Part shown: positions 1 through 64,000 of the stretch, piece by piece
Layout of the letters: each line of letters starts with the position of its first letter
Position numbering within the stretch: the first letter of the stretch is position 1
From: a virus
Virus record (IMG/VR): IMGVR_UViG_3300023110_001773
Location: 101,638-165,637 of that record
Strand: one strand, 5' to 3'
Length of the DNA: 64,000 nt
Made by a program: the position numbers and the translations under genes
Notes under the pieces: model-generated
The model's input: only the letters and a program-made list of their open reading frames with translations
What the model was told of the DNA's origin: nothing
Database searches by the model: none

Positions 1-1919
1 TCTCCGTTTAAATCATAGAGAAGTAAATCGGCAACACCGTTGTTTCCGTTGGGATCATTATAGAAAAGAACTCTAGCATCTTTGAGATCACCTCCACGAA
101 GTTTTACATCATAAACAAAAATTCGGTGTACAGCACTAGCTGTTCCAATAGTTCCACCAATGTGTTTTACACTGCGAACTCTACACGTTCCGAGAACGGT
201 GGCAGGAGCAGAAGTAGAACCAAAAGAACCACTGCCATAATTGTTTGGATCACCGTCCCCAGTAGCAGCGTAAGCTGGACTTAGGTTCGGACTAACCCCA
301 TAGTGTCCAAGTTGTACTTGAGCGCCTTGTTCTAAGTTCCAATTACCAACAACTTCAACACAATCGAAAAAATTACCATAAGACAAAGAGACATCTAACG
401 CTTCTTGAATTTTTGTTGACGTTCCTTTTCTTATTTTGACATAATTGTTTTGTATGAACTCTCTGCGATACCCGTCAACATAAGCAATGCCTGGGGATAC
501 CTTAGCAACTACAAAGTTTGGATCGCCTGGGTCTGTTGCATCGGTTGCATAATGATATCCATCATTGTCAATTCTATAGGAGTCTCCACGGTATTGAAAA
601 ACAACACTTCCAGAAGTTGCAGTGCCTTCGGTGTGGGTTGGTGGAATTGTATGATCAGAGGTGCCATTACCATTGACTACCTCGTAGAGATTTCCATTGT
701 GGTTTACAAATGTTCCTCTAGCAAAAGACTCATCAGTGCTAAGGTTAAAAGTAACGCCCCTTACGGTTCTAAGGTGTTCGATGATTTCTAACGTGAATGG
801 ATTAATAACATAATCACCAGATTCTTCACTGGTTCTTCTAGCTAAAGTTTTTCCTAGTTCAGAAAGTTCTTTTAATTCTTCATTTAGTTTTTTCTGAAGT
901 CTTCCGTTTACAATTTTATAAACAGAAGTAAAATTTTCTGGAAATTCATAATAGGTAAATTCTACGGAACCACTTGTTACGGAACCAGAAAGATGTACTG
1001 GAGCTCCATCACTAGAAGGAGAAGTACCAGCAGAAGTAACCTCGTAAATATTTCCTTCGTAAGCAACATGGTCACCAAGTTTGTAGAAAGTACTATTAGC
1101 GTATTCACTACCAAAAGGAACCTTTGTAAGTGTGGTAGTAATTTTTGTTCTATCTGCGCCAGGTGCATTATAATTAAATGCGCCAGTAGCTGGATCAAGA
1201 AGAGTGCCATCGTCATCAGATGTTACAATTTCTTCGTTTAGAACTACACCCAGAAAGTAGTTGACTTTTGCTGTATATGGGTCTAATCTAATTTTCTGTG
1301 TTTCGTGTTTAATAAAACGACCTTGTGCATACAATACGCCTTCTGGCATACTGAAGTCCAAGATCATACCATAAAAGTTGTTTGTGAAACTGGTTAAATC
1401 AGTATCAGTATTTACAACAAATGTATCACCATTTCTATCAGAATTTGTACTTACAACAGTAAGGGTTTCTCCAGAATCAAATCTTTTATTGATACCGTCT
1501 CCCCTGAGTTCTTCGTTCCCCTTCACATACTGAAGGTAGATAACTTTTTTGTCGGTAACTTCTGTTTGAACGCCAGTTTTTACATCGTAGACAATCGCTT
1601 CTATACCAGTCGTAGAACCTACAAGTTTGTCACCAATATAATTTGCAAGAGTATCATTTGAGACCGTACTTCCGTTTGAGTCCGTATCGTTGATCTTCAC
1701 ATAATCAACAATTAGGGGTTCTGCCTCGCAACCACGAACAGCTGCACCATCTACAAATACATAATCAGCAAAATCTTTTATGGTTTCATAAAAATAATCT
1801 TGCATCTGTGTAAGTTCACGAGCCTGAACAGCAACGCCAGGCTTAAAGACAACTCGATTGAATTTTTTATTCGGATCGAAATCGTCATAATATGGAGATA
1901 CGTTTAGATTAATTGCCAT
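1..1919 (-). CDS. DUF4815-type virion structural protein, partial (C-terminus outside window)
   Basis: The frame is open from an ATG at 1919 to the window edge, about 639 codons, so the C-terminus is missing. The N-terminus reads MAINLNVSPYYDDFDP, then KFNRVVFKPGVAVQARELTQ. This is the start typical of DUF4815 structural proteins of T4-like cyanophages and pelagiphages. The rest is beta-rich with several GTVTSGSVEF-like repeats. It lies 9 bp after gene 8 in the same direction, the place where T4 has gp9 and gp10, so a role in the outer baseplate or fibre attachment is inferred. The family call rests on recalled N-terminal similarity; the function is not shown. Confidence 0.75.
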   Translation of the reverse strand, partial: MAINLNVSPYYDDFDPNKKFNRVVFKPGVAVQARELTQMQDYFYETIKDFADYVFVDGAAVRGCEAEPLIVDYVKINDTDSNGSTVSNDTLANYIGDKLVGSTTGIEAIVYDVKTGVQTEVTDKKVIYLQYVKGNEELRGDGINKRFDSGETLTVVSTNSDRNGDTFVVNTDTDLTSFTNNFYGMILDFSMPEGVLYAQGRFIKHETQKIRLDPYTAKVNYFLGVVLNEEIVTSDDDGTLLDPATGAFNYNAPGADRTKITTTLTKVPFGSEYANSTFYKLGDHVAYEGNIYEVTSAGTSPSSDGAPVHLSGSVTSGSVEFTYYEFPENFTSVYKIVNGRLQKKLNEELKELSELGKTLARRTSEESGDYVINPFTLEIIEHLRTVRGVTFNLSTDESFARGTFVNHNGNLYEVVNGNGTSDHTIPPTHTEGTATSGSVVFQYRGDSYRIDNDGYHYATDATDPGDPNFVVAKVSPGIAYVDGYRREFIQNNYVKIRKGTSTKIQEALDVSLSYGNFFDCVEVVGNWNLEQGAQVQLGHYGVSPNLSPAYAATGDGDPNNYGSGSFGSTSAPATVLGTCRVRSVKHIGGTIGTASAVHRIFVYDVKLRGGDLKDARVLFYNDPNGNNGVADLLLYDLNG

Positions 1920-1928
1920 CTTTTTTCC

Positions 1929-3536
1929 CTAGAACGTAAAAATTAATTTTACGGTTTCAACTTGATCCTCATCTCTGGTGATCGGTTTTCTGTTATCGAA
2001 GTATAGTAATTCACCAGAACTAGTATCTATTTCTGGTTGTGTGAGAGTATTACTATTTATAGTCAATCCAGAGATGTCCTTAGTAATATTTGTGAGAAGA
2101 TCAGAGTTTGATATTCCAGCAACCGTTTCCAAAAGATATACGGTATCATCTGTACCATCGGTATTTCCGTCTCTAACTTGAGTAACAACAAATTCCCCAT
2201 TACTTTCTGTAGATATAATATCATCTGGTTCATAACTAGTGGGGGCGTTTGTTCCAATAGTCCAGCAAGAACTACCAGTTGCTTCTGCAAACAGTGTAGT
2301 TGTATCGTACTGATAAATATTTTTTAACAGACCAACCTGCCTGTAATCATTGCCAGTTACTAAGTCTTGTGAATCATTATCAAATGAAACGGTAATACCT
2401 ACTCTTCTAGCAAACAATTCTTGTTGTGGATTTGCACCGTGACCAGCCCAAGGAGAAATTATTATTCTGAAGGATGCTCCACTACCTCCGCCAGAAACCT
2501 GATTTAAAACAACATTTGCTTTCGTATATCCGCTGCCTGGATTCGTAATAGAAACAGACTCTACATTTCCGTTTGAGTTTATAAAAATAGAAGCATCGGC
2601 ACCTTCGCCATCTCCTTCGATGGTAATAGTAGTATCTCCGTTTACATAATCAGAACCAAGATCAGTAATTAATATATTGTCAATTGTTCCACCAACTGCT
2701 GTGCTTTCTACAGCGGTCTGCAAGGTGGGACTTTCTGTTGACCCCAAATTAGCATCAGCCCTTGCAATGCTAGTATACCCACCGCCGGTTAGAACAACGT
2801 CAGCAAAACTATATCCATACCCACCATTGGTAATATTTATTGCACTAACAGCACCACCAGAAACGGTTGCAGTAGCTACTGCACCAACACCATCTCCCTG
2901 TATGGTAACAATAGGAGAAGAAGTATATCCAGTTCCACCATTGCTTATAGTTATAGAATCTATCTCACCATTGATATCAAATGATGGTTCTCCAGACCCA
3001 GATACTTTTCTAACTGGCATGTAATTGTCCGATAGAAATTTAGTTCTGTCGGAAGAACCGATTTGAAACATAAATTTCCACTTATAACCATCAATAGATT
3101 CAAATATTTCTGTACCTGTTCCATCTGGTTTTACTGTACTAGCAGTGTTGGAATTATTATCCATACACTTATAGACATTATAATCATCTGTAAGCACATA
3201 AAAATTTGCATCTTGTAGATTGTCAGCACCAGAATTACTAAGATTTTCTGGACTTAGTGCATCGTCATACTTATCATAAACCGTGCCACTTACCCAATCT
3301 ATTCTTCTAGCAAGCATGGCTACATCGGCGTTTTGGACTTTCTTTACAAAAAGAATGTCACGCCTAAACTGAGAAATATCAACCCGATTATCATAAGATG
3401 TGTCGGGTGATGTATCTGTTGTCCAAGTTTGAGTACGAGAGGCCGCTAGATAATATCTATCATTTCCGTTGTAGATATCTCTATAAAACGACCTAGCTTG
3501 TTGTACCCTAGCTTGGTCTCGTATTAATATAGCCAT
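1929..3536 (-). CDS. gp8: baseplate wedge protein gp8, with beta-repeat insertion
   Basis: The 535-residue product matches T4 gp8 at both ends. The N-terminal part has FYRDIYNG, an aromatic W-T-T-D segment, VYKCMDN and DGYKWKFMFQI, which match the T4 FYNSIGSG, VYRCLD and DGYVWEYLFEI. The C-terminus GELLYFDNRKPI ending in IFTF matches T4 GEMIYMENRPPI ending in LFTF. T4 gp8 has 334 residues. The extra length is a run of glycine-rich beta repeats at about residues 190-365 (GGTGYTSSP, GGYGYSFA, GSDYVNGD, GSGYTKAN). gp8 is part of the baseplate wedge. The Shine-Dalgarno AGGAG lies 7 nt upstream, inside a hairpin with the end of the preceding gene. Confidence 0.85.
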   Translation of the reverse strand: MAILIRDQARVQQARSFYRDIYNGNDRYYLAASRTQTWTTDTSPDTSYDNRVDISQFRRDILFVKKVQNADVAMLARRIDWVSGTVYDKYDDALSPENLSNSGADNLQDANFYVLTDDYNVYKCMDNNSNTASTVKPDGTGTEIFESIDGYKWKFMFQIGSSDRTKFLSDNYMPVRKVSGSGEPSFDINGEIDSITISNGGTGYTSSPIVTIQGDGVGAVATATVSGGAVSAINITNGGYGYSFADVVLTGGGYTSIARADANLGSTESPTLQTAVESTAVGGTIDNILITDLGSDYVNGDTTITIEGDGEGADASIFINSNGNVESVSITNPGSGYTKANVVLNQVSGGGSGASFRIIISPWAGHGANPQQELFARRVGITVSFDNDSQDLVTGNDYRQVGLLKNIYQYDTTTLFAEATGSSCWTIGTNAPTSYEPDDIISTESNGEFVVTQVRDGNTDGTDDTVYLLETVAGISNSDLLTNITKDISGLTINSNTLTQPEIDTSSGELLYFDNRKPITRDEDQVETVKLIFTF

Positions 3537-3543
3537 TAGGCAA

Positions 3544-3566
3544 ACTCCTAATTAATTATTAGGAGT
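3544..3566 (-). promoter_or_regulatory. hairpin sequestering the gene 8 ribosome binding site
   Basis: A perfect 9-bp inverted repeat (ACTCCTAAT / ATTAGGAGT, 5-nt loop) spans the stop codon of the upstream gene and the AGGAG Shine-Dalgarno of gene 8. Ribosomes finishing the upstream gene would open it, which suggests translational coupling. No T-run follows on the minus strand, so it does not look like a terminator. Confidence 0.55.
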
Positions 3567-4008
3567 CGCTTACGGTCAGCGTCCAAGTAATTTTTAACGT
3601 ATCCGCCGCTGCTTTATTCACAACTGAAAATACCGTCCGGCAAAGAAGAGTACCGCCAGTAGAGTTGTTCAAGATACCAGCTTCAACAACAGCACCAGTA
3701 CCAGTGCCAGCAGGAAAATCTCCAACATAGGTTACTGCATTACTCGTAACTGTGGTGGACGTAAGTGTAACCCGACCAAGTTCACCACCAAGAGCAGTGT
3801 CGCCAGATGCGGCAGCAGTGGTGTCTGAACCAATAGCCATGTGAGACATAGCAGTGGCGGTTGCATCTTTCATACGAGATGCGATATAGTCAAGACCATC
3901 AGCAACAACAACGTTGGTTGTGTCTTGAGTGTGAATCAGGTTTCCGTCCTTATCGAACTGTTCGATAGTGAGTTTACCCTTTGCATTAAAGGCACTAGAT
4001 TGTAACAT
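3559..4008 (-). CDS. small virion structural protein candidate between gp7 and gp8
   Basis: The product has 149 residues and is rich in Thr, Ala and Gly. It has an N-terminal beta-hairpin-like segment (GKLTIEQFDKDGNL) and a C-terminus ending ITWTLTVSDS. It has no signal peptide or membrane segment. An exact late promoter sits 41 bp upstream, and a good Shine-Dalgarno (AAAGGAG) precedes the ATG. Its place inside the baseplate operon and its composition suggest a tail or fibre component. I do not recognise a T4 homolog. It ends inside the hairpin that covers the gene 8 ribosome binding site. Confidence 0.7.
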   Translation of the reverse strand: MLQSSAFNAKGKLTIEQFDKDGNLIHTQDTTNVVVADGLDYIASRMKDATATAMSHMAIGSDTTAAASGDTALGGELGRVTLTSTTVTSNAVTYVGDFPAGTGTGAVVEAGILNNSTGGTLLCRTVFSVVNKAAADTLKITWTLTVSDS

Positions 4009-4048
4009 GTTTGTTCTCCTTTGGGATTTTGTTTTGCCTTGATTTACT

Positions 4049-4056
4049 TATTTATA
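4049..4056 (-). promoter_or_regulatory. T4-type late promoter
   Basis: Exact TATAAATA on the minus strand, in the 55-bp gap between the gp7-like gene and the 149-residue structural gene. Start of transcription would leave a leader of about 35 nt containing the Shine-Dalgarno AAAGGAG. Confidence 0.75.
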
Positions 4057-4063
4057 AAACTTT

Positions 4064-7000
4064 TTAAAAGTTTACTACAGTATCCGCCACATAATCTTCC
4101 GCAAAATATGTTAAGTCTACTGTGAATGATTGTGATATGAGACTACCCTCATCATCAACATTAAATATATCCGACTTCGTATTTGTAGATTCAAATGCAG
4201 TCAAATCATTTAATCCAATGGTGTCAGTCGATAAAGTTGTAATATCAAAGTTGTTTATCGAATCTCCAGCAGAGAAAGTTTGTGCTGGAATGACTCCAAT
4301 ATTTAGTCCATCGATTGTATCCGCAGTAGAGAATGCGTCAGATAAAGTTGGTTGAGCCTCTATAGAAACTGTTTGAAGAACTCTTAGAGAATCGGACTGG
4401 ATGGTGGTTATATCAAATGATGTTGAATCATCTACGTCAAAAGTATCTGTCAAATTCTTTCCAAACGATTCTATGGACAAGTCTTGTATAACAGCAACTC
4501 TATTTTCTTGTAATTTTTCTTTGAAAAGTTCAACCGCATCATCTTCCATCGTAACGGAATCATCTACTAGTCTTCCTCTTTCAAAGAGAATAGATGTGTC
4601 ATCCAACTCTACAGAATCAGATGGATTTCTAAAGAATACGAAAGACAGAACAAGCGAATCATCGATTAGAATCGTCTCCCCACTTGGAAGGGTTCTTCTT
4701 ACATAATCGTCATCTGGATTGGCATGCTGGAAGAAGTAGGGATCGCCAAGCGCTGTGCCGTCAGAAGTAGCATAGAGAGTATCTACTGCACTGGCGCCTC
4801 CCGTGACTTCAATCTCAACATTCAACGAGGTAATTACATCGTTAATTTGGAATAGTTCTGTTCCTCTCTCTGGGTCTTGATTAAGGAACTGTACATAATC
4901 CTCCAAGAAATAGTCTGTTGCATATCCACCAACGTTGGTGGAATCGAACACCATTTCAATATCTTTATAAGGATTTCCTAGTAACACATAATCTTCTAAG
5001 AAGTAGTCACCAGTTTGAAGTCTCTCCACATAGTCATCATTTTCATTTGGATATCTAAAGAAGTATGGATCACCAAGCGTTGAACCATCAGAAGTAGCAT
5101 AGAAGTTTTCTACTTCTGTACCCTGAAAGGTATATGGCCCAAACTCTGAGTTAGCTCCAACGCCATCTGATCTGACAGCATGTATATCCAGTTTATTAAC
5201 AACACTTGCAATATTTTGTCTATCAGCAAAACCATCGCCTGGGAATATGGACTCTATGACATCGTTCTTAGAAAAATCCCTAGTAACATCTTCGTCAGAA
5301 ATTAATACCGTTTCAATATCTGGATACTTGAAGAACATGTAGACATCTGTTTCGACATTAAAATTGCCAGAGAGATCAACAGATTGTCTTATTTGTAAAT
5401 TACCAAAAAGTCCAAATCCAATTGGGTGAGCAGCTCTTCTTACATAATCATTCCACTCTGATTGTGGTCTTTCGCTTTCAATTTCATAAGAGAAGTTTTG
5501 ATAAATTCTATTATCAAACAATCTGTTTGCATCCGATAAGAAACTTCCTGCGTCTTCGTATACTCCAGCAAGTAGTGCATTAAATCCAGTTGTTAAATCA
5601 ATAACACAAGTATTGCCAGTATTCGAAGTAATATTGAATTGGAAGTCGGCACGGAAGAATCCAACACCAACTGCGATAATATCAAAAGCAGATGGATATC
5701 CATTGGAGTCAACTTTTGATATTTTGATATATCCTTTATTATCAATGCCAGTTAAAGTATAATCTTCAGCAAAATAATCAATAGCATAGACACCAAGAAT
5801 GTCTCCAGTCTCGGAAATTTTAAATGTTTGTCCTACTTTAAAACCACCGTTGGTTGTAGAAGAACCTTCTGCAATAGAATTAAATGATGCAGAATTAAGA
5901 ACTCTGGATGGATAGGCTCGAATATTAAAGAACCCAGACTCCCCCTCAAGAGTAATATAAGTTAAAATAGAAGCAACATTTATTGCTAAATCTGGTCTGT
6001 TGTTATATCCTCTACCCTGTTGATTAGCAACAAAGACAGTTGAAGTAATTGTACCATCTGTTAGTCGAGTATCAATTACTGCATTAGAAGAAATGGTGTC
6101 TAAAGAATTTGGTCGTATTGTAACACTTGGGTTTGCACTAAATCCAGTACCGCCATCCAAAATTAAAACATTATCAATCTTACCAGAAGATATTTGATCT
6201 ACTTTAAATTTTACAGATGGCGTACCACTTCCACCAAAAAATGTGGTGGGTATTTCAATTATTTCGTTTGGTTGAAAGTTGGTTCCATTATCGACCACAG
6301 TAATATTGGAAACAGAATTTCCAGAAATAACAACAGTGAATTCTCCTCCAGAACTATCCGTTGTTTTGTGCGAATCAAAACTTACAAATCTAAATTTAGA
6401 AGTCCCATTTAGTTCATCACCAGATTCATGTGTTGGGCCAGTACCAACAGAATCGGTGGTTCCTTCGTTCACCGTGACGTATATTTTTGAGTTTGCTTTT
6501 ACATATGTGCCGACTTCATACACGGTATTGTTAGTATATTCAACATCAAGATAACTTTCATAGTCTGCATCGGTTACAGTGTAAATCCCGTCTACAACAG
6601 AAGAACTGGGGTTTTCAAATGATCCATTAGAACCAGTACCAGTTATTGTAGATATTTCGCCAGATACATAAGCTAGCAGTTGTTCGTCATATCCAGATTG
6701 ACCTACTCCAGGCCCAACGATATCGAAAGTGGCGGGAAGATCAAGAGTCAATTCATATACTTGTGGGGAAGTATATGATATCTTTTTAACTCGCTGAACA
6801 GTAGTAGTTTTTTTATAGTAATTTGTTGCGGCGCCTTCGGATACAGCATAATGAATGTCAATTCTTTTTCCCTGCAAATCATCTACATTTGGGACTTGAG
6901 CCTCATAAACCTTTACGACATAATCTTGTCTCCATCTGTTTGAGGACGGCCTTAAAACAAATTGTCCAGAATTTCTTAAAGAAACATTTTCATTATACAA

Positions 7001-7927
7001 AACTTTGAAAAGGTATTTCGTAGCTTCCACACTACCCTTAGCAGTGTAGAAACTATTAATATCTTTTATTACTCTTGATAATTTCGCTGCTTGATTTAAT
7101 GGAAAGTCTTTAGCATAATCATGGAAAAATTCTCTGATAAAATTATCATCAGTGTTTATACTTCCATCATCATTAAAATCAACATCGAGTTTTGATAAAA
7201 AATCTTGGAGTACTTTTAACGGGCCGTGTTTAGTATTGTCAATTGAGTTCGTTTGTTCCATGAACTCATAATATTTTTCAAACAGAGTTTTGAAGAGGGG
7301 AAACTCTTCTTGTAATACTTCTGGAATTTGTTCGCCAACAAATGGAGATATTTTTGGTTGAGCATAAACATAGTTTTTAAAAACTTTATCAATTTCTGTA
7401 CTAAATGTAGCTCCTGATCCATTATTGATTTTTACAATAGATGCAATAATTTCTGGATCATCTTCCATCCCACCCATCTCAATTGGGTCGATAGTAATCC
7501 TATCTCCTTCTCTGTATAGTGCATTACCATCATCATTGGTTGAAAAAGTAGAGTAACCAAATTCGTCAACAGTTATGTTTACTGTCAACCCAGAACCGTC
7601 AGCAGAATCAGTAGTGGTTGGAATGCCGATATATGTACCAGCATCAATTTCAGTGCTGGGATCAGATATCAGAGAGTAATCAGTAGGAAATCCGACAACA
7701 TAGGGGACTGGTGCTTCGATGTACCCATCACCGTCCTCTATAATATTAACTTCAGTAATACTTCCCCCAGTAACAACTACCTCTGCAACAGCTTGAACAG
7801 GTTCATCGTTGCTGCGATCTGGAGGAGGAATGATAAGTGTTGGGGGTTCAGAATATCCTGAGCCAGATGTTACAACAAATATCTCTTTGATGTATTCCTT
7901 AAATGTAGGGACTGTATGATTACTCAT
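4064..7927 (-). CDS. gp7: large baseplate wedge protein, gp7 by position
   Basis: The product has 1287 residues; T4 gp7 has 1032. It lies between gene 6 (8-bp overlap) and gene 8, exactly as in T4. At about residues 195-345 there is a helical, conserved-looking segment with FPLFKTLFEKYYEFMEQ, then KVLQDFLSKLDVDF and SFYTAKGSVEATKYLFKVLY. The remainder is beta-rich with recurrent SGSGYSEPP-like, GGTGFSANP and GRGYNNRPD turns of the same type as in gp8. Near the C-terminus a YF(A/L)EDYV motif recurs. The gp7 name rests on gene order and size; direct residue similarity to T4 gp7 is not something I can see by eye. Confidence 0.65.
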   Translation of the reverse strand: MSNHTVPTFKEYIKEIFVVTSGSGYSEPPTLIIPPPDRSNDEPVQAVAEVVVTGGSITEVNIIEDGDGYIEAPVPYVVGFPTDYSLISDPSTEIDAGTYIGIPTTTDSADGSGLTVNITVDEFGYSTFSTNDDGNALYREGDRITIDPIEMGGMEDDPEIIASIVKINNGSGATFSTEIDKVFKNYVYAQPKISPFVGEQIPEVLQEEFPLFKTLFEKYYEFMEQTNSIDNTKHGPLKVLQDFLSKLDVDFNDDGSINTDDNFIREFFHDYAKDFPLNQAAKLSRVIKDINSFYTAKGSVEATKYLFKVLYNENVSLRNSGQFVLRPSSNRWRQDYVVKVYEAQVPNVDDLQGKRIDIHYAVSEGAATNYYKKTTTVQRVKKISYTSPQVYELTLDLPATFDIVGPGVGQSGYDEQLLAYVSGEISTITGTGSNGSFENPSSSVVDGIYTVTDADYESYLDVEYTNNTVYEVGTYVKANSKIYVTVNEGTTDSVGTGPTHESGDELNGTSKFRFVSFDSHKTTDSSGGEFTVVISGNSVSNITVVDNGTNFQPNEIIEIPTTFFGGSGTPSVKFKVDQISSGKIDNVLILDGGTGFSANPSVTIRPNSLDTISSNAVIDTRLTDGTITSTVFVANQQGRGYNNRPDLAINVASILTYITLEGESGFFNIRAYPSRVLNSASFNSIAEGSSTTNGGFKVGQTFKISETGDILGVYAIDYFAEDYTLTGIDNKGYIKISKVDSNGYPSAFDIIAVGVGFFRADFQFNITSNTGNTCVIDLTTGFNALLAGVYEDAGSFLSDANRLFDNRIYQNFSYEIESERPQSEWNDYVRRAAHPIGFGLFGNLQIRQSVDLSGNFNVETDVYMFFKYPDIETVLISDEDVTRDFSKNDVIESIFPGDGFADRQNIASVVNKLDIHAVRSDGVGANSEFGPYTFQGTEVENFYATSDGSTLGDPYFFRYPNENDDYVERLQTGDYFLEDYVLLGNPYKDIEMVFDSTNVGGYATDYFLEDYVQFLNQDPERGTELFQINDVITSLNVEIEVTGGASAVDTLYATSDGTALGDPYFFQHANPDDDYVRRTLPSGETILIDDSLVLSFVFFRNPSDSVELDDTSILFERGRLVDDSVTMEDDAVELFKEKLQENRVAVIQDLSIESFGKNLTDTFDVDDSTSFDITTIQSDSLRVLQTVSIEAQPTLSDAFSTADTIDGLNIGVIPAQTFSAGDSINNFDITTLSTDTIGLNDLTAFESTNTKSDIFNVDDEGSLISQSFTVDLTYFAEDYVADTVVNF

Positions 7928-9833
7928 CGCTTACTCTTGGAACCATTGTTACGTTCAAACCTTTGCGAATATTATTTACAACATCTTCGGCAGCATCATC
8001 TAGTTGAAGGATGATGTTTCTCGCTGGTTGTGCAAAAACAGCATAATCCGCTTCCTCTGTTGTTCTAACAAGAATATCGGTAGAGATATTTTTAGAAGAT
8101 TCGTGTGGAGTAGAGACAACTCTGAAAATACTATTTCCAGCACCACTAATTGAGTCTATTCTCAAATCAACTATATCAAGTGCTCCAGTATCATAGTCAA
8201 TAGTCCCAACATTTTTGTCTACAATTTCGCCCCTTATTTTTGTTTTCAATTGCAGTATACCCCTACCACTGTACACTGGTGCGATAACATCTGGGTTTGG
8301 TTTGTCGCACAAAAATACTTCTACTTTAGAACCGTTTAAATCAGCAGTAAAATAATTTGATCTGATAGACAGAGGTAAAATTTTGTTATTAAATTTTGGT
8401 TCATATCTCGCAACACCACCTAAGACTGGATTCAATTTCTTAATCAATCTCATTTCAATTCCAGTTGCAACGATAGATTCTGAAATAGCATCGATATCTT
8501 TTGTTAATCTAGAATAATAAAAATTCTTTTTTAGAGCATTTACGTTCGTCTCAAAATGATTTTCTGTTCTTTGAACAATTAGTGACTTCAAAGAATCCGA
8601 TGACAACGTGGTTAATTTTTGGTCGTATGTAACGCTCGCATTGATACCAATATAAACATACTCTGGATCAACAAATTCTGGTGTCAGTCCAATAGGCATT
8701 CTATCATTAAGAACAGAATTTCTTATATTTTTTTTATCGTCTTCAGTGATAACAAAATTATCTTGCGGCTGCATAGAAATAAAAACCTTTCCATAAATGG
8801 GTGGGATATTATCTTCTCCGCCCCAAACGGCAACCGATTTAATATTTGGATTAGACTGTTTTATGGTAGATTCGTAGTCAGTTTTAGTTATTGTTCTACC
8901 CTTAGAAGCATTAAATCTTGGTGCATTGAATCGAATACTATCGGCTGTTTCTGCGGCAAATCCACCAGCAGATGCAGAAATAAGTTCACTACTTACACTT
9001 TCGCCAACGGCAGAAATTGCAGACGGGTAATTAAAAACTCTAGCACCATTTCCGTCTGCACCATTTGACACAACATAATCAACGATTACAATGTTTCCAA
9101 CTTCTAATGATTTGCCAAGAACATCATCACCAAAAACGATTTGATAGTGTCCATCAGTTCTTTCATCTAAATAGAAAACTTTAGATGTAGATGTGACATC
9201 CAAAACATTGTCAACGATGTTGAAGGTTTCTGTAGATGCGTTGCGAGTAGAAGTCTGAACTTTGACCCTGATTGTCGTGGTGTCGATGTTATCATTTTCA
9301 AGAACAATTGGGCCAGAAGTAGTGGTGTTAGTAATAATCTGAGAAGTTGTGGTTCTAGTTCCTTCCACCAACCGTATGTTTTCAAATCTAAAAGCAGATA
9401 CCCCATCGACAACACTCTTGGTCACCGTATAATCATCTTGGGGGACAAACGATCTACTTTTTCCATTCACTGTGCTGGAAAATACACTGTCTCTTGGCAA
9501 CTGTAATGTACTACTTGTATAAGAAGCCGGGGGTCGAACAGTAAGATTAATTGTTGCTACGGAAGACCTAGTTGACCTTGGAGTATAACCCATAGTCTTA
9601 GCAATAGATACTACAGAATTTCTTCTTACAGCAGAATCAAGAAATGCCTCGTTTGCCACCATGTGGGCCAACACTGCATTATAATGTGTATTATAAGCAA
9701 GTAGGTCTACCAAAGTAGATAGACCAGAAGCTTCAAAACTATAATCAGAAAACTCGTCCTGATTTTGCAAAAAGACTCTTAGATTCTCTCTAATGTCAGC
9801 ATAGTCTAATTCGGTGACATTTTTAACTGGCAT
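7920..9833 (-). CDS. gp6: baseplate wedge protein gp6
   Basis: The product has 637 residues, close to the 660 of T4 gp6. The N-terminal segment FEASGLSTLVDLLAYNTHYN, followed by VANEAFLDSAVRRNSVVSIAKTMGY, is typical of gp6/gpJ-type wedge proteins that form the inner ring of the baseplate. It starts 13 bp after the PAAR gene and overlaps the gp7-like gene by 8 bp. The start ATG has AGGA 9-10 nt upstream. Position in the 25-PAAR-6-7-8 string supports the call. Confidence 0.88.
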   Translation of the reverse strand: MPVKNVTELDYADIRENLRVFLQNQDEFSDYSFEASGLSTLVDLLAYNTHYNAVLAHMVANEAFLDSAVRRNSVVSIAKTMGYTPRSTRSSVATINLTVRPPASYTSSTLQLPRDSVFSSTVNGKSRSFVPQDDYTVTKSVVDGVSAFRFENIRLVEGTRTTTSQIITNTTTSGPIVLENDNIDTTTIRVKVQTSTRNASTETFNIVDNVLDVTSTSKVFYLDERTDGHYQIVFGDDVLGKSLEVGNIVIVDYVVSNGADGNGARVFNYPSAISAVGESVSSELISASAGGFAAETADSIRFNAPRFNASKGRTITKTDYESTIKQSNPNIKSVAVWGGEDNIPPIYGKVFISMQPQDNFVITEDDKKNIRNSVLNDRMPIGLTPEFVDPEYVYIGINASVTYDQKLTTLSSDSLKSLIVQRTENHFETNVNALKKNFYYSRLTKDIDAISESIVATGIEMRLIKKLNPVLGGVARYEPKFNNKILPLSIRSNYFTADLNGSKVEVFLCDKPNPDVIAPVYSGRGILQLKTKIRGEIVDKNVGTIDYDTGALDIVDLRIDSISGAGNSIFRVVSTPHESSKNISTDILVRTTEEADYAVFAQPARNIILQLDDAAEDVVNNIRKGLNVTMVPRVSDE

Positions 9834-9845
9834 TTTTTTATCCTA

Positions 9846-10157
9846 TTAAATTATACTTACTGTTGGACTTAGAGTTTTCGGCGGCGGGCCAGAATCAATT
9901 CCTCCGCCGCATGTAGCTGTTGTTGTTGCTATTGCAACTCTAAGTCCAGCGATAGTGACTGTTGCTTTTGCACATGTAGACGGATCAATTGTTATTGTCC
10001 CTGTGTGACTACCGTGTGGTGCAACAACACTGCCTTCTAGAATTGGAACAGAACCACTTATTGTGACCCCCGCAGCTGCAGCTGCTGGGTTTGGTGTAAT
10101 TGCCGCAACACCCTGTCCATCTTTTATAACACCAGGCGCAACCCAAACAAATGACAT
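9846..10157 (-). CDS. PAAR-type spike tip protein
   Basis: The product has 103 residues and is Gly/Ala/Thr-rich. It starts MSFVWVAPGVIKDGQGVA and carries a central VAPHGSHTG and two cysteines (about residues 63 and 85), consistent with a zinc-holding PAAR cone like T4 gp5.4. Such proteins cap the membrane-piercing needle. It sits directly after gene 25 (start and stop share one base) and before gene 6, in the same operon as the gp5 needle. PAAR repeats are short, so the call rests on composition, His/Cys placement and context. Confidence 0.65.
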   Translation of the reverse strand: MSFVWVAPGVIKDGQGVAAITPNPAAAAAGVTISGSVPILEGSVVAPHGSHTGTITIDPSTCAKATVTIAGLRVAIATTTATCGGGIDSGPPPKTLSPTVSII

Positions 10158-10555
10158 TATCGCAACCTCTCCAGAACAACACCCATAGATTGTATTTGTG
10201 TAATACCAATGACATAAAATCTAATTTCAACATCATATGTGTGTTGATCAATATTTGGCGTACATATAACCTCTTCTACTTTTACTCTCGGTTCATATGT
10301 AGTAATAGCATTATCTATTTCATTTGAAAGCATACTTGCAGTACTTCTACCAAAAGGTTCAAATAACATTCTTCTTATATTAGAACCGTACAATGGGTCA
10401 AATGGTTTTTCATAAAACTGGGTATTCATTAATATTTTTAAAGCTTGTTTGACCGCCTGAACATCCAATTTCTTGGAAATGTCCTTTGTATTGGGATTCA
10501 TCGAAAACGATAGATCGATGTCCTTGTAAAGTCTTGTCGGTGTATTGATAGGCAT
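10157..10555 (-). CDS. gp25: baseplate wedge protein gp25
   Basis: The product has 132 residues, the same length as T4 gp25. It has the gp25/GpW pattern: LMNTQFYEKPFDPLYGSNIR, then LFEPFGRSTASMLSNEI and YEPRVKVEEV, ending in an RFYV strand. gp25 has a lysozyme-like fold and links the wedge to the sheath start. The ATG is only 5 nt from an exact TATAAATA, and no Shine-Dalgarno lies at normal spacing, so late transcripts may be leaderless. Read-through translation from the upstream gene is also possible. Confidence 0.93.
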   Translation of the reverse strand: MPINTPTRLYKDIDLSFSMNPNTKDISKKLDVQAVKQALKILMNTQFYEKPFDPLYGSNIRRMLFEPFGRSTASMLSNEIDNAITTYEPRVKVEEVICTPNIDQHTYDVEIRFYVIGITQIQSMGVVLERLR

Positions 10556-10560
10556 AGTAT

Positions 10561-10568
10561 TATTTATA
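10561..10568 (-). promoter_or_regulatory. T4-type late promoter directly before gp25
   Basis: Exact TATAAATA on the minus strand, followed by 5 nt and the gp25 ATG. With T4 spacing the transcript would begin at or next to the A of the start codon. Confidence 0.6.
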
Positions 10569-10572
10569 ACCC

Positions 10573-11511
10573 TTAACAGTCAGTCCAAGAACATTTTCCA
10601 TCAGCTTTTTGATCATATTTGTCATAATAGTCATGAACTTTATCTATTGAAAATCCTAGTTTCGCAAGAATCTCCTCTATCCTAGATACGAATGGAGAAG
10701 CTCCCTCCATAATAATTTCTTTAATGTCAATCTCTGGGCCTTCTAAACCAAATTCCGCAACACGAATTTTTATTTGTGCGGTCTTTGAGTCTTCCCATTG
10801 AGGAAGTTCTTTACAAAGTCCTGTGAGATCACCGCCGAGTCCTTGTAAGAACCCCTTTGGATCATCCAGTATTGCATCAATTACTGCATCACTGTTTCCA
10901 TACTTGTTCTTTAGCTGTTGAATCTTCTGATAATACTGAAAAGTGTCATATCCAAATGCGATCAGACCATTTAATTCATCGCCGAACGGCAATTGTTTAC
11001 GAAGTGAATCAAGCAAAGCAGTAGTCGATGGTAAGTCTTTTCTAATAGATGCCAATAACAATGCATATTCTACTTTGAATTTTACCTCAACAGCGGCAAC
11101 ACCAAAAAAATTACAAATCTTATCTGTAAGTTTATCTACTATAGCATCGAATTTATCACTGAGTTCATCGATCTTATCTGATAGTTCTTGAAATTGTTCT
11201 CCAATAGCATCACATCTAGCTTCTTGATCTCTAATCGCCTGTTCACCCTTCAAAAGATCGTCATATCTCTCAAATTGTGCAAATTCTTCATCGGTATAGT
11301 CTAATAACTCTTTGCCAAGATTGAGTGGGTCGGTGATGTCTGGGCCGGGGTAGTCATCCGGCAAAACTTCTTGACTTCTTATAATCTCAATATTCGCTTG
11401 AGCTTCAGATAACTTATTGATACCTTCGGATTTTGCCTGATCTATGGCAGCCTGTGCTTCACTTTTAGCCTTATTGGTAGCGTCCTTAACAAAATCGTCA
11501 ATGTAACCCAC
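10573..11511 (-). CDS. helical virion protein of the baseplate operon, unknown
   Basis: The product has 312 residues. Residues 1-140 are strongly helical and coiled-coil-like (KAKSEAQAAIDQAKSEGINK, and QELSDKIDELSDKFDAIVDK). Helical segments follow, with a Cys-rich end (DGKCSWTDC). There is no signal peptide. It lies between gene 5 and gene 25, where T4-like cyanophages carry an unassigned structural protein. A role as a hub or tail chaperone or minor virion part is an inference from position. Confidence 0.7.
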   Translation of the reverse strand: MGYIDDFVKDATNKAKSEAQAAIDQAKSEGINKLSEAQANIEIIRSQEVLPDDYPGPDITDPLNLGKELLDYTDEEFAQFERYDDLLKGEQAIRDQEARCDAIGEQFQELSDKIDELSDKFDAIVDKLTDKICNFFGVAAVEVKFKVEYALLLASIRKDLPSTTALLDSLRKQLPFGDELNGLIAFGYDTFQYYQKIQQLKNKYGNSDAVIDAILDDPKGFLQGLGGDLTGLCKELPQWEDSKTAQIKIRVAEFGLEGPEIDIKEIIMEGASPFVSRIEEILAKLGFSIDKVHDYYDKYDQKADGKCSWTDC

Positions 11512-11523
11512 AATATTCTCCCG

Positions 11524-13701
11524 TTATCCTATTGATACCGTAGCACCAGTAACAATTGTTGGACTGGTGATAATACCAAGAGTTGTTGTCGCAGTACCAA
11601 ACATTGATGCGGCTCCACCAGCAGTGACCGTAACAGCACCACCAGCGGTAACAGAAACAAATGCACCAGAAGCTACAACACTTCCTGCACCAGATGTCAT
11701 TGTAGCAGTACCAGCAACAGCATTTGCAAGATATGCACCAGCAGTAACGTTGTTTGCCATGCCACCAGCAGTAACATTATTTGTTATCCCGCCAGCAGTA
11801 ACGTTACTGAGTATTCCTCCGGCAGCAACGTTATTTGCAATACCTCCAGCAATAACAGTATTAAATTGACCACCAGCAACCACGGTGTTATATTGTCCGC
11901 CAGCTTGAACGGTGTTTATCATTCCTCCAAGAAGAATGGTATTGAACATACCTCCAGCAGTCACAAAGTTCTGAATGCCTGGAATCAAACTAAATACACC
12001 AGTATCAACCCCTTGAATATTGTTAATAGCAATACTAGCCTGTCTTGTTGCGTAGCCTGGTTTCAACAAAATAGAAGCGGCTCCAGTAAATGAGGCAGTA
12101 GGGCCAATTTTCTCATAAAGATCAGCAGTAGCACTCAAGTTATATCTAGCAGTAGCGATACTCACACTGGGTGCTGGGTTAAATGGTAAAAATGGGTCTG
12201 GATAAAGTTGTCCAGTGGCAATAGATACATCTTGTTGTGCAAACAATTCTAGTTTGGATACCGATTTTAATAGAGCAGTTGGATCAGCTTTAACGGTAGG
12301 ATCAAATAACATATCACGGAATGCGTCAACGTCCAACTCATATCTCGGGTACACATTAATCTTATGGTTTCCGAATGTGATGTCTTTTCTGTCCTGAGTA
12401 GCAATAGTTTTCCATTTCCCCTTTACTCGCCAGTTTGCTTGTCCAACGACTCTTAGAGAATCGTTTCCAACATAGGCAAGGTCTGGGTCTTGAGAACCCA
12501 CTTGAACGTTTCTATTTTTTCTGATGTGATGATGCATGGTACTTTCAGTATCAATCTCTTCCGTACCTTGAATCTTGCTAATCCTACTACCACGAACAGT
12601 TTGAAAAGCATGACCACTAATGTGTTCTACTTTGTTACCTTTGATGTTTAAGTAATAGTCACCATCCACGGTCATGCTGTAATCACCCCGAACATAAATT
12701 AATTTGTTCTTCAAATCAATTACATAATTGTTCCCAACAACCTTTTCTACTTTGGTTCCATCTGGTTGAATTTCTCTGAAAGTGCCAGCCTTGTGCATTT
12801 CATGAATTCGTTCTGCACCAAGTGTATCATCAACCTCAAATATATGTCCGCTCTCGCTTTCATAAACGTGGTTGTAGGGGTACTCAGACTTAGATTCTTC
12901 TGGGTCTGCGTTTGGGTCTGGTGGGGTAGATTGTGGATGTGGTTCATTCCAACTTCTAGGTCTATACTTTGGGTCTTTGATTTCCAGTCTTTCGCCACTG
13001 CCATCATCTGGGTGAGTAAATCCTTTTGGAGTAGTTCCTCCGCTGGCTAGACTTGCATAAGCCATGGGAATGTCTTTTATTCTCGTTTCTCTTTTCGATT
13101 TCAAAGACCAATGTTCTTCTGCCCACTTTCTCTCACTGTGGTTTCTAGAAAGACGAGAAGAATCGGCTTCTTCTAAAATATTTTCTCCAACGTCCTCCCC
13201 ACCATCTTCGTCATACTCTGGTGTTTCCCTCGGTCTACCGCTAGCATGGGTATCTGGGCCTGGGTCTTTTCTATTTGTTACTTTTCTTTTGGGATACCTA
13301 TAGTGCGGATGAGTTCCTTTTGGATCAAAGAAACCAACCAGACTTCTATCAATATCAATTACTGGGCCCGTATCATCTTCTCTTGGCAAATAAGAAGCAA
13401 CACCAAGTGATCCCATAATGATTGGGATTTGTCCGTTATCACCATCTGCAAAAAATCCAACAACAGCAGAACCCTCTACCAAACCAGTAGGAGAGTGTCC
13501 TATACCAGAAATGCCAGCAGAAGTAATTGGTTGCATTGGTACTGCCCAAGGAAGATGTGCAGTTGGAAGTCTCTCTTTACTCTGGGTATGGTGTCCAAAA
13601 ATACGCACACGATAACGTCCCAACTTTGCTGGGTCATCTCTATCTTCTACGATACCCTGCCACCAAGTAAACTTTGGATATTTTATATCTTTTCTAGCCA
13701 T
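11524..13701 (-). CDS. gp5: baseplate spike/needle gp5, without lysozyme domain
   Basis: The product has 725 residues. The N-terminal OB fold is at about residues 10-115 (WWQGIVEDRDDPAKLGRYRV, and SAVVGFFADGDNGQIPIIMG). A charged, Pro/Glu-rich linker runs from 125 to 290. From about 290 a beta-helical needle begins, with an N-V-x-A-G-G-type repeat clearest at about 590-660. T4 gp5 carries a lysozyme between these parts. Here no lysozyme motif is seen in the linker, so this spike would pierce but not cut peptidoglycan. Genes on both sides (27-like and 25) fit the hub cluster. Confidence 0.87.
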   Translation of the reverse strand: MARKDIKYPKFTWWQGIVEDRDDPAKLGRYRVRIFGHHTQSKERLPTAHLPWAVPMQPITSAGISGIGHSPTGLVEGSAVVGFFADGDNGQIPIIMGSLGVASYLPREDDTGPVIDIDRSLVGFFDPKGTHPHYRYPKRKVTNRKDPGPDTHASGRPRETPEYDEDGGEDVGENILEEADSSRLSRNHSERKWAEEHWSLKSKRETRIKDIPMAYASLASGGTTPKGFTHPDDGSGERLEIKDPKYRPRSWNEPHPQSTPPDPNADPEESKSEYPYNHVYESESGHIFEVDDTLGAERIHEMHKAGTFREIQPDGTKVEKVVGNNYVIDLKNKLIYVRGDYSMTVDGDYYLNIKGNKVEHISGHAFQTVRGSRISKIQGTEEIDTESTMHHHIRKNRNVQVGSQDPDLAYVGNDSLRVVGQANWRVKGKWKTIATQDRKDITFGNHKINVYPRYELDVDAFRDMLFDPTVKADPTALLKSVSKLELFAQQDVSIATGQLYPDPFLPFNPAPSVSIATARYNLSATADLYEKIGPTASFTGAASILLKPGYATRQASIAINNIQGVDTGVFSLIPGIQNFVTAGGMFNTILLGGMINTVQAGGQYNTVVAGGQFNTVIAGGIANNVAAGGILSNVTAGGITNNVTAGGMANNVTAGAYLANAVAGTATMTSGAGSVVASGAFVSVTAGGAVTVTAGGAASMFGTATTTLGIITSPTIVTGATVSIG

Positions 13702-13703
13702 AA

Positions 13704-15104
13704 TTATTTCTGCTCGTGCGAGTCCCTGATAACTTCCAGTTTCATTTTATGTTCAAATGCATCACCAAACATAAAGTCGTGGCGAATGCCTATGATCTGA
13801 TATAATCCAGATAATTTTTTATCTAGTTTCAAACTTTCTGGGGGATTTTCTCCCTTTTCTTCTGGGTTTGGAAATTGCAAATAAACCAACATACCCAAGT
13901 CAACATCTGTCCTTCCGTTTACATTAATATCTATTTGGTGTCGTGTCAGTTCAGCAATAGCACTATCTCGGAAAGAAATATTTTCAAAATGGAATTTGTC
14001 ATATCCAAATTCTTTATCATCCCACAAATTGTGATTACCCATAGCAACATTAACGTTTGAAAATGGATGAAACATAATACCAGAGTGGATGGGGTTTACC
14101 CTTTGTTTGTCATATAGATGATAGAAACTATCATATGTAAAATCTAATAGCGCCTGATTACCTTTGACCTTAGGCAAGTTTCCATTGGGTACACCAGCTT
14201 GATTAGGCGTGTAATCAAACATCATTAGATATGGCATTCTTTTTCCCATATCAAATCCAACCGTAAGACTTCCCATATATCCAGTATTTAAATCATGGTA
14301 AATGTCTGTAAATGTTGGATGAGATACCCCATCCATAACCACATATTTTTCGTGAATCCAAGGGTGAATGTAGTTATACGATGGTTCTCTGGAGTCACCC
14401 TCCGACCTTTCCATCTGTTCAGAAACATAGTTAAAACAGTCATATACCAGTCTGTTCGATTTGTATATATGAGCCATTTTTGATAAACTAGTACAATAGT
14501 TTTTCTTGTCACTCTGGAAAAAGAGTGTGTTTGGCATATACTCTGGAGAACCTTTTGGTGCGGCCTGTCGGCAAACGTAATTCATACATTTAAACCCAGA
14601 CCAATAATTCGCTACAAAAACAAACTCTTCTCTCTTGAATTCTAAACCAAAAAAATCTAATCCCTTGTCTACAGCAATAAACTCGTCATAAATCTGTTGT
14701 AATACCGCTTTTGGTTTTCCATCAAATCTTTTTGTTGCAACCATACTAGAATCACGATAAGCTTCTTCGGATGACAATCTAAGAGTATACATAGATTCTC
14801 TATCTTCTTTCAAAACTCTGTTGGTAATTCCAGTTACAACAAAAGTATATTTTAAAGGTGTGACTCCCTGTTCAGATTGAAACTCCACAATAACCTTTTC
14901 GGTTCCTCTGAGTTTTAATCTTCTTACTAAGTTTTTTGCATCACCAATAGCCAACTCCCCAAAAATGCCTTGGGTTAGTACGTTTTCAAAAATGGTTAAT
15001 TGTCCAGCAAAGTTCTGTAAATCTTGTGTACCACCCTCTCCCACCAACTTGAAGACGTTTGGTCTAAATCGGCCAGGAACGGTTCTGGGTTTTGTATTCG
15101 ACAT
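13704..15104 (-). CDS. gp27: baseplate hub protein, gp27-like
   Basis: The product has 466 residues; T4 gp27 has 391. It lies between gene 53 and gene 5, with 2-bp gaps on both sides. The N-terminal half has paired beta segments typical of hub barrels (LTIFENVLTQGIFGELAIGD, and YTLRLSSEEAYRDSS). The C-terminus KKLSGLYQIIGIRHDFMFGD, followed by KMKLEVIRD, resembles the last hub strand of the gp27/gpD/VgrG type. It should form the trimeric platform for the gp5 spike. The assignment is by architecture and position. Confidence 0.68.
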   Translation of the reverse strand: MSNTKPRTVPGRFRPNVFKLVGEGGTQDLQNFAGQLTIFENVLTQGIFGELAIGDAKNLVRRLKLRGTEKVIVEFQSEQGVTPLKYTFVVTGITNRVLKEDRESMYTLRLSSEEAYRDSSMVATKRFDGKPKAVLQQIYDEFIAVDKGLDFFGLEFKREEFVFVANYWSGFKCMNYVCRQAAPKGSPEYMPNTLFFQSDKKNYCTSLSKMAHIYKSNRLVYDCFNYVSEQMERSEGDSREPSYNYIHPWIHEKYVVMDGVSHPTFTDIYHDLNTGYMGSLTVGFDMGKRMPYLMMFDYTPNQAGVPNGNLPKVKGNQALLDFTYDSFYHLYDKQRVNPIHSGIMFHPFSNVNVAMGNHNLWDDKEFGYDKFHFENISFRDSAIAELTRHQIDINVNGRTDVDLGMLVYLQFPNPEEKGENPPESLKLDKKLSGLYQIIGIRHDFMFGDAFEHKMKLEVIRDSHEQK

Positions 15105-15106
15105 AA

Positions 15107-15613
15107 TTAAGCTCTAAGCAATGATTCGTATTGTCTTGCAAACGAAATGATATATTCTTTTTTTACTAGAAAAATATTTCTTCGTTTTTCATTTTCTTCT
15201 ACTTCGTGTTCAAAGTTTGTTATAGGAACAATTTGTCCACCAACTCCATCCAAGTGATCAAAGTCTACTTGGATGTCTGTCCCAGCAAATATATAATGGT
15301 GGGCCTCGTTTAATCTTTCTGAACTTCCATATTTTGCCAAAGCCCAGTCTCTAAGTTCTTCCGCCGGTTTTAACCAGTCATGATAAGGATTAATAATATC
15401 ATTTACCAAAAGTATAGTCCAATAATATTCAACATGTCCGTAGTAATCGTATGAAATTTGCCACGGAGTCTGACCATCTCTCAAAGTGATTTTTTCAAGT
15501 ATCAAAACCTCATCGATTCTTTCGTTCGGTGCAACCCTACGAAAAATATCAGGGGTATCTATTTCAACCCCATCAATAACATAGTTTCTTCTAGGAAACC
15601 TATCAAAGAACAT
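15107..15613 (-). CDS. gp53: baseplate wedge protein gp53
   Basis: The product has 168 residues (T4: 196). It begins MFFDRFPRRNYVIDG and holds a LysM-like segment TLRDGQTPWQISYDYYGHVE, then YWTILLVNDIINPYHDW, the mark of gp53 wedge proteins. gp53 joins wedges into the hexagonal baseplate. It sits between genes 48 and 27 with small gaps, and its start has AGGAGT upstream. Confidence 0.88.
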   Translation of the reverse strand: MFFDRFPRRNYVIDGVEIDTPDIFRRVAPNERIDEVLILEKITLRDGQTPWQISYDYYGHVEYYWTILLVNDIINPYHDWLKPAEELRDWALAKYGSSERLNEAHHYIFAGTDIQVDFDHLDGVGGQIVPITNFEHEVEENEKRRNIFLVKKEYIISFARQYESLLRA

Positions 15614-15624
15614 TGTATCTACTC

Positions 15625-16665
15625 CTACTTAATATCTTTTCTATCTCTGAGAAGAATTTCTTTAAACATCAGAGACAAGGTAATTTCTGTTGGCGCACCA
15701 CCTTCAAAACTAGTCATAAAACCATTGTGTCCATAGTCTACTTTCATATCAGTAAGAACACATGTGTTAAGTTCATTCAACCAAGTGTTTTTCTTATTGT
15801 CGTATCGATATTCGATTTGAAATTCTGAAGGATATCTTAAAAATATTTTTTCTTTTTCTGGGTGCATGTGATATTCTAATTGATATAAAATATCTTTGAC
15901 AGTTGCAGATTCAGCGGCAGATTTCGGAGCAAATTTAAATTGCATCGGAAAACTTCTGAAGTTCATGGTTTTAAATAATTGTTCTTTGAAGGGGTTTTCT
16001 ACTTTTCTAGTAAATACTTGAATGCCATCGGAAACTGGAAGATTGATTCCCAATTGTTTTCCTATGTTAAATATAGAAGCTAACTGTCTTGTTGCGTACT
16101 CAGAGCCCGTCCCAACATTTTTAGAAATGCTTTCCAACACATCATTCATAGAAGCATCTTTTCTAAACTGTTCTATAGCTGCACCAAGAAGACCAAAATC
16201 AGTAGCATCCCACTGAGCAGAGATTCTGTTTTCTGGTGCATTTGTCATGGCCAAAGTAATAGTACCAGCAGCGGTTGTTCTTCCTTGACTGAAATTCCTC
16301 ATAAATCCAGCAGCAGCCTCAGAAGCGGTACTGACAACTGCTTCTCCAACACTCAATCCACCACCCTCTGCACTTGTTGCAGCATTGAAATTACCAGCAG
16401 CACTCTCTGCGGAACTGGCAGCACCGGCAGCACCATCAGGATTAATTCCTCCAGTGCCGCCTTTGTTAGTCCTTATGGAAATGTGTACAGTATGCAAGTA
16501 ATTTCCACTGGCAGCATCACTCGGCCACTGGTGAGAAAAAAAATCAGTTGCAGTACTTTCTACAGTATTTCCAGTATCATTTCCAACACTGCTAACATCA
16601 CCAGTACCTTCAGCGGCACTGGTTGATGGAGTTGTTGATACTGCGCCTGGAGTTGTATCTGGCAT
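15625..16665 (-). CDS. gp48: baseplate tail-tube cap gp48
   Basis: The product has 346 residues (T4 gp48: 364). A low-complexity Ser/Thr/Ala/Gly-rich N-terminus (to about residue 135) precedes a conserved segment. In it NAPENRISAQWDATDFG aligns with the T4 region ENRTKVFTWDLTPRS. The C-terminus ITLSLMFKEILLRDRKDI aligns with T4 FTLEITMREIITLNRASL. gp48 caps the hub and with gp54 starts tube growth. It is the first gene of the minus-strand baseplate operon, 37 bp from an exact late promoter. Confidence 0.82.
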   Translation of the reverse strand: MPDTTPGAVSTTPSTSAAEGTGDVSSVGNDTGNTVESTATDFFSHQWPSDAASGNYLHTVHISIRTNKGGTGGINPDGAAGAASSAESAAGNFNAATSAEGGGLSVGEAVVSTASEAAAGFMRNFSQGRTTAAGTITLAMTNAPENRISAQWDATDFGLLGAAIEQFRKDASMNDVLESISKNVGTGSEYATRQLASIFNIGKQLGINLPVSDGIQVFTRKVENPFKEQLFKTMNFRSFPMQFKFAPKSAAESATVKDILYQLEYHMHPEKEKIFLRYPSEFQIEYRYDNKKNTWLNELNTCVLTDMKVDYGHNGFMTSFEGGAPTEITLSLMFKEILLRDRKDIK

Positions 16666-16701
16666 GATTGTATTACCTAAATAGTTATTTGGTTATGGGA
16701 C

Positions 16702-16709
16702 TATTTATA
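16702..16709 (-). promoter_or_regulatory. T4-type late promoter of the baseplate operon
   Basis: Exact TATAAATA on the minus strand, 37 bp before gene 48. It overlaps by one base the ATG of the divergent gene 4. It is the only such element at the head of the 48-53-27-5 string. Confidence 0.8.
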
Positions 16710-17149
16710 TGCCTTATAGAAAAGATTTGCATCAAGGACGATTTATTCCTAAAAATCCTAAGAAATATCGTGGAAATTCTAACCAAATCATATATCGATC
16801 TGGATATGAGTTGAAATTCATGAATTGGTGTGACATGAATCCAGATGTTAAGTTCTGGTCTTCAGAATCAATAGTAATTCCCTACAAGTCTCCTTTAGAT
16901 AAAAGAGTACACAGATACTTTGTTGACTTCTACGCCAACATCAAAGGAAAGTCATATCTAATAGAAATCAAACCCTCTAGATTTACAAGACCACCAGAAC
17001 CAAGAAAGAGAACAAAAAAATATCTAGAAGAAGTGGCTCAATGGGGAGTCAATGAAGCCAAGTGGAAATCTGCAAAAGAATTTTGTCTTGATCGGGGGTG
17101 GGAATTTAAGATAATCACAGAAAAGGAGTTGGGAATCTCTTATAAATAG
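16709..17149 (+). CDS. gp4: head completion nuclease gp4
   Basis: The product has 146 residues, near the 150 of T4 gp4. It shares GRFIPKNPKKYRGN, YRSGYELKFMNWCD and RYFVDFYA followed by YLIEIKPSR. E34, D73 and the E86-x-K88 triad form a PD-(D/E)XK-type site as in TnsA-like nucleases. gp4 trims or completes the packaged head. It heads the plus-strand block, divergent from the baseplate operon. Its last codons overlap the late promoter of the next gene. Confidence 0.9.
   Translation: MPYRKDLHQGRFIPKNPKKYRGNSNQIIYRSGYELKFMNWCDMNPDVKFWSSESIVIPYKSPLDKRVHRYFVDFYANIKGKSYLIEIKPSRFTRPPEPRKRTKKYLEEVAQWGVNEAKWKSAKEFCLDRGWEFKIITEKELGISYK
17141..17148 (+). promoter_or_regulatory. T4-type late promoter inside the end of gene 4
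   Basis: Exact TATAAATA whose bases also encode the last residues and stop of gp4. The next ATG (17155) follows after 6 nt, so transcripts starting here would have almost no leader. Confidence 0.65.
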
Positions 17150-17154
17150 TGTTC

Positions 17155-17724
17155 ATGGCAAACCCATTTGAACAAATAAGAGCCAATTCTAACGATCAAT
17201 CAAAATCGTATAATTGGTACATGAACCAAGTTAGGAACGTTGCGAGAGGAATTAATAATCCTAGTACAGCGATGTCTTCTAGCATTGCAAAAAGACAAGG
17301 GTCATATGACATCGGTTCTATGTATTTGTTTAGATATGATGCAAAACACAAAAGTAAGTTGCCATACTTTGACGCATTTCCTCTGTGTCTACCATTTGAA
17401 CCAACCAACGATGGTTTCTGGGGAATGAATTTACATTATCTACCATATCTTTTACGAGCAAAACTGTTGGGCAAATTACTGGAAACCATGAACGATCAGA
17501 AACTCACATCACAGTCTCAGATGTCATACAATTGGGATTTGTTGAGTAGTGCGGCCAGATTTCCAGAAGTAAAACCCTGTGTAAAAAGATATCTGAATAC
17601 TCAGATGCGTAGTTCTTTTTACAGGATCGATCCATTGGATTGGAAGGCTGCAATCTTTTTGCCAGTAGAAGATTTCAATACTAGTAAGAGCAAAGTATTT
17701 TCAGATTCTAGAGGAATAATGTAA
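17155..17724 (+). CDS. conserved T4-like virion protein, gp2-type DNA end protector candidate
   Basis: The product has 189 residues from the ATG at 17155. A GTG at 17149 overlaps the gene 4 stop and is less likely. The conserved core is MYLFRYDAKHKSKLPYFDAF, then GMNLHYLPYLLRAKLLGKL, and the C-terminus ends FLPVEDFNTSKSKVFSDSRG. This family accompanies gene 4 in many T4-like marine phages and is often named DNA end protector. In T4, gene 2 is next to gene 4. I infer that role from position and recollection, without alignment. The stop overlaps the ATG of the next gene. Confidence 0.6.
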   Translation: MANPFEQIRANSNDQSKSYNWYMNQVRNVARGINNPSTAMSSSIAKRQGSYDIGSMYLFRYDAKHKSKLPYFDAFPLCLPFEPTNDGFWGMNLHYLPYLLRAKLLGKLLETMNDQKLTSQSQMSYNWDLLSSAARFPEVKPCVKRYLNTQMRSSFYRIDPLDWKAAIFLPVEDFNTSKSKVFSDSRGIM

Positions 17725-18320
17725 TGAGTCTTAGTAGATTCTTGGGTCACGTTCAAGGAAACGACTTAGCAAGAGCAAACAGATTTGAAGTAGAAATTTA
17801 TGGGCCTGGTAGCGGAAGGTTGCCATCACTATTATGTGAAGAAGCTCAGATACCAGGCTTGCAAGCACTGTGGTCTCCAACAAAAATAGGAATGTGGACT
17901 GAAAACAGAGTTCACGGCATGGAATTTTTTGGGGAATCAGCTGCATTCACTTTCTATTGCGACACGGACTGGAATGTAAGATCGTATTTTGAAAACTGGA
18001 TGCAACAAGTAGCATCTTTTGAAACCAAAGAACCAAAATATCAAGACACCTATGTTGGGGAAGTTAAAGTAAAAGTACTCAACAGAAGAGACAGTGAAAG
18101 AAAATCTTGGACTATGAAAGAAGCCTTTCCAAGACTATTGAATATTATTCCAGTAGCTCAGGGTGGCGATGGCATTGTAAGAGTGACAGTAACGTTTGCA
18201 TTTAGAAGTTGGGAAGCAGGCGGCGGTGGCGGTTCAAGTATTGCGGATATTTACGACACGATCACTGGTGGTGGAAACGTGAGAGAGAAAATGAGAGATG
18301 TATTGGACAAAGTTTTTTAA
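17724..18320 (+). CDS. gp54: tail tube initiator/tube protein, gp54/gp19 type
   Basis: The product has 198 residues. The N-terminal part (DLARANRFEVEIYGPGS) and the pair of beta segments around ENRVHGMEFF and FTFYCDTDWNVRSYFENWMQ, with IVRVTVTFAFRSWEAGG near the end, follow the tube fold shared by gp19 and gp54. T4 gp54 has ENRLSYETDWNY, then VNSV and FDVTFAYRVMQAG at the matching places. With 198 residues it lies between gp19 (163) and gp54 (320). A short Gly-rich and helical tail follows residue 160. Proximity to gp48 and the tape-measure cluster favours gp54. Confidence 0.65.
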   Translation: MSLSRFLGHVQGNDLARANRFEVEIYGPGSGRLPSLLCEEAQIPGLQALWSPTKIGMWTENRVHGMEFFGESAAFTFYCDTDWNVRSYFENWMQQVASFETKEPKYQDTYVGEVKVKVLNRRDSERKSWTMKEAFPRLLNIIPVAQGGDGIVRVTVTFAFRSWEAGGGGGSSIADIYDTITGGGNVREKMRDVLDKVF

Positions 18321-18340
18321 TTAATTGGAGTTTTTAAATT

Positions 18341-19036
18341 ATGGGATTACCTATTACAGAATACCCGCTAGTTGAGGTTTATGTTTATTCAGAAAAAAAG
18401 AAGGTCAATTTCAGACCATTTTTAGTAAAAGAAGAAAAACTATTAGTATTTGCAGCTGAAACTGGTGAGGCCATGGAAATGATAAAGGCCTCCCAGCAGA
18501 TTGTCACCAACTGTTCTTTTGGAAAAGTTAAGGGTGATGAGATACCAATTTTTGACATGCAAAATATATTTCTTGAACTTAGAAAAGCTTCTATAGGAAC
18601 AGATATTGAAGCGAGGTTTGGATGCGGTCATTGCGAAAAGAAAACCAATGTTACAATTGATTTAAACAGGTTTAAACTAAAAGAAAGTGAAGATCATTCT
18701 CCAATTGTAAAACTAACAGATGAAATGTCTGTCGAAATGAGGTATCCGAAATCGGAAGAACTCAAAGAGATTGCAGGCAAAGAATCCGATGCAGATATCT
18801 ATGAAGTATCATCAAGGTGTATAGAGAAAATTTTTATTAAAGATGAAGTCTATGAAGAAATTAGTGACGGGGATAAAAGAGAATTCATTGACAACATGCC
18901 CCCAACACAGTTTCAAAGTATTAGACAATTCTTTGAGACAATGCCGGTATTAGAAAACAAAATAGAATTTATTTGTAATGGTTGCGGTAGAGAAAATTAT
19001 GCATTTATGAATGGGTACATGGATTTTTTCGTATAA
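18341..19036 (+). CDS. gp26: baseplate/tail assembly chaperone gp26 (T4_baseplate family), unshifted product
   Basis: The product has 231 residues (T4 gp26: 208). It begins with a beta-rich part (LVEVYVYSEKKKVNFRPFLV), then helices. Two Cys pairs (CGHC near residue 94, CNGCG near 214) could hold zinc. The family is the T4 base plate protein family, found in front of tape-measure genes and acting like lambda gpG. GGAG lies upstream. The final codons GAT TTT TTC contain a slippery heptamer, and the -1 frame stays open for another 59 codons, so this is probably the short of two products. Confidence 0.8.
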   Translation: MGLPITEYPLVEVYVYSEKKKVNFRPFLVKEEKLLVFAAETGEAMEMIKASQQIVTNCSFGKVKGDEIPIFDMQNIFLELRKASIGTDIEARFGCGHCEKKTNVTIDLNRFKLKESEDHSPIVKLTDEMSVEMRYPKSEELKEIAGKESDADIYEVSSRCIEKIFIKDEVYEEISDGDKREFIDNMPPTQFQSIRQFFETMPVLENKIEFICNGCGRENYAFMNGYMDFFV

Positions 19037-19209
19037 ACCTCTTCCATGAAAATCTCGAAAACTATTTCAAAACCAACTTTTTATTGATGCAAGAACATAA
19101 ATATAGTTTAACAGAGATTGAGAATTGGATGCCTTGGGAGAGGACAGTTTACATTTCCATGCTAGTTCAACACTTAAAAAAGAAATCAGAAAAATCAAAG
19201 AGTCGATAA
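19030..19209 (+). CDS. gpT-like extension of gp26 made by -1 ribosomal frameshift
   Basis: T_TTT_TTC at 19024-19030 is a canonical slippery site in the zero frame of gp26, two codons before its stop. A -1 shift continues without a stop through 59 codons (RINLFHENLENYFKTNFLLM, then SLTEIENWMPWERTVYISML and a basic tail). It ends at TAA 19207-19209, directly at the next ATG. The fused protein would have 289 residues. SLTEIENWMPWE-type sequences follow gp26 in related phages. As in lambda G/GT, the extension should contact the tape measure encoded next. Without the shift, an internal ATG at 19087 would give only 40 residues. Confidence 0.75.
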   Translation, partial: RINLFHENLENYFKTNFLLMQEHKYSLTEIENWMPWERTVYISMLVQHLKKKSEKSKSR

Positions 19210-20925
19210 ATGGCGCCATTTTTTACTAGTTTGTTGGGATTTGGGTCGAGAACAATCGGCGGCCTTGGCCGTGCAATAATGAATCCCATAAAGAAGGTTG
19301 GGGGTCTGTTAGGAAACGCTGGCAAGGCTGGTGCTTATTATGGACTAGGAAATGCACTTTTTGGTGGCAACAACAACGAAGAACAAATTCAATCCGGCGG
19401 TTCTGGTGGCGGTGAAATGGGTGGATTCGGTGGAACCGTATCCGGCGCAACACCAGTAAGTACCGCAGCCTCTGCAACAAGTGCTTTGTCAGATGCAGAT
19501 AGTTCTGATCCAGTCGTAAGACAATTACAGGACATCGAAAGAGTCTTAGTATCAATCAAAGGTGATACATCCCAATTTGTTGGGGGAATGTCAAGAGCCG
19601 CACAAGCTGGCCCAAATAAAAATGCGTTGAGAAATATGTTCGGCCGCAGTGGTGGTGGTATTGGCCCCGCAGCTGCTGGTGGACTTGGACTCGCTTCACT
19701 TTTTGCATTGGGTATGGCCGGCAAGATGGGAGACAATGACAAAGGTGATACCGAGGCAGGAACTCAAGAAAGATTCGATGCCACCATAGGAAATGAATTA
19801 GAAGATTTCGGCGCCACCGCTGGGATGAAGGCGGCAGGAATAGCAGCTGGTGCAGCTGGAGAAAGAGCATCAAAGGCAGCTATAGAAGCAGGAGCAAACA
19901 GAGCAGGAAAAATGGCCGCCTCTACTATAGACACAAGTACTGGCGGGGTGAAATTTGATAGAAATGGTACTGCAATTAATAAAGCTGGAGATGAAGTACA
20001 TGGAGCAGCAAAAGAATCTGCAAGACAATCAATGGAAAAACTCCAGAAAGAAGCAGCAGAAGCAGCTTCAGAAACAGCTGCAAAAAATCCACAAATAGCA
20101 GCGAAGATAACAGCATCTATCGCCAAAAACCTTGGTCAAACTGGTGCGAAAGTTTTACCATTTGTAGGAGCAGGGTTTAACCTAATTTTTGCAATGGAAA
20201 AGGCTATAGCAGGGGATTGGAAAGGAGCTGCATTAGAAACTGCTGGTATGATTCCTTTTGCCGGAATAGGTGCTGACGTTGGTTCCTTGGTAAGAGATGT
20301 CTATAAAGACGTATATGATGTATTCCCAGAAGATGACTCAGAGAATTATGAGGAACGATTCCCAGAATTATTTAACATGGTTACTAGTGCTATTGCTGAC
20401 TTGATGTCCTCTAACATGGATAATGCTGTAAATGATCTAGAAGCAGTAGAGGCTAGACCAGAAGTTTCAGATCGTATGACTGGTAGACGGCGAGGACGAG
20501 CTCTAGAGAGACAAAGATCATGGGACAACAAATATGGAAATACACACAATGCAGATGGTAGTGTAAAAGCAGAACTATTAGAAAGTGCGGTGGAAGCAAG
20601 AATAGATACCAATCCTGATCAAACTACTAGTATGATGGATGCAGCAATCGAAACTGGACAAGAAGCTCTTGGTGGATTGGGAGTTGATGTTCCCCTAAAT
20701 GATTCTGCTAGAGTAGAGGATATGACTACATCAAGTTTTGAACAGACCAATGCATCATCTAATGATGCTCTAGTAGCTGCTCTTGGTGGAATGCCTGGGG
20801 CAACAGCTCCAGTACAAGGCGGACAGGGAGAAATCTCTGTACATGTGTCTTCTCCAAAAACAAGTTTCCCACAGTCAAATTCTGAATTGACTTGGATAAA
20901 CAGCAACGCATCTGGATTTGTTTAA
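19210..20925 (+). CDS. tail tape-measure/hub protein candidate (gp29 position)
   Basis: The product has 571 residues (T4 gp29: 590). It is Ala/Gly-rich with long helical stretches (AAGIAAGAAGERASKAAIEA; QKEAAEAASETAAKNPQI) and hydrophobic patches (LGLASLFALGM; VLPFVGAGFNLIFAME). It begins right after the frameshifted chaperone, the usual place of a tape measure. No peptidase or lysozyme motif is visible. It ends 4 bp inside the convergent radical SAM gene. Function is inferred from size, composition and position. Confidence 0.6.
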   Translation: MAPFFTSLLGFGSRTIGGLGRAIMNPIKKVGGLLGNAGKAGAYYGLGNALFGGNNNEEQIQSGGSGGGEMGGFGGTVSGATPVSTAASATSALSDADSSDPVVRQLQDIERVLVSIKGDTSQFVGGMSRAAQAGPNKNALRNMFGRSGGGIGPAAAGGLGLASLFALGMAGKMGDNDKGDTEAGTQERFDATIGNELEDFGATAGMKAAGIAAGAAGERASKAAIEAGANRAGKMAASTIDTSTGGVKFDRNGTAINKAGDEVHGAAKESARQSMEKLQKEAAEAASETAAKNPQIAAKITASIAKNLGQTGAKVLPFVGAGFNLIFAMEKAIAGDWKGAALETAGMIPFAGIGADVGSLVRDVYKDVYDVFPEDDSENYEERFPELFNMVTSAIADLMSSNMDNAVNDLEAVEARPEVSDRMTGRRRGRALERQRSWDNKYGNTHNADGSVKAELLESAVEARIDTNPDQTTSMMDAAIETGQEALGGLGVDVPLNDSARVEDMTTSSFEQTNASSNDALVAALGGMPGATAPVQGGQGEISVHVSSPKTSFPQSNSELTWINSNASGFV

Positions 20926-22427
20926 GATAAAAGTTTTTTAGTAATATACTCATCGACATGACCGAGTATATATTTACTTCTTCTCTCCATGTGAACTTCA
21001 GTTGCAAAGTCTTCCCACTTGACACTGGGATCAATAAAGAACTTATCATACATGAATGGGTCTATTAGATTCTTTGCCTGATACTGTGAGAACTCTTCTG
21101 CACAAAACTTCATAACCTCGTGTAGATTGGTGCAATCATTTTCCCACGGCAGATAGTATCCAGATTCTTTGACATAGTTGTATAGGGTCTCGTAGTATGG
21201 ATTTCTACTCTTTGACCAATCAATCGGATCATCTGGAAACTCTGTTCTGCGGTATCCAAACTTACTCCAATCACGATCAAACTCAGAGTTGTGATTCAAT
21301 GTCTCTACATTGTTCTGCAAGTCTTTGATCATCAGTACATTCATGTGATAACTGTTTCTGTTCCAGTACTGCGATAACCACTTGCCAGTGTCCCTCAGAT
21401 CGTCCACAGTCTCGTGTGGGAGTCCGGCGATAAGAGAGATATGTCCTTTGTAGAATCCAGCGTTCTCTCTGAAATACTCATCGACCTCTATCAAACCTTC
21501 TTTGATTCTACCACTGTCCATACCTTTGCCGATGGACTTGGCAGACTCATGTTTCATAGACTCGACACCATAGAAGTGTGAGGTGATACCCATCTTGATT
21601 AGATTGTCCCAATCTTGTTTGCGAGACACAATAAGATCAGCTCTAATATAGGCAGTCATCTTGGGTGTAAAGGGAAGTTTTTCTATGACGTTGGCAAACT
21701 TCTCAATCTTCTGTGAACTATCGTTGAAGGTTTCATCCAGAACAATATAATGTTCTGTACCCCACTTGTCATAGTTTTCCAACATCTCATCATATACACT
21801 CTGTGCTGTGCGTGAGTAATCACCCTTAACTCCGAGAACAGGGAAACTACAGAACTTGCATTTGAACTTGCATCCACGGGCAAACTCTAGTAACAGAATT
21901 TCTCTGGGGTTGATAAAGTCTGTATCCTTGTAAGACACCGTGAGATCGTCTTTCGGAAAGGACTTGTAGTTGACGTAACAGTTTATTACACGATTGGTAT
22001 GGATAGGTTCTGGCCCACCTTTGAAGTGATCTATGAGTGCAAGTATTGCATTCTCACCGTAACCGTAAACATACCAATCCATCTCCAATTCTTTCATAGA
22101 GTTGTTTTGACTGCCTGCAACAAGGGGAATGCGTGGATAAGTTTCTCGTAACCATTTTACGAGACCGATAACGCTTGGACTATTTAAAAAGAAGGTAGAA
22201 CCAAATCCGAAAAATAAAAATTCATCATCAACTTTACGAGAAATATATTTTTTTAATTGATCCAAACTCCATCTTTGAACGTAGTCAATGACTTCGACAT
22301 CATATCCGTGTTGACGTAAAAAGGTGCTTATTTTGTGGCCGCCAGATGAACGCCTGATACTGATCTTGGAACTATCAAAGTCTAATCCCAAATCTTCAAG
22401 TTGTCCACCAAAAATAATACTATGCAA
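20922..22427 (-). CDS. B12-binding-domain radical SAM protein
   Basis: The product has 501 residues. An N-terminal Rossmann-like part (RRSSGGHKISTFLRQHGYDV; FFGFGSTFFLNS) resembles the cobalamin-binding domain of this family. It is followed by the radical SAM cluster motif C186-x3-C190-x2-C193 in GCKFKCKFCSFP. Later IRADLIV and GVESM strands fit the TIM barrel. The frame opens with TTG (22427); no ATG lies near and no clear Shine-Dalgarno is seen. It sits right behind the gp32 terminator and converges on the tape-measure gene. It may be reached only by read-through. Substrate unknown. Confidence 0.85.
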   Translation of the reverse strand: MHSIIFGGQLEDLGLDFDSSKISIRRSSGGHKISTFLRQHGYDVEVIDYVQRWSLDQLKKYISRKVDDEFLFFGFGSTFFLNSPSVIGLVKWLRETYPRIPLVAGSQNNSMKELEMDWYVYGYGENAILALIDHFKGGPEPIHTNRVINCYVNYKSFPKDDLTVSYKDTDFINPREILLLEFARGCKFKCKFCSFPVLGVKGDYSRTAQSVYDEMLENYDKWGTEHYIVLDETFNDSSQKIEKFANVIEKLPFTPKMTAYIRADLIVSRKQDWDNLIKMGITSHFYGVESMKHESAKSIGKGMDSGRIKEGLIEVDEYFRENAGFYKGHISLIAGLPHETVDDLRDTGKWLSQYWNRNSYHMNVLMIKDLQNNVETLNHNSEFDRDWSKFGYRRTEFPDDPIDWSKSRNPYYETLYNYVKESGYYLPWENDCTNLHEVMKFCAEEFSQYQAKNLIDPFMYDKFFIDPSVKWEDFATEVHMERRSKYILGHVDEYITKKLLS

Positions 22428-22442
22428 ATCAGATTACCAGAT

Positions 22443-22472
22443 AAAAAAAGGGCGCCATTATTTATGGCGCCC
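22443..22472 (-). terminator. intrinsic terminator after gene 32
   Basis: A perfect 9-bp stem GGGCGCCAT / ATGGCGCCC with a 5-nt loop, followed on the minus strand by seven T. It lies 20 bp behind the gp32 stop. Confidence 0.9.
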
Positions 22473-22492
22473 AAAGAGGAGACGACTATATC

Positions 22493-23407
22493 TTAGTCAT
22501 CATCAGCCAGTCGGGAGAAATACGACATAGCATCTTCATCATCAGATGTGGCAACTGTGACTGTATCTGTAGATGCGGTACTTTCCGCAATAAAGATATC
22601 GTCTTCAATATCATCAGTCTGACTAGAAACAGTAGATGCAGGACTTACTGATACACTACCTTTTAGAACACCATTGAGTTTATCTTTGAGTTCATCATAA
22701 GACTTGAAGTTACTAGGATCAACAATCTCATTCAAAGAGTACTGTTGTTCCCAGATCGCATCAATAGCCTCATCCGAGTCGGCAATGGGACGAACCCTAG
22801 AAGCAAACTTAGATTTGTCATAGTTACGATAACCAGCAACGTTCCTTGCAACAAGTGCAAAGTCTACACCTTCCCACGGATCAAACGGATTGATCGGATC
22901 ATCGGAAGGAACGGTGGGTTTGATAACGTCTTGAATCATTTCAAAAATTTTCTGTCCATACCTGTACAAGAAAACTTTGCCTTCATTTTCTGGGTTGGCG
23001 GGATCAGAAACAACCAAAATGTTTGAGTAATAATTCAAACGGCGTTTCTGTTTGCGAGCGATTTCCTTATCGGCCTCTACACCAGAGTTCCAGAGTTGGG
23101 TGTTCAATTCTGAAACGGGGTCAGGTTGGTTCAGAGTTGTAAGAGAGTTTTCGATATACCACTTACCAGTAGGGCCTTGGAAACCATGTGTCCAAAGACG
23201 TACCCAATAACTGTCCTCGCCCTTGGAGGGGGGAAGGAAACGAATTACGGCAGAACCATTACCAGCCTTGTCAACGGAAAGTTTCCATTCTTTGCCAGTA
23301 TCGTTTGATTCTGTAGTGGTGGTAGTTGACATTTTCTCAACCTGCTTAAGCAGGGTATCGAAACTGCCACGACTCTTACGAAGATCAGAGATAGAATTTG
23401 CAGACAT
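22493..23407 (-). CDS. gp32: single-stranded DNA-binding protein gp32, lacking zinc cysteines
   Basis: The product has 304 residues (T4: 301). KEWKLSVDKAGNGSAVIRFL, GKWYIEN, NILVVSDPANPENEGKVF and DPWEGVDFAL match T4 gp32 segment by segment. The C-terminus is acidic (DDEDAMSYFSRLADDD), as needed for contacts with replication partners. T4 holds zinc with one His and three Cys. Here the His (WTHGF) remains, but there is no cysteine in the whole protein, and the zinc ribbon region reads NSLTTLNQPDPVSELN. It follows the 33-59 genes and has Shine-Dalgarno AAAGGAGC and a terminator. Confidence 0.92.
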   Translation of the reverse strand: MSANSISDLRKSRGSFDTLLKQVEKMSTTTTTESNDTGKEWKLSVDKAGNGSAVIRFLPPSKGEDSYWVRLWTHGFQGPTGKWYIENSLTTLNQPDPVSELNTQLWNSGVEADKEIARKQKRRLNYYSNILVVSDPANPENEGKVFLYRYGQKIFEMIQDVIKPTVPSDDPINPFDPWEGVDFALVARNVAGYRNYDKSKFASRVRPIADSDEAIDAIWEQQYSLNEIVDPSNFKSYDELKDKLNGVLKGSVSVSPASTVSSQTDDIEDDIFIAESTASTDTVTVATSDDEDAMSYFSRLADDD

Positions 23408-23427
23408 ATGTTGCTCCTTTGTGCGGT

Positions 23428-23619
23428 TTATTTACTATCGTGTTTACTGTATATTTTGCTTTTTGCGGTTAGTGACTCGGCGAACTCATCACTATCATAT
23501 ACATCTTCATCATATAACAAATGTTTGTACTTGTCAAGCCTAGTTTTGCCTTCACTAGAAACTCGATGAATACGTTGTTCCTTTTGGTTACTACCTCGGG
23601 AACTTTTTGACTTACTCAT
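23428..23619 (-). CDS. small basic protein between genes 59 and 32
   Basis: The product has 63 residues and is Lys/Ser/Asp-rich, with no membrane segment (SKSSRGSNQKEQRIHRVSSE at the N-terminus). The start overlaps the gene 59 stop by 4 bp (ATGA), with AAGGAAG upstream. The gene also carries a promoter-like sequence for gp32. I do not recognise it. Confidence 0.6.
   Translation of the reverse strand: MSKSKSSRGSNQKEQRIHRVSSEGKTRLDKYKHLLYDEDVYDSDEFAESLTAKSKIYSKHDSK
23509..23537 (-). promoter_or_regulatory. sigma70-like promoter for gene 32
   Basis: TTGACA (23532-23537), 17-bp spacer, TATGAT (23509-23514), inside the 63-residue gene and about 100 bp before gp32. It shares the CTTGACA form of the other early-type promoters in the window. 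It lies in coding sequence, so chance cannot be excluded. Confidence 0.55.
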
Positions 23620-24218
23620 TGATGTACTTCCTTATTTATAACATCTTTAAGCGGTGTTGCAACAGACTTCATATTGTCTGTCAGTCTAACGAATGGACGG
23701 TACTTGGTTATACACATAGACGCATCTTCAAGCAATATGTCATTCGCATTCATATCGACAAAGTTAAAAATCTTATCTAAGATTGTCATTGTCTCTATAT
23801 TAATTATATTACCAAAAAAGAGACGAAATGTCAAGGGGTGTTTTCCATTAATTGAAATAAATGGGTCGGCGATTTCTTCCTTTTCCATGTCGAGTAGAAT
23901 TCTGTCAATATCTTGTTTAAACTGATATTCTCTTTTGACTTTTCTGTTCTGCCACTGATCGTATCTTCTTGCAGCATCAACATCAAACAACCCACCCCAT
24001 TTCTCTCCAGAGACAAAATTAGCAACAAGGAAATTAATTATTTCCTCACGAGAATAATCTCTGGCAAGTTTTTTAATAGAAACGAGGTCTTTTCTTTTAC
24101 GAAATGTTTCTTCTTTGACTCTTACTTTTCCTTTATACTTTACTATGTCATAATTCTTGGTTGTAAAGTGCAATTTGATTGCAAGGTAAAGTCGATAAAC
24201 TTCAAACGGTTCTATCAT
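23616..24218 (-). CDS. gp59: helicase loader gp59
   Basis: The product has 200 residues (T4: 217). VYRLYLAIKLHFTTKNYDIV followed by KYKGKVRV matches T4 VYKLYLMIKQHMNGKYDVIK. RKDLVSIKKLARDYSREEII and the D-A-x-x-Y repeat also follow T4 gp59. gp59 loads the gp41 helicase on gp32-covered forks. Start and stop overlap neighbours by 4 bp in the T4 order 33-59-32. Confidence 0.9.
   Translation of the reverse strand: MIEPFEVYRLYLAIKLHFTTKNYDIVKYKGKVRVKEETFRKRKDLVSIKKLARDYSREEIINFLVANFVSGEKWGGLFDVDAARRYDQWQNRKVKREYQFKQDIDRILLDMEKEEIADPFISINGKHPLTFRLFFGNIINIETMTILDKIFNFVDMNANDILLEDASMCITKYRPFVRLTDNMKSVATPLKDVINKEVHQ
23633..23640 (-). promoter_or_regulatory. T4-type late promoter in the end of gene 59
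   Basis: Exact TATAAATA on the minus strand, 13 bp before the ATG of the 63-residue gene. It would give late expression of that gene and gp32. Confidence 0.55.
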
Positions 24219-24481
24219 ATTGGCAGTTTAGATGTCTTCTTTGCTTTTAACAAATTGAGGTTTTGAGCCTCGGCAGTAATCTTTTCTTTTAAAGACGGTG
24301 TAAGAAGTTTCTTAATACTTTCAATTTCTACTTCATTGCGAACACAAAAATCTGTTAGTACGTCAATATAATTTTGGCCCATACTAGCCTTTCTTTCAAT
24401 ATGTTGAGAAAACTCAACAGCACTAGAAAACTGTTGATTGCTTATTAGAAACTCATCGGTTTTTTTAACTTCTTCAATCAT
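24215..24481 (-). CDS. gp33: late transcription coactivator gp33
   Basis: The product has 88 residues (T4: 112). The C-terminal part LKEKITAEAQNLNLL followed by a basic end matches T4 IIEKIQSEAIDENLL, the part that contacts the RNA polymerase flap. The central segment YIDVLTDFCVRNEVEIESIK matches the T4 SYLEATTAFLEENSI region. gp33 bridges the sliding clamp and polymerase at TATAAATA promoters, which are frequent in this window. It is followed by gene 59 with a 4-bp overlap. Confidence 0.85.
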   Translation of the reverse strand: MIEEVKKTDEFLISNQQFSSAVEFSQHIERKASMGQNYIDVLTDFCVRNEVEIESIKKLLTPSLKEKITAEAQNLNLLKAKKTSKLPI

Positions 24482-25334
24482 TACTTTTTTCCTTTTGCAT
24501 CAAAAAATCTTCTTTCCAGTCCTTAATATATTTTAGGACATCATATTCACATTCGATAAAAGGACTATCACAGATAGTCTTTTCTGCCTCGCCTGGTCTA
24601 TCAAATTCATGGACAATGGGGTGATCAAAAGCTTTTGCTACTTCCAAAATACTCACTGGTTTGCCCCTACCCAAATTAACATGTTTTGTTTTTCTTCTGG
24701 TTTGCAATAGTTTTAACATGCCATCAACCACATCATAAACATGGGTAAAATCTCTTTCTTTTTTACCACTACCGAAAACTCGTAGTGGTTCATCATTTTC
24801 TACACATCTTTTAAATGCCCTGACTACAGTACTATATTCTCCGTAGTCTGCTTCTCTTGGCCCATAAACATTATAGAAGTATAACATATGATACTTAACT
24901 TTGTAAAGAGATTCATACAAATTTAATATCTCTTCACATGTATATTTACTAAAGGTATACGGATTAGAATCTTTGTTAGAAAATTTTGTGCTTGATGATG
25001 CTGCAAAGAAAATTGGAACTTTTAATTTTCTGGCCCACTCACATACAGTAAGAGTGGAGTTTACATTATTTTTAATAGTAATGTAGGGATTCTTGTGTGA
25101 CATGCGAACTCTGGGAGTTGCAGCAAGATGAAAAATTGCATCATAATTTCCAGCAGGAAAAACGTCTGCAACATCTTGATGTAGGTACTGAACTTTTTTG
25201 TGTGGTATCTTATAAGAACCAACACTCATGTCATCCACTACCAAAACATTTTGATCATGTAAGAGTAACGCCTCTACCAAGTGGGAACCAATGAAACCGC
25301 ATCCACCAGTAACAATAAAATTGTGTTTTGCCAT
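24474..25334 (-). CDS. NAD-dependent sugar epimerase/dehydratase (extended SDR)
   Basis: The product has 286 residues. The NAD-binding motif GGCGFIGSHLVEALL is at residues 10-24. The catalytic Y-x3-K is in YTFSKYTCE near residue 125, with upstream AASSSTKF. LAATPRVRMSH and YFYNVYGPRE are typical of UDP-glucose/glucuronate epimerase-like SDRs. It overlaps gene 33 by 8 bp and follows the cell wall hydrolase gene directly. It may feed the sugar modification genes further along, though it is not in their operon. Confidence 0.87.
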   Translation of the reverse strand: MAKHNFIVTGGCGFIGSHLVEALLLHDQNVLVVDDMSVGSYKIPHKKVQYLHQDVADVFPAGNYDAIFHLAATPRVRMSHKNPYITIKNNVNSTLTVCEWARKLKVPIFFAASSSTKFSNKDSNPYTFSKYTCEEILNLYESLYKVKYHMLYFYNVYGPREADYGEYSTVVRAFKRCVENDEPLRVFGSGKKERDFTHVYDVVDGMLKLLQTRRKTKHVNLGRGKPVSILEVAKAFDHPIVHEFDRPGEAEKTICDSPFIECEYDVLKYIKDWKEDFLMQKEKSND

Positions 25335-25916
25335 TTAATACCTATAAAATATGTGCGAATCAAATACCGCACTCACTTGCAAACTATCAGACCATTTTGG
25401 TTTTACATAATCTGCGTGATAGTATATTGCTCCATTTGTATTGTCTTCGTGGTATCCTTTTATAATTTGTCTAGAGACTTCAACAATATTATCAAAAGTT
25501 TTCCAATCAGTTATCTTATCTGATTTGCCATCACAATACCAACTAAATTGACATTGGTGTTTCATTGGAACCTTTTTACCTTGGGACAACCACCACTTGC
25601 TCAATTTAGCTTGATACACCACTTCACATATGGTATTGGGGTATTTGTCATTTTTTACTCTGTTAATTGTAACATGAGCAACAGCCATTTGTCCAGCGAT
25701 ATCTTCGCCTCTTGCTTCAAAATAAATGTTTTGTGCAAGACAGAAAACTTCTTCTGGATCGGGTAGTTTTTCTTTTATCACGGCTGGTGTGACAACAACA
25801 GTTATTGGTTCTAATGGTGGTTTCGTGGGGGTTGGTTTAACAGATAGTACTGCGACTGTTGGGGTAAGAATTAAAACTAATGCAAATGTCCAAGATAAAA
25901 CCTTTGGCGATACCAT
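25335..25916 (-). CDS. SleB-like cell wall hydrolase with N-terminal membrane anchor
   Basis: The product has 193 residues. A hydrophobic segment at 7-27 (VLSWTFALVLILTPTVAVL) and a Pro/Thr-rich spacer precede a Hydrolase_2/SleB core. FCLAQNIYFEARGEDIAGQM holds the catalytic Glu of the N-x-Y-x-E-A-R-G-E motif. CQFSWYCDG and NGAIYYHADYVKPKW follow. This family cuts peptidoglycan and is the likely lysis enzyme in many marine T4-like phages. The anchor could serve for SAR-type or Sec export. It begins 18 bp behind the tmRNA, with AAGGAG upstream. Confidence 0.85.
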   Translation of the reverse strand: MVSPKVLSWTFALVLILTPTVAVLSVKPTPTKPPLEPITVVVTPAVIKEKLPDPEEVFCLAQNIYFEARGEDIAGQMAVAHVTINRVKNDKYPNTICEVVYQAKLSKWWLSQGKKVPMKHQCQFSWYCDGKSDKITDWKTFDNIVEVSRQIIKGYHEDNTNGAIYYHADYVKPKWSDSLQVSAVFDSHIFYRY

Positions 25917-25933
25917 TGATTTCTCCTTCTTTT

Positions 25934-25969
25934 AAAAATGGGCCCGTTGGATTATAAGGTGGAACCCAT
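25934..25969 (-). terminator. intrinsic terminator candidate at the tmRNA 3' end
   Basis: An 8-bp stem (ATGGGTTC / GGGCCCAT, two U-G pairs), 16-nt loop and five T on the minus strand. The stem could instead be part of a pseudoknot of the tmRNA coding piece. Confidence 0.5.
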
Positions 25970-25981
25970 ACCCCACTAGCC

Positions 25982-26014
25982 TTAAGCGGCTAGAGCATAA
26001 ACGTCATCGTTTGC
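25982..26014 (-). other. tmRNA proteolysis-tag reading frame, tag ANDDVYALAA
   Basis: The resume codon GCA at 26014-26012 is followed by AAC GAT GAC GTT TAT GCT CTA GCC GCT TAA, giving ANDDVYALAA. It resembles the E. coli tag (ANDENYALAA). It keeps the terminal LAA read by ClpXP. The stop codon lies in the loop of the P5 hairpin, as in other tmRNAs. Confidence 0.92.
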
Positions 26015-26092
26015 GTTTACTTTAGGTTGGCACTTTGCCAGTCAATCAGTCTCACCTTTCCTAGACAATCGCAGTCGAACCTGTTCACCCCC

Positions 26093-26152
26093 ATCAAAAG
26101 CACACTAGGAAGTCTTAATTTCGACACTGTACGTCCGTGCCTAATGTGCTTA
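26093..26152 (-). other. intervening segment of the permuted tmRNA precursor
   Basis: These 60 nt join the encoded CCA end of the acceptor piece to the 5' end of the coding piece. The two ends pair (AAGCACA with TGTGCTT, then TAGG with CCTA), which brings the two processing sites together. It would be removed by RNase P and 3' processing, as in known two-piece tmRNAs. Confidence 0.85.
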
Positions 26153-26219
26153 TGGTGGAGGTGGGGGGAATCGCACCCCCGTCCTACAATCTTTCAGTCC
26201 ACTTCAACGACCGATTCAA

Positions 26220-26227
26220 TATTTATA
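26220..26227 (-). promoter_or_regulatory. T4-type late promoter of the tmRNA
   Basis: Exact TATAAATA on the minus strand between the nuclease gene stop (26237) and the acceptor piece. With T4 spacing, transcription would begin near 26214, at the expected 5' end of the precursor. Confidence 0.82.
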
Positions 26228-26236
26228 ATAACATGA

Positions 26237-26911
26237 CTAGGCAGCAGATGTCAATACCTCAGCCTCATATAAATCACGACATTCTAGTAAATAATCCACA
26301 TAATCGTCTCGTTTTTTGACAAATATCTGTGGTTCATCGTCTTGAACACCAATAATTACTACGCTTTTGTCAATAGGAATGCCAGTACGTTCCTCAAACA
26401 TAATTGCATAGGCAGAACACTGTGCAAAGTAGTTTTGAATATACTGTTCTTTCTTTGGTTTGGATGAGGTTTTGAAGTCTATGATGGAGAGTCTGCCGTC
26501 AAATTCTGCAATGCAGTCACACTGTCCGGCGAGACGGAGATGTTCACTGTATAGAAACTCTTCGACACAATGGATGTTGTCGATTCTATCAATGATAGGT
26601 TTCATCTTATTAAACATATCAATTTCAACAAAAGAGAGTTTGTCAAAACTCAACTCTTTGTTATTCACATAATCTTCGCAAACAGCGTGAATTTTCGTAC
26701 CACGAACAGAAGCTTGTTTGCTAATTCTGTTTGCCTTTTCTTCACCGACACGTTTGCGCCAAGCCTTGATGCCTGGTTTACTTTTGTGGCCGAGGACAGT
26801 GGTGACAGACGGGAATCTGACACCACTATCGGTTTTGTACATTCTTTTGCCTTCATAGTTTTCCCTAATTAACGAGGGAAGACTATAACTTCTTTCAACA
26901 TGATTAAACAT
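26237..26911 (-). CDS. PD-(D/E)XK exonuclease (RecB/Cas4/MGME1-like)
   Basis: The product has 224 residues. The nuclease motifs are in order: RGTKIHAVCEDYVN (His/Glu region, 71-84), E118 in CVEEFLYS, D132 in AGQCDCIAEF and D145-F-K147 in LSIIDFKTS. Q161-x3-Y-like helices follow (QNYFAQCSAYAIMFEE). No iron-sulfur cysteine set of Cas4 is seen. Marine T4-like phages carry such a nuclease near gp32/phoH; a role in DNA recombination or host DNA breakdown is likely. It has its own sigma70-like promoter. Confidence 0.85.
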   Translation of the reverse strand: MFNHVERSYSLPSLIRENYEGKRMYKTDSGVRFPSVTTVLGHKSKPGIKAWRKRVGEEKANRISKQASVRGTKIHAVCEDYVNNKELSFDKLSFVEIDMFNKMKPIIDRIDNIHCVEEFLYSEHLRLAGQCDCIAEFDGRLSIIDFKTSSKPKKEQYIQNYFAQCSAYAIMFEERTGIPIDKSVVIIGVQDDEPQIFVKKRDDYVDYLLECRDLYEAEVLTSAA

Positions 26912-26938
26912 AAATTAGATACCTACAAATATTCACCT

Positions 26939-26967
26939 ATCATACTATACTTATAACCAAATGTCAA
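26939..26967 (-). promoter_or_regulatory. sigma70-like promoter for the exonuclease gene
   Basis: TTGACA (26962-26967), 17-bp spacer, TATGAT (26939-26944). The -35 overlaps the phoH stop codon. Start of transcription would be about 20 nt before the exonuclease ATG. Confidence 0.75.
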
Positions 26968-27722
26968 GCGGCTGAATCTTCGTATTTCATTCTCGCAATT
27001 AGATATTCTTTGACGAGATCGCTGCGAACAATATCGTCAGTGTCGAATTCAAACATTCTGAAAGAAGGCATATTTTCGGCAATCACCATAAACTTCTGCA
27101 AACCAGACATGTCGTTTCTGTTTTTATAAAGATCAGTCTGTCTGAAATCACCACAGAAGATAATCTTACTATTGACTCCGACTCTGGTCATGATGGAATT
27201 GAGTTCCATATCATTCATGTTTTGACATTCGTCAACGATAACAATGGTGTTGTCTAGTGTTAGTCCACGGACAAAAGATGTGATCATGAAATCAAGATAT
27301 TTTTGTTCGACTAACCTTTGAAAGGCCTGTTGTTTGGTGGGAAAGAGTTCTTCGCACATGGAAATGTACGGACTCATATAAACTTCGGATTTTTCTTTTT
27401 CGTCTCCAGGCAAGTGTCCGATTTCTCTGGAAGGAACTGCTGATCGTACTAATATAACTTTCTTGTAAAACCCCCCTTTATTTAAAACTTCTTCTAGTGC
27501 CTTGTATAGTGCAATAAAGGTTTTTCCTGTACCAGCAGCACCGTGTAATATCATTGCTTTTGAACCAGATTGATACTGAGAGAAGAATTGACCCTGTGTT
27601 TCTGTCATTGCATCAATAGTAACTAAATCTTCTATTCGCATCTTCAGTCCAGTACTAGGCGAACCGTTCCTTTGATTTTGGCTGTCCTCAATCAGATGAA
27701 GATTAGATTTTCGTTTTGGCAT
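26964..27722 (-). CDS. phoH: PhoH-like ATPase
   Basis: The product has 252 residues. Walker A GAAGTGKT is at 61-68 and Walker B VIVDE at 161-165. LVRSAVPSREIGHLPGDEKE and IIFCGDFRQTDLYK are hallmarks of PhoH. This gene is a widely used marker of marine phages; its job in infection is unsettled. It stands alone between a hairpin-rich spacer and the exonuclease promoter, with GGAAAC before the ATG. Confidence 0.95.
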   Translation of the reverse strand: MPKRKSNLHLIEDSQNQRNGSPSTGLKMRIEDLVTIDAMTETQGQFFSQYQSGSKAMILHGAAGTGKTFIALYKALEEVLNKGGFYKKVILVRSAVPSREIGHLPGDEKEKSEVYMSPYISMCEELFPTKQQAFQRLVEQKYLDFMITSFVRGLTLDNTIVIVDECQNMNDMELNSIMTRVGVNSKIIFCGDFRQTDLYKNRNDMSGLQKFMVIAENMPSFRMFEFDTDDIVRSDLVKEYLIARMKYEDSAA

Positions 27723-27782
27723 AGTTGTTTCCTGACTCTTGATTAATTAATTTTAGGCTATAACAATACTATGGGGTTTGAT

Positions 27783-27875
27783 CCTCCTGTGAGGTGAGTT
27801 TTTTTGAAGCGTAGTCTTGGAGAAGACACGGAAATAATCCGTGAATAAAGAGGGCAAAAGAACAACTCCATGCCC
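27783..27875 (-). other. cluster of short hairpins behind the modification operon
   Basis: The 213-bp spacer between the 109-residue ORF and phoH holds consecutive short hairpins: GGGCA/TGCCC (27852-27875), CACGGA/TCCGTG (27827-27843, loop of 5), GTCTT/AAGAC (27814-27827, loop GGAG) and CCTC/GAGG (27783-27794). On the minus strand the first two are followed by T-rich tracts, so weak tandem terminators of the long operon are the simplest reading. A structured leader of phoH is the alternative. Confidence 0.4.
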
Positions 27876-27936
27876 TGTAAAGGTGTGAGAGGTAAGATAC
27901 TTTGTTTTCGGTTAAGTGTCTTATCATTAAATGTAT

Positions 27937-28245
27937 TTATGAAAATTCCGAGTGCAAAGCAGATAGTGGGAGTATTTCAGTTGAATTAATAATTCTAAGT
28001 ATATTCCGTTTGAATGGATCGGAAAAAATTGGACTGTCCAAACACATCCTCATTCTATCTATGGCAAATTCTGGTTCCATAGTTCGCAAGTCTTTGCGAA
28101 CCCATTTCTTATTGTCATCCATATCATCTGATATATTTAAGCATATCAAAACAATTGAAATGTCGTCCTCTGTATATAAATTGATTCTATATCCAGTTGG
28201 TTCGGATGATCTTTTATTAGGAAACTTTATTACATTGTCTTTCAT
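27937..28245 (-). CDS. conserved small phage protein, unknown
   Basis: From the ATG at 28245 the product has 102 residues and begins MKDNVIKFPNKRSSEP, a start common in small T4-like marine phage proteins. An ATG at 28266 would overlap the preceding gene. The body is mixed alpha/beta with SIVLICLNISDD and a conserved-looking DRMRMCLDSPIFSDPFKRNI. No membrane segment. It is the last gene of the long minus-strand operon. Function unknown. Confidence 0.65.
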   Translation of the reverse strand: MKDNVIKFPNKRSSEPTGYRINLYTEDDISIVLICLNISDDMDDNKKWVRKDLRTMEPEFAIDRMRMCLDSPIFSDPFKRNILRIINSTEILPLSALHSEFS

Positions 28246-28250
28246 TTTTC

Positions 28251-29102
28251 TTATACTTTTAAACAATCAGCTAAATGCTCTCCCCACTCTATGTGAGCCT
28301 GTAAACACGGATGTCCTCTGGGCATTCGCTTGTCTCCATGTTTATCATTATATTCAGAGAAAACCTTATCCGTTATCATATGTCTATTTATCTCTTTTTC
28401 GATAAAAAGAAGATTATCTTTGTATTCATAATCAAGGTGTTTAAGTTGTTCATGTTTCTTCAAATAAACTTTTTCAAAATATTGTACATTAATTCTTTCA
28501 AGACACTCAACAAAAATAACAGGTATATTATTCCTGTTAGCAATATACAAAATGTCTCTGAGATTATTCATATACTCATAAAAATGAATCCATGAGTGTC
28601 TTTCTCTGAAATATTTTAAAGCAAACTCATGATCACCCCCTCTATCGTGATGGGTGGGAACGACTCTATTGAAAGCACATCCCCTATATCTTTCGTCTAT
28701 GTTACTCCTGCCAATTTCTGCCCAATGTTCTAGTGAATGAAAACCAACTTCTCGAAAAAACCCAGTAGTTCCAAACATACAGAGATGTGTATCAGAAATT
28801 TTTTCATGAATTACATCATTGAAAAATTGTGATCGCATATTATCAATAGAGTTGCCCCTTTGACCTCTATTGTAAACATTAGTTATTCCCAATTTATTAC
28901 AAAGGTGTTGTGGATACGCAAGTTGTTTTTCTATCTTTTCGTGTTTTTGACTCAATAACTCACGTTGGTCTGAGTCTTCGCATTTTCCAATTAGGGGCAA
29001 AAATTCTTCATTTGCTAGTTCTTCTCCAGCAGTAAAAGAACATCCATAAAAATGAATACCATTTATCTTTATTACGTCATCCAAGTATTTTACGGGGTAC
29101 AC
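28251..29102 (-). CDS. SGNH-type hydrolase (class A)
   Basis: The product has 283 residues. Block I FYGCSFTAGEEL places the nucleophile Ser at residue 22. RGQRGNSIDNM fits the Gly/Asn blocks, and the C-terminal MPRGHPCLQAHIEWG can supply the catalytic His. SGNH enzymes remove acyl groups from or hydrolyse esters of polysaccharides and lipids, or act as O-acyltransferases. It overlaps the carbamoyltransferase gene by 13 bp and ends the modification cluster together with a small ORF. The substrate is not visible. Confidence 0.75.
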   Translation of the reverse strand: MYPVKYLDDVIKINGIHFYGCSFTAGEELANEEFLPLIGKCEDSDQRELLSQKHEKIEKQLAYPQHLCNKLGITNVYNRGQRGNSIDNMRSQFFNDVIHEKISDTHLCMFGTTGFFREVGFHSLEHWAEIGRSNIDERYRGCAFNRVVPTHHDRGGDHEFALKYFRERHSWIHFYEYMNNLRDILYIANRNNIPVIFVECLERINVQYFEKVYLKKHEQLKHLDYEYKDNLLFIEKEINRHMITDKVFSEYNDKHGDKRMPRGHPCLQAHIEWGEHLADCLKV

Positions 29103-30520
29103 ACTTTTACTCCATAGAAATTTTCAAATACATCAGCATCAATTCTATTATTTACAATTGGTTTACCCTTTATGTTCAAACTAGTATTGAGCAACATTGG
29201 ACATCCAGTTTCCTCATACCACTTAGTAAGCAACACATATAATTCTGGATGATGTGCATAACTTACTGTCTGCACTCTACTAGTACCATCCTTATGTACT
29301 ATTGCTGGATATTTTTCTGGTTCTTTACACCTAACAACTTCTTGCATGTATGGAGAATTAAAAAAGACATCAACATCGAAGTGGTGTTGTGCATCACACT
29401 GTCTAATCACTGGAGCAAAAGGTCTAAACTCCTGTCGTCTTTTTATTGAGTTTACTTTATCTTTCATATCTTGGCCTCTAGGATCAGCCAACAGAGACCG
29501 ATTACCCAAAGCACGAGGGCCAAATTCAGCTCTACCAGAAGCTACTCCGACCATCCCAGATGTCATCAATTCATGAAGTACTGCATCGACTGGATATTCT
29601 CCTTTGATGTCGTGTCCCAAATAGGCAGTTTTAAAATCAACTCTCTGTTTTGTACCAGCAAGAACTGCTCCAAGAGAAGACCCAGCATCGCCTGGATTGG
29701 GCATTATCCAATATTTTCTAAAAAAATCTGGTAACAATCTATTGGCAAGACAGTTTAGAGCACATCCACCCATAAAAACCAAATCTCTTTTGCGAGTTAG
29801 TTCTGCTGTTAAATGTAAAAGAGCACCCAACCATTTTTCATATACGGATTGCACTCCAGCAGCAACATCAAAATAGTCTTCTGGTTCTAATTCTGGTCTC
29901 CACCATTTTACTCCACGATGAAATGGTGTTTTGTTTGCAAGTAAATCTGATATTTCCTTTGAAAATCTATATTTGTCTCCATAGGCAGACATTCCCATTA
30001 GAATATATTCATCCTCATTTGCCTTCAATCCAACCCTATCAGTAAAAGCAGAGTAGAACAAACCGAGAGAATTTGGATATTTCCTAGACCAAACTAATTT
30101 GTCATTATCCCAGATGGAAGTAGTAACCCACTCACCAATTGCATCAATAACAAGAGTAGCACAATCATCAAATGGTCTAGTGTAATACCCAGCTGCAAAA
30201 TGACTACGGTGATGATTCCCCCACTTTATTTTGCACGTTGGTTGATATTTTAATTTGTCAAAATAAGACCTTGGATTTACCCAAGGATTTGGTTGTCTGG
30301 AATACAACCTTCTAGTAGCTTTGAGTATGGGGTTCTCATACCAGTACATTTTATCTGGTTCCCCATACTGCAAAGCATCATTCAACAAATTATCATTTAA
30401 ATATTTGTCATTCTTGTAACCAGAGTATCTTTCTGCATGGCTAGCAAAAACTATCTCCCCATCTTTTATGACAGAAAGAGCTGCGTCATGATAACCAGCA
30501 CTGATCCCCCAATTAATCAT
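29090..30520 (-). CDS. NodU/CmcH-family carbamoyltransferase
   Basis: The product has 476 residues. The N-terminal ASKHA-like start MINWGISAGYHDAALSVIKD, the His cluster GNHHRSHFAAGYY (H103, H104, H107), MGGCALNCLANRLL and the C-terminal GRAEFGPRALGNRSLLADPR are the family signature. These enzymes pass a carbamoyl group from carbamoyl phosphate, through carbamoyl-adenylate, to a hydroxyl of a sugar or small molecule. It is known from several marine phages. The start overlaps the stop of a 40-residue ORF. Confidence 0.93.
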   Translation of the reverse strand: MINWGISAGYHDAALSVIKDGEIVFASHAERYSGYKNDKYLNDNLLNDALQYGEPDKMYWYENPILKATRRLYSRQPNPWVNPRSYFDKLKYQPTCKIKWGNHHRSHFAAGYYTRPFDDCATLVIDAIGEWVTTSIWDNDKLVWSRKYPNSLGLFYSAFTDRVGLKANEDEYILMGMSAYGDKYRFSKEISDLLANKTPFHRGVKWWRPELEPEDYFDVAAGVQSVYEKWLGALLHLTAELTRKRDLVFMGGCALNCLANRLLPDFFRKYWIMPNPGDAGSSLGAVLAGTKQRVDFKTAYLGHDIKGEYPVDAVLHELMTSGMVGVASGRAEFGPRALGNRSLLADPRGQDMKDKVNSIKRRQEFRPFAPVIRQCDAQHHFDVDVFFNSPYMQEVVRCKEPEKYPAIVHKDGTSRVQTVSYAHHPELYVLLTKWYEETGCPMLLNTSLNIKGKPIVNNRIDADVFENFYGVKVCTP

Positions 30521-30635
30521 AGATAAATGGGTCTCTCTCCCTAATTTCTTTCATTTTCTTTTTTATTCTTCGGCGCATTTTCCAATCGTCAAACTTTTGT
30601 TTTATACCGAGAAAAAACTTTTTAATTTTTTTCAT
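30513..30635 (-). CDS. 40-residue basic protein between SGNH and carbamoyltransferase genes
   Basis: The product is a Lys/Arg-rich helix (MKKIKKFFLGIKQKFDDWKM, then RRRIKKKMKEIRERD). It starts by overlapping the preceding stop (30622) and ends overlapping the next ATG (30520), so it fills the only gap in a run of coupled genes. That makes it likely to be translated. No family recognised. Confidence 0.6.
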   Translation of the reverse strand: MKKIKKFFLGIKQKFDDWKMRRRIKKKMKEIRERDPFIYD

Positions 30636-31452
30636 ATCCCAGTTCTCCTAAAATTGTTTTTGTGATAAATTCGTTTTCTTGTTCGCCTGGATGCAGTAAA
30701 TCTCTAGCACGATATTTCAAACCCCCCAAATGAAGTCTTCCAGCTGGATTGAGGTATTTCTCAGTAATAAAGACCTCATCAAAACAATAAAATTTGGAAC
30801 CGTTTCTAGAACATACCGTTTCCAAAGCATCCATATTTTTTTGCATATTATAATTTAGATTTTCCTCATTGAGACACCATTGTGCATAAAAATCTCCGAA
30901 GTCGGAATTTAAAATTTTTGTTTCATCGGATTTTGCTGGAAGAAAATTGTGATAAAATGATATATCTCCATTTCCATTAGAAATTTTAATTTCCTTTCTC
31001 GATTTAGATACTACAAAACATATAACAAGTTTTGGTTTTAATATTGGTATCCAAAAAGACCCCAATCTATAACAAGTATCATTTGATCTGCCTGGTACAG
31101 AAAGGTTACATAAATTCATTCCCAGTTTTTTGGATATCGAATATGCAAAAGTTTTTTCAAGGGGCAACCCAATACCAGTAGTAATACTGCATCCTAGAAA
31201 AACTATATTATTATCAGAGTCATAAAAAGAAGGAGACCGAAAACCATACTCGTTAATTTCATAGGTTATATCAACGTTCTCCCATCTTTTCATAATTTCT
31301 GGGTATTTTAAAAAGTTTTCTTCATACAAACTTTTTTCGTCAGTGGGAAACCATTCTAATACGGTATTAAAATGTAGATCACCAGCAGCGCCTATGCCGG
31401 ACAACCCAAATGCAGTATTATGTTCTGTAGGAACACATTTTATTTTTTGCAT
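30622..31452 (-). CDS. SGNH-type hydrolase (class A)
   Basis: The product has 276 residues. Block I IVFLGCSITTGIGL has the Ser at residue 89. SVPGRSNDTCYRL supplies the Gly/Asn blocks, and the C-terminal D251-L-L-H254-PG is the Asp-His pair. About 80 N-terminal residues precede the core, with NEYGFRSPSF. It resembles the other SGNH gene of this operon in its GCS nucleophile block. It overlaps the UDP-sugar dehydrogenase gene by 13 bp. It probably edits acyl groups on the product of the cluster. Confidence 0.8.
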   Translation of the reverse strand: MQKIKCVPTEHNTAFGLSGIGAAGDLHFNTVLEWFPTDEKSLYEENFLKYPEIMKRWENVDITYEINEYGFRSPSFYDSDNNIVFLGCSITTGIGLPLEKTFAYSISKKLGMNLCNLSVPGRSNDTCYRLGSFWIPILKPKLVICFVVSKSRKEIKISNGNGDISFYHNFLPAKSDETKILNSDFGDFYAQWCLNEENLNYNMQKNMDALETVCSRNGSKFYCFDEVFITEKYLNPAGRLHLGGLKYRARDLLHPGEQENEFITKTILGELGYEKN

Positions 31453-32600
31453 GACCTAGTATTACCATAATGGACTACAATATGGGATTTAGTTTTTGAT
31501 TCATACGTTCTCCAAGGATCAAAAATAACTACGCCTGGGACTAATTCTTCTTCATTAATTTCATCGGACTCATGCACTCTTACAATAACATCTGCTTGAT
31601 CTATGTCTTTGGTTACATTAGTATTAAATTTTTCGACATAATGTTGCACCAAAAGACTATAACTACCATTTGTATAATCTACATGTGGTTTGTAGGAATC
31701 GGAAGTGAAATAAACTTCATACCCGTGTTCACAAATTGCTCTAGCCATATTTTCTGCTTGAACATCTCTGGCTTTCATAATCTCTGCAAAAAGATCATAT
31801 CCCAAGGATAGATTGTCAGACATGAATCTAAGTGCAATGTTGTCTCTGGGATGACATGCACCACCATCACCCATCCCAGGCTTCATGTACCCAGGCCCCA
31901 TAATCCTCTGAGTACTATCTCTCAAAGCATTTGCAACAACATCCACATCAATATTACCCTGTTGTTCTGCAACATCTTGTATCATGTTTACCAAACCGAT
32001 CTTCGCACTGATAAACGTATTGTAAAATACTTTGATGCACTCGCACTCATCCCATGTACCTATTACATATCGTGGGTCGTTTTCCATAATAGACTCATAA
32101 AACTCTTTGAGTTCTTTTGCATCACCAGTTTCAGTACCATCTTCAGTGCCGATCATAACCATCTCTGGATTCACCATATCCCATGCAACAGTTCCCATGG
32201 CAATAAGGTAGGGATTATATACAAATCGAGTGTTTGTGACTAGAGGTACAAATTCTCTGCGTACAGTGCCAGGCAAAACAGTACTGATAAGAACAAGCAA
32301 CTGATCCTTGTTCATATGATTATTTGCTTCTTCTATAACATGTTGAACAATCCCATATCCAAAGTCTTTTGGTGGTAAGTGATATGTTGGAGTCTCTCCG
32401 CCATATTCTGGATCGTGTGGGGTGGGGACAGCGACAAAAACAATATCTCTATCTGCAACAGTATCTTTGATCGTTGGTCGCATATCAATATCGGTGTCAA
32501 TCGTTGCAACATCATAAGCTACAACATCGTGTCCTTTCTCTGCAATCACCTCTCCACAGGGTTGACCCAGTTTGCCAAATCCAATAAAACCAATTTTCAT
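31440..32600 (-). CDS. UDP-glucose/GDP-mannose dehydrogenase, full length
   Basis: The product has 386 residues from the ATG at 32600. That ATG overlaps the upstream stop as ATGA; the ATG at 32624 lies deeper in the previous gene. The N-terminal Rossmann fold is KIGFIGFGKLGQPCGEVI. The catalytic Cys is in GMGDGGACHPRDN, and a C-terminal UDP-binding domain is present (ADVIVRVHESDEI; VVIFDPWRTYE). It oxidises the C6 hydroxyl of a nucleotide sugar to a uronic acid. A perfect sigma70-like promoter lies about 80 bp upstream, inside the previous gene. Confidence 0.85.
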   Translation of the reverse strand: MKIGFIGFGKLGQPCGEVIAEKGHDVVAYDVATIDTDIDMRPTIKDTVADRDIVFVAVPTPHDPEYGGETPTYHLPPKDFGYGIVQHVIEEANNHMNKDQLLVLISTVLPGTVRREFVPLVTNTRFVYNPYLIAMGTVAWDMVNPEMVMIGTEDGTETGDAKELKEFYESIMENDPRYVIGTWDECECIKVFYNTFISAKIGLVNMIQDVAEQQGNIDVDVVANALRDSTQRIMGPGYMKPGMGDGGACHPRDNIALRFMSDNLSLGYDLFAEIMKARDVQAENMARAICEHGYEVYFTSDSYKPHVDYTNGSYSLLVQHYVEKFNTNVTKDIDQADVIVRVHESDEINEEELVPGVVIFDPWRTYESKTKSHIVVHYGNTRSCKK

Positions 32601-33628
32601 AATGTTTTCAAATCCTCTATCCATTGTTTGTTTTTTGTGATTAATTCTATCATTAGATTACGATTATTTTCCAACCTATTATATATGGAAGAATAAATTC
32701 TGTCAAGTTCTTCTATGGGAGTAAGGCACACCTTTTTTAAATCCTTTACCAAGTTGTCAGTTCTTTTATCTCTATCAACATCAAGTCCAACATTGGGAAA
32801 CAAATCTTCAAAAGTATCGAATCCAAATTCTCTTAGTTTTGGATATAAGTTTCTATCCCCCAAAGCAAGAAAAGGTCTTAATCCTATAATTGGTTTAAAA
32901 ATCTTTTCGCTCAGAAAAACATCTGTATGAGCAGCACTTTCCGTAACAACATTGACAAAGTGGGAGTTCCAATGCGTTGGGTCTCCCAGAGAAATTATAT
33001 CATTTGCTATATGTTTGTCAGATAAAACTTCGTGGTCATAAAACATATTTACCAGTTCTGGTGGTCTATTTTCTTCAAGAATAATTGGGTGTTCAAAATT
33101 GTATCCGGCGTCTCTTTGTAATACAGATATGTTTCCTTTTTTATAAATTGTTTCTTGTTCAAAAATCTTATTTAACAAGTGCCTTCTATGATCATTGGGT
33201 TTGTTATTTAAACACATAAAATGATATTGTAAATTTGGTTTTGATGTGTAGCATTCATCAAAAAAATATTTTTTGTAAAAATCTATAAATTCAACCCAAA
33301 AACTGAAATAGTGTCCCTCAGAAGTGTTTCCAATATGAGTGCAATCAAATCTATATTGTAGAAATATATGAGCAGCAGTACACACTGGTTCGCAGTGTGT
33401 ATTCATCCAATCCATACCAGAATATAGAAATGCTCTTTTTTTGTCTGTAGTAATTTGCCAATCAACAAATTTTTGAAATGTTATTGGATCATTTATCCAA
33501 GTGGTATCAATAAGACAAACATCATCTGGTATAAGTTCAAGAATCCTTTTGAAAAAAACCCTGTCAAAATCTGTAATCTGGTTGTTGCCAGATTTTATTG
33601 ATGGCCCATTCGTAAAATAATCAGTCAT
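32597..33628 (-). CDS. glycosyltransferase-like protein, TEK-motif paralog 1
   Basis: The product has 343 residues. The C-terminal half has VTESAAHTDVFLSEKIFKPI (228-247), then RPFLALG and FGFDTFEDLF. The same pattern (V-T-E, T/S-E-K-x-F/Y-x-P/C, P-F/L) occurs in two more genes of this operon. It recalls the V-T-E-K segment of GT10-type fucosyltransferases, where it binds the nucleotide sugar. The N-terminal half has no motif I know. It is coupled by overlaps to its neighbours. Function as a glycosyltransferase is inferred. Confidence 0.6.
   Translation of the reverse strand: MTDYFTNGPSIKSGNNQITDFDRVFFKRILELIPDDVCLIDTTWINDPITFQKFVDWQITTDKKRAFLYSGMDWMNTHCEPVCTAAHIFLQYRFDCTHIGNTSEGHYFSFWVEFIDFYKKYFFDECYTSKPNLQYHFMCLNNKPNDHRRHLLNKIFEQETIYKKGNISVLQRDAGYNFEHPIILEENRPPELVNMFYDHEVLSDKHIANDIISLGDPTHWNSHFVNVVTESAAHTDVFLSEKIFKPIIGLRPFLALGDRNLYPKLREFGFDTFEDLFPNVGLDVDRDKRTDNLVKDLKKVCLTPIEELDRIYSSIYNRLENNRNLMIELITKNKQWIEDLKTL
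32678..32706 (-). promoter_or_regulatory. consensus sigma70 promoter inside the long operon
   Basis: TTGACA (32701-32706), 17-bp spacer, TATAAT (32678-32683): a perfect match, within the coding sequence of the TEK-motif gene and about 80 bp before the UDP-sugar dehydrogenase start. Confidence 0.65.
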
Positions 33629-35330
33629 ATAATCTTAGTTCATTAAAAATATTTCTATGTTCAGCGATACGAACAGAAGAACAGTTTTTAAAATGTTCGT
33701 AGTTTCTATAGAGTTTAGGTCTGACCGACTCGTACAGTCTAAATTTTTCTGCATGGGTTAGTGTTTTCCATCTTTCTAAATTTCTAATAATATGTGACAT
33801 TCTTTTCTTCGGGTTTAAAATAGAATCATACGTCTCATCAAACATTTCTGGAAATGTTTCGTACCCCATATCTCTGAGGTGTTCTAATGTGCCTGGTGAA
33901 CCCACTACCATGAATGGAATTCTATAAGCAAAACACTTATAAATCTTCTCTGTAATCTGCAAACAATTACTATCATCTAAACCGAAAAGAGTTTCACTAA
34001 CTAAAGCAAAAAATGATTTTCTGTAGTGATCCAACGTGATCCTTCTATCATCTTTGGTCACCGAGTCCGTATTGATGTCAATAGATATAATATCATTTTT
34101 ATGCCAAAATTTATAGAAAAATTCTCGTTGTGTTTCAAATTCCATGATCGTGTTGGGCGCAGTCCACTCGTTAGAAACCCAATCTTCTATAGTATCTTCC
34201 CTGTATTCAGATTTAGTATAAAAATATTTGAACTTCCAATAAAGTTCTGGATGTTCTTCTGGGTTCTCGTCTCTGGCTAAAAAACTAATGTAAGAGTTAT
34301 TATTGTCATATCCCAATCTAAATAATTCAGAGACAATTACTGGTCTATGGGGTCTTACTCTTGCATTCAGGCAGATCAAATCTCTTTCTTTTTCCGTGGA
34401 TGGGGGGACATCTGCCATAACTTCATCAAGTCTGATATCTCTATATTCGTCTGCCCATTGCAATCTAGGCCAGCCGGGTTTATTGGTATCTTGTTTAGAT
34501 TTTTTAACTTGTTCTGGTAAATCTTCAAACTCGATGTAAGCATCTCGATGTTTGGAACAATGATAATCACCAAAACTTTCAACAGATTTGTACTTATCAA
34601 AGTTGTGGGAAGGATTGAATCTCCAACAAGTTCTGGAAACATATTGTTTGAAGTAATGTTCATGGAAAAAATCAATGCCAAAACATTTTTTAAATTCAAA
34701 TTCTATTTCTGGATTGGCCCTCTTCCACCTGTCAAAGTTTTTTTGTACATTAAAATCACCGTAGATAAAATAATGTACTCCTCCACTTAGGTCATAATCT
34801 ACAATTTTTTTAACAAGTCTAGTCATCCAAGGATTATCGTTGACAACATCTCTCAAAGATGCCATCCCAAATCCCTCGTGCGGAAACCAGAAAACCATTG
34901 CCATCTTTCTTTCTCTAACCATCTGCAAGGCATGATGATTACATCCACAGAAAATGTCTTCTACGTTCACATGTACTTGTACAATTTCTATGAAATAAAG
35001 GTTGTCTCTGTCAACGTAAGTATCATTCCAATCAGAAATATCTTTCATTTCAAATGGAATGCCCATTCTTTCATAAAGGTCAACAATATCAGTAGGGCCG
35101 AAACAAACTTTATTATGTGGGTCTGATGAACTATTTTTTTGTGGATATTCGCCTTTAGCCAACTCCCTTATAGGGGGCAGTTTATCAAACCAGAGGATAG
35201 GGGGTTGGTTAGAAATTTTTCTGGGATTAGTTTTAAGTACAGATATCTCTTTTCTAAGAGATTGTACTTCATCCAGAACTTTTTGTAATAAAGTCTGGAT
35301 ATTCCCAAGGTCTGTTTCTGATGCCGCCAT
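33621..35330 (-). CDS. glycosyltransferase-like protein with coiled-coil N-terminus, TEK-motif paralog 2
   Basis: The product has 569 residues. A coiled coil at about 8-33 (IQTLLQKVLDEVQSLRKEIS) overlaps the end of the upstream gene by 62 bp. Two parts follow. The last 200 residues repeat the operon's shared pattern: VSETLFGLDDSNCLQITEKI, then IPFMVVGSPG and GYETFPEMFDETYDSI. The middle part has HEGFGMASLRDV and LICLNARVRPHRP segments. It is probably a nucleotide-sugar-dependent transferase of the same family as its two paralogs. The start codon is uncertain. Confidence 0.6.
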   Translation of the reverse strand: MAASETDLGNIQTLLQKVLDEVQSLRKEISVLKTNPRKISNQPPILWFDKLPPIRELAKGEYPQKNSSSDPHNKVCFGPTDIVDLYERMGIPFEMKDISDWNDTYVDRDNLYFIEIVQVHVNVEDIFCGCNHHALQMVRERKMAMVFWFPHEGFGMASLRDVVNDNPWMTRLVKKIVDYDLSGGVHYFIYGDFNVQKNFDRWKRANPEIEFEFKKCFGIDFFHEHYFKQYVSRTCWRFNPSHNFDKYKSVESFGDYHCSKHRDAYIEFEDLPEQVKKSKQDTNKPGWPRLQWADEYRDIRLDEVMADVPPSTEKERDLICLNARVRPHRPVIVSELFRLGYDNNNSYISFLARDENPEEHPELYWKFKYFYTKSEYREDTIEDWVSNEWTAPNTIMEFETQREFFYKFWHKNDIISIDINTDSVTKDDRRITLDHYRKSFFALVSETLFGLDDSNCLQITEKIYKCFAYRIPFMVVGSPGTLEHLRDMGYETFPEMFDETYDSILNPKKRMSHIIRNLERWKTLTHAEKFRLYESVRPKLYRNYEHFKNCSSVRIAEHRNIFNELRLYD

Positions 35331-36435
35331 CTACTAAAATCTCATAAAATTCTGGAAAAGTTTTTTTGTAGTCTTCTTCTCTTACTGAGTCAAGTCTTTC
35401 TGTCACCGCAATGAAACCCAAGTCTAACTTATCGTGTTCGGCCTCTTGCATCATAAAGTTTATAATGGCATCGGTGTTGGGAATATTTATAATTTTCTCA
35501 CGAACTTTATCTTTGCTGGAATCTGGCATATTACGAACACAATATTGTCTGGGGAAGTGCAACAAATTGAAATAAATGTTATTACCATCAAATGTTTCTA
35601 CAAAATCATTCAAATAATATACGTTAAACAAACTAACAGTATGACATATTTGTATGTTGAGAAATTTATGGGATTTGAAATGATTGAAGTTTTCCCAAAC
35701 CTCATCCCACACAGCACCACTGCGAATATACTCAAATTGTTCTCCAACGCCATCTATACTGAACATGATTTCACAGTGTTTAAATTCTTTCCACAGATCA
35801 AATATTTCTTTGGGGGGTCTAATTGTTCCGTTTGTATTGTAATGTATGGCAATGTTCTTGGCATAACCAGAATCAACTGCATGTCGCAACAGATCAAAAT
35901 GTTGATCTATCATAAAAGGTTCTCCACCAGTAAAATCCATATGTTCTACTGTCGGCATAATTTTATCAAGTTCTTCCCAGACGCCAGGATTCTTTTTCAC
36001 CCACAAAGCATCTTTGTTATCAAGCACTCTTCCGTACATTTTAATTTCATCTGCCTTCCAACTGGAAGAGTTTACACTTCCACAAGATCGACATTTTAGA
36101 TTACACAATGTACCAAACTTTAAATCAAGATAAACTGGGGGAGTTATATCTTTTCCTATTTTGTCTACATGATTAGAAAACCTGTCGATATCTTGCAATC
36201 TTTTTGACTTGTATCCAGCATCTTCGTTCTGCCAACACATAGCACAACCAGAAGGCATTTTTCCATCAAGAAATTCTTGTCGCAGATTATTGTACTTTTC
36301 GCCACTCCAAATGTCCATCAAGGATTCTTCTTTGAGATTCCCCATTGGTTCACCACGATATAAACAACATGGTTTGGCAGTACCTTCTGTAGTAAACTCG
36401 GTGTGTATCCAAGGCAGTAAACAAATTTTATCCAC
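35269..36435 (-). CDS. twitch-domain radical SAM enzyme, subgroup A (1)
   Basis: The product has 388 residues. An N-terminal twitch part holds C5, C23-C24, C64 and C67 (CLLPWIHTEF; AKPCCLYRGE; GCAMCWQNED), which could bind an auxiliary iron-sulfur cluster. The radical SAM motif C111-x3-C115-x2-C118 is in GTLCNLKCRSCGS. MDFTGGEPF is the SAM-binding GGEP motif, and MFSIDGVGE follows. The C-terminus has the cluster-wide TFPE motif (YKKTFPEFYEIL). Seven such genes occur in this operon. Each overlaps its neighbours by a few bases. The substrate is unknown. Confidence 0.9.
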   Translation of the reverse strand: MDKICLLPWIHTEFTTEGTAKPCCLYRGEPMGNLKEESLMDIWSGEKYNNLRQEFLDGKMPSGCAMCWQNEDAGYKSKRLQDIDRFSNHVDKIGKDITPPVYLDLKFGTLCNLKCRSCGSVNSSSWKADEIKMYGRVLDNKDALWVKKNPGVWEELDKIMPTVEHMDFTGGEPFMIDQHFDLLRHAVDSGYAKNIAIHYNTNGTIRPPKEIFDLWKEFKHCEIMFSIDGVGEQFEYIRSGAVWDEVWENFNHFKSHKFLNIQICHTVSLFNVYYLNDFVETFDGNNIYFNLLHFPRQYCVRNMPDSSKDKVREKIINIPNTDAIINFMMQEAEHDKLDLGFIAVTERLDSVREEDYKKTFPEFYEILVDGGIRNRPWEYPDFITKSSG

Positions 36436-37672
36436 GCAAAACCTCTAGTTCTGGGAAGGTCTTAAAAAAGTCTTCGTTTCTAATAATATCTAAGGTTTCC
36501 ATTTTATGTAAAAATGGTTTTATCAAATCTTGTCTATCTTCTGAATTCATGAATGTCATCAGAGATTCAAAATCATTTGCAACAGCATTATGGCCATATT
36601 TCTTCAACATGTCAACGTGTATTCTATATTGAGTTGTCAACATTTTCTTGGTTTCTATCGGAAGAATTTGTAAACTTAGGAGAGGGGGTTCCATAACAGG
36701 ATTCACATGAAACTTATCTAAACCAGATATAAATTCTTGATCAAATAAGGCTTGATGAAACTTGATGCAATGAAATGCATTTTGAACACTGACCGTACAG
36801 TTTACATAAAAGTCAACATGAGGACAAAGTTCTTTCATCTTTTCTCTGTTCTGAACAAACTGATCCCACTTGAAACCACTGCGAATGAGTTCACCCTGTT
36901 CTTTCATTCCGTCAATACTAGCACCAACACTGACGTTTTTGAATTTCGGCCAATATTCAAGAACATGCAAGTCCTTGTATCGCATCTCACTGAAATTCGT
37001 GTTGTATCTAATCTGCACATCGTGTCTACCCATCTCATCAAGTTTTTTCAAGATGCGATAGTGTTCTTCCATGATCAATGGTTCACCACCAGCAAAGTAA
37101 ATGATTTCTACATCTTCAAAGTAAGGTTGTATGTCTTCCCACAAATCAAAGTGTACTTCTCTGGGAATATCATCTGGCAAAAATTTTCTGCCAGTTTCCA
37201 TCTCTGCAATTTTCTTAGTATCACTGTACCATCCCGTACTCAACTGAGGCCCACAACTTCTGCACTTAAAATTGCAAACGTTTGAAAACCGAAAGTCCCA
37301 GTAAGACAATCTAATCTCGTCAACGGAACCATCATCGTTGGTAGATTCTATCAAATCACTATGTTGATTAAAATCTCTGTTTGAACTCATTCTAAAAGAG
37401 TGAGCGCCGCAGTCTTCTTGTATGTAACACCTCTGGCAACTTTCGGGTCTTTTGTTATCCAACATCTCAAGACGAATTTTTTTCATCTTGTCATCGTTGA
37501 ATATTTCTTGAAGACTTTTTTCGTTTAGATTGCCTACACGGTGTTCCATTGGAGAAATGCAACATGGGTATACTGACCCGTTTGGCCATGTATGCAAATG
37601 TATCCAAGGTATAATACAAAGATTGTCGTTCTTTATCTTTGTCTTTGTGGGATTATTTTTTCCTTTACTCAT
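36428..37672 (-). CDS. twitch-domain radical SAM enzyme, subgroup A (2)
   Basis: The product has 414 residues. Twitch cysteines are in NLCIIPWIHLHTWPNG, VYPCCISPME and ESCQRCYIQED. The cluster motif is C133-x3-C137-x2-C140 (SNVCNFKCRSCG). IIYFAGGEPL and VSVGASIDGMKEQ match its neighbour. It ends FFKTFPELEVL. Identity to the adjacent copies looks moderate, with indels, so duplication is not recent. Overlaps of 8 bp on each side indicate coupled translation. Confidence 0.9.
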   Translation of the reverse strand: MSKGKNNPTKTKIKNDNLCIIPWIHLHTWPNGSVYPCCISPMEHRVGNLNEKSLQEIFNDDKMKKIRLEMLDNKRPESCQRCYIQEDCGAHSFRMSSNRDFNQHSDLIESTNDDGSVDEIRLSYWDFRFSNVCNFKCRSCGPQLSTGWYSDTKKIAEMETGRKFLPDDIPREVHFDLWEDIQPYFEDVEIIYFAGGEPLIMEEHYRILKKLDEMGRHDVQIRYNTNFSEMRYKDLHVLEYWPKFKNVSVGASIDGMKEQGELIRSGFKWDQFVQNREKMKELCPHVDFYVNCTVSVQNAFHCIKFHQALFDQEFISGLDKFHVNPVMEPPLLSLQILPIETKKMLTTQYRIHVDMLKKYGHNAVANDFESLMTFMNSEDRQDLIKPFLHKMETLDIIRNEDFFKTFPELEVLRG

Positions 37673-38933
37673 AATCTTTTATCAATTCATAAAGTTCTGG
37701 AAAAGTTTTTTCAAAGGACTGTTTTCTCAACTCGTCCATTGATCTGGTTTTTTCAAAAAACATTTTCATGTTTCCTGATACTCCGCCGCCCCATCTATTT
37801 TCACCATCGACACTGAGATAATTTTTTATATCGTTGTATCCCTGATATCCTTCAAGTCTCTGCAAAACAACTTTTTGAACTTCTTTTGGCAAAACCCTGC
37901 AATCAAAGTGTTCTGGATCATTCACAAAGTTATGACTAATATGCAAAGATGAATCTTCTAGGGGGTGACCCCTCAGAGGAACCTTATCCTTGAAAAATTC
38001 ATAGAACTCTGGTACATAGTAGACATTATATGTAGATACCGTCTGCAAGATATTGTAATTAATGTTTTTATATCTAGCAGTCATACTCATCATCCAAGTG
38101 ACAAACTCTAAAACCTTTTCCCACTTGGTAAATGTTCTGATATATTCATTCCTGTCGCCAACATCATCAATGGACAACATAAACTGAACGTGTTTAAAAT
38201 TCTTCCAAATTTCTTCGTAGTCCTTGTTCACCACGGTGCAATTTGTCGAATAAACTATTTCAACATTTTTGGCCAATCCCATATCAACCAGAGTTGACAG
38301 AAAATCCATATGTTTATCAACAATGAATGGTTCGCCACCATTGATATACAATACTTTGAGTTTGTCGCATCTTGTTATCAGTTTATCCCAAAAGCCCTGA
38401 TCCAAAGGCCAGTTGAAATTTTTCTGACTCATCATCTCTGGTAGTGCCGGACGTTCTGGGTAAATTACATCCCAATCTTTCATCCACCGAGAGCTAGAAT
38501 ATGGATTGCATGTACGACACTGTACATTGCAGTGGTTACCCAAACGCAATTCAACAAATTCATAATTGACTTCTTTAAGTGTTCCATCTTCGTTTGTGAT
38601 ACTCTTAGCGTATTCAACATCCATAGGGACTCTACGACTTTCATAGTATCGTTTACTCTTGACACCGACACTCTCCAAATCCCAGCACTTTCTACACTCA
38701 ACGGGTTGTTCTCCGTTTAACATTTTTTTCCTGACTTTGCTAAAACTATCAGAATTGGTAATCTTAGAAAAGTCATCAACATTCTGTAGTGTGATCAGTT
38801 TTCTTCCATGTCCATAGTCGTTGAAAGCTTGAGAAATGCCATCCTGTTGTTCTGATTCGCAACATAGGGTGCAAACACCGTGTGGGTGTGTTGCTAAGTG
38901 ATTCCACGGAAGTGGACAAAAAGTTTTACTCAC
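37665..38933 (-). CDS. twitch-domain radical SAM enzyme, subgroup A (3)
   Basis: The product has 422 residues. N-terminal TFCPLPWNHLATHPHGVCTL with the following CC pair, then VECRKCWDLE, make up the twitch cysteines. The cluster motif is C135-x3-C139-x2-C142 (GNHCNVQCRTCNP). VLYINGGEPF and FMLSIDDVGDRNEY follow. The end is FEKTFPELYELIKD. It lies between the sulfotransferase-like gene and another radical SAM gene. The N-terminal insert at 27-62 is longer than in the other members. Confidence 0.9.
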   Translation of the reverse strand: MSKTFCPLPWNHLATHPHGVCTLCCESEQQDGISQAFNDYGHGRKLITLQNVDDFSKITNSDSFSKVRKKMLNGEQPVECRKCWDLESVGVKSKRYYESRRVPMDVEYAKSITNEDGTLKEVNYEFVELRLGNHCNVQCRTCNPYSSSRWMKDWDVIYPERPALPEMMSQKNFNWPLDQGFWDKLITRCDKLKVLYINGGEPFIVDKHMDFLSTLVDMGLAKNVEIVYSTNCTVVNKDYEEIWKNFKHVQFMLSIDDVGDRNEYIRTFTKWEKVLEFVTWMMSMTARYKNINYNILQTVSTYNVYYVPEFYEFFKDKVPLRGHPLEDSSLHISHNFVNDPEHFDCRVLPKEVQKVVLQRLEGYQGYNDIKNYLSVDGENRWGGGVSGNMKMFFEKTRSMDELRKQSFEKTFPELYELIKDYE

Positions 38934-39451
38934 AGGAACATACCTTTTACATCAATATTAACATTTACATCTGGTTGATCTAAATCCAATCTTCTAGTAT
39001 ATTTTTCCCCGTCATTGCGATCCTCCAACCAAACAAGTTTTCCACCAAATTCTTTATATATTTTTGACTGCCACTCCAGACACTTCAGTATTACTTTAAA
39101 AGAGTATTCCAATGAAACTTGCATATCCGCATCCCAATCTGGTTCTGTAAGCTTTTGCCACGGATGCCAATCATTTGAAATTCCACAATAGGCATGTGAC
39201 TTAATTTGATTGGAAACATCCTCTCTCAGAGTGTAGTATATTTCATCAGCATTTTCTAGATAATCTTTTTTAAATTGTTCGTAATATCTATCATAATGAA
39301 ACTGATCTGGAATTACTTTATATACGTCCAACTCTGGTGTGGGTGGTCTATAATCACAAACGGTGTTGTGCAACCATTCATCACCATCTCCTCCGAGGAG
39401 AAGAGAAAAGGTAGTAGAACCAGTTCTATAATTTGCAATTATTAATTTCAT
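38930..39451 (-). CDS. sulfotransferase-like protein
   Basis: The product has 173 residues. The N-terminal MKLIIANYRTGSTTFSLLLG has the R-T-G-S-T loop that binds the 5' phosphosulfate of PAPS. A later YTLREDVSNQIKSHAY segment fits the 3'-phosphate-binding region (R-x7-S-like). It is shorter than typical sulfotransferases (about 250 or more). It sits between two radical SAM genes, with 4-bp overlaps on both sides. Transfer of sulfate to the cluster product is an inference. Confidence 0.65.
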   Translation of the reverse strand: MKLIIANYRTGSTTFSLLLGGDGDEWLHNTVCDYRPPTPELDVYKVIPDQFHYDRYYEQFKKDYLENADEIYYTLREDVSNQIKSHAYCGISNDWHPWQKLTEPDWDADMQVSLEYSFKVILKCLEWQSKIYKEFGGKLVWLEDRNDGEKYTRRLDLDQPDVNVNIDVKGMFL

Positions 39452-40749
39452 ATATTATCCCACCAATCCACTGCATCACCATACAGCGTATCTCTAAATG
39501 TAATACAACTATTTCTTTTTTCGTCTAGAAATTCTTGAAAGGATTTGCCACGTTTTAACCCATCACAATATGTTTCTGGCCATTGTTCATCAAATGACTG
39601 TCTATTTATTAGGTTGTTCAAAGAGTCAGTATACACACGATTCTTCCAAGTGGTGTATGGTGCTAAATCCGAGATGAGACTTTCACAAAGTGGTTTTGAA
39701 ATATGTTTTGGCAAACACATCGGACTCATTACAACAGATGGGTCAAATGCAAAAGTAAACTTGAAGTATGACTTTACATTCAGTCTGAATGCTTCATGAA
39801 ACAAATCCTTCAGATAGAACAGGCCGGGCGTTGTCAACGTTACATCAAACACCATTGCATCATCACCAAACTGGTCGATCAAAAACAATCCCTCTTGAAA
39901 GTTTTCGATCCACTCATTCCACTTCAACCCGTCTCTGATATATTCCCCAACGGTATACGCTCCGTCAATACTTGCACAAATGTTTACTTTCTTAAAGTGC
40001 GGCAGTAAGTCATAGAGGTGAGACCCGTTAAATGATGTTCTACTCAAATTCGTATTATATCTTACCGTAACATTTTTTGAGTGACCACTATCAACAAGTT
40101 GTTGCATGACAGTCCAGTGACGTTCCCACATTAGAGGTTCCCCACCAACCCAATAAATCTCTTCTATCGTTTCGTTGTCAACAGCACGTTGCAATTCTTC
40201 TTCTAAAACTTCTTTTTGAAAATTGCCGATTTGTTTTCTCGTATTGGGTTCCAACCAAGGTTCTTCTGTTATATCAATGAGGTTGAGTTTCTTTTTCTCA
40301 GCTTCCCAACTGCTGGACAATTGTTCGCCACACATCCTACACTTAAAGTTGCATAGATTAGATATTCTATAGTCATATGAAACTGGATGGTCACTATAGT
40401 AACCATCTGGCGATGTATTGGATATTATACTTTCCACTTTATGCGGAAACAAGGTTTCCGTGAAATATTTTTTATATGTGTGCAAGTTCAATATCTGATC
40501 ATTACAAACTTCGCATTGGGGCAAACGTTCGCCGGCCAACATTCTTTTACGAATGTCTTTCATGTAATCGCTGTTCCAGTGTTCTTCTAATGATACTGGT
40601 TCAAACTTACCCTTTGCGGTTCCGCTATCAATATACTGTTTTTGAAATGAGGCCTCTTCTCTGCTAGCACAACAAAGTCTACGTTCTCCTTGCGGGGAGA
40701 CGTATGTGTGAGTCCACGGTGCAGTACAGAAGTAGGGATTATCTTTCAA
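39448..40749 (-). CDS. twitch-domain radical SAM enzyme, subgroup A (4)
   Basis: The product has 433 residues. Twitch region: YFCTAPWTHTYVSPQGERRL with CC, then LPQCEVCNDQ. The cluster motif is C133-x3-C137-x2-C140 (SNLCNFKCRMCGEQ). EEIYWVGGEPLMWERHW is the GGEP region, and NICASIDGAYTVGEY follows. The C-terminal motif is the variant FDEQWPETY. It overlaps the downstream sulfotransferase-like gene by 4 bp and the upstream TEK-motif gene by 11 bp. Confidence 0.9.
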   Translation of the reverse strand: MKDNPYFCTAPWTHTYVSPQGERRLCCASREEASFQKQYIDSGTAKGKFEPVSLEEHWNSDYMKDIRKRMLAGERLPQCEVCNDQILNLHTYKKYFTETLFPHKVESIISNTSPDGYYSDHPVSYDYRISNLCNFKCRMCGEQLSSSWEAEKKKLNLIDITEEPWLEPNTRKQIGNFQKEVLEEELQRAVDNETIEEIYWVGGEPLMWERHWTVMQQLVDSGHSKNVTVRYNTNLSRTSFNGSHLYDLLPHFKKVNICASIDGAYTVGEYIRDGLKWNEWIENFQEGLFLIDQFGDDAMVFDVTLTTPGLFYLKDLFHEAFRLNVKSYFKFTFAFDPSVVMSPMCLPKHISKPLCESLISDLAPYTTWKNRVYTDSLNNLINRQSFDEQWPETYCDGLKRGKSFQEFLDEKRNSCITFRDTLYGDAVDWWDNI

Positions 40750-41740
40750 GAATCAAACCCTCTGGAATTTCCATTTCTTTAAATTTTTCATGTATCAAAA
40801 AAACCGATTCAATCATAGTTGGCCATGGTCTGGGGATGTGTTTCGGAAATGGAGGAGGCCCAGTATCAGTTTTTGCAAAATTGAAAGCCCATTCAAAATT
40901 TTTCAATCTTATTTCTCTAGTAATATCCGATAATTCAGAAACTTCATATGTATTAATCAAATTATCAAGTTGTTCTATTATCATTTCACCACGTTTTTCG
41001 TTATCAATAACCCTATCGAAAGAGTAATCAATTTCTGGGTGTGGCGTATATCCACACATAAACAACCTTTGGTAAGTTTTTGGTGCTGCATAAATCAAAG
41101 GAATCTTTCCATATACAATTGGCCTAAAAGTTTTCTCTGTTAAAAAAATTACATTTTCATCTGTTTCGGTAACAAAATCAATCAAAACTCTCGGATAAAA
41201 TTCTGGGCACAATTCCCTCTCTGAATACCACTTAACAATTTTATAAACGTTTAATTTTTCTCCAGCATGATACTTACAATACTCATTAATAATAGGAGAT
41301 ATTTTTTTCCACAAAACATCTCTGTGGGGCCTTCTCCTAGCCCACATAGTAATAAATGAAATATCATGGTCAGAATTTAAATTTTTTTCTATGTCTTTCC
41401 AAAAAATCTCTTCAGAAATCTGGTAGTCTTTTCCTTGATGTAACATATAGTACCAAAAAACATACATCCACCACCAGTAATATACTCTGGCGTCAATCAG
41501 AGAAAATACTTTACATGGCATTTTGTTTACATCTAGGAATTTTATCTCGTTGTCATTTGGGTCTCTATAAGCTATTTCAATCTCTTGTGGCATATAAATA
41601 TTTACAATACTATCACGAGCTTCTCCAGTAGCCAACTTATATCCATTGATTAGGGTTTGTCCGTATACTGGGTACATAACCCCGTCAATGAACATACAAT
41701 ATCCTGCTGGATCAGCAGTACCCTCACCTTCAAACATCAT
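40739..41740 (-). CDS. glycosyltransferase-like protein, TEK-motif paralog 3
   Basis: The product has 333 residues. DFVTETDENVIFLTEKTFRP, then GKIPLIYAAPKTYQRLFMCG and DRVIDNEKRGEMII, is the same ordered pattern as in the paralogs at 32597-33628 and 33621-35330. The N-terminal part has FIDGVMYPVYGQTLINGYKL, unlike the others. Separation of the three paralogs by radical SAM genes suggests alternating enzyme steps. The enzymatic role is inferred from the V-T-E / T-E-K motif. Confidence 0.6.
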   Translation of the reverse strand: MMFEGEGTADPAGYCMFIDGVMYPVYGQTLINGYKLATGEARDSIVNIYMPQEIEIAYRDPNDNEIKFLDVNKMPCKVFSLIDARVYYWWWMYVFWYYMLHQGKDYQISEEIFWKDIEKNLNSDHDISFITMWARRRPHRDVLWKKISPIINEYCKYHAGEKLNVYKIVKWYSERELCPEFYPRVLIDFVTETDENVIFLTEKTFRPIVYGKIPLIYAAPKTYQRLFMCGYTPHPEIDYSFDRVIDNEKRGEMIIEQLDNLINTYEVSELSDITREIRLKNFEWAFNFAKTDTGPPPFPKHIPRPWPTMIESVFLIHEKFKEMEIPEGLILER

Positions 41741-42272
41741 AAAATCCGCTGACTTGTAAAGTATATTTGTTTGTCAACCCAGCGTTGCAACTTAGGTGGA
41801 GTGGTTCGCTGTCCCACAAATACCCCTCACCAGCATTCCAATGAGTACAACTAACCCAGTCATCCCCATGTTTGTACTGAAGAAAATGTCCTACTTGCCA
41901 GTCTTCTAAGAATATATTTGCCCTGACTTTTGGTCTATTATCATCTGGATAGAGATTTTTAAATTTGAAAAAAGTATCCCTGTGTAAAGTAACAACATTT
42001 CCAGGCGGTTGAAGAATTGCACTGATTGTTTTCACATCAATGTTTAAAAGACTTCCTATCTCCTTATAATCAATGTCATCTTCCGTCCACCAAATTTGTT
42101 GTATTCTTGTATTGTCTTCATGGTAAGATTCTGGAAATCCATCTCCAATAGTTTCATGAATGTCCGTCTGTTCTCTTTTTTGATAAGAAATACAACTGCC
42201 AAAATGTTGAGAGAAGTCACCATTTAAAAACTTATTCAGATCATAGTTGAAATTAATTTTTTGAAATATCAT
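41730..42272 (-). CDS. 2-oxoglutarate/Fe(II) oxygenase-like protein
   Basis: The product has 180 residues. H97-x-D99 (VVTLHRDTFFKF) and distal H159 (SEPLHLSCNAG), with a basic residue nearby (NKYTLQV), make an HxD...H facial triad as in Asp/Asn hydroxylase-type oxygenases. VRANIFLEDWQVGHFLQYKH and AGEGYLWDSE form the expected core strands. It lies 1 bp after a radical SAM gene and overlaps the TEK-motif gene by 11 bp. It likely hydroxylates a small molecule or sugar intermediate; the target is not visible. Confidence 0.68.
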   Translation of the reverse strand: MIFQKINFNYDLNKFLNGDFSQHFGSCISYQKREQTDIHETIGDGFPESYHEDNTRIQQIWWTEDDIDYKEIGSLLNIDVKTISAILQPPGNVVTLHRDTFFKFKNLYPDDNRPKVRANIFLEDWQVGHFLQYKHGDDWVSCTHWNAGEGYLWDSEPLHLSCNAGLTNKYTLQVSGFYDV

Positions 42273-42273
42273 T

Positions 42274-43767
42274 TTAGTACTCTGCTAATGGATCGTCTAT
42301 GTTTTTATTGTCTGGTTTCAACACCCACCCCTCTTCCTCTGCAATCTTTTTCAGATCGGGGTCATCGTCATATTGTCTTGTACTGTCACCATCAACCAAC
42401 TTTACGGCAATCGTCTCTGTATCTGGAATAGTATCAACCCAGTCAGTAAGAATTTCTGGAAATACATTGAGTGACTTATTTCGTCTCTCATCATACTGTT
42501 TGAAGAAAGTTTTAAAGTCTCTCCACAGAGTCATCTTGTCGCTGGTGCGTCTGTGTGGTGCATCAACTGTAACAAGATAGTCAATCAGTCTTTCGATGCT
42601 TGCCTTCTCGAAATCGTGCCACAGTGGTTGCTCTTTGACTGCGTTATACCAATCTTCCAACTGTTCCCGCAGATAGTCTTTTATATGATCTGGGAGTGCG
42701 AGCGGTGATTGAAAACTTGGAAAACGTAACAAGTTCACACTAACAACAGGTGCTTTTGTGCCAGTATGTAACTTCATCTCATAGACATCATCAAGGAACT
42801 CGGTGATACTAAACAAGCACAGACTATTGATGGTCATCATAATATTCAGTCCCTTCAGATTACAGTTGTCCATAATCTTGTACATGTTTTTCTTCCATGT
42901 ATCGTAGTGCAGTCCGTCACGAATGTAATCCGCTTGTAGTCCAGTCGCTTCACAACTAGTATACAAATGAAAGTCATTGACACCTTGACTTCGTTCAATT
43001 AGTCGGTCAATCAAACTATCTTTTGCCATGAGATTTGAGTTAATAGCAAAACGCATCTTGCTGGGATTATCATTGAACCAGTCGAACAACTTCCACACTT
43101 GGTCAGACATCAGTGGTTCACCACCAGTAATACGCAACTCTTCTAGACTGTCAGATAATCCGTCTTCCCACCAATCCCAAAAAGCCTTAATGTATGGATT
43201 GTCTTCATCTTTTGCATATGGTTCTGCCCATGCGCCGTCTTGTTGAAACGCAGCTGCACCATCCGACACCATGTTCTGATACGCACCCTTCTTGGTGATA
43301 TCTTTTGCCCATGTTGTAGAGAAAGATGCATTGCAATAAGAACAAGCCAACTGACAAGTACGGTCAAATGCAATCTCAAATGTTTTCAGATCAACACTTT
43401 CATTGTGATCCATTTCATATGCTTTCTGTAAGTCTGCATTTGAATAGATGATAGATTTAAACACACGATCAGACACGGCATCTTTGCCCATGTCTTCCAC
43501 TTTCCAGCAGTACTCACATTCTCGTGGTCGTTCTCCTCTCTGCATCATCTTACGCATCGCCTTCTTGTGGCGAGTGTTATGAATAGCAGATGGGTCTACA
43601 GCAATCTCTTCTAATGGAATCTTATGTGCTGGAGGGTGATGACAAGAAGCGGTAGTACCACTGCCTAGCCAAGTTGTAGCATTATACCACTTAGCACCAC
43701 AGAAACTTTCAGATTTTGTATCAAGAATATCTTTTCGATACTTAATCAAGTCAAATTCTTTACTCAT
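42274..43767 (-). CDS. twitch-domain radical SAM enzyme, subgroup B (1)
   Basis: The product has 497 residues, the longest of the seven. Its N-terminus differs from subgroup A: SFCGAKWYNAT and SCHHPPAHKIPLEE, with RGERPRECEYCWKVED. The cluster motif is C138-x3-C142-x2-C145 (RTCQLACSYCNAS). ELRITGGEPLMSDQVW and LYTSCEATGLQADYI follow. The C-terminus has a variant of the shared motif (KSLNVFPEILTDW) and a tail of about 50 acidic residues (DDDPDLKKIAEEEGW) missing in the others. 8-bp overlap with the preceding paralog. Confidence 0.9.
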   Translation of the reverse strand: MSKEFDLIKYRKDILDTKSESFCGAKWYNATTWLGSGTTASCHHPPAHKIPLEEIAVDPSAIHNTRHKKAMRKMMQRGERPRECEYCWKVEDMGKDAVSDRVFKSIIYSNADLQKAYEMDHNESVDLKTFEIAFDRTCQLACSYCNASFSTTWAKDITKKGAYQNMVSDGAAAFQQDGAWAEPYAKDEDNPYIKAFWDWWEDGLSDSLEELRITGGEPLMSDQVWKLFDWFNDNPSKMRFAINSNLMAKDSLIDRLIERSQGVNDFHLYTSCEATGLQADYIRDGLHYDTWKKNMYKIMDNCNLKGLNIMMTINSLCLFSITEFLDDVYEMKLHTGTKAPVVSVNLLRFPSFQSPLALPDHIKDYLREQLEDWYNAVKEQPLWHDFEKASIERLIDYLVTVDAPHRRTSDKMTLWRDFKTFFKQYDERRNKSLNVFPEILTDWVDTIPDTETIAVKLVDGDSTRQYDDDPDLKKIAEEEGWVLKPDNKNIDDPLAEY

Positions 43768-45139
43768 CCCAATCCTCTAACAAATGTGCATACTGTGGAA
43801 AAGTGTTTCTAAAATCTTTCTGTCTTCTCTTGTCATACTCGGTTATGTACTTGACAAAATCACCTCTATGTTTATCAGCGACTTCGGTAATTCTAAGATA
43901 CTCACAGAATCTTTGTATTTGGTCAAACTCTTCAAGATAAATTCTGGCAAACTTATCTGGCGAGTAATACTTCAACCAAGACTCCGCCAAGTTTTCAATA
44001 TCACTAGCATAAGATATTCTCGTTATCTTATCAAGTAAAGTGCATTGCAAGTGAGGGGGAAATCTAAGATAATTCACACTTAGGGGTACTCTGTTATGTG
44101 CAAGGTCTCTATTGAATTCCACTCTGAGTTTCATAATGTCTTCGATGAAGTTACAAAACGTGGGCAGACTGAGAATGTTGAGTGTTGTCATGATTGCAAC
44201 ATTGGCATCAGTCTCATTCAAAACTCGTTGTACGTTTGCATACCAGTATCCATAATCCAACCCATCTCTGGCATACTCTGCCTGTCTACCCGTTGCCTCA
44301 CAACTTGTGTAAATTTCAATTTGTTTTACCTTGTCCTTCACCTTGTTCACAGAATCAATAAGTTTCTGTATGAGTCGAGGATCAGTTCCCAAATTACTAT
44401 TGATTGCAATAGACAGTTCTGGTTGGGCGTTATCGTAAATATAGTCCAACACCTTCCAGACATCTTTACTCATGGTGGGTTCGCCACCAGTGATTCGGAA
44501 AACTTTTAGATGCGGAAGTGCTTCTGGAAACCAATCCCAGAAAGCATCAACATATGGATTGGGATCAGAGTGTTTGTAAGGAAACTTTTCTGTCTCTCTC
44601 AAATAGTCTAAATTGTGAGAACCAAACTGCACTGGATACTCACCATTAGACTCAATGTCTTTCATCCACGTTGAGGATATCTCTGGTGAACAATAAGCGC
44701 AGGCAAAGTTACATGCGTTACTAAAAGACACCTCAAGGTAAGTCGGGTACACATCTTCCGTGGGATCACTGGTTGCAATGACATCAACCTTGTCCCAAGC
44801 CCACCAATCAGAAGTCTTGTAATGACGATCAGAAAAATGATCCTTGTCCTGATCTTCTATTCTCCAACAATAGTCACACTCACGAGGCCTCTCTCCATTA
44901 ATCATTTTTATTCTTTGCTGTTTTTTATAATTGCTATTGTGCAAAGCAGCAGGATTGATTTTAATCTCTGCAACAGGGATTTTGTGTGGAGATGGATGGT
45001 GACAAGAATGATTGTATCCGTTCTGCAACATCAAAGTAGTTTGCAACCACTTAGCAGAACAAAAAGACGGACTAATCTCGTTGATCTTAATTCGTTTTTC
45101 TTTTAGTACTTCAATCCAGTGTTCATTGGTTTGTGTCAT
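43760..45139 (-). CDS. twitch-domain radical SAM enzyme, subgroup B (2)
   Basis: The product has 459 residues and is the closest sibling of the next gene. It has SFCSAKWLQTT, SCHHPSPHKIPVAEIKINPA, and NGERPRECDYCWRIEDQDKD. The cluster motif is C143-x3-C147-x2-C150 (NACNFACAYCSPE). KVFRITGGEPTMSKDVW and IYTSCEATGRQAEYARDG follow. It ends FRNTFPQYAHLLEDW. The CHHP and CEATG signatures set subgroup B apart and suggest a different substrate from subgroup A. Confidence 0.9.
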   Translation of the reverse strand: MTQTNEHWIEVLKEKRIKINEISPSFCSAKWLQTTLMLQNGYNHSCHHPSPHKIPVAEIKINPAALHNSNYKKQQRIKMINGERPRECDYCWRIEDQDKDHFSDRHYKTSDWWAWDKVDVIATSDPTEDVYPTYLEVSFSNACNFACAYCSPEISSTWMKDIESNGEYPVQFGSHNLDYLRETEKFPYKHSDPNPYVDAFWDWFPEALPHLKVFRITGGEPTMSKDVWKVLDYIYDNAQPELSIAINSNLGTDPRLIQKLIDSVNKVKDKVKQIEIYTSCEATGRQAEYARDGLDYGYWYANVQRVLNETDANVAIMTTLNILSLPTFCNFIEDIMKLRVEFNRDLAHNRVPLSVNYLRFPPHLQCTLLDKITRISYASDIENLAESWLKYYSPDKFARIYLEEFDQIQRFCEYLRITEVADKHRGDFVKYITEYDKRRQKDFRNTFPQYAHLLEDWDE

Positions 45140-46443
45140 GATATCTCATCATAAAAATATTGTAATTCTGGAAACGCATCATGCCAACTAACATTTCTGC
45201 GTTTATCGTGTTCATCGACAAAAAGTTTAAAATCTTTTCTATGAGTATTTAGGTCTTCTTCAACAAACCTATTTTTTTCTACCCATTTAACAACAGTTTT
45301 AAATTTTTGCAACTCACCAGAATTAAATTTTAAATTGTCGCCGTCATCCGTATTCTGTTCCATGAATTTTTCAGCATCTTTCAACATATTCATCATATTG
45401 TCGTCAAGTATTAAAGCAGAAAGATGTTTGGGATTTGTCATATAAGGAGTATCAAGTTTTACATCGCCAAGTCTTTTTAATTCCAAAACATATCCAAGAA
45501 ATTCTTTGAACTTAGGAATACTCAGGAGATTAAATGTTACCATTAATCCAACTGGAATACTAGCATTCAAAATTTGAACCAGATTGATTTCAAATGTTTT
45601 CCAATTCAGTCCGTGGCGAATCCATTCTGCCTGTTCACCCAAAGTATCAACACTGGCATAAATCTTGGGTGACTTCATCTCGGACATGGTTTTTATTATT
45701 CTATCAACCCGTCTCGTAGAAACAGATAGGTTGCTGTTGACATGAAATGCAATATTTTCTCCGTTGGGATGATTGCGAATAAACTTTGCCAGTTTGAATG
45801 TATGTTCGCTCAACAAAGGTTCGCCGCCAGTAATCCTAATTACTTGTAAGTGCATGACTGCTTCTCTTATCCACTTCCAAAACTTGTCATACATTTCACT
45901 GTTTTCTGGCCACAAGTTTTCTCTTCCATGAGAAACATACTGGGAATTGTTTTCTGGGTGTATCAAAGGATACTCGCCAAATTTTTTGATTTCTTCGTGC
46001 AATGAAGAACTGTTCTGCGTGGAACAATAACTGCACTTCATCTGACACTTGTTACTAAAACTCATCTCCAAGTATTTTGGATATACTGGTTCGTCCCACT
46101 GCATCCTAGCAGTAGTCTCAATAATATCTGATTGCATCTCCGTGTATATTGGAGTTAATGCAATCCTCGGACTAATAGAACCACTGTCTTCAACATTCCA
46201 ACAATAAAAACACTCCACTGGGCGACCACCTTCCAGCATTGCTTTTCTTTGTCGCATCTTTTGTTCTGTGTTGTGGAAGTCTTCTTCCAAATTTATGTGT
46301 CTTTGTGGACAATGGAAACAAGAATGACTTTGAGCAGAACTGAGATGCATTTCCAAATGATGCCATTTGAGCACACAAAATCCAGGCCCGACTTTATCGT
46401 ACCTGTCCTGCAACTCTTTGTAATATTCAACGGGAGTTTTCAT
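45136..46443 (-). CDS. twitch-domain radical SAM enzyme, subgroup B (3)
   Basis: The product has 435 residues. N-terminal GFCVLKWHHLEMHLSSAQSH, then SCFHCPQRHI, and GGRPVECFYCWNVEDSG. The cluster motif is C133-x3-C137-x2-C140 (NKCQMKCSYCSTQ). QVIRITGGEPLLSEHTF and IYASVDTLGEQAEWIRHG follow. It ends WHDAFPELQYFYDE. It is the first radical SAM gene to be transcribed, directly after the short UDP-sugar dehydrogenase (17-bp overlap). Confidence 0.9.
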   Translation of the reverse strand: MKTPVEYYKELQDRYDKVGPGFCVLKWHHLEMHLSSAQSHSCFHCPQRHINLEEDFHNTEQKMRQRKAMLEGGRPVECFYCWNVEDSGSISPRIALTPIYTEMQSDIIETTARMQWDEPVYPKYLEMSFSNKCQMKCSYCSTQNSSSLHEEIKKFGEYPLIHPENNSQYVSHGRENLWPENSEMYDKFWKWIREAVMHLQVIRITGGEPLLSEHTFKLAKFIRNHPNGENIAFHVNSNLSVSTRRVDRIIKTMSEMKSPKIYASVDTLGEQAEWIRHGLNWKTFEINLVQILNASIPVGLMVTFNLLSIPKFKEFLGYVLELKRLGDVKLDTPYMTNPKHLSALILDDNMMNMLKDAEKFMEQNTDDGDNLKFNSGELQKFKTVVKWVEKNRFVEEDLNTHRKDFKLFVDEHDKRRNVSWHDAFPELQYFYDEIS

Positions 46444-47173
46444 TGTCTTCTAAAATTTGGGTGAACATGTTTTTATCAGAAATCAAATTTGCAAAATGTT
46501 TTGTGTCTTTTGGTAGACACTTGCCCCCAAATCCACGTTTACCATCTGGGCCGGGGACATCCCAATGTGTCCAACCAAATTCATTCTCAACCACATACAA
46601 TTTTTTTATATTATTGTAATCGGCACCATTTTTTTCACAAACATCATAAACATGATTTGCAAACATGACTCTAGCTGCAAGTAAAGAATTTCTACTCATC
46701 TTATATATCGCAGCTTCTCTGGGTGAGACACGATGAGCGGTTTTCATGAATGGCAAAGCGTACTGAAGGGCAAAAAAATCTTCTTCATCACTAGCACCAA
46801 TTATCACCGATTTGCGATGATCCATTGTATCCTCTTTCCAGTGATTTTCTCTCAAAAACTCCGGCATGTAAATCCAATCATCTTCCAATTGATCTGGGCC
46901 TAGAGTGCTTCTGACAACAATCTTACCACCACGGTTTGATTTGCTAGTTTTACTCCTAACTTCCCTAATAGCATCCTTGACTACAGATTTTGACAAACCC
47001 TTTTTGGTAAAATCATTAATAGGAGTTGGAACACAAATAAAAGTATATTGAACATCAGACCAAGATTTAATTTCATAACCCAAAGCTGGATCGTGTATCA
47101 AACACTCATGTTCACTAAAAAGCAATTCCGTTGATTTACCAACAAAACCATAACCAACTATAGCAATTTTCAT
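46427..47173 (-). CDS. short UDP-glucose/GDP-mannose dehydrogenase-like protein
   Basis: The product has 248 residues. It has Rossmann start MKIAIVGYGFVGKSTELLF, CVPTP strand, STLGPDQL and the catalytic Cys region GKRGFGGKCLPKDT near residue 220. It ends about 25 residues later, so the C-terminal UDP-binding domain of normal 390-430-residue enzymes is missing. The operon also holds a full-length homolog (31440-32600). Either this one works on another donor, or it is partnered or reduced in function. Overlaps of 4 and 17 bp show coupling. Confidence 0.8.
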   Translation of the reverse strand: MKIAIVGYGFVGKSTELLFSEHECLIHDPALGYEIKSWSDVQYTFICVPTPINDFTKKGLSKSVVKDAIREVRSKTSKSNRGGKIVVRSTLGPDQLEDDWIYMPEFLRENHWKEDTMDHRKSVIIGASDEEDFFALQYALPFMKTAHRVSPREAAIYKMSRNSLLAARVMFANHVYDVCEKNGADYNNIKKLYVVENEFGWTHWDVPGPDGKRGFGGKCLPKDTKHFANLISDKNMFTQILEDNENSR

Positions 47174-47763
47174 TCTTTGTAACCTGTCACCGTAAATCTT
47201 TTATATGTTGTATTGTTTGGGCCCGGCAGTTCCATTTCCTCTGCGTGTGTCACCGAACACTTGTTTCGCATAACAAAATCATCTAAATTATTAAAGGGTC
47301 TTATGTGTTCTGGTATGATTAAATTGTTGCCTTGCATGATAACAAAAGTACCGTCTGGAATATTGTTATACCAAGAATCAAAAGTTTCTTGATCAACGTG
47401 TTCCGTACTTGTATTGATAACAACATCTGGGTCTTTGTCGTAAGAAAAGTTTTTCATGTCGGCAGTAATAAAATTAACAAACTGACTAGAAAAATATTTG
47501 TTGCCGACTTCTTCACACTTTGCATCAACATCAATAGAGTTGACATCAGAGACAAACCTGTTATCTTCAATCATCTTTGCAAGGACGCCATACCACCCAC
47601 CGAAGATATAACATGGGCCGTGCAAGAATTCTGGGTAGAGTTCAATTACTCTTTCTTTGCTTTGTAATTGGGTATCCCAAAAACATTCTAGGAATCGTCT
47701 GTCGTCTGGGTTTTCTCTCATATAATTAAACCAAGAAGACATTGTATCAATAGAAAAAATCAA
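47170..47763 (-). CDS. class I SAM-dependent methyltransferase-like protein
   Basis: The product has 197 residues. CYIFGGWYGVLAKMIEDNRF is a glycine-rich motif I, and NSIDVDAKCEEVGNKYF is motif II with the acidic residue that holds the SAM ribose. FITADMKNF and DVVINTSTEHV are later strands. The GGWYG loop departs from the usual E/DxGxGxG. 4-bp overlaps join it to the GNAT-like and dehydrogenase genes. It may methylate a sugar or lipid intermediate. Confidence 0.65.
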   Translation of the reverse strand: MIFSIDTMSSWFNYMRENPDDRRFLECFWDTQLQSKERVIELYPEFLHGPCYIFGGWYGVLAKMIEDNRFVSDVNSIDVDAKCEEVGNKYFSSQFVNFITADMKNFSYDKDPDVVINTSTEHVDQETFDSWYNNIPDGTFVIMQGNNLIIPEHIRPFNNLDDFVMRNKCSVTHAEEMELPGPNNTTYKRFTVTGYKE

Positions 47764-48347
47764 GATGTTCTCCTAACAACATTAGAAACTGGATTCCAAA
47801 CAAACCCATCTTCTAATGTCCAATAATAGATGTATTGCAGTAGATCACTATTTGAATCGACTTGAAAGAAATATCTATCGTCTGTTTTCAATGCTTTATA
47901 CCAATCACTATGCCACATATCCTTGATTTGTTTTTGCAACGGGGTAACTGCGGCACCAAATCTTTTATGTTGGTACATCAAATTTATCGCACGATTGTTG
48001 ATATCATGAGTAAAGTATAACACCTTAAACCCCCTTTGTCTAGCCCATTCTATCTGATAGGGTAGAATTGGTATACCCAACCATGCTGGTCTAAACTTCT
48101 TTGCAATGTGAAGTCTACATATTCTTGCGGATATTTCTGGGTCGCTGGTGTAATGACTGGATTCTGCCACACTAATACATGCAAGTTCACCATCTACATA
48201 AACCAACCAAGTTTCCCCATCAATGTTATCGGGATCATACTTGTCATAAGCTAAACTATCGTTGCCCTCTGCAAAGGACAATTCTCTAAAAGTTTCTACT
48301 TCTGATTTTTTATCTGGGGCGTATGTGGTTATTTCAAAGCCAGACAT
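47760..48347 (-). CDS. GNAT-like acyltransferase
   Basis: From the ATG at 48347 the product has 195 residues and begins MSGFEITTYAPDKKSEVETF. An ATG at 48377 would overlap the upstream gene by 49 bp. The central strands WLVYVDGELACISVAES and ICRLHIAKKFRPAWLGIPIL, followed by WARQRGFKVLYFTHDINNRA, follow the GNAT order. However, the acetyl-CoA loop (R/Q-x-x-G-x-G/A) is not clean. It could transfer an acyl group to an amino sugar. Moderate confidence. Confidence 0.55.
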   Translation of the reverse strand: MSGFEITTYAPDKKSEVETFRELSFAEGNDSLAYDKYDPDNIDGETWLVYVDGELACISVAESSHYTSDPEISARICRLHIAKKFRPAWLGIPILPYQIEWARQRGFKVLYFTHDINNRAINLMYQHKRFGAAVTPLQKQIKDMWHSDWYKALKTDDRYFFQVDSNSDLLQYIYYWTLEDGFVWNPVSNVVRRTS

Positions 48348-49027
48348 TCGATGTCTTCTTGGGATTTCAATGTCCATACCAAAGCAACTCTATTCTCCGT
48401 TCCACGATTCTCCACGGAATGTCTAAATCCTGTATTTAAGAAGTAGACTGACCCATCCGCTTTGAGATTGTAAGATTGTTTCTCACCATTATACCAAAAA
48501 AAGTTTGTTGTCCCTTCTGTACCTGATATGGGACAAATGACACGAACGCCATAAGAAGGATCATAGTCAATATGGGGCGAGATATCTTTGCCTGGCTCCA
48601 GTAAGTGTATCCTAGCACGACACACTTCTGCTTTGAAATTTTCTGTAATAGCCTTTTCAAAATAACTCCCAGTATAATCTTCCAAAGGATAGTCCCACAA
48701 CATTTCATTTGCAGTTGGTGGTAAATTGTCACCCTTTGCGGATTTGTTTCTCACCCTCTCAATTTTTGATTTACCAATATCAGTAATTTCAAACTCTTCT
48801 GCCTTCTTCATATTTTCTGGAGACATTGACATCAGAGGTATTTCATGAAGAGTGCTGTAAATCTGTGCAAGGAAACCCTGATCGTGCAACTTGGTTATGC
48901 CTGGGTTTGCATCGTAAATATTCTGCCACTTGTCTCCTATACGAGACAATTCTTCTTTCATCATCCCAATATCAAACTTAATATTTGGAATTGGCGCACA
49001 GGCAGGCAACTGTCTTTTCTTAAGCAT
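48329..49027 (-). CDS. Asp/Asn beta-hydroxylase-like 2-oxoglutarate oxygenase
   Basis: The product has 232 residues. H152-x-D154 (ISPHIDYDPSYGVRVICPI) and distal H203 with R213 (NTGFRHSVENRGTENRVALV) are the complete Fe(II) and 2-oxoglutarate binding set of the aspartyl/asparaginyl hydroxylase family. The N-terminal 110 residues are helical. Phage members of this family occur in marine myoviruses. It is coupled by an 8-bp overlap to the preceding gene. Target unknown. Confidence 0.8.
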   Translation of the reverse strand: MLKKRQLPACAPIPNIKFDIGMMKEELSRIGDKWQNIYDANPGITKLHDQGFLAQIYSTLHEIPLMSMSPENMKKAEEFEITDIGKSKIERVRNKSAKGDNLPPTANEMLWDYPLEDYTGSYFEKAITENFKAEVCRARIHLLEPGKDISPHIDYDPSYGVRVICPISGTEGTTNFFWYNGEKQSYNLKADGSVYFLNTGFRHSVENRGTENRVALVWTLKSQEDIECLALK

Positions 49028-49751
49028 GGAAAGGTTCTCTCAAAATAGCTGCATCGAAAACGTGACACATATAATTATTTTCATCCAATCCATCAATCCA
49101 ATGTACACCATTTACAGAATTGAATTCTAACAATAACATTTCACCTTTTTTTGGAAAGTCTATACTAACAACACCTTCATCTGGGACAGGAGTTATAAAT
49201 GGTAACCTTAACATATGGTATAAGTCCTTGTTCTCTACCCAAGGAGTGTTGTCGGTATGAAATATATGAAACTTTTCCGTGACTGGCAAATCTTGTTTCA
49301 ATGGATAGATGACCGTAAACGTTCTTCTATTTTCAACACCTTCAATAAAGTTTACCGCATGGGCGTGTTGAAAAAGTTTTGCGGTTGGGGGTCTGTATTG
49401 ATTATTTCCGAACAAAAAAGTAAACGATCCTTGTGCAGACTCTAGATAGTGTTGTACAGTTAATTTTGCTCTATCGTGTATCTCGTTAAAGGGGAAATCT
49501 TCAATCAATATTTTTTTGTCCGATTGAGATTGTACAGACTTTTCTCCATATGTATCCGTGAGAAAATAATAACTGGTATCAATAATTTCTTTCAGTTCAT
49601 CTTCTGGAATCATGCTGCAAATGTGTTGCAACACATGTTTTGGCATGTGTGGATGAGTTTCCAGTTGGTGTTTGTAGGGTATTCTTTCACAGATGGAAAA
49701 ATCAAATTCCACAAAAGGAAATTCAATATAATCATGATTAACTAAATTCAT
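49020..49751 (-). CDS. unassigned protein with oxygenase-like His placement
   Basis: The product has 243 residues and no membrane segment. FQHAHAVNFIEG, FHIFHTDNTPWVEN (H-x-D-like HTD) and FNSVNGVHWIDGLD, with a downstream CHVFDAAI strand, would fit a double-stranded beta-helix oxygenase. The order is not textbook. It lies between the desaturase and a clear 2-oxoglutarate oxygenase, overlapping both. I would not assign more than a possible oxygenase fold. Confidence 0.5.
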   Translation of the reverse strand: MNLVNHDYIEFPFVEFDFSICERIPYKHQLETHPHMPKHVLQHICSMIPEDELKEIIDTSYYFLTDTYGEKSVQSQSDKKILIEDFPFNEIHDRAKLTVQHYLESAQGSFTFLFGNNQYRPPTAKLFQHAHAVNFIEGVENRRTFTVIYPLKQDLPVTEKFHIFHTDNTPWVENKDLYHMLRLPFITPVPDEGVVSIDFPKKGEMLLLEFNSVNGVHWIDGLDENNYMCHVFDAAILREPFHA

Positions 49752-50458
49752 TTTGAAATCCTAAAAGTGTCCTCAAACAAACCTATCAACATGCCACCCA
49801 CATCATACTTGTGAAACTGCCAGTCCCACGGTTGTTTGTGATGATTTGAGTGATATCCTTCTCCAAGAGTAGCAATACCCAACCAATGATCGCTTCTGGG
49901 TTTTCCTCCACGGTGAGAGTGTATAAAGACAATTGATCCGATGAGTTTAGCAAATCCTGCTGGGGCCAACCATGCATAGATCACTGCAAATGGATCAATT
50001 AGGAAGAGTGTTGCAGCCCACACAACAATAACATGCCAGTAATATCGGTGTTGCGCTTTTAGAAAGTCATTTCTCAACAGATCAGTGACAAACTTCATTC
50101 TAGGTAAAGATTTTACCTGAGAAAAATAACAACGAATAAATCCACGATACTCAGGCGAGTGTGGGTCTTTTTCTGTATCAGCAAACTTGTGGTGTTCTCG
50201 GTGTTGTGCTGCCCATGCTAGTGCTGGCCCAACCATCATGATGTGAGCAAAAAAGGTCATCAAATAAACAAACCAATTTGGAGCAGTAAAACAATAGTGA
50301 GACCAATACCTATGATATCCTACTGTGATACCCAACATGATACCGCAATACATAAAGAATGTAATAGCCCACTCCATCGGAGTAGCAAAGAACATTCCTA
50401 ATACTGAAAGTTGTGCAATTACTTGTCCAGCAAGTAGTGAGTTTGGAGTTGGTTTCAT
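49748..50458 (-). CDS. membrane fatty acid desaturase (acyl-CoA delta-9 type)
   Basis: The product has 236 residues with four or so hydrophobic segments (residues 8-45, 62-84, 142-162, 166-182). All three histidine boxes are intact: H49-RYWS-H54, H86-RE-H89-H90 and H203-SN-H206-H207. GEGYHSNHH and WAAQHREHHKFADTEKDPHS are typical of bacterial and cyanobacterial acyl desaturases. It introduces a double bond into a fatty acyl chain in the host membrane. It is the second gene of the operon, between a small unknown and the oxygenase-like genes. Confidence 0.9.
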   Translation of the reverse strand: MKPTPNSLLAGQVIAQLSVLGMFFATPMEWAITFFMYCGIMLGITVGYHRYWSHYCFTAPNWFVYLMTFFAHIMMVGPALAWAAQHREHHKFADTEKDPHSPEYRGFIRCYFSQVKSLPRMKFVTDLLRNDFLKAQHRYYWHVIVVWAATLFLIDPFAVIYAWLAPAGFAKLIGSIVFIHSHRGGKPRSDHWLGIATLGEGYHSNHHKQPWDWQFHKYDVGGMLIGLFEDTFRISK

Positions 50459-50784
50459 TACCTTCTCATTCGGGAGATATCTTCCGCTTGTTGTTGATCA
50501 ATAACTGGCACCGCATTAGATTTATGCATCGTAGCAATGCCTTTAATTAGTGTACCCGTGTATTTCATTGGTTCTTTCTTTGAACATGCATCAGCAGAAC
50601 CAAAACTATCTACACTAGGATATTTATCACGATGATCAGCCGATCTGTAAAAAGTTTGTGGAGCAACATACTCGGTGAACTCAGGTTTTTTCATTTTCTG
50701 ATAATACACCTTGTTCTGCCATCCTTTTCCACGAGGCTTCTTTTTACGGGGTTTGGTATTGGTATGAAAAACTGTCATATTCAT
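50458..50784 (-). CDS. small basic phage protein heading the modification operon
   Basis: The product has 108 residues. It has a basic N-terminal half (TKPRKKKPRGKGWQNKVYYQ) and a conserved-looking QTFYRSADHRDKYPSVDSFG. No membrane segment or catalytic motif is seen. GGGAG precedes the ATG. It is the first gene behind the sigma70-like promoter and shares one base with the desaturase start. Similar small proteins occur in T4-like cyanophages; function unknown. Confidence 0.65.
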   Translation of the reverse strand: MNMTVFHTNTKPRKKKPRGKGWQNKVYYQKMKKPEFTEYVAPQTFYRSADHRDKYPSVDSFGSADACSKKEPMKYTGTLIKGIATMHKSNAVPVIDQQQAEDISRMRR

Positions 50785-50806
50785 TCTCTCCCATTAAAGT
50801 AATTAT

Positions 50807-50814
50807 TATAAATA
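50807..50814 (+). promoter_or_regulatory. T4-type late promoter of the secreted-protein operon
   Basis: Exact TATAAATA on the plus strand, 52 bp before the first gene of the 50.9-55.7 kb operon. The leader contains AGGGGAGAG before the ATG. It overlaps the -10 of the divergent sigma70-like promoter. Confidence 0.82.
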
Positions 50815-50840
50815 TACCATAGAGAGAACCCAAATGTCAA
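50811..50840 (-). promoter_or_regulatory. sigma70-like promoter of the 23 kb modification operon
   Basis: TTGACA (50835-50840), 18-bp spacer, TATATT (50811-50816), about 27 bp before the ATG of the 108-residue gene. It is the only promoter-like sequence seen at the head of the operon. Confidence 0.75.
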
Positions 50841-50865
50841 GTCTTTTCTTAGGGGAGAGAGTAAT

Positions 50866-51945
50866 ATGCATTCGCATAAGCACTTTTTTTATGCTTTTTT
50901 TATCACGGTAGCACTTCTGGTCAGTTGTGAGGCAGCATTCGGCCAAACGGATGACGGGTCAACAACGACTAACATCAACAACAACACCACGACTGATAAC
51001 ACTAGTACTAGCACAAACACCAATACTAATACTAACACAAATAACAACACCAACACAAGTACTAGTACGAGTACGAACACAAATACTAATACTAATGTGA
51101 ACACCAACACTAGCACCAATACAAATTATAATAACAACACTAGTACTAGTAACAACACCAACAATAATACTAATACTAACAACACAACAATCAATAGTAC
51201 TAGTAATAACACCAACAACAATACTAATACTAATACTAATATCAACACCTCGACCAGTACTAGCAACAATACAAACAATAATACGAACACCAACATTAAT
51301 ACTAGTACTAGTTCTAGCACATCTGACATCAATCAGAATGTAAACAGTAACACAAATAGCACCAGTACTTCTGACAACACCAATACCAACAATAATACCA
51401 ATAACAATTACAGTGAAAGCAATTCTAATTCTAACGTCAATACCAAGAATGAGAATATCAATAGAAACGAAAATGTAACCAAATCAGAGACTACAATTAA
51501 GTCTCCCCCGCCCAGTGCAATCGCACCGAGCATTGGTTCTTCTTATTCTCAAGACCTGTGTACTACTGGTATAAGTGGTGCAGTACAAACTCAGATATTC
51601 GGTATTTCTGGTGGCAAATCTGTTAGAGATATGAACTGTGAGAGAATCAAACTTTCAAAGACCCTGTATGACATGGGAATGAAAGTTGCGGCGGTTTCCT
51701 TAATGTGTCAAGATGAAAGAGTGTGGAATGCCATGAGAATGGCTGGAACACCTTGTCCGTTTGAGGGTGCGTTAGGTGACGAAGCAATACAGTCTTGGGA
51801 CGTAAACAAAGACAGAATGCCTACGGGTGCATATGACAAGAAAGCAGTTGACGGAAGGTTGAAAGATAATCCAGACACAGCCTACAATGTCTACTCAAAG
51901 GAAGAATTCTGTGAAAGATATCCTGACGAAGCTATTTGTTACTAG
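50866..51945 (+). CDS. secreted Asn/Thr-repeat protein with conserved C-terminal domain
   Basis: The product has 359 residues. A signal peptide (residues 1-26, FFYAFFITVALLVSCEAAFG) may be of lipoprotein type (LLVSC). About 170 residues follow, made almost only of Asn, Thr and Ser (TNTNTN, NNNTNT), then a KSPPPSAIAPSIGSSYSQDL junction. The C-terminal domain of about 135 residues holds six cysteines (LCTTGISGA; DMNCERIKL; LMCQDERVW; PCPFEG; EEFCERYPDEAICY). First gene of a late operon. The long flexible arm looks like a surface spacer or adhesin stalk. Family unknown to me. Confidence 0.75.
   Translation: MHSHKHFFYAFFITVALLVSCEAAFGQTDDGSTTTNINNNTTTDNTSTSTNTNTNTNTNNNTNTSTSTSTNTNTNTNVNTNTSTNTNYNNNTSTSNNTNNNTNTNNTTINSTSNNTNNNTNTNTNINTSTSTSNNTNNNTNTNINTSTSSSTSDINQNVNSNTNSTSTSDNTNTNNNTNNNYSESNSNSNVNTKNENINRNENVTKSETTIKSPPPSAIAPSIGSSYSQDLCTTGISGAVQTQIFGISGGKSVRDMNCERIKLSKTLYDMGMKVAAVSLMCQDERVWNAMRMAGTPCPFEGALGDEAIQSWDVNKDRMPTGAYDKKAVDGRLKDNPDTAYNVYSKEEFCERYPDEAICY
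50959..51480 (+). repeat. low-complexity AAC/ACN/AGT repeat tract
   Basis: About 520 bp of imperfect short repeats (AACACCAACAC, AATACTAATACT, ACTAGTACTAGT) encode the Asn/Thr/Ser arm. Codons vary (AAC/AAT, ACA/ACC/ACG/ACT), so the amino acid pattern is conserved more than the DNA. This points to selection on the protein rather than simple slippage alone. Confidence 0.85.
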
Positions 51946-54106
51946 TATTGCGGTTGGTTTTCTATGGGCCGCAAATTACGCTGAAGCACAAACTCAAGTA
52001 ATGGATGGTGTCGATGACGGCACCGTTCACATCAACTTGGGTCATACCTTTCCTTATTATGGCGGAGTATTCACAGACGCCTGGATGTCTAGTAACGGAT
52101 TCATCTTGTTCTACGATCCAGTGAATTCATTTGGAAACCCAACCACATACAATAATGGATGTTGTAATGGGTTTTTTCCAGGCGGCATAGGAGGAACCTT
52201 TTCTTACATGCTTGCCCCTTTGTGGACAGACTTGCGGCATGACACTAGTATACCAGACTCAGGTTACTTTTATGAGACAGGTAAAGACGGCACTGCATTT
52301 CTCTGGCAGAACATAACAGAATTCGGCACTAACAATCTAAACACATTTGGTGTTCAACTATGGCCCGATGGTTCTTTTGACTTTCATTATGCAGATGTTA
52401 ATGTCACAAATCATAATGTATGGATTGGATTTACAGGTGACACGACAAGTTTAAATGGTAACGTCTACGATGAAGTAAACGAATTGTTTTACAAGACTGC
52501 CCAAGAAGGCGGTATGACAACAGATCACATTGGCAACTTTGCATCTGAAACTTATGAAGTAGAAGGTAACACATATTACGCATGGTACGGGGAAGACGGA
52601 GGTTACACCTCTGGGCCCGATTGTAGTAACCCACTAAACGATTCATCGTGTGAAGGATATGAGGAAGCATACTTCAATCAACAATGCGAACAGAATCCTC
52701 TTTACGATACGCAATGTCCAGGCTACGAACAAGCATACTACGAACAACAATGTTCTGCCGATCCATTGTATGATTCTGGGTGTCCTGGCTATGCAGAAGC
52801 TTATCACGACCTACAGTGTTCGTTGGATTCACTTTACAAAGATACATGTCCAGGCTACAAGGAAGCATTGTTTGAGTACAACTGTACACTAGACCCACAA
52901 TATGACATGTTGTGTCCCGGCTACATTGACGAGGAAATGTTTAAAGTAGACGATACTAAAGATGATTTTTCTGGTGTCGATGACGGAAGTGATGACGGCA
53001 CTAGTTTTAACATGGATGGTATTGAGGAAACAGTTTACACTTCAGAGGATTCGTATACTCAGACTATACAAGATGAAAAATTTGTAAAATTTGACGATAA
53101 GGATGTTCATTCTGAAGAAGTGTTCATTAATAATGAACAAACTGAATTAGTGGACACAGAAGAATTGGTTGCAAATGACGGAAAGGTGAATGAAGAAAAG
53201 ATTTTAGAAGACCAAATAGAAGACCAAATAGAAGAAGAATTAGTAATTTTAGAAGAAATGGAAGTTGTTGAGGTTCTTGAAGAGAAGGTTTTGGAAGAAG
53301 AAGTCGAATTAGACAAGGTTGAGTTGGTTCCAGTGACCGAAAAAGTAGTTGCAACAGCAAAAGTTGATGCAACATCACTAGTTTTAGCACAAACTGCTAA
53401 ACTAGTTTCAAATTTAAGAGAAGAAAGTGCATCTTCTTCCCAAAATTCCCAAAATACTTCAAATTTGAGTGTAAGTGAGTCTGCAATTGGGTCAAATTCG
53501 CAAGAATTTACCGATGATCCAGCAACAAGTGAGTCAAATTCGCAAGAATTTACCCAACAGACAGAAAATTTGATCTCCGAGACTGAAAATTCTGGTCAAT
53601 ATATGTCACCAGAACAGTTTTTGTTCGGTTCTGACAACGCTTCCTTTGCAATGATGACAGGAAGTGTATCAAATAATACAGAAAGTGTATCAGAAAATGA
53701 ACAAACAGAGTCAGATGCACAGAATGTTGAACAAAATCTTGCATTGGGAGACTTGGCTCCAATAGGATTTGCTATCATACCAGTGCAAACGTCTAGCGGA
53801 ATGGTGGAAACAGTGGTTCCAATAGAAGAACAGTCCTTGGCAGAGAGACTAGCTGAACGTATAAGACAGAAAAATCTGGAAAATTCAAACGAAGCGGCAA
53901 TTGGACAGACTGCTGTATTGCAACAAATCGCATCTGGAACTGATATGTCGGCATATTATGACAAAGCACCAACATACAAACAAGACATGTATACACAAGA
54001 ACAGGTTTATGGTAATATCGTGTTGACCGACAACGTAAAGTCGCATTATAAAATGTTCTCAGAAAATCACGGAACAATGCAAGAACTAATTAGGAGTCAA
54101 TACTAA
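51911..54106 (+). CDS. secreted nidogen-like protein with Cys repeats and acidic coiled region
   Basis: I choose the GTG at 51911, with AAAGGAAG upstream. It gives MKDILTKLFVTSIAVGFLWA, then ANYAEA, a clean signal peptide (731 residues in total). An ATG at 51887 lies further inside the upstream gene. The N-terminal 200 residues resemble a NIDO domain (FPYYGGVFTDAWMSSNGFIL; FNTFGVQLWPDGSFDFHY-like strands). Five Cys repeats of about 22 residues follow (C-x-NPLYD-x3-C-PGY-x2-AY). A Glu/Val-rich region (about 400-480) and a Ser/Asn/Gln-rich region end in a helical part. It is probably an exported or virion surface protein. It shares 35 bp with the upstream gene. Confidence 0.75.
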   Translation: MKDILTKLFVTSIAVGFLWAANYAEAQTQVMDGVDDGTVHINLGHTFPYYGGVFTDAWMSSNGFILFYDPVNSFGNPTTYNNGCCNGFFPGGIGGTFSYMLAPLWTDLRHDTSIPDSGYFYETGKDGTAFLWQNITEFGTNNLNTFGVQLWPDGSFDFHYADVNVTNHNVWIGFTGDTTSLNGNVYDEVNELFYKTAQEGGMTTDHIGNFASETYEVEGNTYYAWYGEDGGYTSGPDCSNPLNDSSCEGYEEAYFNQQCEQNPLYDTQCPGYEQAYYEQQCSADPLYDSGCPGYAEAYHDLQCSLDSLYKDTCPGYKEALFEYNCTLDPQYDMLCPGYIDEEMFKVDDTKDDFSGVDDGSDDGTSFNMDGIEETVYTSEDSYTQTIQDEKFVKFDDKDVHSEEVFINNEQTELVDTEELVANDGKVNEEKILEDQIEDQIEEELVILEEMEVVEVLEEKVLEEEVELDKVELVPVTEKVVATAKVDATSLVLAQTAKLVSNLREESASSSQNSQNTSNLSVSESAIGSNSQEFTDDPATSESNSQEFTQQTENLISETENSGQYMSPEQFLFGSDNASFAMMTGSVSNNTESVSENEQTESDAQNVEQNLALGDLAPIGFAIIPVQTSSGMVETVVPIEEQSLAERLAERIRQKNLENSNEAAIGQTAVLQQIASGTDMSAYYDKAPTYKQDMYTQEQVYGNIVLTDNVKSHYKMFSENHGTMQELIRSQY

Positions 54107-54594
54107 TGGCAGAAATAGAAATTGGGGGAGTAACCTTCAAGGGCGGCAAAATGCTCGCAGTAGGTATGGCCTTATCTTCCGCAGTAGGTGTGTTGTACGG
54201 GGGGTTTGAAGTCTACAAAGATTACATGGATATGAAAGAACAAATCCAAGAATATGTAGCACCAGACCTCTCAGGAATCGAGCAGAGTATCGCTGTGCTT
54301 GAAGAAACAGTAAACTCGCAAAACACAACCATCCTGGCGCAAAGATCAACCATCGAAGCTCTAGGACAAGAGATAGAAGCAAAGACAGATGCGTTGGATC
54401 AAACCACGGACGTTATGCGTGAAAGTATAAATAGGATAGACGGTGATCTACAAGGTCTGTTCGCAGACGTTAGGGATACCGATAAAAGACTGTATGAATT
54501 GGAAAAGGGTACTTCCAAGGAACTCAGCGAAATAAGAAAATCTATCCAAGATCAAATTCAAGAAGCCTTGGAGAACCCACTGGCGGGACAATAA
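54106..54594 (+). CDS. membrane-anchored coiled-coil protein
   Basis: The product has 162 residues. One hydrophobic segment (residues 15-34, MLAVGMALSSAVGVLYGGF) is followed by a long coiled coil (about 38-155) with regular heptads (IEQSIAVLEETVNSQNTTIL; RDTDKRLYELEKGTSKELSE). Its start shares a base with the stop of the nidogen-like gene. It could tether the secreted products to the inner membrane, or act in lysis like a spanin. The context does not decide. Confidence 0.7.
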   Translation: MAEIEIGGVTFKGGKMLAVGMALSSAVGVLYGGFEVYKDYMDMKEQIQEYVAPDLSGIEQSIAVLEETVNSQNTTILAQRSTIEALGQEIEAKTDALDQTTDVMRESINRIDGDLQGLFADVRDTDKRLYELEKGTSKELSEIRKSIQDQIQEALENPLAGQ

Positions 54595-54610
54595 AAATGG
54601 GTGAAGAATA

Positions 54611-55678
54611 ATGGCGCAGTCGGGAGCAGGAGCAGAGATAACAGCACTCTATGAGTCGTTGCAGGCTTACGCTTGTGCAGCCAGACAAGAAAAGGGAAGA
54701 GACCTTGAAAGTCTTTTTGAAATTAAAGCGTCAAATACAAAAAGTGCAGATTGCGACAGAACTTTAAAAGAATGCATGGATCAATTCAAAGGTGATGCGG
54801 GGTACAGTTATAGTATCATTGCAACTGCAAACAAATTTTTCAAAGACTACCAAATCAGAAGCGGGTACACCTTCCACAGAGGCAGTCAGAAAGTAGAAGG
54901 AATCTACAGAGAGTGGAGAAAGTATAAGACTGGTTCTGGGATGACAGGTGATGACAAATGGAATCCAGCAGACATCTGGGCGATCAAGGCTGGATATACC
55001 CAGAAAACCAACTGCAAGAACCTACAAGAGTACAATGATTTTGTATTAGATCAATACAATGCAAAAAAACTCATCGGCATTTCATTGAAAAAAGTCCCAA
55101 AGGGACAGGTGAAAACCAAAGTATATAACGATGGCAATAATAAAATAACTGCAAAATTCAAAGAAGTCAAACCAATGACAGACGTTACTGCATCGAAAGA
55201 TGTTTATCTAACCGTAACTTCTGACGGAAAGGATTTTGACATTCAGTTAAGAAACTTTTCTTCTAGAGCAGTAACATCATCATGGCAGGGTGAGGTAAAA
55301 GGAAAGTCAGCAGCCGGTGGTAAAATTGGTGGGGGTCTTTTGGTTGAACAGGCAAAATCTGGAGGCGTTACTGTAACTCCCCCCAATCAATTCAATCCAA
55401 ACCTAAAACCAACTGACACAGTTTTACGCAAATTTGCAACCATGTACAAAAAGATTGCTGGGACAACAAATAAAGAAAAACAAACAGAGGTAATTGCAAA
55501 AACAAAGGGGTTGGCTGCAGTCGATCCGACTTGGTGGATGTCCAAGTATCTGAGTGTATATTATGCACACGAGGTTTCTACTTCAACAAACAAAAACAAA
55601 GTGGCGAGTAAAATATACTCCTACGCATCATCCGCAACGGAGAACAGTAGTGTGTTTGTGAAGTATTATGACATATAA
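54611..55678 (+). CDS. conserved marine phage protein with KWNPADIW motif
   Basis: The product has 355 residues and no signal peptide. Its helical N-terminal part has four Cys (AYACAARQEK; SADCDRTLKECMD). A central DDKWNPADIWAIKAG motif is followed by a beta-rich C-terminal part (VYLTVTSDGKDFDIQLRNFS; GGKIGGGLLVEQA). It ends the late operon, with TAAAAATGGG-type spacing of 16 bp after the coiled-coil gene. I recall the WNPADIW motif from other marine phage proteins but know no function. Confidence 0.65.
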   Translation: MAQSGAGAEITALYESLQAYACAARQEKGRDLESLFEIKASNTKSADCDRTLKECMDQFKGDAGYSYSIIATANKFFKDYQIRSGYTFHRGSQKVEGIYREWRKYKTGSGMTGDDKWNPADIWAIKAGYTQKTNCKNLQEYNDFVLDQYNAKKLIGISLKKVPKGQVKTKVYNDGNNKITAKFKEVKPMTDVTASKDVYLTVTSDGKDFDIQLRNFSSRAVTSSWQGEVKGKSAAGGKIGGGLLVEQAKSGGVTVTPPNQFNPNLKPTDTVLRKFATMYKKIAGTTNKEKQTEVIAKTKGLAAVDPTWWMSKYLSVYYAHEVSTSTNKNKVASKIYSYASSATENSSVFVKYYDI

Positions 55679-55709
55679 AGAAAATGAGCAGTTTATCGGA
55701 ACATGCTCA
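55677..55709 (-). terminator. intrinsic terminator of the candidate minus-strand ncRNA
   Basis: On the minus strand TGAGCA (55709-55704), 13-nt loop, TGCTCA (55690-55685), then TTTTCTTT. It lies directly behind the plus-strand gene stop, where no minus-strand gene ends. Confidence 0.6.
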
Positions 55710-55864
55710 GGTTCCTGTTACGCTCCCGATAGCTGGGAGGGAGCAGTTTTTCCTTGGTCTGTTCTACCGCCGTTGCTCAGGGCGCCCAACGTTTAACGTC
55801 TATCTGACGGAGCAGTTTAAGGTAGGTCTGGGTGGGGTCATGCTCAGGAACCGCAACCGTATGT
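55677..55864 (-). ncRNA. candidate late-expressed structured ncRNA
   Basis: A GC-richer island of about 185 bp lies between two converging transcripts and codes for no convincing protein. On the minus strand it starts just behind an exact TATAAATA and ends in a T-tailed hairpin. Inside, AAACTGCTC occurs three times and CCTGAGCA three times, alternating. GGTTCCTG near the 5' end pairs with CAGGAACC about 140 nt later. Other local stems are CTCCC/GGGAG and GTTG/CAAC around GGGCGCCC. Size and long-range pairing recall regulatory RNAs; no known family recognised. Confidence 0.6.
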
Positions 55865-55869
55865 CCGAT

Positions 55870-55877
55870 TATTTATA
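55870..55877 (-). promoter_or_regulatory. T4-type late promoter of the candidate ncRNA
   Basis: Exact TATAAATA on the minus strand in a spacer with no downstream minus-strand gene for 5 kb. Its only plausible product is the structured RNA at 55864-55677. Confidence 0.65.
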
Positions 55878-55906
55878 CAAGTTTAACAAAAAAATGAGTT
55901 TAAGTC

Positions 55907-55929
55907 AAGGGGCTTTCGCCCCTTTTTTT
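55907..55929 (+). terminator. intrinsic terminator of the late secreted-protein operon
   Basis: AAGGGGC (55907-55913), TTTC loop, GCCCCTT (55918-55924), with seven T. It ends plus-strand transcription. The other half faces the end of the GIY-YIG gene. Confidence 0.9.
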
Positions 55930-57172
55930 AGTCCAAATCCATTGTTGCAAACTGGACATCTTTTTGGATGTGAGGAAGATTGAAAAACTCAACACTTAAT
56001 CCACGGGGTTCAAGAGCCCAAGTAAACATCTCTTGGTTTTCAATTCCCTTTTGACCATTGTTCCATTCTTCATAAAAACTAGGAAGAGCATGGCGAACCA
56101 ATACTTTGACCGTGTTGTGTTGTCCCTCAATCAAATCATCTTTGACGTTTCGCAACAGAGTTTGCAAACTGCCACCAGAACCAGAAGTAATTGTGTAGGC
56201 GAGAGTTGATCCATCAGCACGCAACTGACTAATCTTTTCGGCAAGTTTTGATTTGTGCGGTTCAACGTTATAGTCAATCATTTTCTGTCCAACCATATTC
56301 ATTTCTTGCACCTCAATCAATTTCTTTGCCTTCTTAGCGATGTTCTTTGCATTGCGGCGGGGAATGTTAAGGTCAACAAGAATCTCTAGCATTTCATCAC
56401 TGAGAGGATCGACATGTTCGTTGAAGTACATCGTTTCAATCATCTTGTTAAGATCATCTGGTTGATTGCGTTTTGGATCAATGACACTTTCGGGTTTGTT
56501 TAGATGCATACCCAAATAATCAATTTCAGTATCATTTAGATGTTCCCACTCTTCACGAGGAACACGGACAGTAGGAATATCCTTACCATGTTTTGAATCA
56601 GCGGTGCCTTCTGTAGAATGGTTTCCGCCGACCATAAGAGAACCATCAACACCGTACTCTGGGTCAGATTCATCGTAATACTCGTCAAGCAAAACGGCAC
56701 GCAATCCAAGTCCCACTGTATCACCATGTGCATCATCAATGGCATTCTGAATAGCTAGTTTATGGTTACGATCATCAGCTGCACGAACCTGTAATTTCGC
56801 AGATTTCAGAATTTCTTTTGCATCAGTAAGAACACCTTCACGACTCATGATATCATCAGCGAGTTCTTTTACTGCTTCTCGGTTGATCCCTTTACTAGCG
56901 GGTGACCCATTCGACTTGTTAAAGTACATGGGGTTAGACTTTGCGTTCACTGCTTTCAACATTTTATGCTCCTCGTTTCGCATTGTGTTGTAACTACCTG
57001 TCAGTAGTATTTCATAACAAAAATCCTCACGACTATTTCGTAGTAAGGAAGCAAACTCTTCATCCGTAGAAGAGTGATTGTATTCATCAGAGATCATTCC
57101 CTTATGAATTCCAATATAAATTCGGCCGGTTGGAATGTGAGTGTATTGATAAAGATATGCTTCGTATCTCAT
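55928..57172 (-). CDS. GIY-YIG domain nuclease-like protein
   Basis: The product has 414 residues. YLYQYTHIPTGRIYIGIHKG (6-25) is the GIY-YIG signature in its Y-L-Y...Y-I-G form. R45/R48-type arginines and the NEEHKML glutamate near residue 67 complete the site. The remaining 300 residues are charged and helical, with an RVPREEWEHLNDTEIDYLGM segment and LDEYYDESDPEYG. It may be a homing-type or DNA-processing enzyme. It overlaps the metallopeptidase gene by 4 bp as the last gene of a seven-gene operon. Confidence 0.75.
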   Translation of the reverse strand: MRYEAYLYQYTHIPTGRIYIGIHKGMISDEYNHSSTDEEFASLLRNSREDFCYEILLTGSYNTMRNEEHKMLKAVNAKSNPMYFNKSNGSPASKGINREAVKELADDIMSREGVLTDAKEILKSAKLQVRAADDRNHKLAIQNAIDDAHGDTVGLGLRAVLLDEYYDESDPEYGVDGSLMVGGNHSTEGTADSKHGKDIPTVRVPREEWEHLNDTEIDYLGMHLNKPESVIDPKRNQPDDLNKMIETMYFNEHVDPLSDEMLEILVDLNIPRRNAKNIAKKAKKLIEVQEMNMVGQKMIDYNVEPHKSKLAEKISQLRADGSTLAYTITSGSGGSLQTLLRNVKDDLIEGQHNTVKVLVRHALPSFYEEWNNGQKGIENQEMFTWALEPRGLSVEFFNLPHIQKDVQFATMDLD

Positions 57173-57651
57173 TTTTTGAATCCATTCCGATCCACGTTGG
57201 TTGAAAACTCAACCTCGGTCAAAAGTGGCGACAACAGTCTATCCTGCAATCGAAATGCCTCTTTCTCCCAAGGCTGATCTTCGTAGCTCATATTATATGA
57301 GCAGTGTCGTGACTTCCACTTAATTGCTGAATGGTTGTCATTTAGTTCACGATTAACGTATTGTTTAACGTGAACCATCTCATGAATGATGGTAGAAACC
57401 ATCTCCATAAAATGTAGGGTTTTATTAATCTGAAGTTTGAATGTGCGTGGCGAAGAACCAACAAAATCTTCTTTCTCAAGGGCGATATTCTCGCAGTATC
57501 CATCTGCATCAGGAATGTTCTTCAGATGAACATCAATATAAATGCGTCTGACATCTGGCATGAGATTGCGAGTACACCAATCGACACACTGATTGACGAC
57601 ATGTTTTTGGAAACTGTTTCCACCACGAACCAATACCGAAATTTTACTCAA
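57169..57651 (-). CDS. SprT-like zinc metallopeptidase
   Basis: I take the TTG at 57651: GGAGG lies 9 nt upstream and it overlaps the previous stop. The product then has 160 residues. H90-E91-x-x-H94 in TIIHEMVHVKQY is the zinc site. LKLQINK-like strands before it and a downstream SAIKWKSRHCSYN helix follow the SprT/WSS1-type fold. An upstream ATG (57756) would run through the preceding gene and adds unlikely sequence. SprT-like proteases can clear DNA-protein crosslinks; that role here is inferred. Confidence 0.75.
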   Translation of the reverse strand: MSKISVLVRGGNSFQKHVVNQCVDWCTRNLMPDVRRIYIDVHLKNIPDADGYCENIALEKEDFVGSSPRTFKLQINKTLHFMEMVSTIIHEMVHVKQYVNRELNDNHSAIKWKSRHCSYNMSYEDQPWEKEAFRLQDRLLSPLLTEVEFSTNVDRNGFKK

Positions 57652-57820
57652 AAGGAATTTCCTCCCACAAGTAATCTTTAGCCACTTCCTTGGCGTAGGA
57701 GACAAGATAGGGTCTATCCGAAAACTGATCTTCAATAACAACCTCAACATCAGCACCAGTGGCGTAAGCCTCTTCGGCTGCGGTTTGACATTCCAAAACG
57801 AATTGACCCATCTTACTCAT
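57644..57820 (-). CDS. small acidic protein, unknown
   Basis: The product has 58 residues from the ATG at 57820, which shares a base with the preceding stop (TAATG). It is acidic, probably helical: MGQFVLECQTAAEEAYATGA at the start and AKEVAKDYLWEEIPFE at the end. Its last codons carry the Shine-Dalgarno of the metallopeptidase gene. No family recognised. Confidence 0.6.
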   Translation of the reverse strand: MSKMGQFVLECQTAAEEAYATGADVEVVIEDQFSDRPYLVSYAKEVAKDYLWEEIPFE

Positions 57821-58158
57821 TACTGCACCTCTCCACATTCACCATATCGTCCACATCGATAAGCACGATCTTTTTCACGTTTCCAGATTTCGTACTCACG
57901 TTCCCAAACACCTCGTTCGTATGCACACTGCACAGAGTTAGCATTACATCGGAAGGGCGGGAATTCTGCACGATCATTATATCGATAATCACCGTACTCA
58001 CCATAAGAACCGCCAGAACGGCGATCTTTTAGAACCGAACCAACCAGAATGGCAGAACCCAAACCAATCAGTACACCTTCTTCACGTTTTCCCAAAGCGA
58101 AAGCAGAGTTCGCAGAAAGCAGGGACATCGCAACAACAGCTGAAATAAGAAATTTCAT
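57820..58158 (-). CDS. small exported protein
   Basis: The product has 112 residues. A signal peptide at 1-21 (KFLISAVVAMSLLSANSAFA) is followed by a glycine-zipper-like stretch (EEGVLIGLGSAILVGSVL). The tail is Tyr/Arg-rich with four Cys (FRCNANSVQCAYERGVWERE; YRCGRYGECG). It is likely periplasmic or outer-membrane associated. GGAG lies upstream; it is in the operon started at 58998. Function unknown. Confidence 0.7.
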   Translation of the reverse strand: MKFLISAVVAMSLLSANSAFALGKREEGVLIGLGSAILVGSVLKDRRSGGSYGEYGDYRYNDRAEFPPFRCNANSVQCAYERGVWEREYEIWKREKDRAYRCGRYGECGEVQ

Positions 58159-58167
58159 AATAGACTC

Positions 58168-58425
58168 CTATGATATCTGTTTTAAATTTCTCAGAACATC
58201 CTTGTCTTTGTAATTGCCGGCATTAATCCAATTACGAAAAGCTTGACATTGAACAGCGGCATCCATACAATTTTTGTAGTTGGAACACCCATCACACGGC
58301 TCCGATCTTTTACTGGTTGGGCCATAATAAAGTTGTGTGCCTTGATCGCACTGATCGCTGCCCCACTCAGATTTCCAACCTCTGCCGTTATAAGACTCAG
58401 AGTCCCACCAAATCGTATCACGCAT
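58168..58425 (-). CDS. Cys-rich small protein, possible zinc or iron-sulfur site
   Basis: The product has 85 residues. Five cysteines are spaced as in small metal-binding proteins: C-x-x-C-x5-C-x7-C in EPCDGCSNYKNCMDAAVQCQ, then FRNWINAGNYK. It is seen widely in T4-like marine phages as an unassigned ORF. Its ATG lies 2 bp behind the preceding stop, within a GATAAATA sequence that resembles a late promoter. Confidence 0.6.
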   Translation of the reverse strand: MRDTIWWDSESYNGRGWKSEWGSDQCDQGTQLYYGPTSKRSEPCDGCSNYKNCMDAAVQCQAFRNWINAGNYKDKDVLRNLKQIS

Positions 58426-58427
58426 AA

Positions 58428-58592
58428 TTATTTATCCCCCAAATCAAAAGTTCCGTCCAGCACTGGCCAAGACATTATAAACAAACCGATAATGCTTAGG
58501 AAAGTATAATTAAGTAGGGAGGCCGTTGGATCGGTATCCAACGTACCAACAGCACCCAAAAGAAGAAGCAAACCAAAAATAAAACGAATCAT
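58428..58592 (-). CDS. 54-residue membrane protein
   Basis: The ATG at 58592 shares a base with the stop of the preceding gene (TAATG), and the stop lies 2 bp before the next ATG, so it fills a gap in a coupled series. The product has two hydrophobic segments (FIFGLLLLLGAVGTL; LLNYTFLSIIGLFIMSW) joined by a short polar loop and an acidic end (DLGDK). Size and topology would allow a holin-like role, but nothing proves it. Confidence 0.65.
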   Translation of the reverse strand: MIRFIFGLLLLLGAVGTLDTDPTASLLNYTFLSIIGLFIMSWPVLDGTFDLGDK

Positions 58593-58963
58593 TAGGCAGT
58601 CACCTCATATTCTTTATTCCACTGACCGACATTGACATCCATATAATAGGCAGTGTCAAAGTAGTCAACCATGGCATCGGAATTGTCATACCAGAGATTA
58701 CCACGCATGGCAGCCAAAAGTTCCTGTAGAAACTTCTTTGCCTTACCTGTGTAATGCTTTTCGAACCAGTAAGGATTGATCTGGTAATGATGGGCGCCTT
58801 CGCCAGTGTAATCTTTCTGGAAGTCAACAGCACCAGACTTGAGATTCACGACCAATACCATATGGTCACGGACAGCAATCGAACCCTTGACACCGTACTT
58901 GTTAAGAACAGACTTGATGCCTGGGGCGAGCTGCTTTTTGCGTTCTTGATTCATGTAAGCCAT
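58592..58963 (-). CDS. conserved phage protein of unknown function (MAYMNQERKK family)
   Basis: The product has 123 residues from the ATG at 58963, which follows GAGAGAG and the promoter at 58998-59026. A longer frame from 59050 would begin before the promoter. The start AYMNQERKKQLAPGIKSVLN and KYGVKGSIAVRDHMVLVVNL are shared by many phage proteins of this kind. A YYMDVNVGQWNKEYEV segment ends it. No catalytic residues stand out. Confidence 0.75.
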   Translation of the reverse strand: MAYMNQERKKQLAPGIKSVLNKYGVKGSIAVRDHMVLVVNLKSGAVDFQKDYTGEGAHHYQINPYWFEKHYTGKAKKFLQELLAAMRGNLWYDNSDAMVDYFDTAYYMDVNVGQWNKEYEVTA

Positions 58964-58997
58964 AATTTTCTCTCTCTCAATCAACGTTACAGTACAT

Positions 58998-59026
58998 ATT
59001 ATGACAGCCCTCGGGGCAGATGTCAA
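58998..59026 (-). promoter_or_regulatory. sigma70-like promoter
   Basis: TTGACA (59021-59026), 17-bp spacer, CATAAT (58998-59003). It heads the seven-gene operon that ends with the GIY-YIG gene. Confidence 0.78.
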
Positions 59027-59136
59027 GAAAAAGCTGCCTCCGTAAGCCATTGAAAAATAAGGAAAAGCGAAAAAAGTTCAAAAAAATTGTAAGTTGTTGA
59101 TTCATAACGATTTTTTTCTTCAATAAAATCAAGGAC

Positions 59137-59997
59137 TTAGAAATTAATTGATTCTAATATCAAATCTGTCACTTTTTTGTGGGCCCATCGGTCTGGGTGA
59201 GCGTCATTTGAGACATGACTAGACGCCAATTTGGGCCAATAATTGTTGGTAACATCTAAAATCAAATCCATCATTTCCTCGGAAAAGTGATTTCGGCCGT
59301 CCTTCTTAAAAGAATCTACGCCATCTGTTTTCCACCTAGCACCAACTTGAAAATCGGTGTATCTTGGAATGCTTATATCTGGATGGCATAGTTCTACTAC
59401 GCTCCTAATCAATGGAATAAAATATTCATTTTTGAAATCATATACCCAAGGTGGTAGTTTTTGTTGAGCACCAATCAAGTACAGTGGGATTCGTTTTTTT
59501 GATGAGAATAATATCATCCTAGACACCATCATAAAACTTAGAAGTTCATTCCAATGTCCCCATTTATCAATGGTGATGCCGCCAGTTTTACTTTGTTCTA
59601 ACAAAAATATACTGGGGTCTGTTATCATAGATGGAATATCTCTACAAGGCCCACTCCAAAAAAAGATGATTGCATCAAAGTCTTCAATTGTTTTCCAAGA
59701 ATCACCAAAACCATGTACATCACAAGACATCTTTGCCCTGTCATCTTCAAGTTTGATGCCATGATGTTGAGTAGCATAAAACATTCCGTTTTCTAAATGA
59801 TTCATTGCGGTGTGATTTGATCCGCCTGGGAATCCCTGCCTTATTGCAAAATGCCCTGCCTCTGTCAACCAGTGTTGTGTACCAGTGTGAGTAACCACAT
59901 ATCCTCTAGTTGAGACTTTGTGGCCATATTGTGGAGAGTCTTCATGCCCCCACTCTCCACAAGCATTACTGTCACCCGTGATAAAAAACTTAGCCAC
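59137..59997 (-). CDS. SGNH-type hydrolase (class B)
   Basis: The product has 286 residues. Block I FFITGDSNACGEW has the Ser at residue 10. QGFPGGSNHTAMNH supplies the Gly/Asn block, and the C-terminal SNDAHPDRWAHKK holds the Asp-His pair (D265, H267). It is a paralog of the next gene, which it touches by sharing one base. Both differ from the two SGNH genes in the modification operon by the GDS block and the DAHPD end. Likely substrates are esters on surface glycans or lipids. Confidence 0.78.
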   Translation of the reverse strand: MAKFFITGDSNACGEWGHEDSPQYGHKVSTRGYVVTHTGTQHWLTEAGHFAIRQGFPGGSNHTAMNHLENGMFYATQHHGIKLEDDRAKMSCDVHGFGDSWKTIEDFDAIIFFWSGPCRDIPSMITDPSIFLLEQSKTGGITIDKWGHWNELLSFMMVSRMILFSSKKRIPLYLIGAQQKLPPWVYDFKNEYFIPLIRSVVELCHPDISIPRYTDFQVGARWKTDGVDSFKKDGRNHFSEEMMDLILDVTNNYWPKLASSHVSNDAHPDRWAHKKVTDLILESINF

Positions 59998-60845
59998 TAC
60001 AACATCTCCAAAATTTTATTTGCTAAAATTTCATGACATTTTCTGTCGGGGTGAGCATCTTTTGCAACGGTATTTTTATTTTTAACCTGTTTCCAAAAAT
60101 TTACCGACTTTATTAGAACGTCCAATGTCTTCTCGTCATAACGTGATCCCGTGTACTTTATCTTTATGTCCAATCCTTTATTCAGACGCAAATTATTGTT
60201 TCCCCATCCAAAATAGACGGTATCCATCCATTCTGGCCTATCTAGTTCTGGGTAGCATAATTCTATAAGACTCGGTATTGTCCTTAGACCACTGTCAGCA
60301 AACTGGTTGAAATCAATCTCTGGTAAATCCTCTTGTCCGCCAAGCAGTATTATGTTATTGTGCAAACCGATCAGTTTAAACAAGTCTTGGTGAATACACA
60401 ATTGATTCCAGGCCTGCATCATTTGCCATGTTATTGCTCCTTGACTCTGATAAGACTCCAAAAATAAATCAAATTGCGTGGAATCGACTATCGACCTCAA
60501 AGGCCCCGTCCAAAAGAAAACAATTACATCCAATGAATTCCTATAGGGTTCCGTGTCATAATCAAATTCATCGGCAATAATGTATGGGCAAAGTCTTGGC
60601 CCCCATGTCGATGAATCGTACTCTGGTTGAAGATATGCTGGTTTGTCACGGCACAACATATCAATTGCAAGGGCGTTGGAACCGCCTGGGAAAGATTGCC
60701 TGAAAACCTCATGACCGGCATTGGAAAGAAACTCGGCAACACCCCTGTGAGAGTTTATTGTGTTAATCCCGATTATGTTTGATCGGTCTCCCACTACATC
60801 CCATTCACCTGCCGAAACGGAATCCCCCGTCACCAAGATTCTCAT
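59997..60845 (-). CDS. SGNH-type hydrolase (class B)
   Basis: The product has 282 residues. RILVTGDSVSAGEW has the Ser at residue 9; FPGGSNALAIDML follows. DVIVFFWTGPLRSIVDST matches the paralog's DAIIFFWSGPCRDIPS. It ends with KDAHPDRKCHEILANKILE. The pair arose by duplication; the paralogs look clearly diverged. No promoter is seen nearer than the small genes upstream. Confidence 0.8.
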   Translation of the reverse strand: MRILVTGDSVSAGEWDVVGDRSNIIGINTINSHRGVAEFLSNAGHEVFRQSFPGGSNALAIDMLCRDKPAYLQPEYDSSTWGPRLCPYIIADEFDYDTEPYRNSLDVIVFFWTGPLRSIVDSTQFDLFLESYQSQGAITWQMMQAWNQLCIHQDLFKLIGLHNNIILLGGQEDLPEIDFNQFADSGLRTIPSLIELCYPELDRPEWMDTVYFGWGNNNLRLNKGLDIKIKYTGSRYDEKTLDVLIKSVNFWKQVKNKNTVAKDAHPDRKCHEILANKILEML

Positions 60846-60884
60846 AGTTTATTTCTCTCCGAAGGTTCAGCGCCGAAATTCACC

Positions 60885-61163
60885 CTACCACTCCCGAAGG
60901 ATCGCAGTTAGCAACATAAACAAGGAAACCGCATTCAACATAATCAAAGCCCGATCCTTCCACATCACAGACACCCATAACCAGAGAGAAACGCCGACAG
61001 TTCCAAAGAACAAATCATAGGGTCTATATTCTGGCCCCGCAGCACGAAATGCTAGCGAGAGCAGTATTAAAACGGATGCGGCCCACTTAACGTACCAGTC
61101 CAGATTCTCAGGATACCATCTATCATCGGGTCTTTCGTCTGGCATATGCGGATGTTCAGTCAT
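60885..61163 (-). CDS. three-segment membrane protein, DUF6552-like
   Basis: The product has 92 residues. After a polar start, WYPENLDWYVKWAASVLILL leads into three hydrophobic segments; the second and third (LFFGTVGVSLWLWVSVMW; ALIMLNAVSLFMLLTAIL) flank a KDR turn. This matches the small marine phage membrane family I recall as DUF6552. Function unknown. The ATG overlaps the preceding stop (ATGA). Confidence 0.75.
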   Translation of the reverse strand: MTEHPHMPDERPDDRWYPENLDWYVKWAASVLILLSLAFRAAGPEYRPYDLFFGTVGVSLWLWVSVMWKDRALIMLNAVSLFMLLTAILREW

Positions 61164-61336
61164 AATCTCGTTGTCTCCAATATGGTTGATTTCAAAATGT
61201 CTTCATATGTCCCGTCATCACGTTCGATAACCACACGATCACTTTGAGGATTAGTTGGCACTTCCAATCCCTCGACAGTATACTCTTTGTCAGGTTTAGT
61301 CCAATGATGATATCTTACTCTGATCCTTGGTCTCAT
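61160..61336 (-). CDS. 58-residue protein, unknown
   Basis: The ATG at 61336 overlaps the preceding stop and the stop overlaps the next ATG, so the gene is part of a coupled trio. The product is small and basic to acidic (MRPRIRVRYHHWTKPDKEYT, then SDRVVIERDDGTYEDIL). No membrane segment. No family recognised. Confidence 0.65.
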   Translation of the reverse strand: MRPRIRVRYHHWTKPDKEYTVEGLEVPTNPQSDRVVIERDDGTYEDILKSTILETTRL

Positions 61337-61563
61337 CCGATATGATTCCCGTTGAGAATTTTGAGCAGTTCTTCTGCCGTCTTATTGTACCCTTCAACCT
61401 GTGATGGCTGCACAGTATTTTCTTCAAGTTGTGCAAGAAACCTTGGAAACTCTTCGGCCTTGACAATGTACTCACCATCACGATATGCAAAGTAATGTTC
61501 TACAAGTAACTTTAAGTTTGCACTTAATGGTGGTAACTTGGGTGGTGGGTTAAGTTTAGACAT
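61333..61563 (-). CDS. 76-residue protein, unknown
   Basis: The product is Pro-rich at the start (MSKLNPPPKLPPLSANLKLL) and then helical (GYNKTAEELLKILNGNHIG). It is the first gene of a coupled trio ending with the DUF6552-like membrane protein. It begins about 37 bp behind the folded element at 61600-61665 and the tRNA. Confidence 0.6.
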   Translation of the reverse strand: MSKLNPPPKLPPLSANLKLLVEHYFAYRDGEYIVKAEEFPRFLAQLEENTVQPSQVEGYNKTAEELLKILNGNHIG

Positions 61564-61599
61564 AGTACTTTCCGAAAAATTAATATTTAAGCAAAAGGT

Positions 61600-61665
61600 G
61601 AATGTAGAGGGTGTCGTTTATCTGCTATTCGTGGGGAATCGGGTTGCAACCCCACCTCTACATTC
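61600..61665. other. 66-bp folded element with 11-bp closing stem
   Basis: GAATGTAGAGG (61600-61610) pairs with CCTCTACATTC (61655-61665). Inside, GTGGGG (61631-61636) pairs with CCCCAC (61650-61655), or GGGTT with AACCC. The inner part reads on the minus strand like a tRNA T arm (GGGGTT...CGATTCCCC) with six extra bases. It lacks D and anticodon arms, so it is not a tRNA. It lies 10 bp behind tRNA-Thr and may be a processed RNA or a mark left by a lost tRNA. Confidence 0.55.
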
Positions 61666-61675
61666 GCCCCCAAAA

Positions 61676-61751
61676 TGGTGCCGGTTGTAGGAATCGAACC
61701 CACGACCTACTGATTACAAATCAGTTGCTCTACCTACTGAGCTAAACCGGC
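61676..61751 (-). tRNA. tRNA-Thr (anticodon TGT)
   Basis: A complete cloverleaf: acceptor GCCGGTT / AACCGGC, D arm GCTC...GAGC, anticodon stem ACTGA / TCAGT with loop TTTGTAA (TGT at the anticodon), T arm GTGGG-TTCGATT-CCTAC (one G-U). CCA is encoded. It reads ACA codons, which are frequent in AT-rich genes and in the Asn/Thr-repeat protein of this phage. Confidence 0.95.
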
Positions 61752-61764
61752 TTTTCAATGGCTT

Positions 61765-62181
61765 TCAGTATCCAAAATCATCCTGTTCCTTTGTTTGTTC
61801 AACCACTTTCTTCAAACTAGGACTCTGAAACTGTGGCACATACTCGGGTTTTGGTGGTGGTTTAAAGTTATCTATAACAACCTTGGGTTTTCTCTTGGGA
61901 GGAGTTCTTTTGAGAGACCAATAAAATGCTTTCTTCTGCTTTATAACAAATATGGATATAATCTTATCCGGCTGAAGATCAATTATTCTGTTACTCTCGT
62001 CATAGTGTCTCCAAGAATAACTCCCGTCCTTAGATACTTTCAGATTGTACACCCACATCTCATGCTGATACCCCGTCTCATAGATGATTCGGAGTTTATC
62101 TAATCTGCGCCTTTTTAGCCTGTATTTGAATATCTTTGGGGTTTTCACGCAAATCCTGTGGGGCAAAAAAATTCTGGGCAA
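61765..62181 (-). CDS. basic protein of unknown function
   Basis: The product has 138 residues. It has a very basic start (FKYRLKRRRLDKLRIIYETG), a beta-rich middle (MWVYNLKVSKDGSYSWRHYD; DKIISIFVIKQKKAFYWSLK) and a Pro/Lys-rich end (PPKRKPKV). A charged tail of this kind suggests nucleic acid contact, but no family is recognised. It is just upstream of tRNA-Thr on the same strand. Confidence 0.6.
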   Translation of the reverse strand: MPRIFLPHRICVKTPKIFKYRLKRRRLDKLRIIYETGYQHEMWVYNLKVSKDGSYSWRHYDESNRIIDLQPDKIISIFVIKQKKAFYWSLKRTPPKRKPKVVIDNFKPPPKPEYVPQFQSPSLKKVVEQTKEQDDFGY

Positions 62182-62214
62182 AAAATTTTAAAAAACGCTT
62201 TTAACTAATGTATA

Positions 62215-62287
62215 TAGGGGGATGCCAGATGCCCTAGTAAGGGCCAGAGAGCCCGGCCCAAAGCATAGGCCCGGCTCTCGCCCCCTA
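62215..62287 (-). other. GC-rich three-way-junction element behind the HTH gene
   Basis: TAGGGGG / CCCCCTA (62215-62221 with 62281-62287) encloses two hairpins: GCCCT/AGGGC (62231-62244, loop of 4) and GAGAGCC-C-GGCC / GGCC-C-GGCTCTC (62247-62279). All stems are perfect apart from one C-C mismatch. It begins 9 bp behind the HTH gene stop. There is no T-run, so it is not a plain terminator. It may protect the mRNA 3' end or be an RNA in its own right. Confidence 0.6.
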
Positions 62288-62295
62288 GAGCCTAC

Positions 62296-62538
62296 TTAGG
62301 CAGCAGACAGAGCACGGTAGCCAGCGGCCACCACAGCACGACTCGGAGTGCCGAGGCGAAACTTCTTGCTGACGCCCTTAGAGGTCTTCACGCTGTTCAG
62401 ATAGATAGCGTAGCCCTCATGGCGCAGACGGTTCACTTCACGCACAGCATCACCGACACCGAAGCGAGAGGCAATCTGCTTAGCGGTCAACTGCTCACCG
62501 TTCTGGAATGCGGCTAGGATTTTCTCACGATTAGTCAT
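62296..62538 (-). CDS. small winged-helix/HTH protein
   Basis: The product has 80 residues from the ATG at 62538 (AAGGAAG upstream); an ATG 6 nt earlier is less well placed. TNREKILAAFQNGEQLTAKQ and IASRFGVGDAVREVNRLRHE form a winged-helix DNA-binding fold, and KKFRLGTPSRAVVAAGYRAL ends it. Codons are GC-richer than in neighbours (GCG, CGC, GGC), which suggests recent arrival or a module exchanged among phages. It is flanked by folded elements and has its own promoter. Similar small proteins occur in other marine phages. Confidence 0.75.
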   Translation of the reverse strand: MTNREKILAAFQNGEQLTAKQIASRFGVGDAVREVNRLRHEGYAIYLNSVKTSKGVSKKFRLGTPSRAVVAAGYRALSAA

Positions 62539-62572
62539 TATCAACTTCCTTTCGTTAAGTTAAAGTTAAGGT

Positions 62573-62605
62573 CGGCCGTTTTGGCTATGGCCAAGGTCAA
62601 GGCCG
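62573..62605 (-). promoter_or_regulatory. structured leader of the HTH gene
   Basis: Nested hairpin CGGCC / GGCCG (62573-62577 with 62601-62605) around TTGGC / GCCAA (loop TATG). It lies in the leader between the sigma70-like promoter and the Shine-Dalgarno and could regulate translation or act as a site for the encoded protein. Confidence 0.45.
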
Positions 62606-62624
62606 GTTCACCTTTTAAAAATAA

Positions 62625-62654
62625 ATTATACCACTAAATTAAGGCATCTGTCAA
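62625..62654 (-). promoter_or_regulatory. sigma70-like promoter of the HTH gene
   Basis: TTGACA (62649-62654), 18-bp spacer, TATAAT (62625-62630). Both boxes match consensus. The leader is about 80 nt. Confidence 0.8.
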
Positions 62655-62722
62655 GAGTATTAATAGCCAAAATCCAACGGTTGCGTATACTATTTCTGTC
62701 ATTAATATTGCCTACCTATAAT

Positions 62723-62763
62723 AAAAAAGGGATGTGGGGAGGAGAAAGAAAAAACCACATCCC
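62723..62763 (-). terminator. intrinsic terminator
   Basis: GGGATGTGG / CCACATCCC, 9 bp, with a T-rich 17-nt loop, then six T on the minus strand. It lies 38 bp behind the end of the 63364-62802 gene pair. Confidence 0.88.
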
Positions 62764-62801
62764 ATCAAGGCCATGGACACCACACCCACGGCAGGAGAAA
62801 C

Positions 62802-63044
62802 TCAACTAAATTTGTGACTGTATATCTGCCACTTTTCGATCACTGGGTAGCCATACTCGTCTTCATCTATGGCAATCTCAGCGACAGTGGCCTTAATGTT
62901 GGCATATCGAAAGCCATCATTAGTAATTAACTTGTGGGGGAACTGCCATGGCGTTGTCATATCGTCCAACTCATCATTGGCCTCATACCAGTGGCGACCC
63001 TTCACATCCTTTTCAATAAAAGAACCCTTAACGTTATTCATCAT
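62802..63044 (-). CDS. 80-residue protein, unknown
   Basis: From the ATG at 63044, which overlaps the preceding stop (ATGA), the product has 80 residues. It contains GSFIEKDVKGRHWYEANDEL, PWQFPHKLITNDGFRYANIK and an acidic AEIAIDEDEYGYP stretch. Longer frames from 63074 run into the upstream gene. It is the second gene of an early-type pair; family unknown. Confidence 0.6.
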   Translation of the reverse strand: MMNNVKGSFIEKDVKGRHWYEANDELDDMTTPWQFPHKLITNDGFRYANIKATVAEIAIDEDEYGYPVIEKWQIYSHKFS

Positions 63045-63364
63045 AGATACTCCGGCCCTGTCCAGCGAACCCAACTAAAATCCCCTTCCAACACATTACC
63101 ACGAGCCTTGTTTCTGGCAGGGGCAGACCAACTAGCGGCCTTCAAGATGTCACCAGCACGAAACTGTTTATCATCTGCCTTCTGAATGAAACCCCACACC
63201 ATAGTCTGGCCATCGGTCTTTATCACCTTGAGGTATTTGCGGCCCTCTTCGACTGACAACTTGGCACGAAATGACTCAAAATCATCGTCCTTAGCATACT
63301 CTGAGCGGCTGTGCCAGCGTTGGTAGTCAGTAGCAATGGCGTCAAAAAGGGCATCAATATTCAT
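63041..63364 (-). CDS. 107-residue early-type protein, unknown
   Basis: The product starts MNIDALFDAIATDYQRWHSR and has KYLKVIKTDGQTMVWGFIQK and FSWVRWTGPEYL. It is alpha/beta, soluble. GAGAGAG precedes the ATG, and the best sigma70 consensus of the region lies 33 bp upstream. Likely expressed right after infection. It is seen among small genes of T4-like marine phages but without an assigned role. Confidence 0.65.
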   Translation of the reverse strand: MNIDALFDAIATDYQRWHSRSEYAKDDDFESFRAKLSVEEGRKYLKVIKTDGQTMVWGFIQKADDKQFRAGDILKAASWSAPARNKARGNVLEGDFSWVRWTGPEYL

Positions 63365-63396
63365 AAGGCTTTACTCTCTCAAAAGGTACAAATACA

Positions 63397-63425
63397 ATTA
63401 TACAGATGGCTGGGGCAGTTGTCAA
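63397..63425 (-). promoter_or_regulatory. consensus sigma70 promoter
   Basis: TTGACA (63420-63425), 17-bp spacer, TATAAT (63397-63402), perfect in both boxes and spacing. It drives the 107- and 80-residue genes. Confidence 0.9.
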
Positions 63426-63567
63426 GGGGCTTTGGCGAAAAAAGCGAGAAAAAAATGTGCTTTTTTGCCCTTGACATTGGGGGAAAAGTATGGTAGCCTG
63501 GCTTTTAAACCTCAGCGAATCGCTCAGCAGCTGTCGCCGTGCGGATTTAGATAACCACTATTTCCCA

Positions 63568-63987
63568 CTATTCACCACAAAGCACCTCATGTATAGAACC
63601 TTCCAAATATCTCACAGCATTTCTAAGTATACCTATATCTTCTCTGAATTTACCGAATCCCGTATTACAATTATCACATAGCCATCCACGAACATTACCC
63701 GTATCGTGGCAATGATCTAGTCTAGCATATGATCCATCGTATACATGTTTACATACGGGGCATTCAAACGTTTGGGGTCTTTTCCAATGTTTAGATTGAG
63801 ACCTTTTTATAGTTTTTTTCTTTGATCGGCAAGTCCTACAAGACGGTCTACGAACAACTCTGCCATTTGGGTTATCTTTACTATAAAACCTTCTGTTTGG
63901 TTCAAATTCTTCTATTGCTTTCTCTATATTACAATCACGACAAATTTTTGTTTCTATCGTATTATCTTCTCCCCACAGCGTTAGCAT
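63568..63987 (-). CDS. recombination endonuclease VII-like protein
   Basis: The product has 139 residues from the ATG at 63987; the upstream region lies partly outside the window. Cys pairs (KICRDCN; PSCRTCRSK; FECPVCKHVYDG; WLCDNCNTGFG) suggest zinc sites. The ARLDHCHDTGNVRGWLCDNC segment is the endonuclease VII/HNH core with its D-H-C-H. FREDIGILRNAVRYLEG is the following helix. T4 endonuclease VII (gp49) resolves branched DNA before packaging. Free-standing relatives are common in phages, so it may be the resolvase or an HNH endonuclease. Confidence 0.85.
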   Translation of the reverse strand: MLTLWGEDNTIETKICRDCNIEKAIEEFEPNRRFYSKDNPNGRVVRRPSCRTCRSKKKTIKRSQSKHWKRPQTFECPVCKHVYDGSYARLDHCHDTGNVRGWLCDNCNTGFGKFREDIGILRNAVRYLEGSIHEVLCGE

Positions 63988-64000
63988 TATAGTCTCTTCA

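Follow-up and report, generated by a model that had tools for sequence, protein, structure and literature searches.

A predicted −1 frameshift joins gp26- and gp51-type reading frames into a putative two-length tail assembly chaperone gene in a T4-like phage

The window, by which we mean the whole stretch of 64,000 nucleotides analyzed here, covers positions 101638–165637 of a 165,637-base virus record; the features of the locus lie on its plus strand. A gp26-type open reading frame of 231 amino acids, the putative short form of a tail assembly chaperone (TAC-N; 18341..19036), runs from an ATG at 18341 to a TAA at 19034–19036, with a GGAG (18327..18330) about 10 nt 5′ of the ATG as its probable ribosome binding site. 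Immediately 5′ is a tail tube or tube-initiator-like gene (17724..18320; phrog_45 tail tube, 5.6e-30), annotated as tail tube initiator (gp54) in phiM9, Va3, and HTVC008M. The last gp26 codons read GAT TTT TTC GTA TAA, so that the canonical T_TTT_TTC which the initial annotation had placed near the gp26 stop is indeed found there, in phase at 19024..19030 and one sense codon ahead of the stop, its A-site codon TTC being residue 230 of gp26. Beyond this predicted −1 frameshift site, a slipped ribosome would open the −1 frame with CGT (19030–19032), read CGT ATA AAC and onward, and continue for 59 codons to a TAA at 19207–19209. This extension (19030..19209) would form a gp51-type C-terminal domain (TAC-C) and give a predicted gp26–gp51 fusion of 289 amino acids. 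It had been claimed that the −1 frame stays open for these 59 codons to the exact start of the tape measure candidate and has a family-like sequence, and both statements hold: the ATG of the candidate, at 19210, abuts the TAA, and SLTEIENWMPWERTVY is found in the −1 frame. The candidate itself (19210..20925, 571 amino acids) gave no family match as a tape measure and is named for its position: homologous ORF segments occupy the same place at related loci, and the HTVC008M counterpart is annotated as a putative tail tape measure. As read from the window, two overlapping frames, the second at −1, lie directly 5′ of this candidate.

Elsewhere in the window, about seven radical-SAM/SPASM-like proteins are encoded in a row on the minus strand (35269–46443), several of them matching PF04055 and PF13186, and another radical SAM protein, whose B12-binding match is weak, stands apart at 20922–22427; this density of radical SAM proteins is unusual for a T4-like phage. 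Near these genes, the minus strand encodes a carbamoyltransferase (PF16861/PF02543) and a UDP-glucose/GDP-mannose dehydrogenase-like protein (29090–32624), and on the plus strand two proteins without Pfam matches are found at 50866–54106, one of which is very rich in Asn/Thr repeats. A relative, HTVC008M, has curli genes elsewhere.

Profile searches assign the upstream ORF to the T4 gp26 family, with a match that covers most of the protein (PF12322 T4_baseplate, 9.9e-52, residues 15–230; phrog_150 baseplate hub, 3.8e-55), and the −1 frame to the T4 gp51 family (phrog_634 “baseplate hub assembly catalyst,” 6.2e-25, residues 1–59). A further, weak match of the −1 frame is to the C-terminal end of phrog_150, which is the end of longer gp26 proteins. 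Relatives of gp26 were found by tblastn in 628 phage records and relatives of gp51 in 644; judged by the baseplate wedge protein gp6, the nearest cultured phages are the Pelagibacter phages HTVC008M and Mosig and the Methylophilales phage Melnitz. An AlphaFold2 model of gp26 (pLDDT 85.8) has viral baseplate hub proteins as its fold matches. Searches of the PDB with gp26, by sequence and by fold, gave no significant match, and no lambda-type chaperone fold emerged from the model, the HK97 TAC structure 2ob9 appearing only at E = 3.4 (TM 0.21/0.37).

To compare the site across relatives, we used seven viral-contig scans together with a set of annotated phage records. The window and the relatives from these sources amount to 344 sequences, of which 343 have both parts. 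All of these 343 loci show the gp51 frame at −1 to that of gp26 and carry T_TTT_TTN, in phase, ahead of the gp26 stop (N being C in 304, T in 36, G in 2, and A in 1), so that loss of the heptamer, which would have spoken against the initial annotation, was seen in none of the relatives. The set spans the Kyanoviridae, KVP40-like Vibrio phages, Aeromonas phage Ahp1, Sinorhizobium phage phiM9, and Pseudomonas phage Astolliot, and the Pelagibacter phages HTVC008M and Mosig fit the pattern as well (GAT TTT TTC in Mosig). After clustering of the 343 loci to 104 representatives, xxT TTT was observed at the site in all 104 clusters versus 47 predicted from synonymous codon usage, with a log10 P of −39 if the clusters are taken as independent, which they are not, since the test ignores phylogeny. 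This neglect is partly offset by a control within the same gene that shares the phylogeny of the site: at the conserved Phe-Phe of the FFETMP motif (TTC TTT in the window, 18929..18934, without a slippery heptamer), the heptamer occurs in 1 of 55 clusters, versus 55 of 55 at the slip site. TTTTTTC itself is common in the AT-rich genome (72 copies forward and 36 reverse in the whole 165.6 kb), and the evidence therefore rests on position, phase, and conservation. The heptamer with an open −1 frame at the end of gp26 is judged not to be a product of chance: when the 84 window ORFs of at least 100 amino acids were scanned for an in-phase X_XXY_YYZ near the stop and more than 10 open −1 codons beyond it, only three passed, gp26 among them. 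The other two, on the minus strand with stops near 28253 and 29092, have the heptamers TTTAAAA and AAATTTC and a long open −1 frame; each has a possible start at most 13 nt from its stop, and both have the appearance of normal neighboring or overlapping genes.

The run of six T's is conserved (seven or eight in some relatives), and slippage of RNA polymerase on this run, in place of slippage of the ribosome, would also join the two frames. Six T's are short for transcriptional slippage, however, and the run always stands in the T_TTT_TTN phase required for tandem tRNA slippage, whereas at the control Phe-Phe of gp26 an out-of-phase TTT TTT occurs in 20 of 55 clusters. The fixed phase of the T run disfavors the transcriptional explanation, and we consider it very improbable.

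A further question is whether the second frame is made as a separate small protein, started within the −1 frame and coupled to termination of gp26. Such a reading agrees with the annotation of gp51 as a separate CDS in S-PM2, phiM9, HTVC008M, Va3, and others, and with stop–start overlaps such as TAATG in some relatives. In the window, however, the earliest possible starts in the −1 frame are a TTG at 19084 and an ATG at 19087, both preceded by about 20 codons of conserved −1 sequence, and no recognizable ribosome binding site was seen for either on reading the sequence. The initial annotation had named a conserved start of the second frame as evidence against a frameshift, and none was found among the relatives: the start position differs among clusters, and 42 of the 104 have no possible start codon before codon 19. 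For the stretch preceding the first possible start, which in most loci lies 3′ of the gp26 stop, single-base codon differences in the window clade are synonymous in 85% of cases in the −1 frame versus 4% and 13% in the two alternative frames; for the full set of clusters the values are 73% versus 15% and 16%. These figures indicate that the −1 frame is under purifying selection 5′ of its first possible start codon, and this synonymous excess implies that selection on the −1 protein begins shortly past the slip site, which is evidence against a start of its own for gp51. Since selection precedes any start codon, and since a separate gp51 would leave the invariant heptamer unexplained, we reject this reading as highly unlikely; the second frame appears to be selected as an extension that has no independent start. 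The same selection disfavors the suggestion that the heptamer is a conserved but incidental codon choice and gp51 a decaying or nonfunctional remnant, which we regard as scarcely credible: no locus lacks the −1 frame, and gp51 is the better conserved of the two proteins, with 60–67% identity to cyanophages (best records) versus about 35% for gp26 in tblastn. For T4, gp51 is described as essential for assembly in a passage of PMC3004832. A programmed −1 frameshift, as first proposed for this locus, is thus supported by the heptamer and its phase at 343 of 343 loci and by selection ahead of any start.

The elements that may stimulate such a frameshift are not distributed evenly. Outside the window clade, a 5′ element resembling a Shine–Dalgarno (SD) sequence is stronger than in synonymous shuffles in 76 of 87 clusters, and the best SD-like 8-mer mostly starts 17 nt 5′ of the heptamer. 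A 3′ hairpin is seen across 64 cyanophage clusters (−8.7 vs. −3.6 kcal/mol, mean z −2.5), and 11 related cyanophage sites share a 12-pair consensus hairpin in which two pairs are changed on both sides; a consensus fold of 16 cyanophage sites from mixed clades gave no structure, probably reflecting different hairpins in each clade. The SD-like and hairpin elements of the cyanophages sit at the positions of ribosomal stimulators, which supports ribosomal frameshifting and again speaks against polymerase slippage. The 17 clusters of the window clade have no SD-like element (anti-SD −3.56 vs. −3.13 in shuffles), and neither a 3′ hairpin (mean z 0.08) nor a consensus structure was found in up to about 150 nt scanned past the heptamer against synonymous controls. 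This difference between the clades is a computed one. One reading, which we offer tentatively and at somewhat less than even odds, is that T4-like phages have one ancient frameshift gene under two control designs, the cyanophages using an SD-like element together with a 3′ hairpin and the window clade a bare heptamer. Were this true, the host ribosome and tRNA-Phe, or else some unrecognized signal, would determine the efficiency in the window clade, and the ratio of short to long form could differ.

Taken together, it is very probable from these comparisons that gp26 and the following −1 frame constitute a single gene, from which −1 frameshifting yields a tail assembly chaperone in two lengths. 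In the scheme that we infer for the slippage, its frequency, and the action of the product as a chaperone in this phage, the majority of ribosomes would read the 231-amino acid short form (gp26, TAC-N) and terminate at 19034, whereas a minority, with tRNA-Phe on the TTT and TTC at 19025–19030, would slip back by one base, the tRNAs pairing again on TTT TTT, and translation would go on in the −1 frame to yield the 289-amino acid long form (gp26–gp51, TAC-NC). If the protein works as lambda gpG/gpGT does, the tape measure protein, whose gene lies just downstream, would be coated by a large number of short copies and a few long ones, with the gp51 part recruiting tail tube subunits.

In 2022, Vladimirov and colleagues reportedly found frameshifting to be conserved in several T4-like groups, with T4 using genes 26 and 51, and are said to have recognized gp26 as the TAC-N and gp51 as the TAC-C part. 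Passages of two later papers (PMC10885494; PMC12846349) cite Vladimirov, Gautam, and Davidson (2022, Virology 566:9–15) for the identification of the T4-like tail assembly chaperone genes; one of them (PMC12846349) also credits that study with poly-T slippery sequences in the TAC-N genes of T4-like phages, and the other (PMC10885494) mentions that some T4-like phages have a short and a fused gene in place of frameshifting. A 2016 review still named T4, in the passage concerned, as the exception to tail chaperones made by frameshifting (PMC5009743). A tail chaperone made by frameshifting in a T4-like phage is therefore not new in kind, and the window is a well-supported further case; the difference in stimulators between the clades may be a small addition beyond Vladimirov et al. 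(2022), and the window clade, made up of uncultured marine phages, may lie outside the groups covered in that study. With such cases, gp26/gp51 of many marine T4-like phages would be grouped with the tail chaperones that most long-tailed phages make by frameshifting. Public records miss the joined frame: none of the 18 annotated relatives joins gp26 and gp51, and 5 of the 18 omit the second frame.

Among known systems, phage lambda gpG/gpGT is an apt parallel in architecture. The lambda slippery heptamer is G_GGA_AAG; lambda differs from the window in this heptamer, no sequence similarity was found between the two, and the window belongs to a phage with a T4-type contractile tail. The initial annotation had described the locus as the lambda G/GT arrangement in a T4-like phage, outside the usual description of such phages; the architecture stands but the novelty does not, given that passages of PMC10885494 and PMC12846349 refer to a description of the T4-like frameshift in 2022. 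HK97 TAC shows no significant fold match with the window gp26. In Pseudomonas phage Adele (Vandenendeviridae/Andersonviridae), a conserved poly-T −1 frameshift between TAC-N and TAC-C lies 5′ of the tape measure gene, according to a section of PMC12846349, which gives the slippery motif of this group, another phage group than that of the window, as GTTTTT. T4 has homologous gp26 and gp51 domains, as does the window, but unlike the window it has them in two divergent genes and has no heptamer in gp26, which ends in GAG TTC TTT GAG (GAGTTCTTTGAG); the gp26 of Pectobacterium phage POP12 likewise ends without the heptamer. With the profile of the fusion, the match to T4 gp26 stops at the junction and those to the gp51 proteins of T4 and POP12 extend beyond it in both directions, which indicates that T4 and POP12 carry the long form as a continuous N+C gene (gp51). 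In POP12 and an Enterobacter Pseudotevenvirus, the long gp51 lies 5′ of gp26 on the same strand with a slight overlap, in contrast to the divergent arrangement in T4. Cyanophages with gp26/gp51 of the S-PM2 type (Kyanoviridae) have the upstream SD-like element and the downstream hairpin, both of which are absent from the window clade, whereas the heptamer, its phase, and the order of the domains are the same in the two.

Follow-up and report, generated by a model that had tools for sequence, protein, structure and literature searches.

The stretch of DNA analysed here (the window, 64,000 nt) is the end of a 165,637-base IMG/VR virus record. It contains the tmRNA gene of a T4-like phage, complete and of the circularly permuted, two-piece form. 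Along the minus strand, PhoH and the exonuclease come first, then the tmRNA, followed by a cell wall hydrolase, an epimerase, gp33, gp59 and gp32. The features of the locus are as follows.

26237..26911, minus strand: PD-(D/E)XK exonuclease (phrog_298), the upstream neighbour
26249..26254, minus strand: sigma70 -35 hexamer TTGACA, within the 3' end of the exonuclease gene (TTGACA-18-TATTAT, 11/12 matches)
26225..26230, minus strand: sigma70 -10 hexamer TATTAT, overlapping the late octamer
26220..26227, minus strand: T4-type late promoter octamer TATAAATA, exact (sequence; kept in relatives)
26153..26215, minus strand: tRNA-like 3' piece with one strand of the piece-joining helix, the T arm, the acceptor 3' strand CACCTCC and the encoded ACCA (Rfam, sequence, stem parse)
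26093..26152, minus strand: intervening 60-nt segment, its ends in a 12-bp helix (stem parse, folding)
25982..26092, minus strand: mRNA-like 5' piece with the acceptor 5' strand GGGGGTG and GGTTCGAC, up to the tag stop (Rfam, sequence, stem parse)
25982..26014, minus strand: tag reading frame ANDDVYALAA plus TAA (ARAGORN, sequence)
25934..25981, minus strand: post-tag stretch, probably containing the 3' end of the mRNA-like piece (beta_tmRNA model, folding)
25335..25916, minus strand: cell wall hydrolase (Pfam Hydrolase_2), the downstream neighbour
24215..24481, minus strand: gp33, late-transcription coactivator

The original prediction of a circularly permuted tmRNA on the minus strand was borne out by a full-length match to the Rfam model tmRNA_permuted (RF04321; 26215-25982, model positions 1-213 of 213), which scored 102.9 bits (gathering score 47, E = 6.1e-19). 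ARAGORN likewise called a permuted gene with the tag ANDDVYALAA followed by a stop. Among the overlapping same-clan matches listed for the subtype models, beta_tmRNA reached 81.9 bits (cut-off 84). The tRNA-like 3' piece with its encoded CCA precedes the mRNA-like 5' piece, and several of the individual parts that had been proposed are real: the acceptor GGGGGUG/CACCUCC is paired at 7/7 positions including G3-U, the T stem at 5/5, the ends of the 60-nt insert form a 12-bp helix and the tag frame is present. The insert folds with -17.5 kcal/mol (z = -2.45, equalled by 3 of 200 shuffles) and the entire precursor with -96.9 kcal/mol (z = -2.77, equalled by 1 of 200). The proposed 3' boundary at 25934 is plausible, with the beta_tmRNA model reaching 25917, but the terminator scan was empty there and shuffled sequences fold as well as the 61 nt behind the tag (z = 0.08). 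A transcription stop just after the tmRNA is accordingly unsupported in the window, and because the scan found no intrinsic terminator behind the gene, co-transcription with the next gene is possible. A T run within 110 nt downstream of the tmRNA is present in 9 of the 32 phage representatives described below.

The source is a T4-like phage related to Melnitz. Its record encodes gp32, gp33, gp59, a gp55 homologue and a major capsid protein, the last two sharing 53% and 73% identity, respectively, with their Melnitz counterparts; a near-identity search of the phage collection with 24 kb of the window gave no match. An SmpB gene was not found at E values up to 10 in the 165-kb record, which may be incomplete, by a search that in control genomes detected SmpB in 12 of 14 and scored it over the cut-off in 10. 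The phage tmRNA therefore presumably uses host SmpB. When 53 tmRNA loci were compared with seven proteins of the window, at least one gene of the slot was present in 49, always on the tmRNA strand; the four loci that had none are short (L014, L026, L046 and L049). Both the exonuclease and gp33 are present in 30 of the 49 loci retrieved through gp33, and the tmRNA lies between them in 24 of these 30. It does so in 20/20 loci whose gp33 shares 56% identity or more with that of the window and in 4/10 with an identity of 44-46%, so occupancy of the slot is steady among near relatives and patchy further out. One locus retrieved through the exonuclease (L061, phage C48C1) is without a permuted tmRNA.

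A permuted tmRNA in a T4-like phage had been put forward as a novelty, a claim that has to be withdrawn. The permuted two-piece tmRNA of the T4-like phage Melnitz is already in print (PMC9004378), and SsrA is annotated in the same slot in the records of Melnitz (MZ577097) and of Pelagibacter phage Mosig (MT647606). The accessible text of the Melnitz paper gives tmRNA in 402 of 18,146 phage genomes and a two-piece form in 53 of 133 unique structures (PMC9004378); elsewhere 79 unique bacteriophage tmRNA sequences are counted, according to the portion of that article available (PMC11915505). The Melnitz gene (RF04321, 113.4 bits) follows PhoH and the exonuclease and precedes gp33, gp59 and the ssDNA-binding protein, as in the window; it differs in its tag (ANDNYVPVDYALAA), its much longer insert, a glutamine riboswitch after the tmRNA and the absence of an annotated cell wall hydrolase between tmRNA and gp33. 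The Mosig gene (93.6 bits) is also permuted and lies between the exonuclease and the late promoter accessory gene, but carries the tag GEDNFALAA. Bacterial permuted tmRNAs (RF04321) share the gene order, acceptor, T arm and tag and differ upstream, where many have a TATATT-like box.

The tmRNAs of mycobacteriophages Bxz1 and Wildcat and of Bacillus phage G are one-piece genes. They too are phage-borne ssrA genes, and the term 'permuted' is absent from the accessible text of the paper that describes them (PMC4131195).

Related loci were collected from IMG/VR by two pattern scans (11 and 47 loci) and two neighbour-gene searches (14 and 49), with some contigs recurring and the window locus present twice in the first set (as the window and as L013). 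From the phage loci, window included, 87 usable rows with a permuted ARAGORN call gave 32 representatives at below 93% identity, which are related phages whose counts are not independent events. A permuted call was missing in 9/63 phage records and 9/70 bacterial loci; L015, L027, L037, L038, L041, L043, L057 and L059 had none and are excluded from the counts. A strict pattern parsed 25 of the 32 representatives (L001, L002, L009, L062, L251, L294 and L305 fell outside it and are uncounted there), and in all 25 the acceptor is paired at 7/7 positions and the T stem at 5/5. Both sides of a pair have changed at acceptor pairs 5 (GC, CG or AT) and 6 (TA or CG) and at T-stem pairs 2-5, pair 2 being GC, CG, AT or TA. 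The covariation check on related phages thus came out in favour of the original prediction, with acceptor and T stem kept by compensatory change. A looser parse of 30 representatives, taking the best of several offsets, found all seven acceptor pairs in 28; in the two misses, L026 and L044, the 3' strand was misplaced, and both are 7/7 in the strict parse. Tags are 9-15 amino acids long in 32/32 representatives and end in LAA in 30, IAA in one and VAA in one, and the ALAA end of the window tag recurs in at least 25 of the 32. The redirected tagging of host proteins put forward originally is a conjecture.

In a tree of 190 alignment columns, 30 phage and 45 bacterial rows fall on opposite sides with 100/100 support; the input of 94 rows (32 phage, 62 bacterial) was cut automatically to these 75, and the 19 dropped include L294 and L305 from phages and, from bacteria, L182 and L308, both probably beta-type, so that the bacterial side facing the single phage side is mostly alpha-like. 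The two sides also differ in base composition. In a class-level sample of 75 bacterial genomes, one permuted gene was detected at E values up to 1e-15. L294 (2172-2432) and L295 have, in the T4-like slot, a tmRNA that scores 130.5 bits with beta_tmRNA and carries the tag ANDERFALAA, which is also the tag of bacterial locus L182. Replacement by a beta-type host gene is possible in this pair.

Directly upstream of the window tmRNA, the exact late octamer TATAAATA was found where it had been predicted (26227-26220, minus strand), in a phage that encodes both gp33 and a gp55 homologue. The window contains 12 copies of it against 4.4 expected, a number reached in 1 of 100 shuffles. Among the remaining 11 copies, four stand in intergenic sequence with a same-strand ORF beginning 5-51 nt further on, one abuts a gene start and six are inside called ORFs; the genes they mark include the baseplate tube cap, a baseplate wedge subunit and the DNA end protector. 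The octamer lies just upstream of the tmRNA in 25 of the 32 dereplicated phage representatives, compared with a frequency of 1.1% (637/57,569) in 55-nt windows of matching AT content from these phage loci. In the first set it precedes 44/54 phage tmRNAs versus 0/61 bacterial permuted tmRNAs, the latter being controls from 70 loci of one phylum sample (30 best-scoring, 40 hand-picked) that by tags and sequence are mostly alpha-type with a few beta-type and no cyanobacterial genes, and whose median AT content is 0.47 versus 0.68 for the phages, with AT of at least 0.6 in just 12 of the 61. In 18 of the 21 genes measured, a gap of 3-7 nt separates the octamer from the start of the Rfam match; the gap is 11 nt in L058 and 20 nt in both L023 and L294, and two further genes, L001 and L286, have no octamer. 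Of the seven representatives that lack an exact copy, L034 has AATAAATA, L030 and L286 differ by one mismatch, and inspection found no octamer-like sequence in L001, L016, L018 and L026. T4 late promoters, in the part of the source available, lack a -35 element and have an 8-bp TATA box that precedes the start by about one helical turn; nine T4 sites have an A at -13, a precedent for the AATAAATA of L034 (PMC2988020). Since T4 late starts lie about one helical turn past the box, late transcription is expected to start no more than a few bases from the tRNA-like piece.

The octamer is real, but the original reading of a purely late promoter is not upheld. The 8-bp TATA box is common to T4 late promoters and the tmRNA of this gp55- and gp33-encoding phage, but T4 late promoters are without a -35 element, whereas here TTGACA stands 18 nt before TATTAT (26254-26225, minus strand; 11/12 consensus matches). 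We therefore call the promoter composite and not plain late. TTGACA-N14-22-TATAAATA has a single site in the 165-kb record, at the tmRNA, and TTGACA-N15-19-TATWAT occurs there at 8 places versus 2 for the reversed control pattern. Composites recur in relatives in two geometries. In class A (7/32 representatives) a -35 with 5-6/6 matches lies 17-18 nt before the octamer, and TATAAA itself would serve as the -10. In class B (13/32) a -35 of the same quality lies 20-21 nt before the octamer, and TAT precedes the octamer in 18 of 19 distinct regions, giving TATTATAAATA; this again places a -10 TATTAT 17-18 nt from the -35. The remaining representatives have an octamer without such a -35 (5) or no exact octamer (7), and Mosig (L001) has neither element, so the composite form is not universal. 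A -35 with 5-6/6 matches is found 17-21 nt before the octamer in 20 of the 25 octamer-bearing representatives and 16-21 nt before 6/75 other octamers. Conversely, TTGACA-N15-19-TATWAT sites contain TATAAATA in 13/13 cases adjoining a tmRNA versus 3/36 elsewhere in the loci, the tmRNA label resting here on a sequence pattern by which a few sites may be mislabelled. From these contrasts both promoter motifs seem to be kept by selection, and the tmRNA promoter looks readable both by host sigma70 polymerase and by the gp55/gp33 polymerase.

These data bear on the published account of Melnitz. There, early tagging of host proteins was suggested from an early promoter upstream of the tmRNA; in the methods as available, BPROM sigma70 sites counted as early, and a BLASTN search with TATAAAT served to look for late ones (PMC9004378). 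That early reading looks incomplete, because Melnitz has TTGACA-17-TATAAATA, a composite as in the window, at that very place. A literature search light on subscription journals, with some articles accessible only in part, turned up no phage tmRNA described as having a late or a composite promoter. The new part thus seems to be the conserved composite promoter, the tmRNA itself being of an already known kind.

We consider it probable that these observations have one joint explanation: a permuted tmRNA in a fixed slot, with a composite early and late promoter, that provides ribosome rescue and tagging throughout infection. Drawing on general knowledge of tmRNA and of T4 transcription, we would expect host RNA polymerase with sigma70 to use TTGACA-18-TATTAT early, and the gp55/gp33-modified polymerase to use the overlapping TATAAATA late. 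The transcript would start close to where pairing begins in the tRNA-like piece, and host tRNA-processing enzymes would excise the insert. Host AlaRS could then charge the RNA via G3-U and host SmpB deliver it, so that ribosomes stalled on broken messages would be freed throughout infection. Truncated products would be tagged with ANDDVYALAA for host ClpXP-type proteases, and ribosomes and amino acids would be recycled for the phage.

A different benefit can be imagined, in which the phage tmRNA replaces the host tmRNA or offsets stalling caused by RNA-cutting defence toxins. The argument for it is a general one, phage tRNAs having been proposed, in the text available, to evade tRNA-targeting defences (PMC10264068), and supply at all stages would fit; nothing in the present data separates such a role from general ribosome recycling, and we regard it as unlikely. 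The gene could also be purely late, with TATAAATA as its one relevant element and TTGACA boxes that are remnants or accidental. The absence of a -35 from T4 late promoters (PMC2988020, as far as accessible) agrees with this, as do the octamers without a good -35 in five of the 25 representatives that have one and the two other window octamers 36 and 5 nt before the baseplate tube-cap and baseplate wedge genes. Against it stand the frequency of a good -35 at tmRNA octamers compared with other octamers and the extra TAT by which class B retains a -10 at 17-18 nt, and we judge a purely late gene unlikely. A purely early sigma70 gene, as proposed for the Melnitz ssrA (PMC9004378, text seen in part), would make TATAAATA merely an unusual -10. 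The 11/12 match of TTGACA-18-TATTAT is what such a gene should have, but the rarity of the octamer at other sigma70-like sites and its retention in five representatives without a good -35 make this very unlikely. That a host gene was picked up by chance and has no function is scarcely credible beside the conserved slot, the compensatory changes, the octamer missing from all 61 bacterial genes and the fully supported tree split.

Ribosome rescue and tagging throughout infection, if it takes place, would bear on why phages carry tmRNA at all. The single timing proposal that we found, in the accessible text on Melnitz, assigns the gene to early infection (PMC9004378). A conserved early-plus-late promoter predicts that tmRNA is available at every stage; this speaks for ribosomes being rescued throughout infection and against tagging that is limited to early host proteins. 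Across a clade of T4-like phages the tmRNA may even be a standing part of the takeover, with a purpose-built overlapping sigma70 and late promoter in two geometries that each keep both elements, so that trans-translation would be guaranteed from the start of infection until lysis despite the ongoing destruction of the host chromosome and its ssrA; we put the chances of this wider reading at about even. The promoter also offers a natural example of how a single -10 region may serve two promoter-recognition systems, and it is testable in an isolate already in culture.

Comparison of the tag with candidate hosts, as had been suggested, gave identical tags in bacteria but did not name the host. 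The genome_contigs collection contains 106 stretches matching ANDDVYALAA, and among the 80 of these that were listed are many from Lysobacter, Luteimonas, Dokdonella and other Lysobacterales and some from other gammaproteobacteria. In the one such genome checked (G001), the permuted match was sub-threshold (36.1 bits).

Several further features of these loci were noted. In the window, an exact TATAAATA at 55877-55870 (minus strand) starts 2 nt after TTGACT-17-TAAACT, inside a called plus-strand ORF; no same-strand gene start is called within 300 nt, and it perhaps belongs to an unannotated transcript. On the tmRNA strand lie a nucleotide-sugar epimerase near the tmRNA (24474-25334), a NodU-like carbamoyltransferase (29090-30520) and a weak radical SAM match (43760-45139), candidates perhaps for surface-sugar or metabolite modification. 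The cis-regulatory RNA that follows the tmRNA varies between phages. The Rfam scan of the window found no glutamine riboswitch over threshold. In Melnitz (L062, 10399-10447) such a riboswitch starts 8 nt, and in L044 (1292-1340) 2 nt, downstream of the end of the alpha_tmRNA match. The riboswitch is said to control the Melnitz tmRNA in the published text available (PMC9004378); because it is placed downstream of the tmRNA, in both phages it could instead control the genes that follow. In L009 (4101-4308) a manA RNA element begins 11 nt past the alpha_tmRNA match, and in Mosig (L001, 9371-9578) one lies about 3 kb downstream of the tmRNA.
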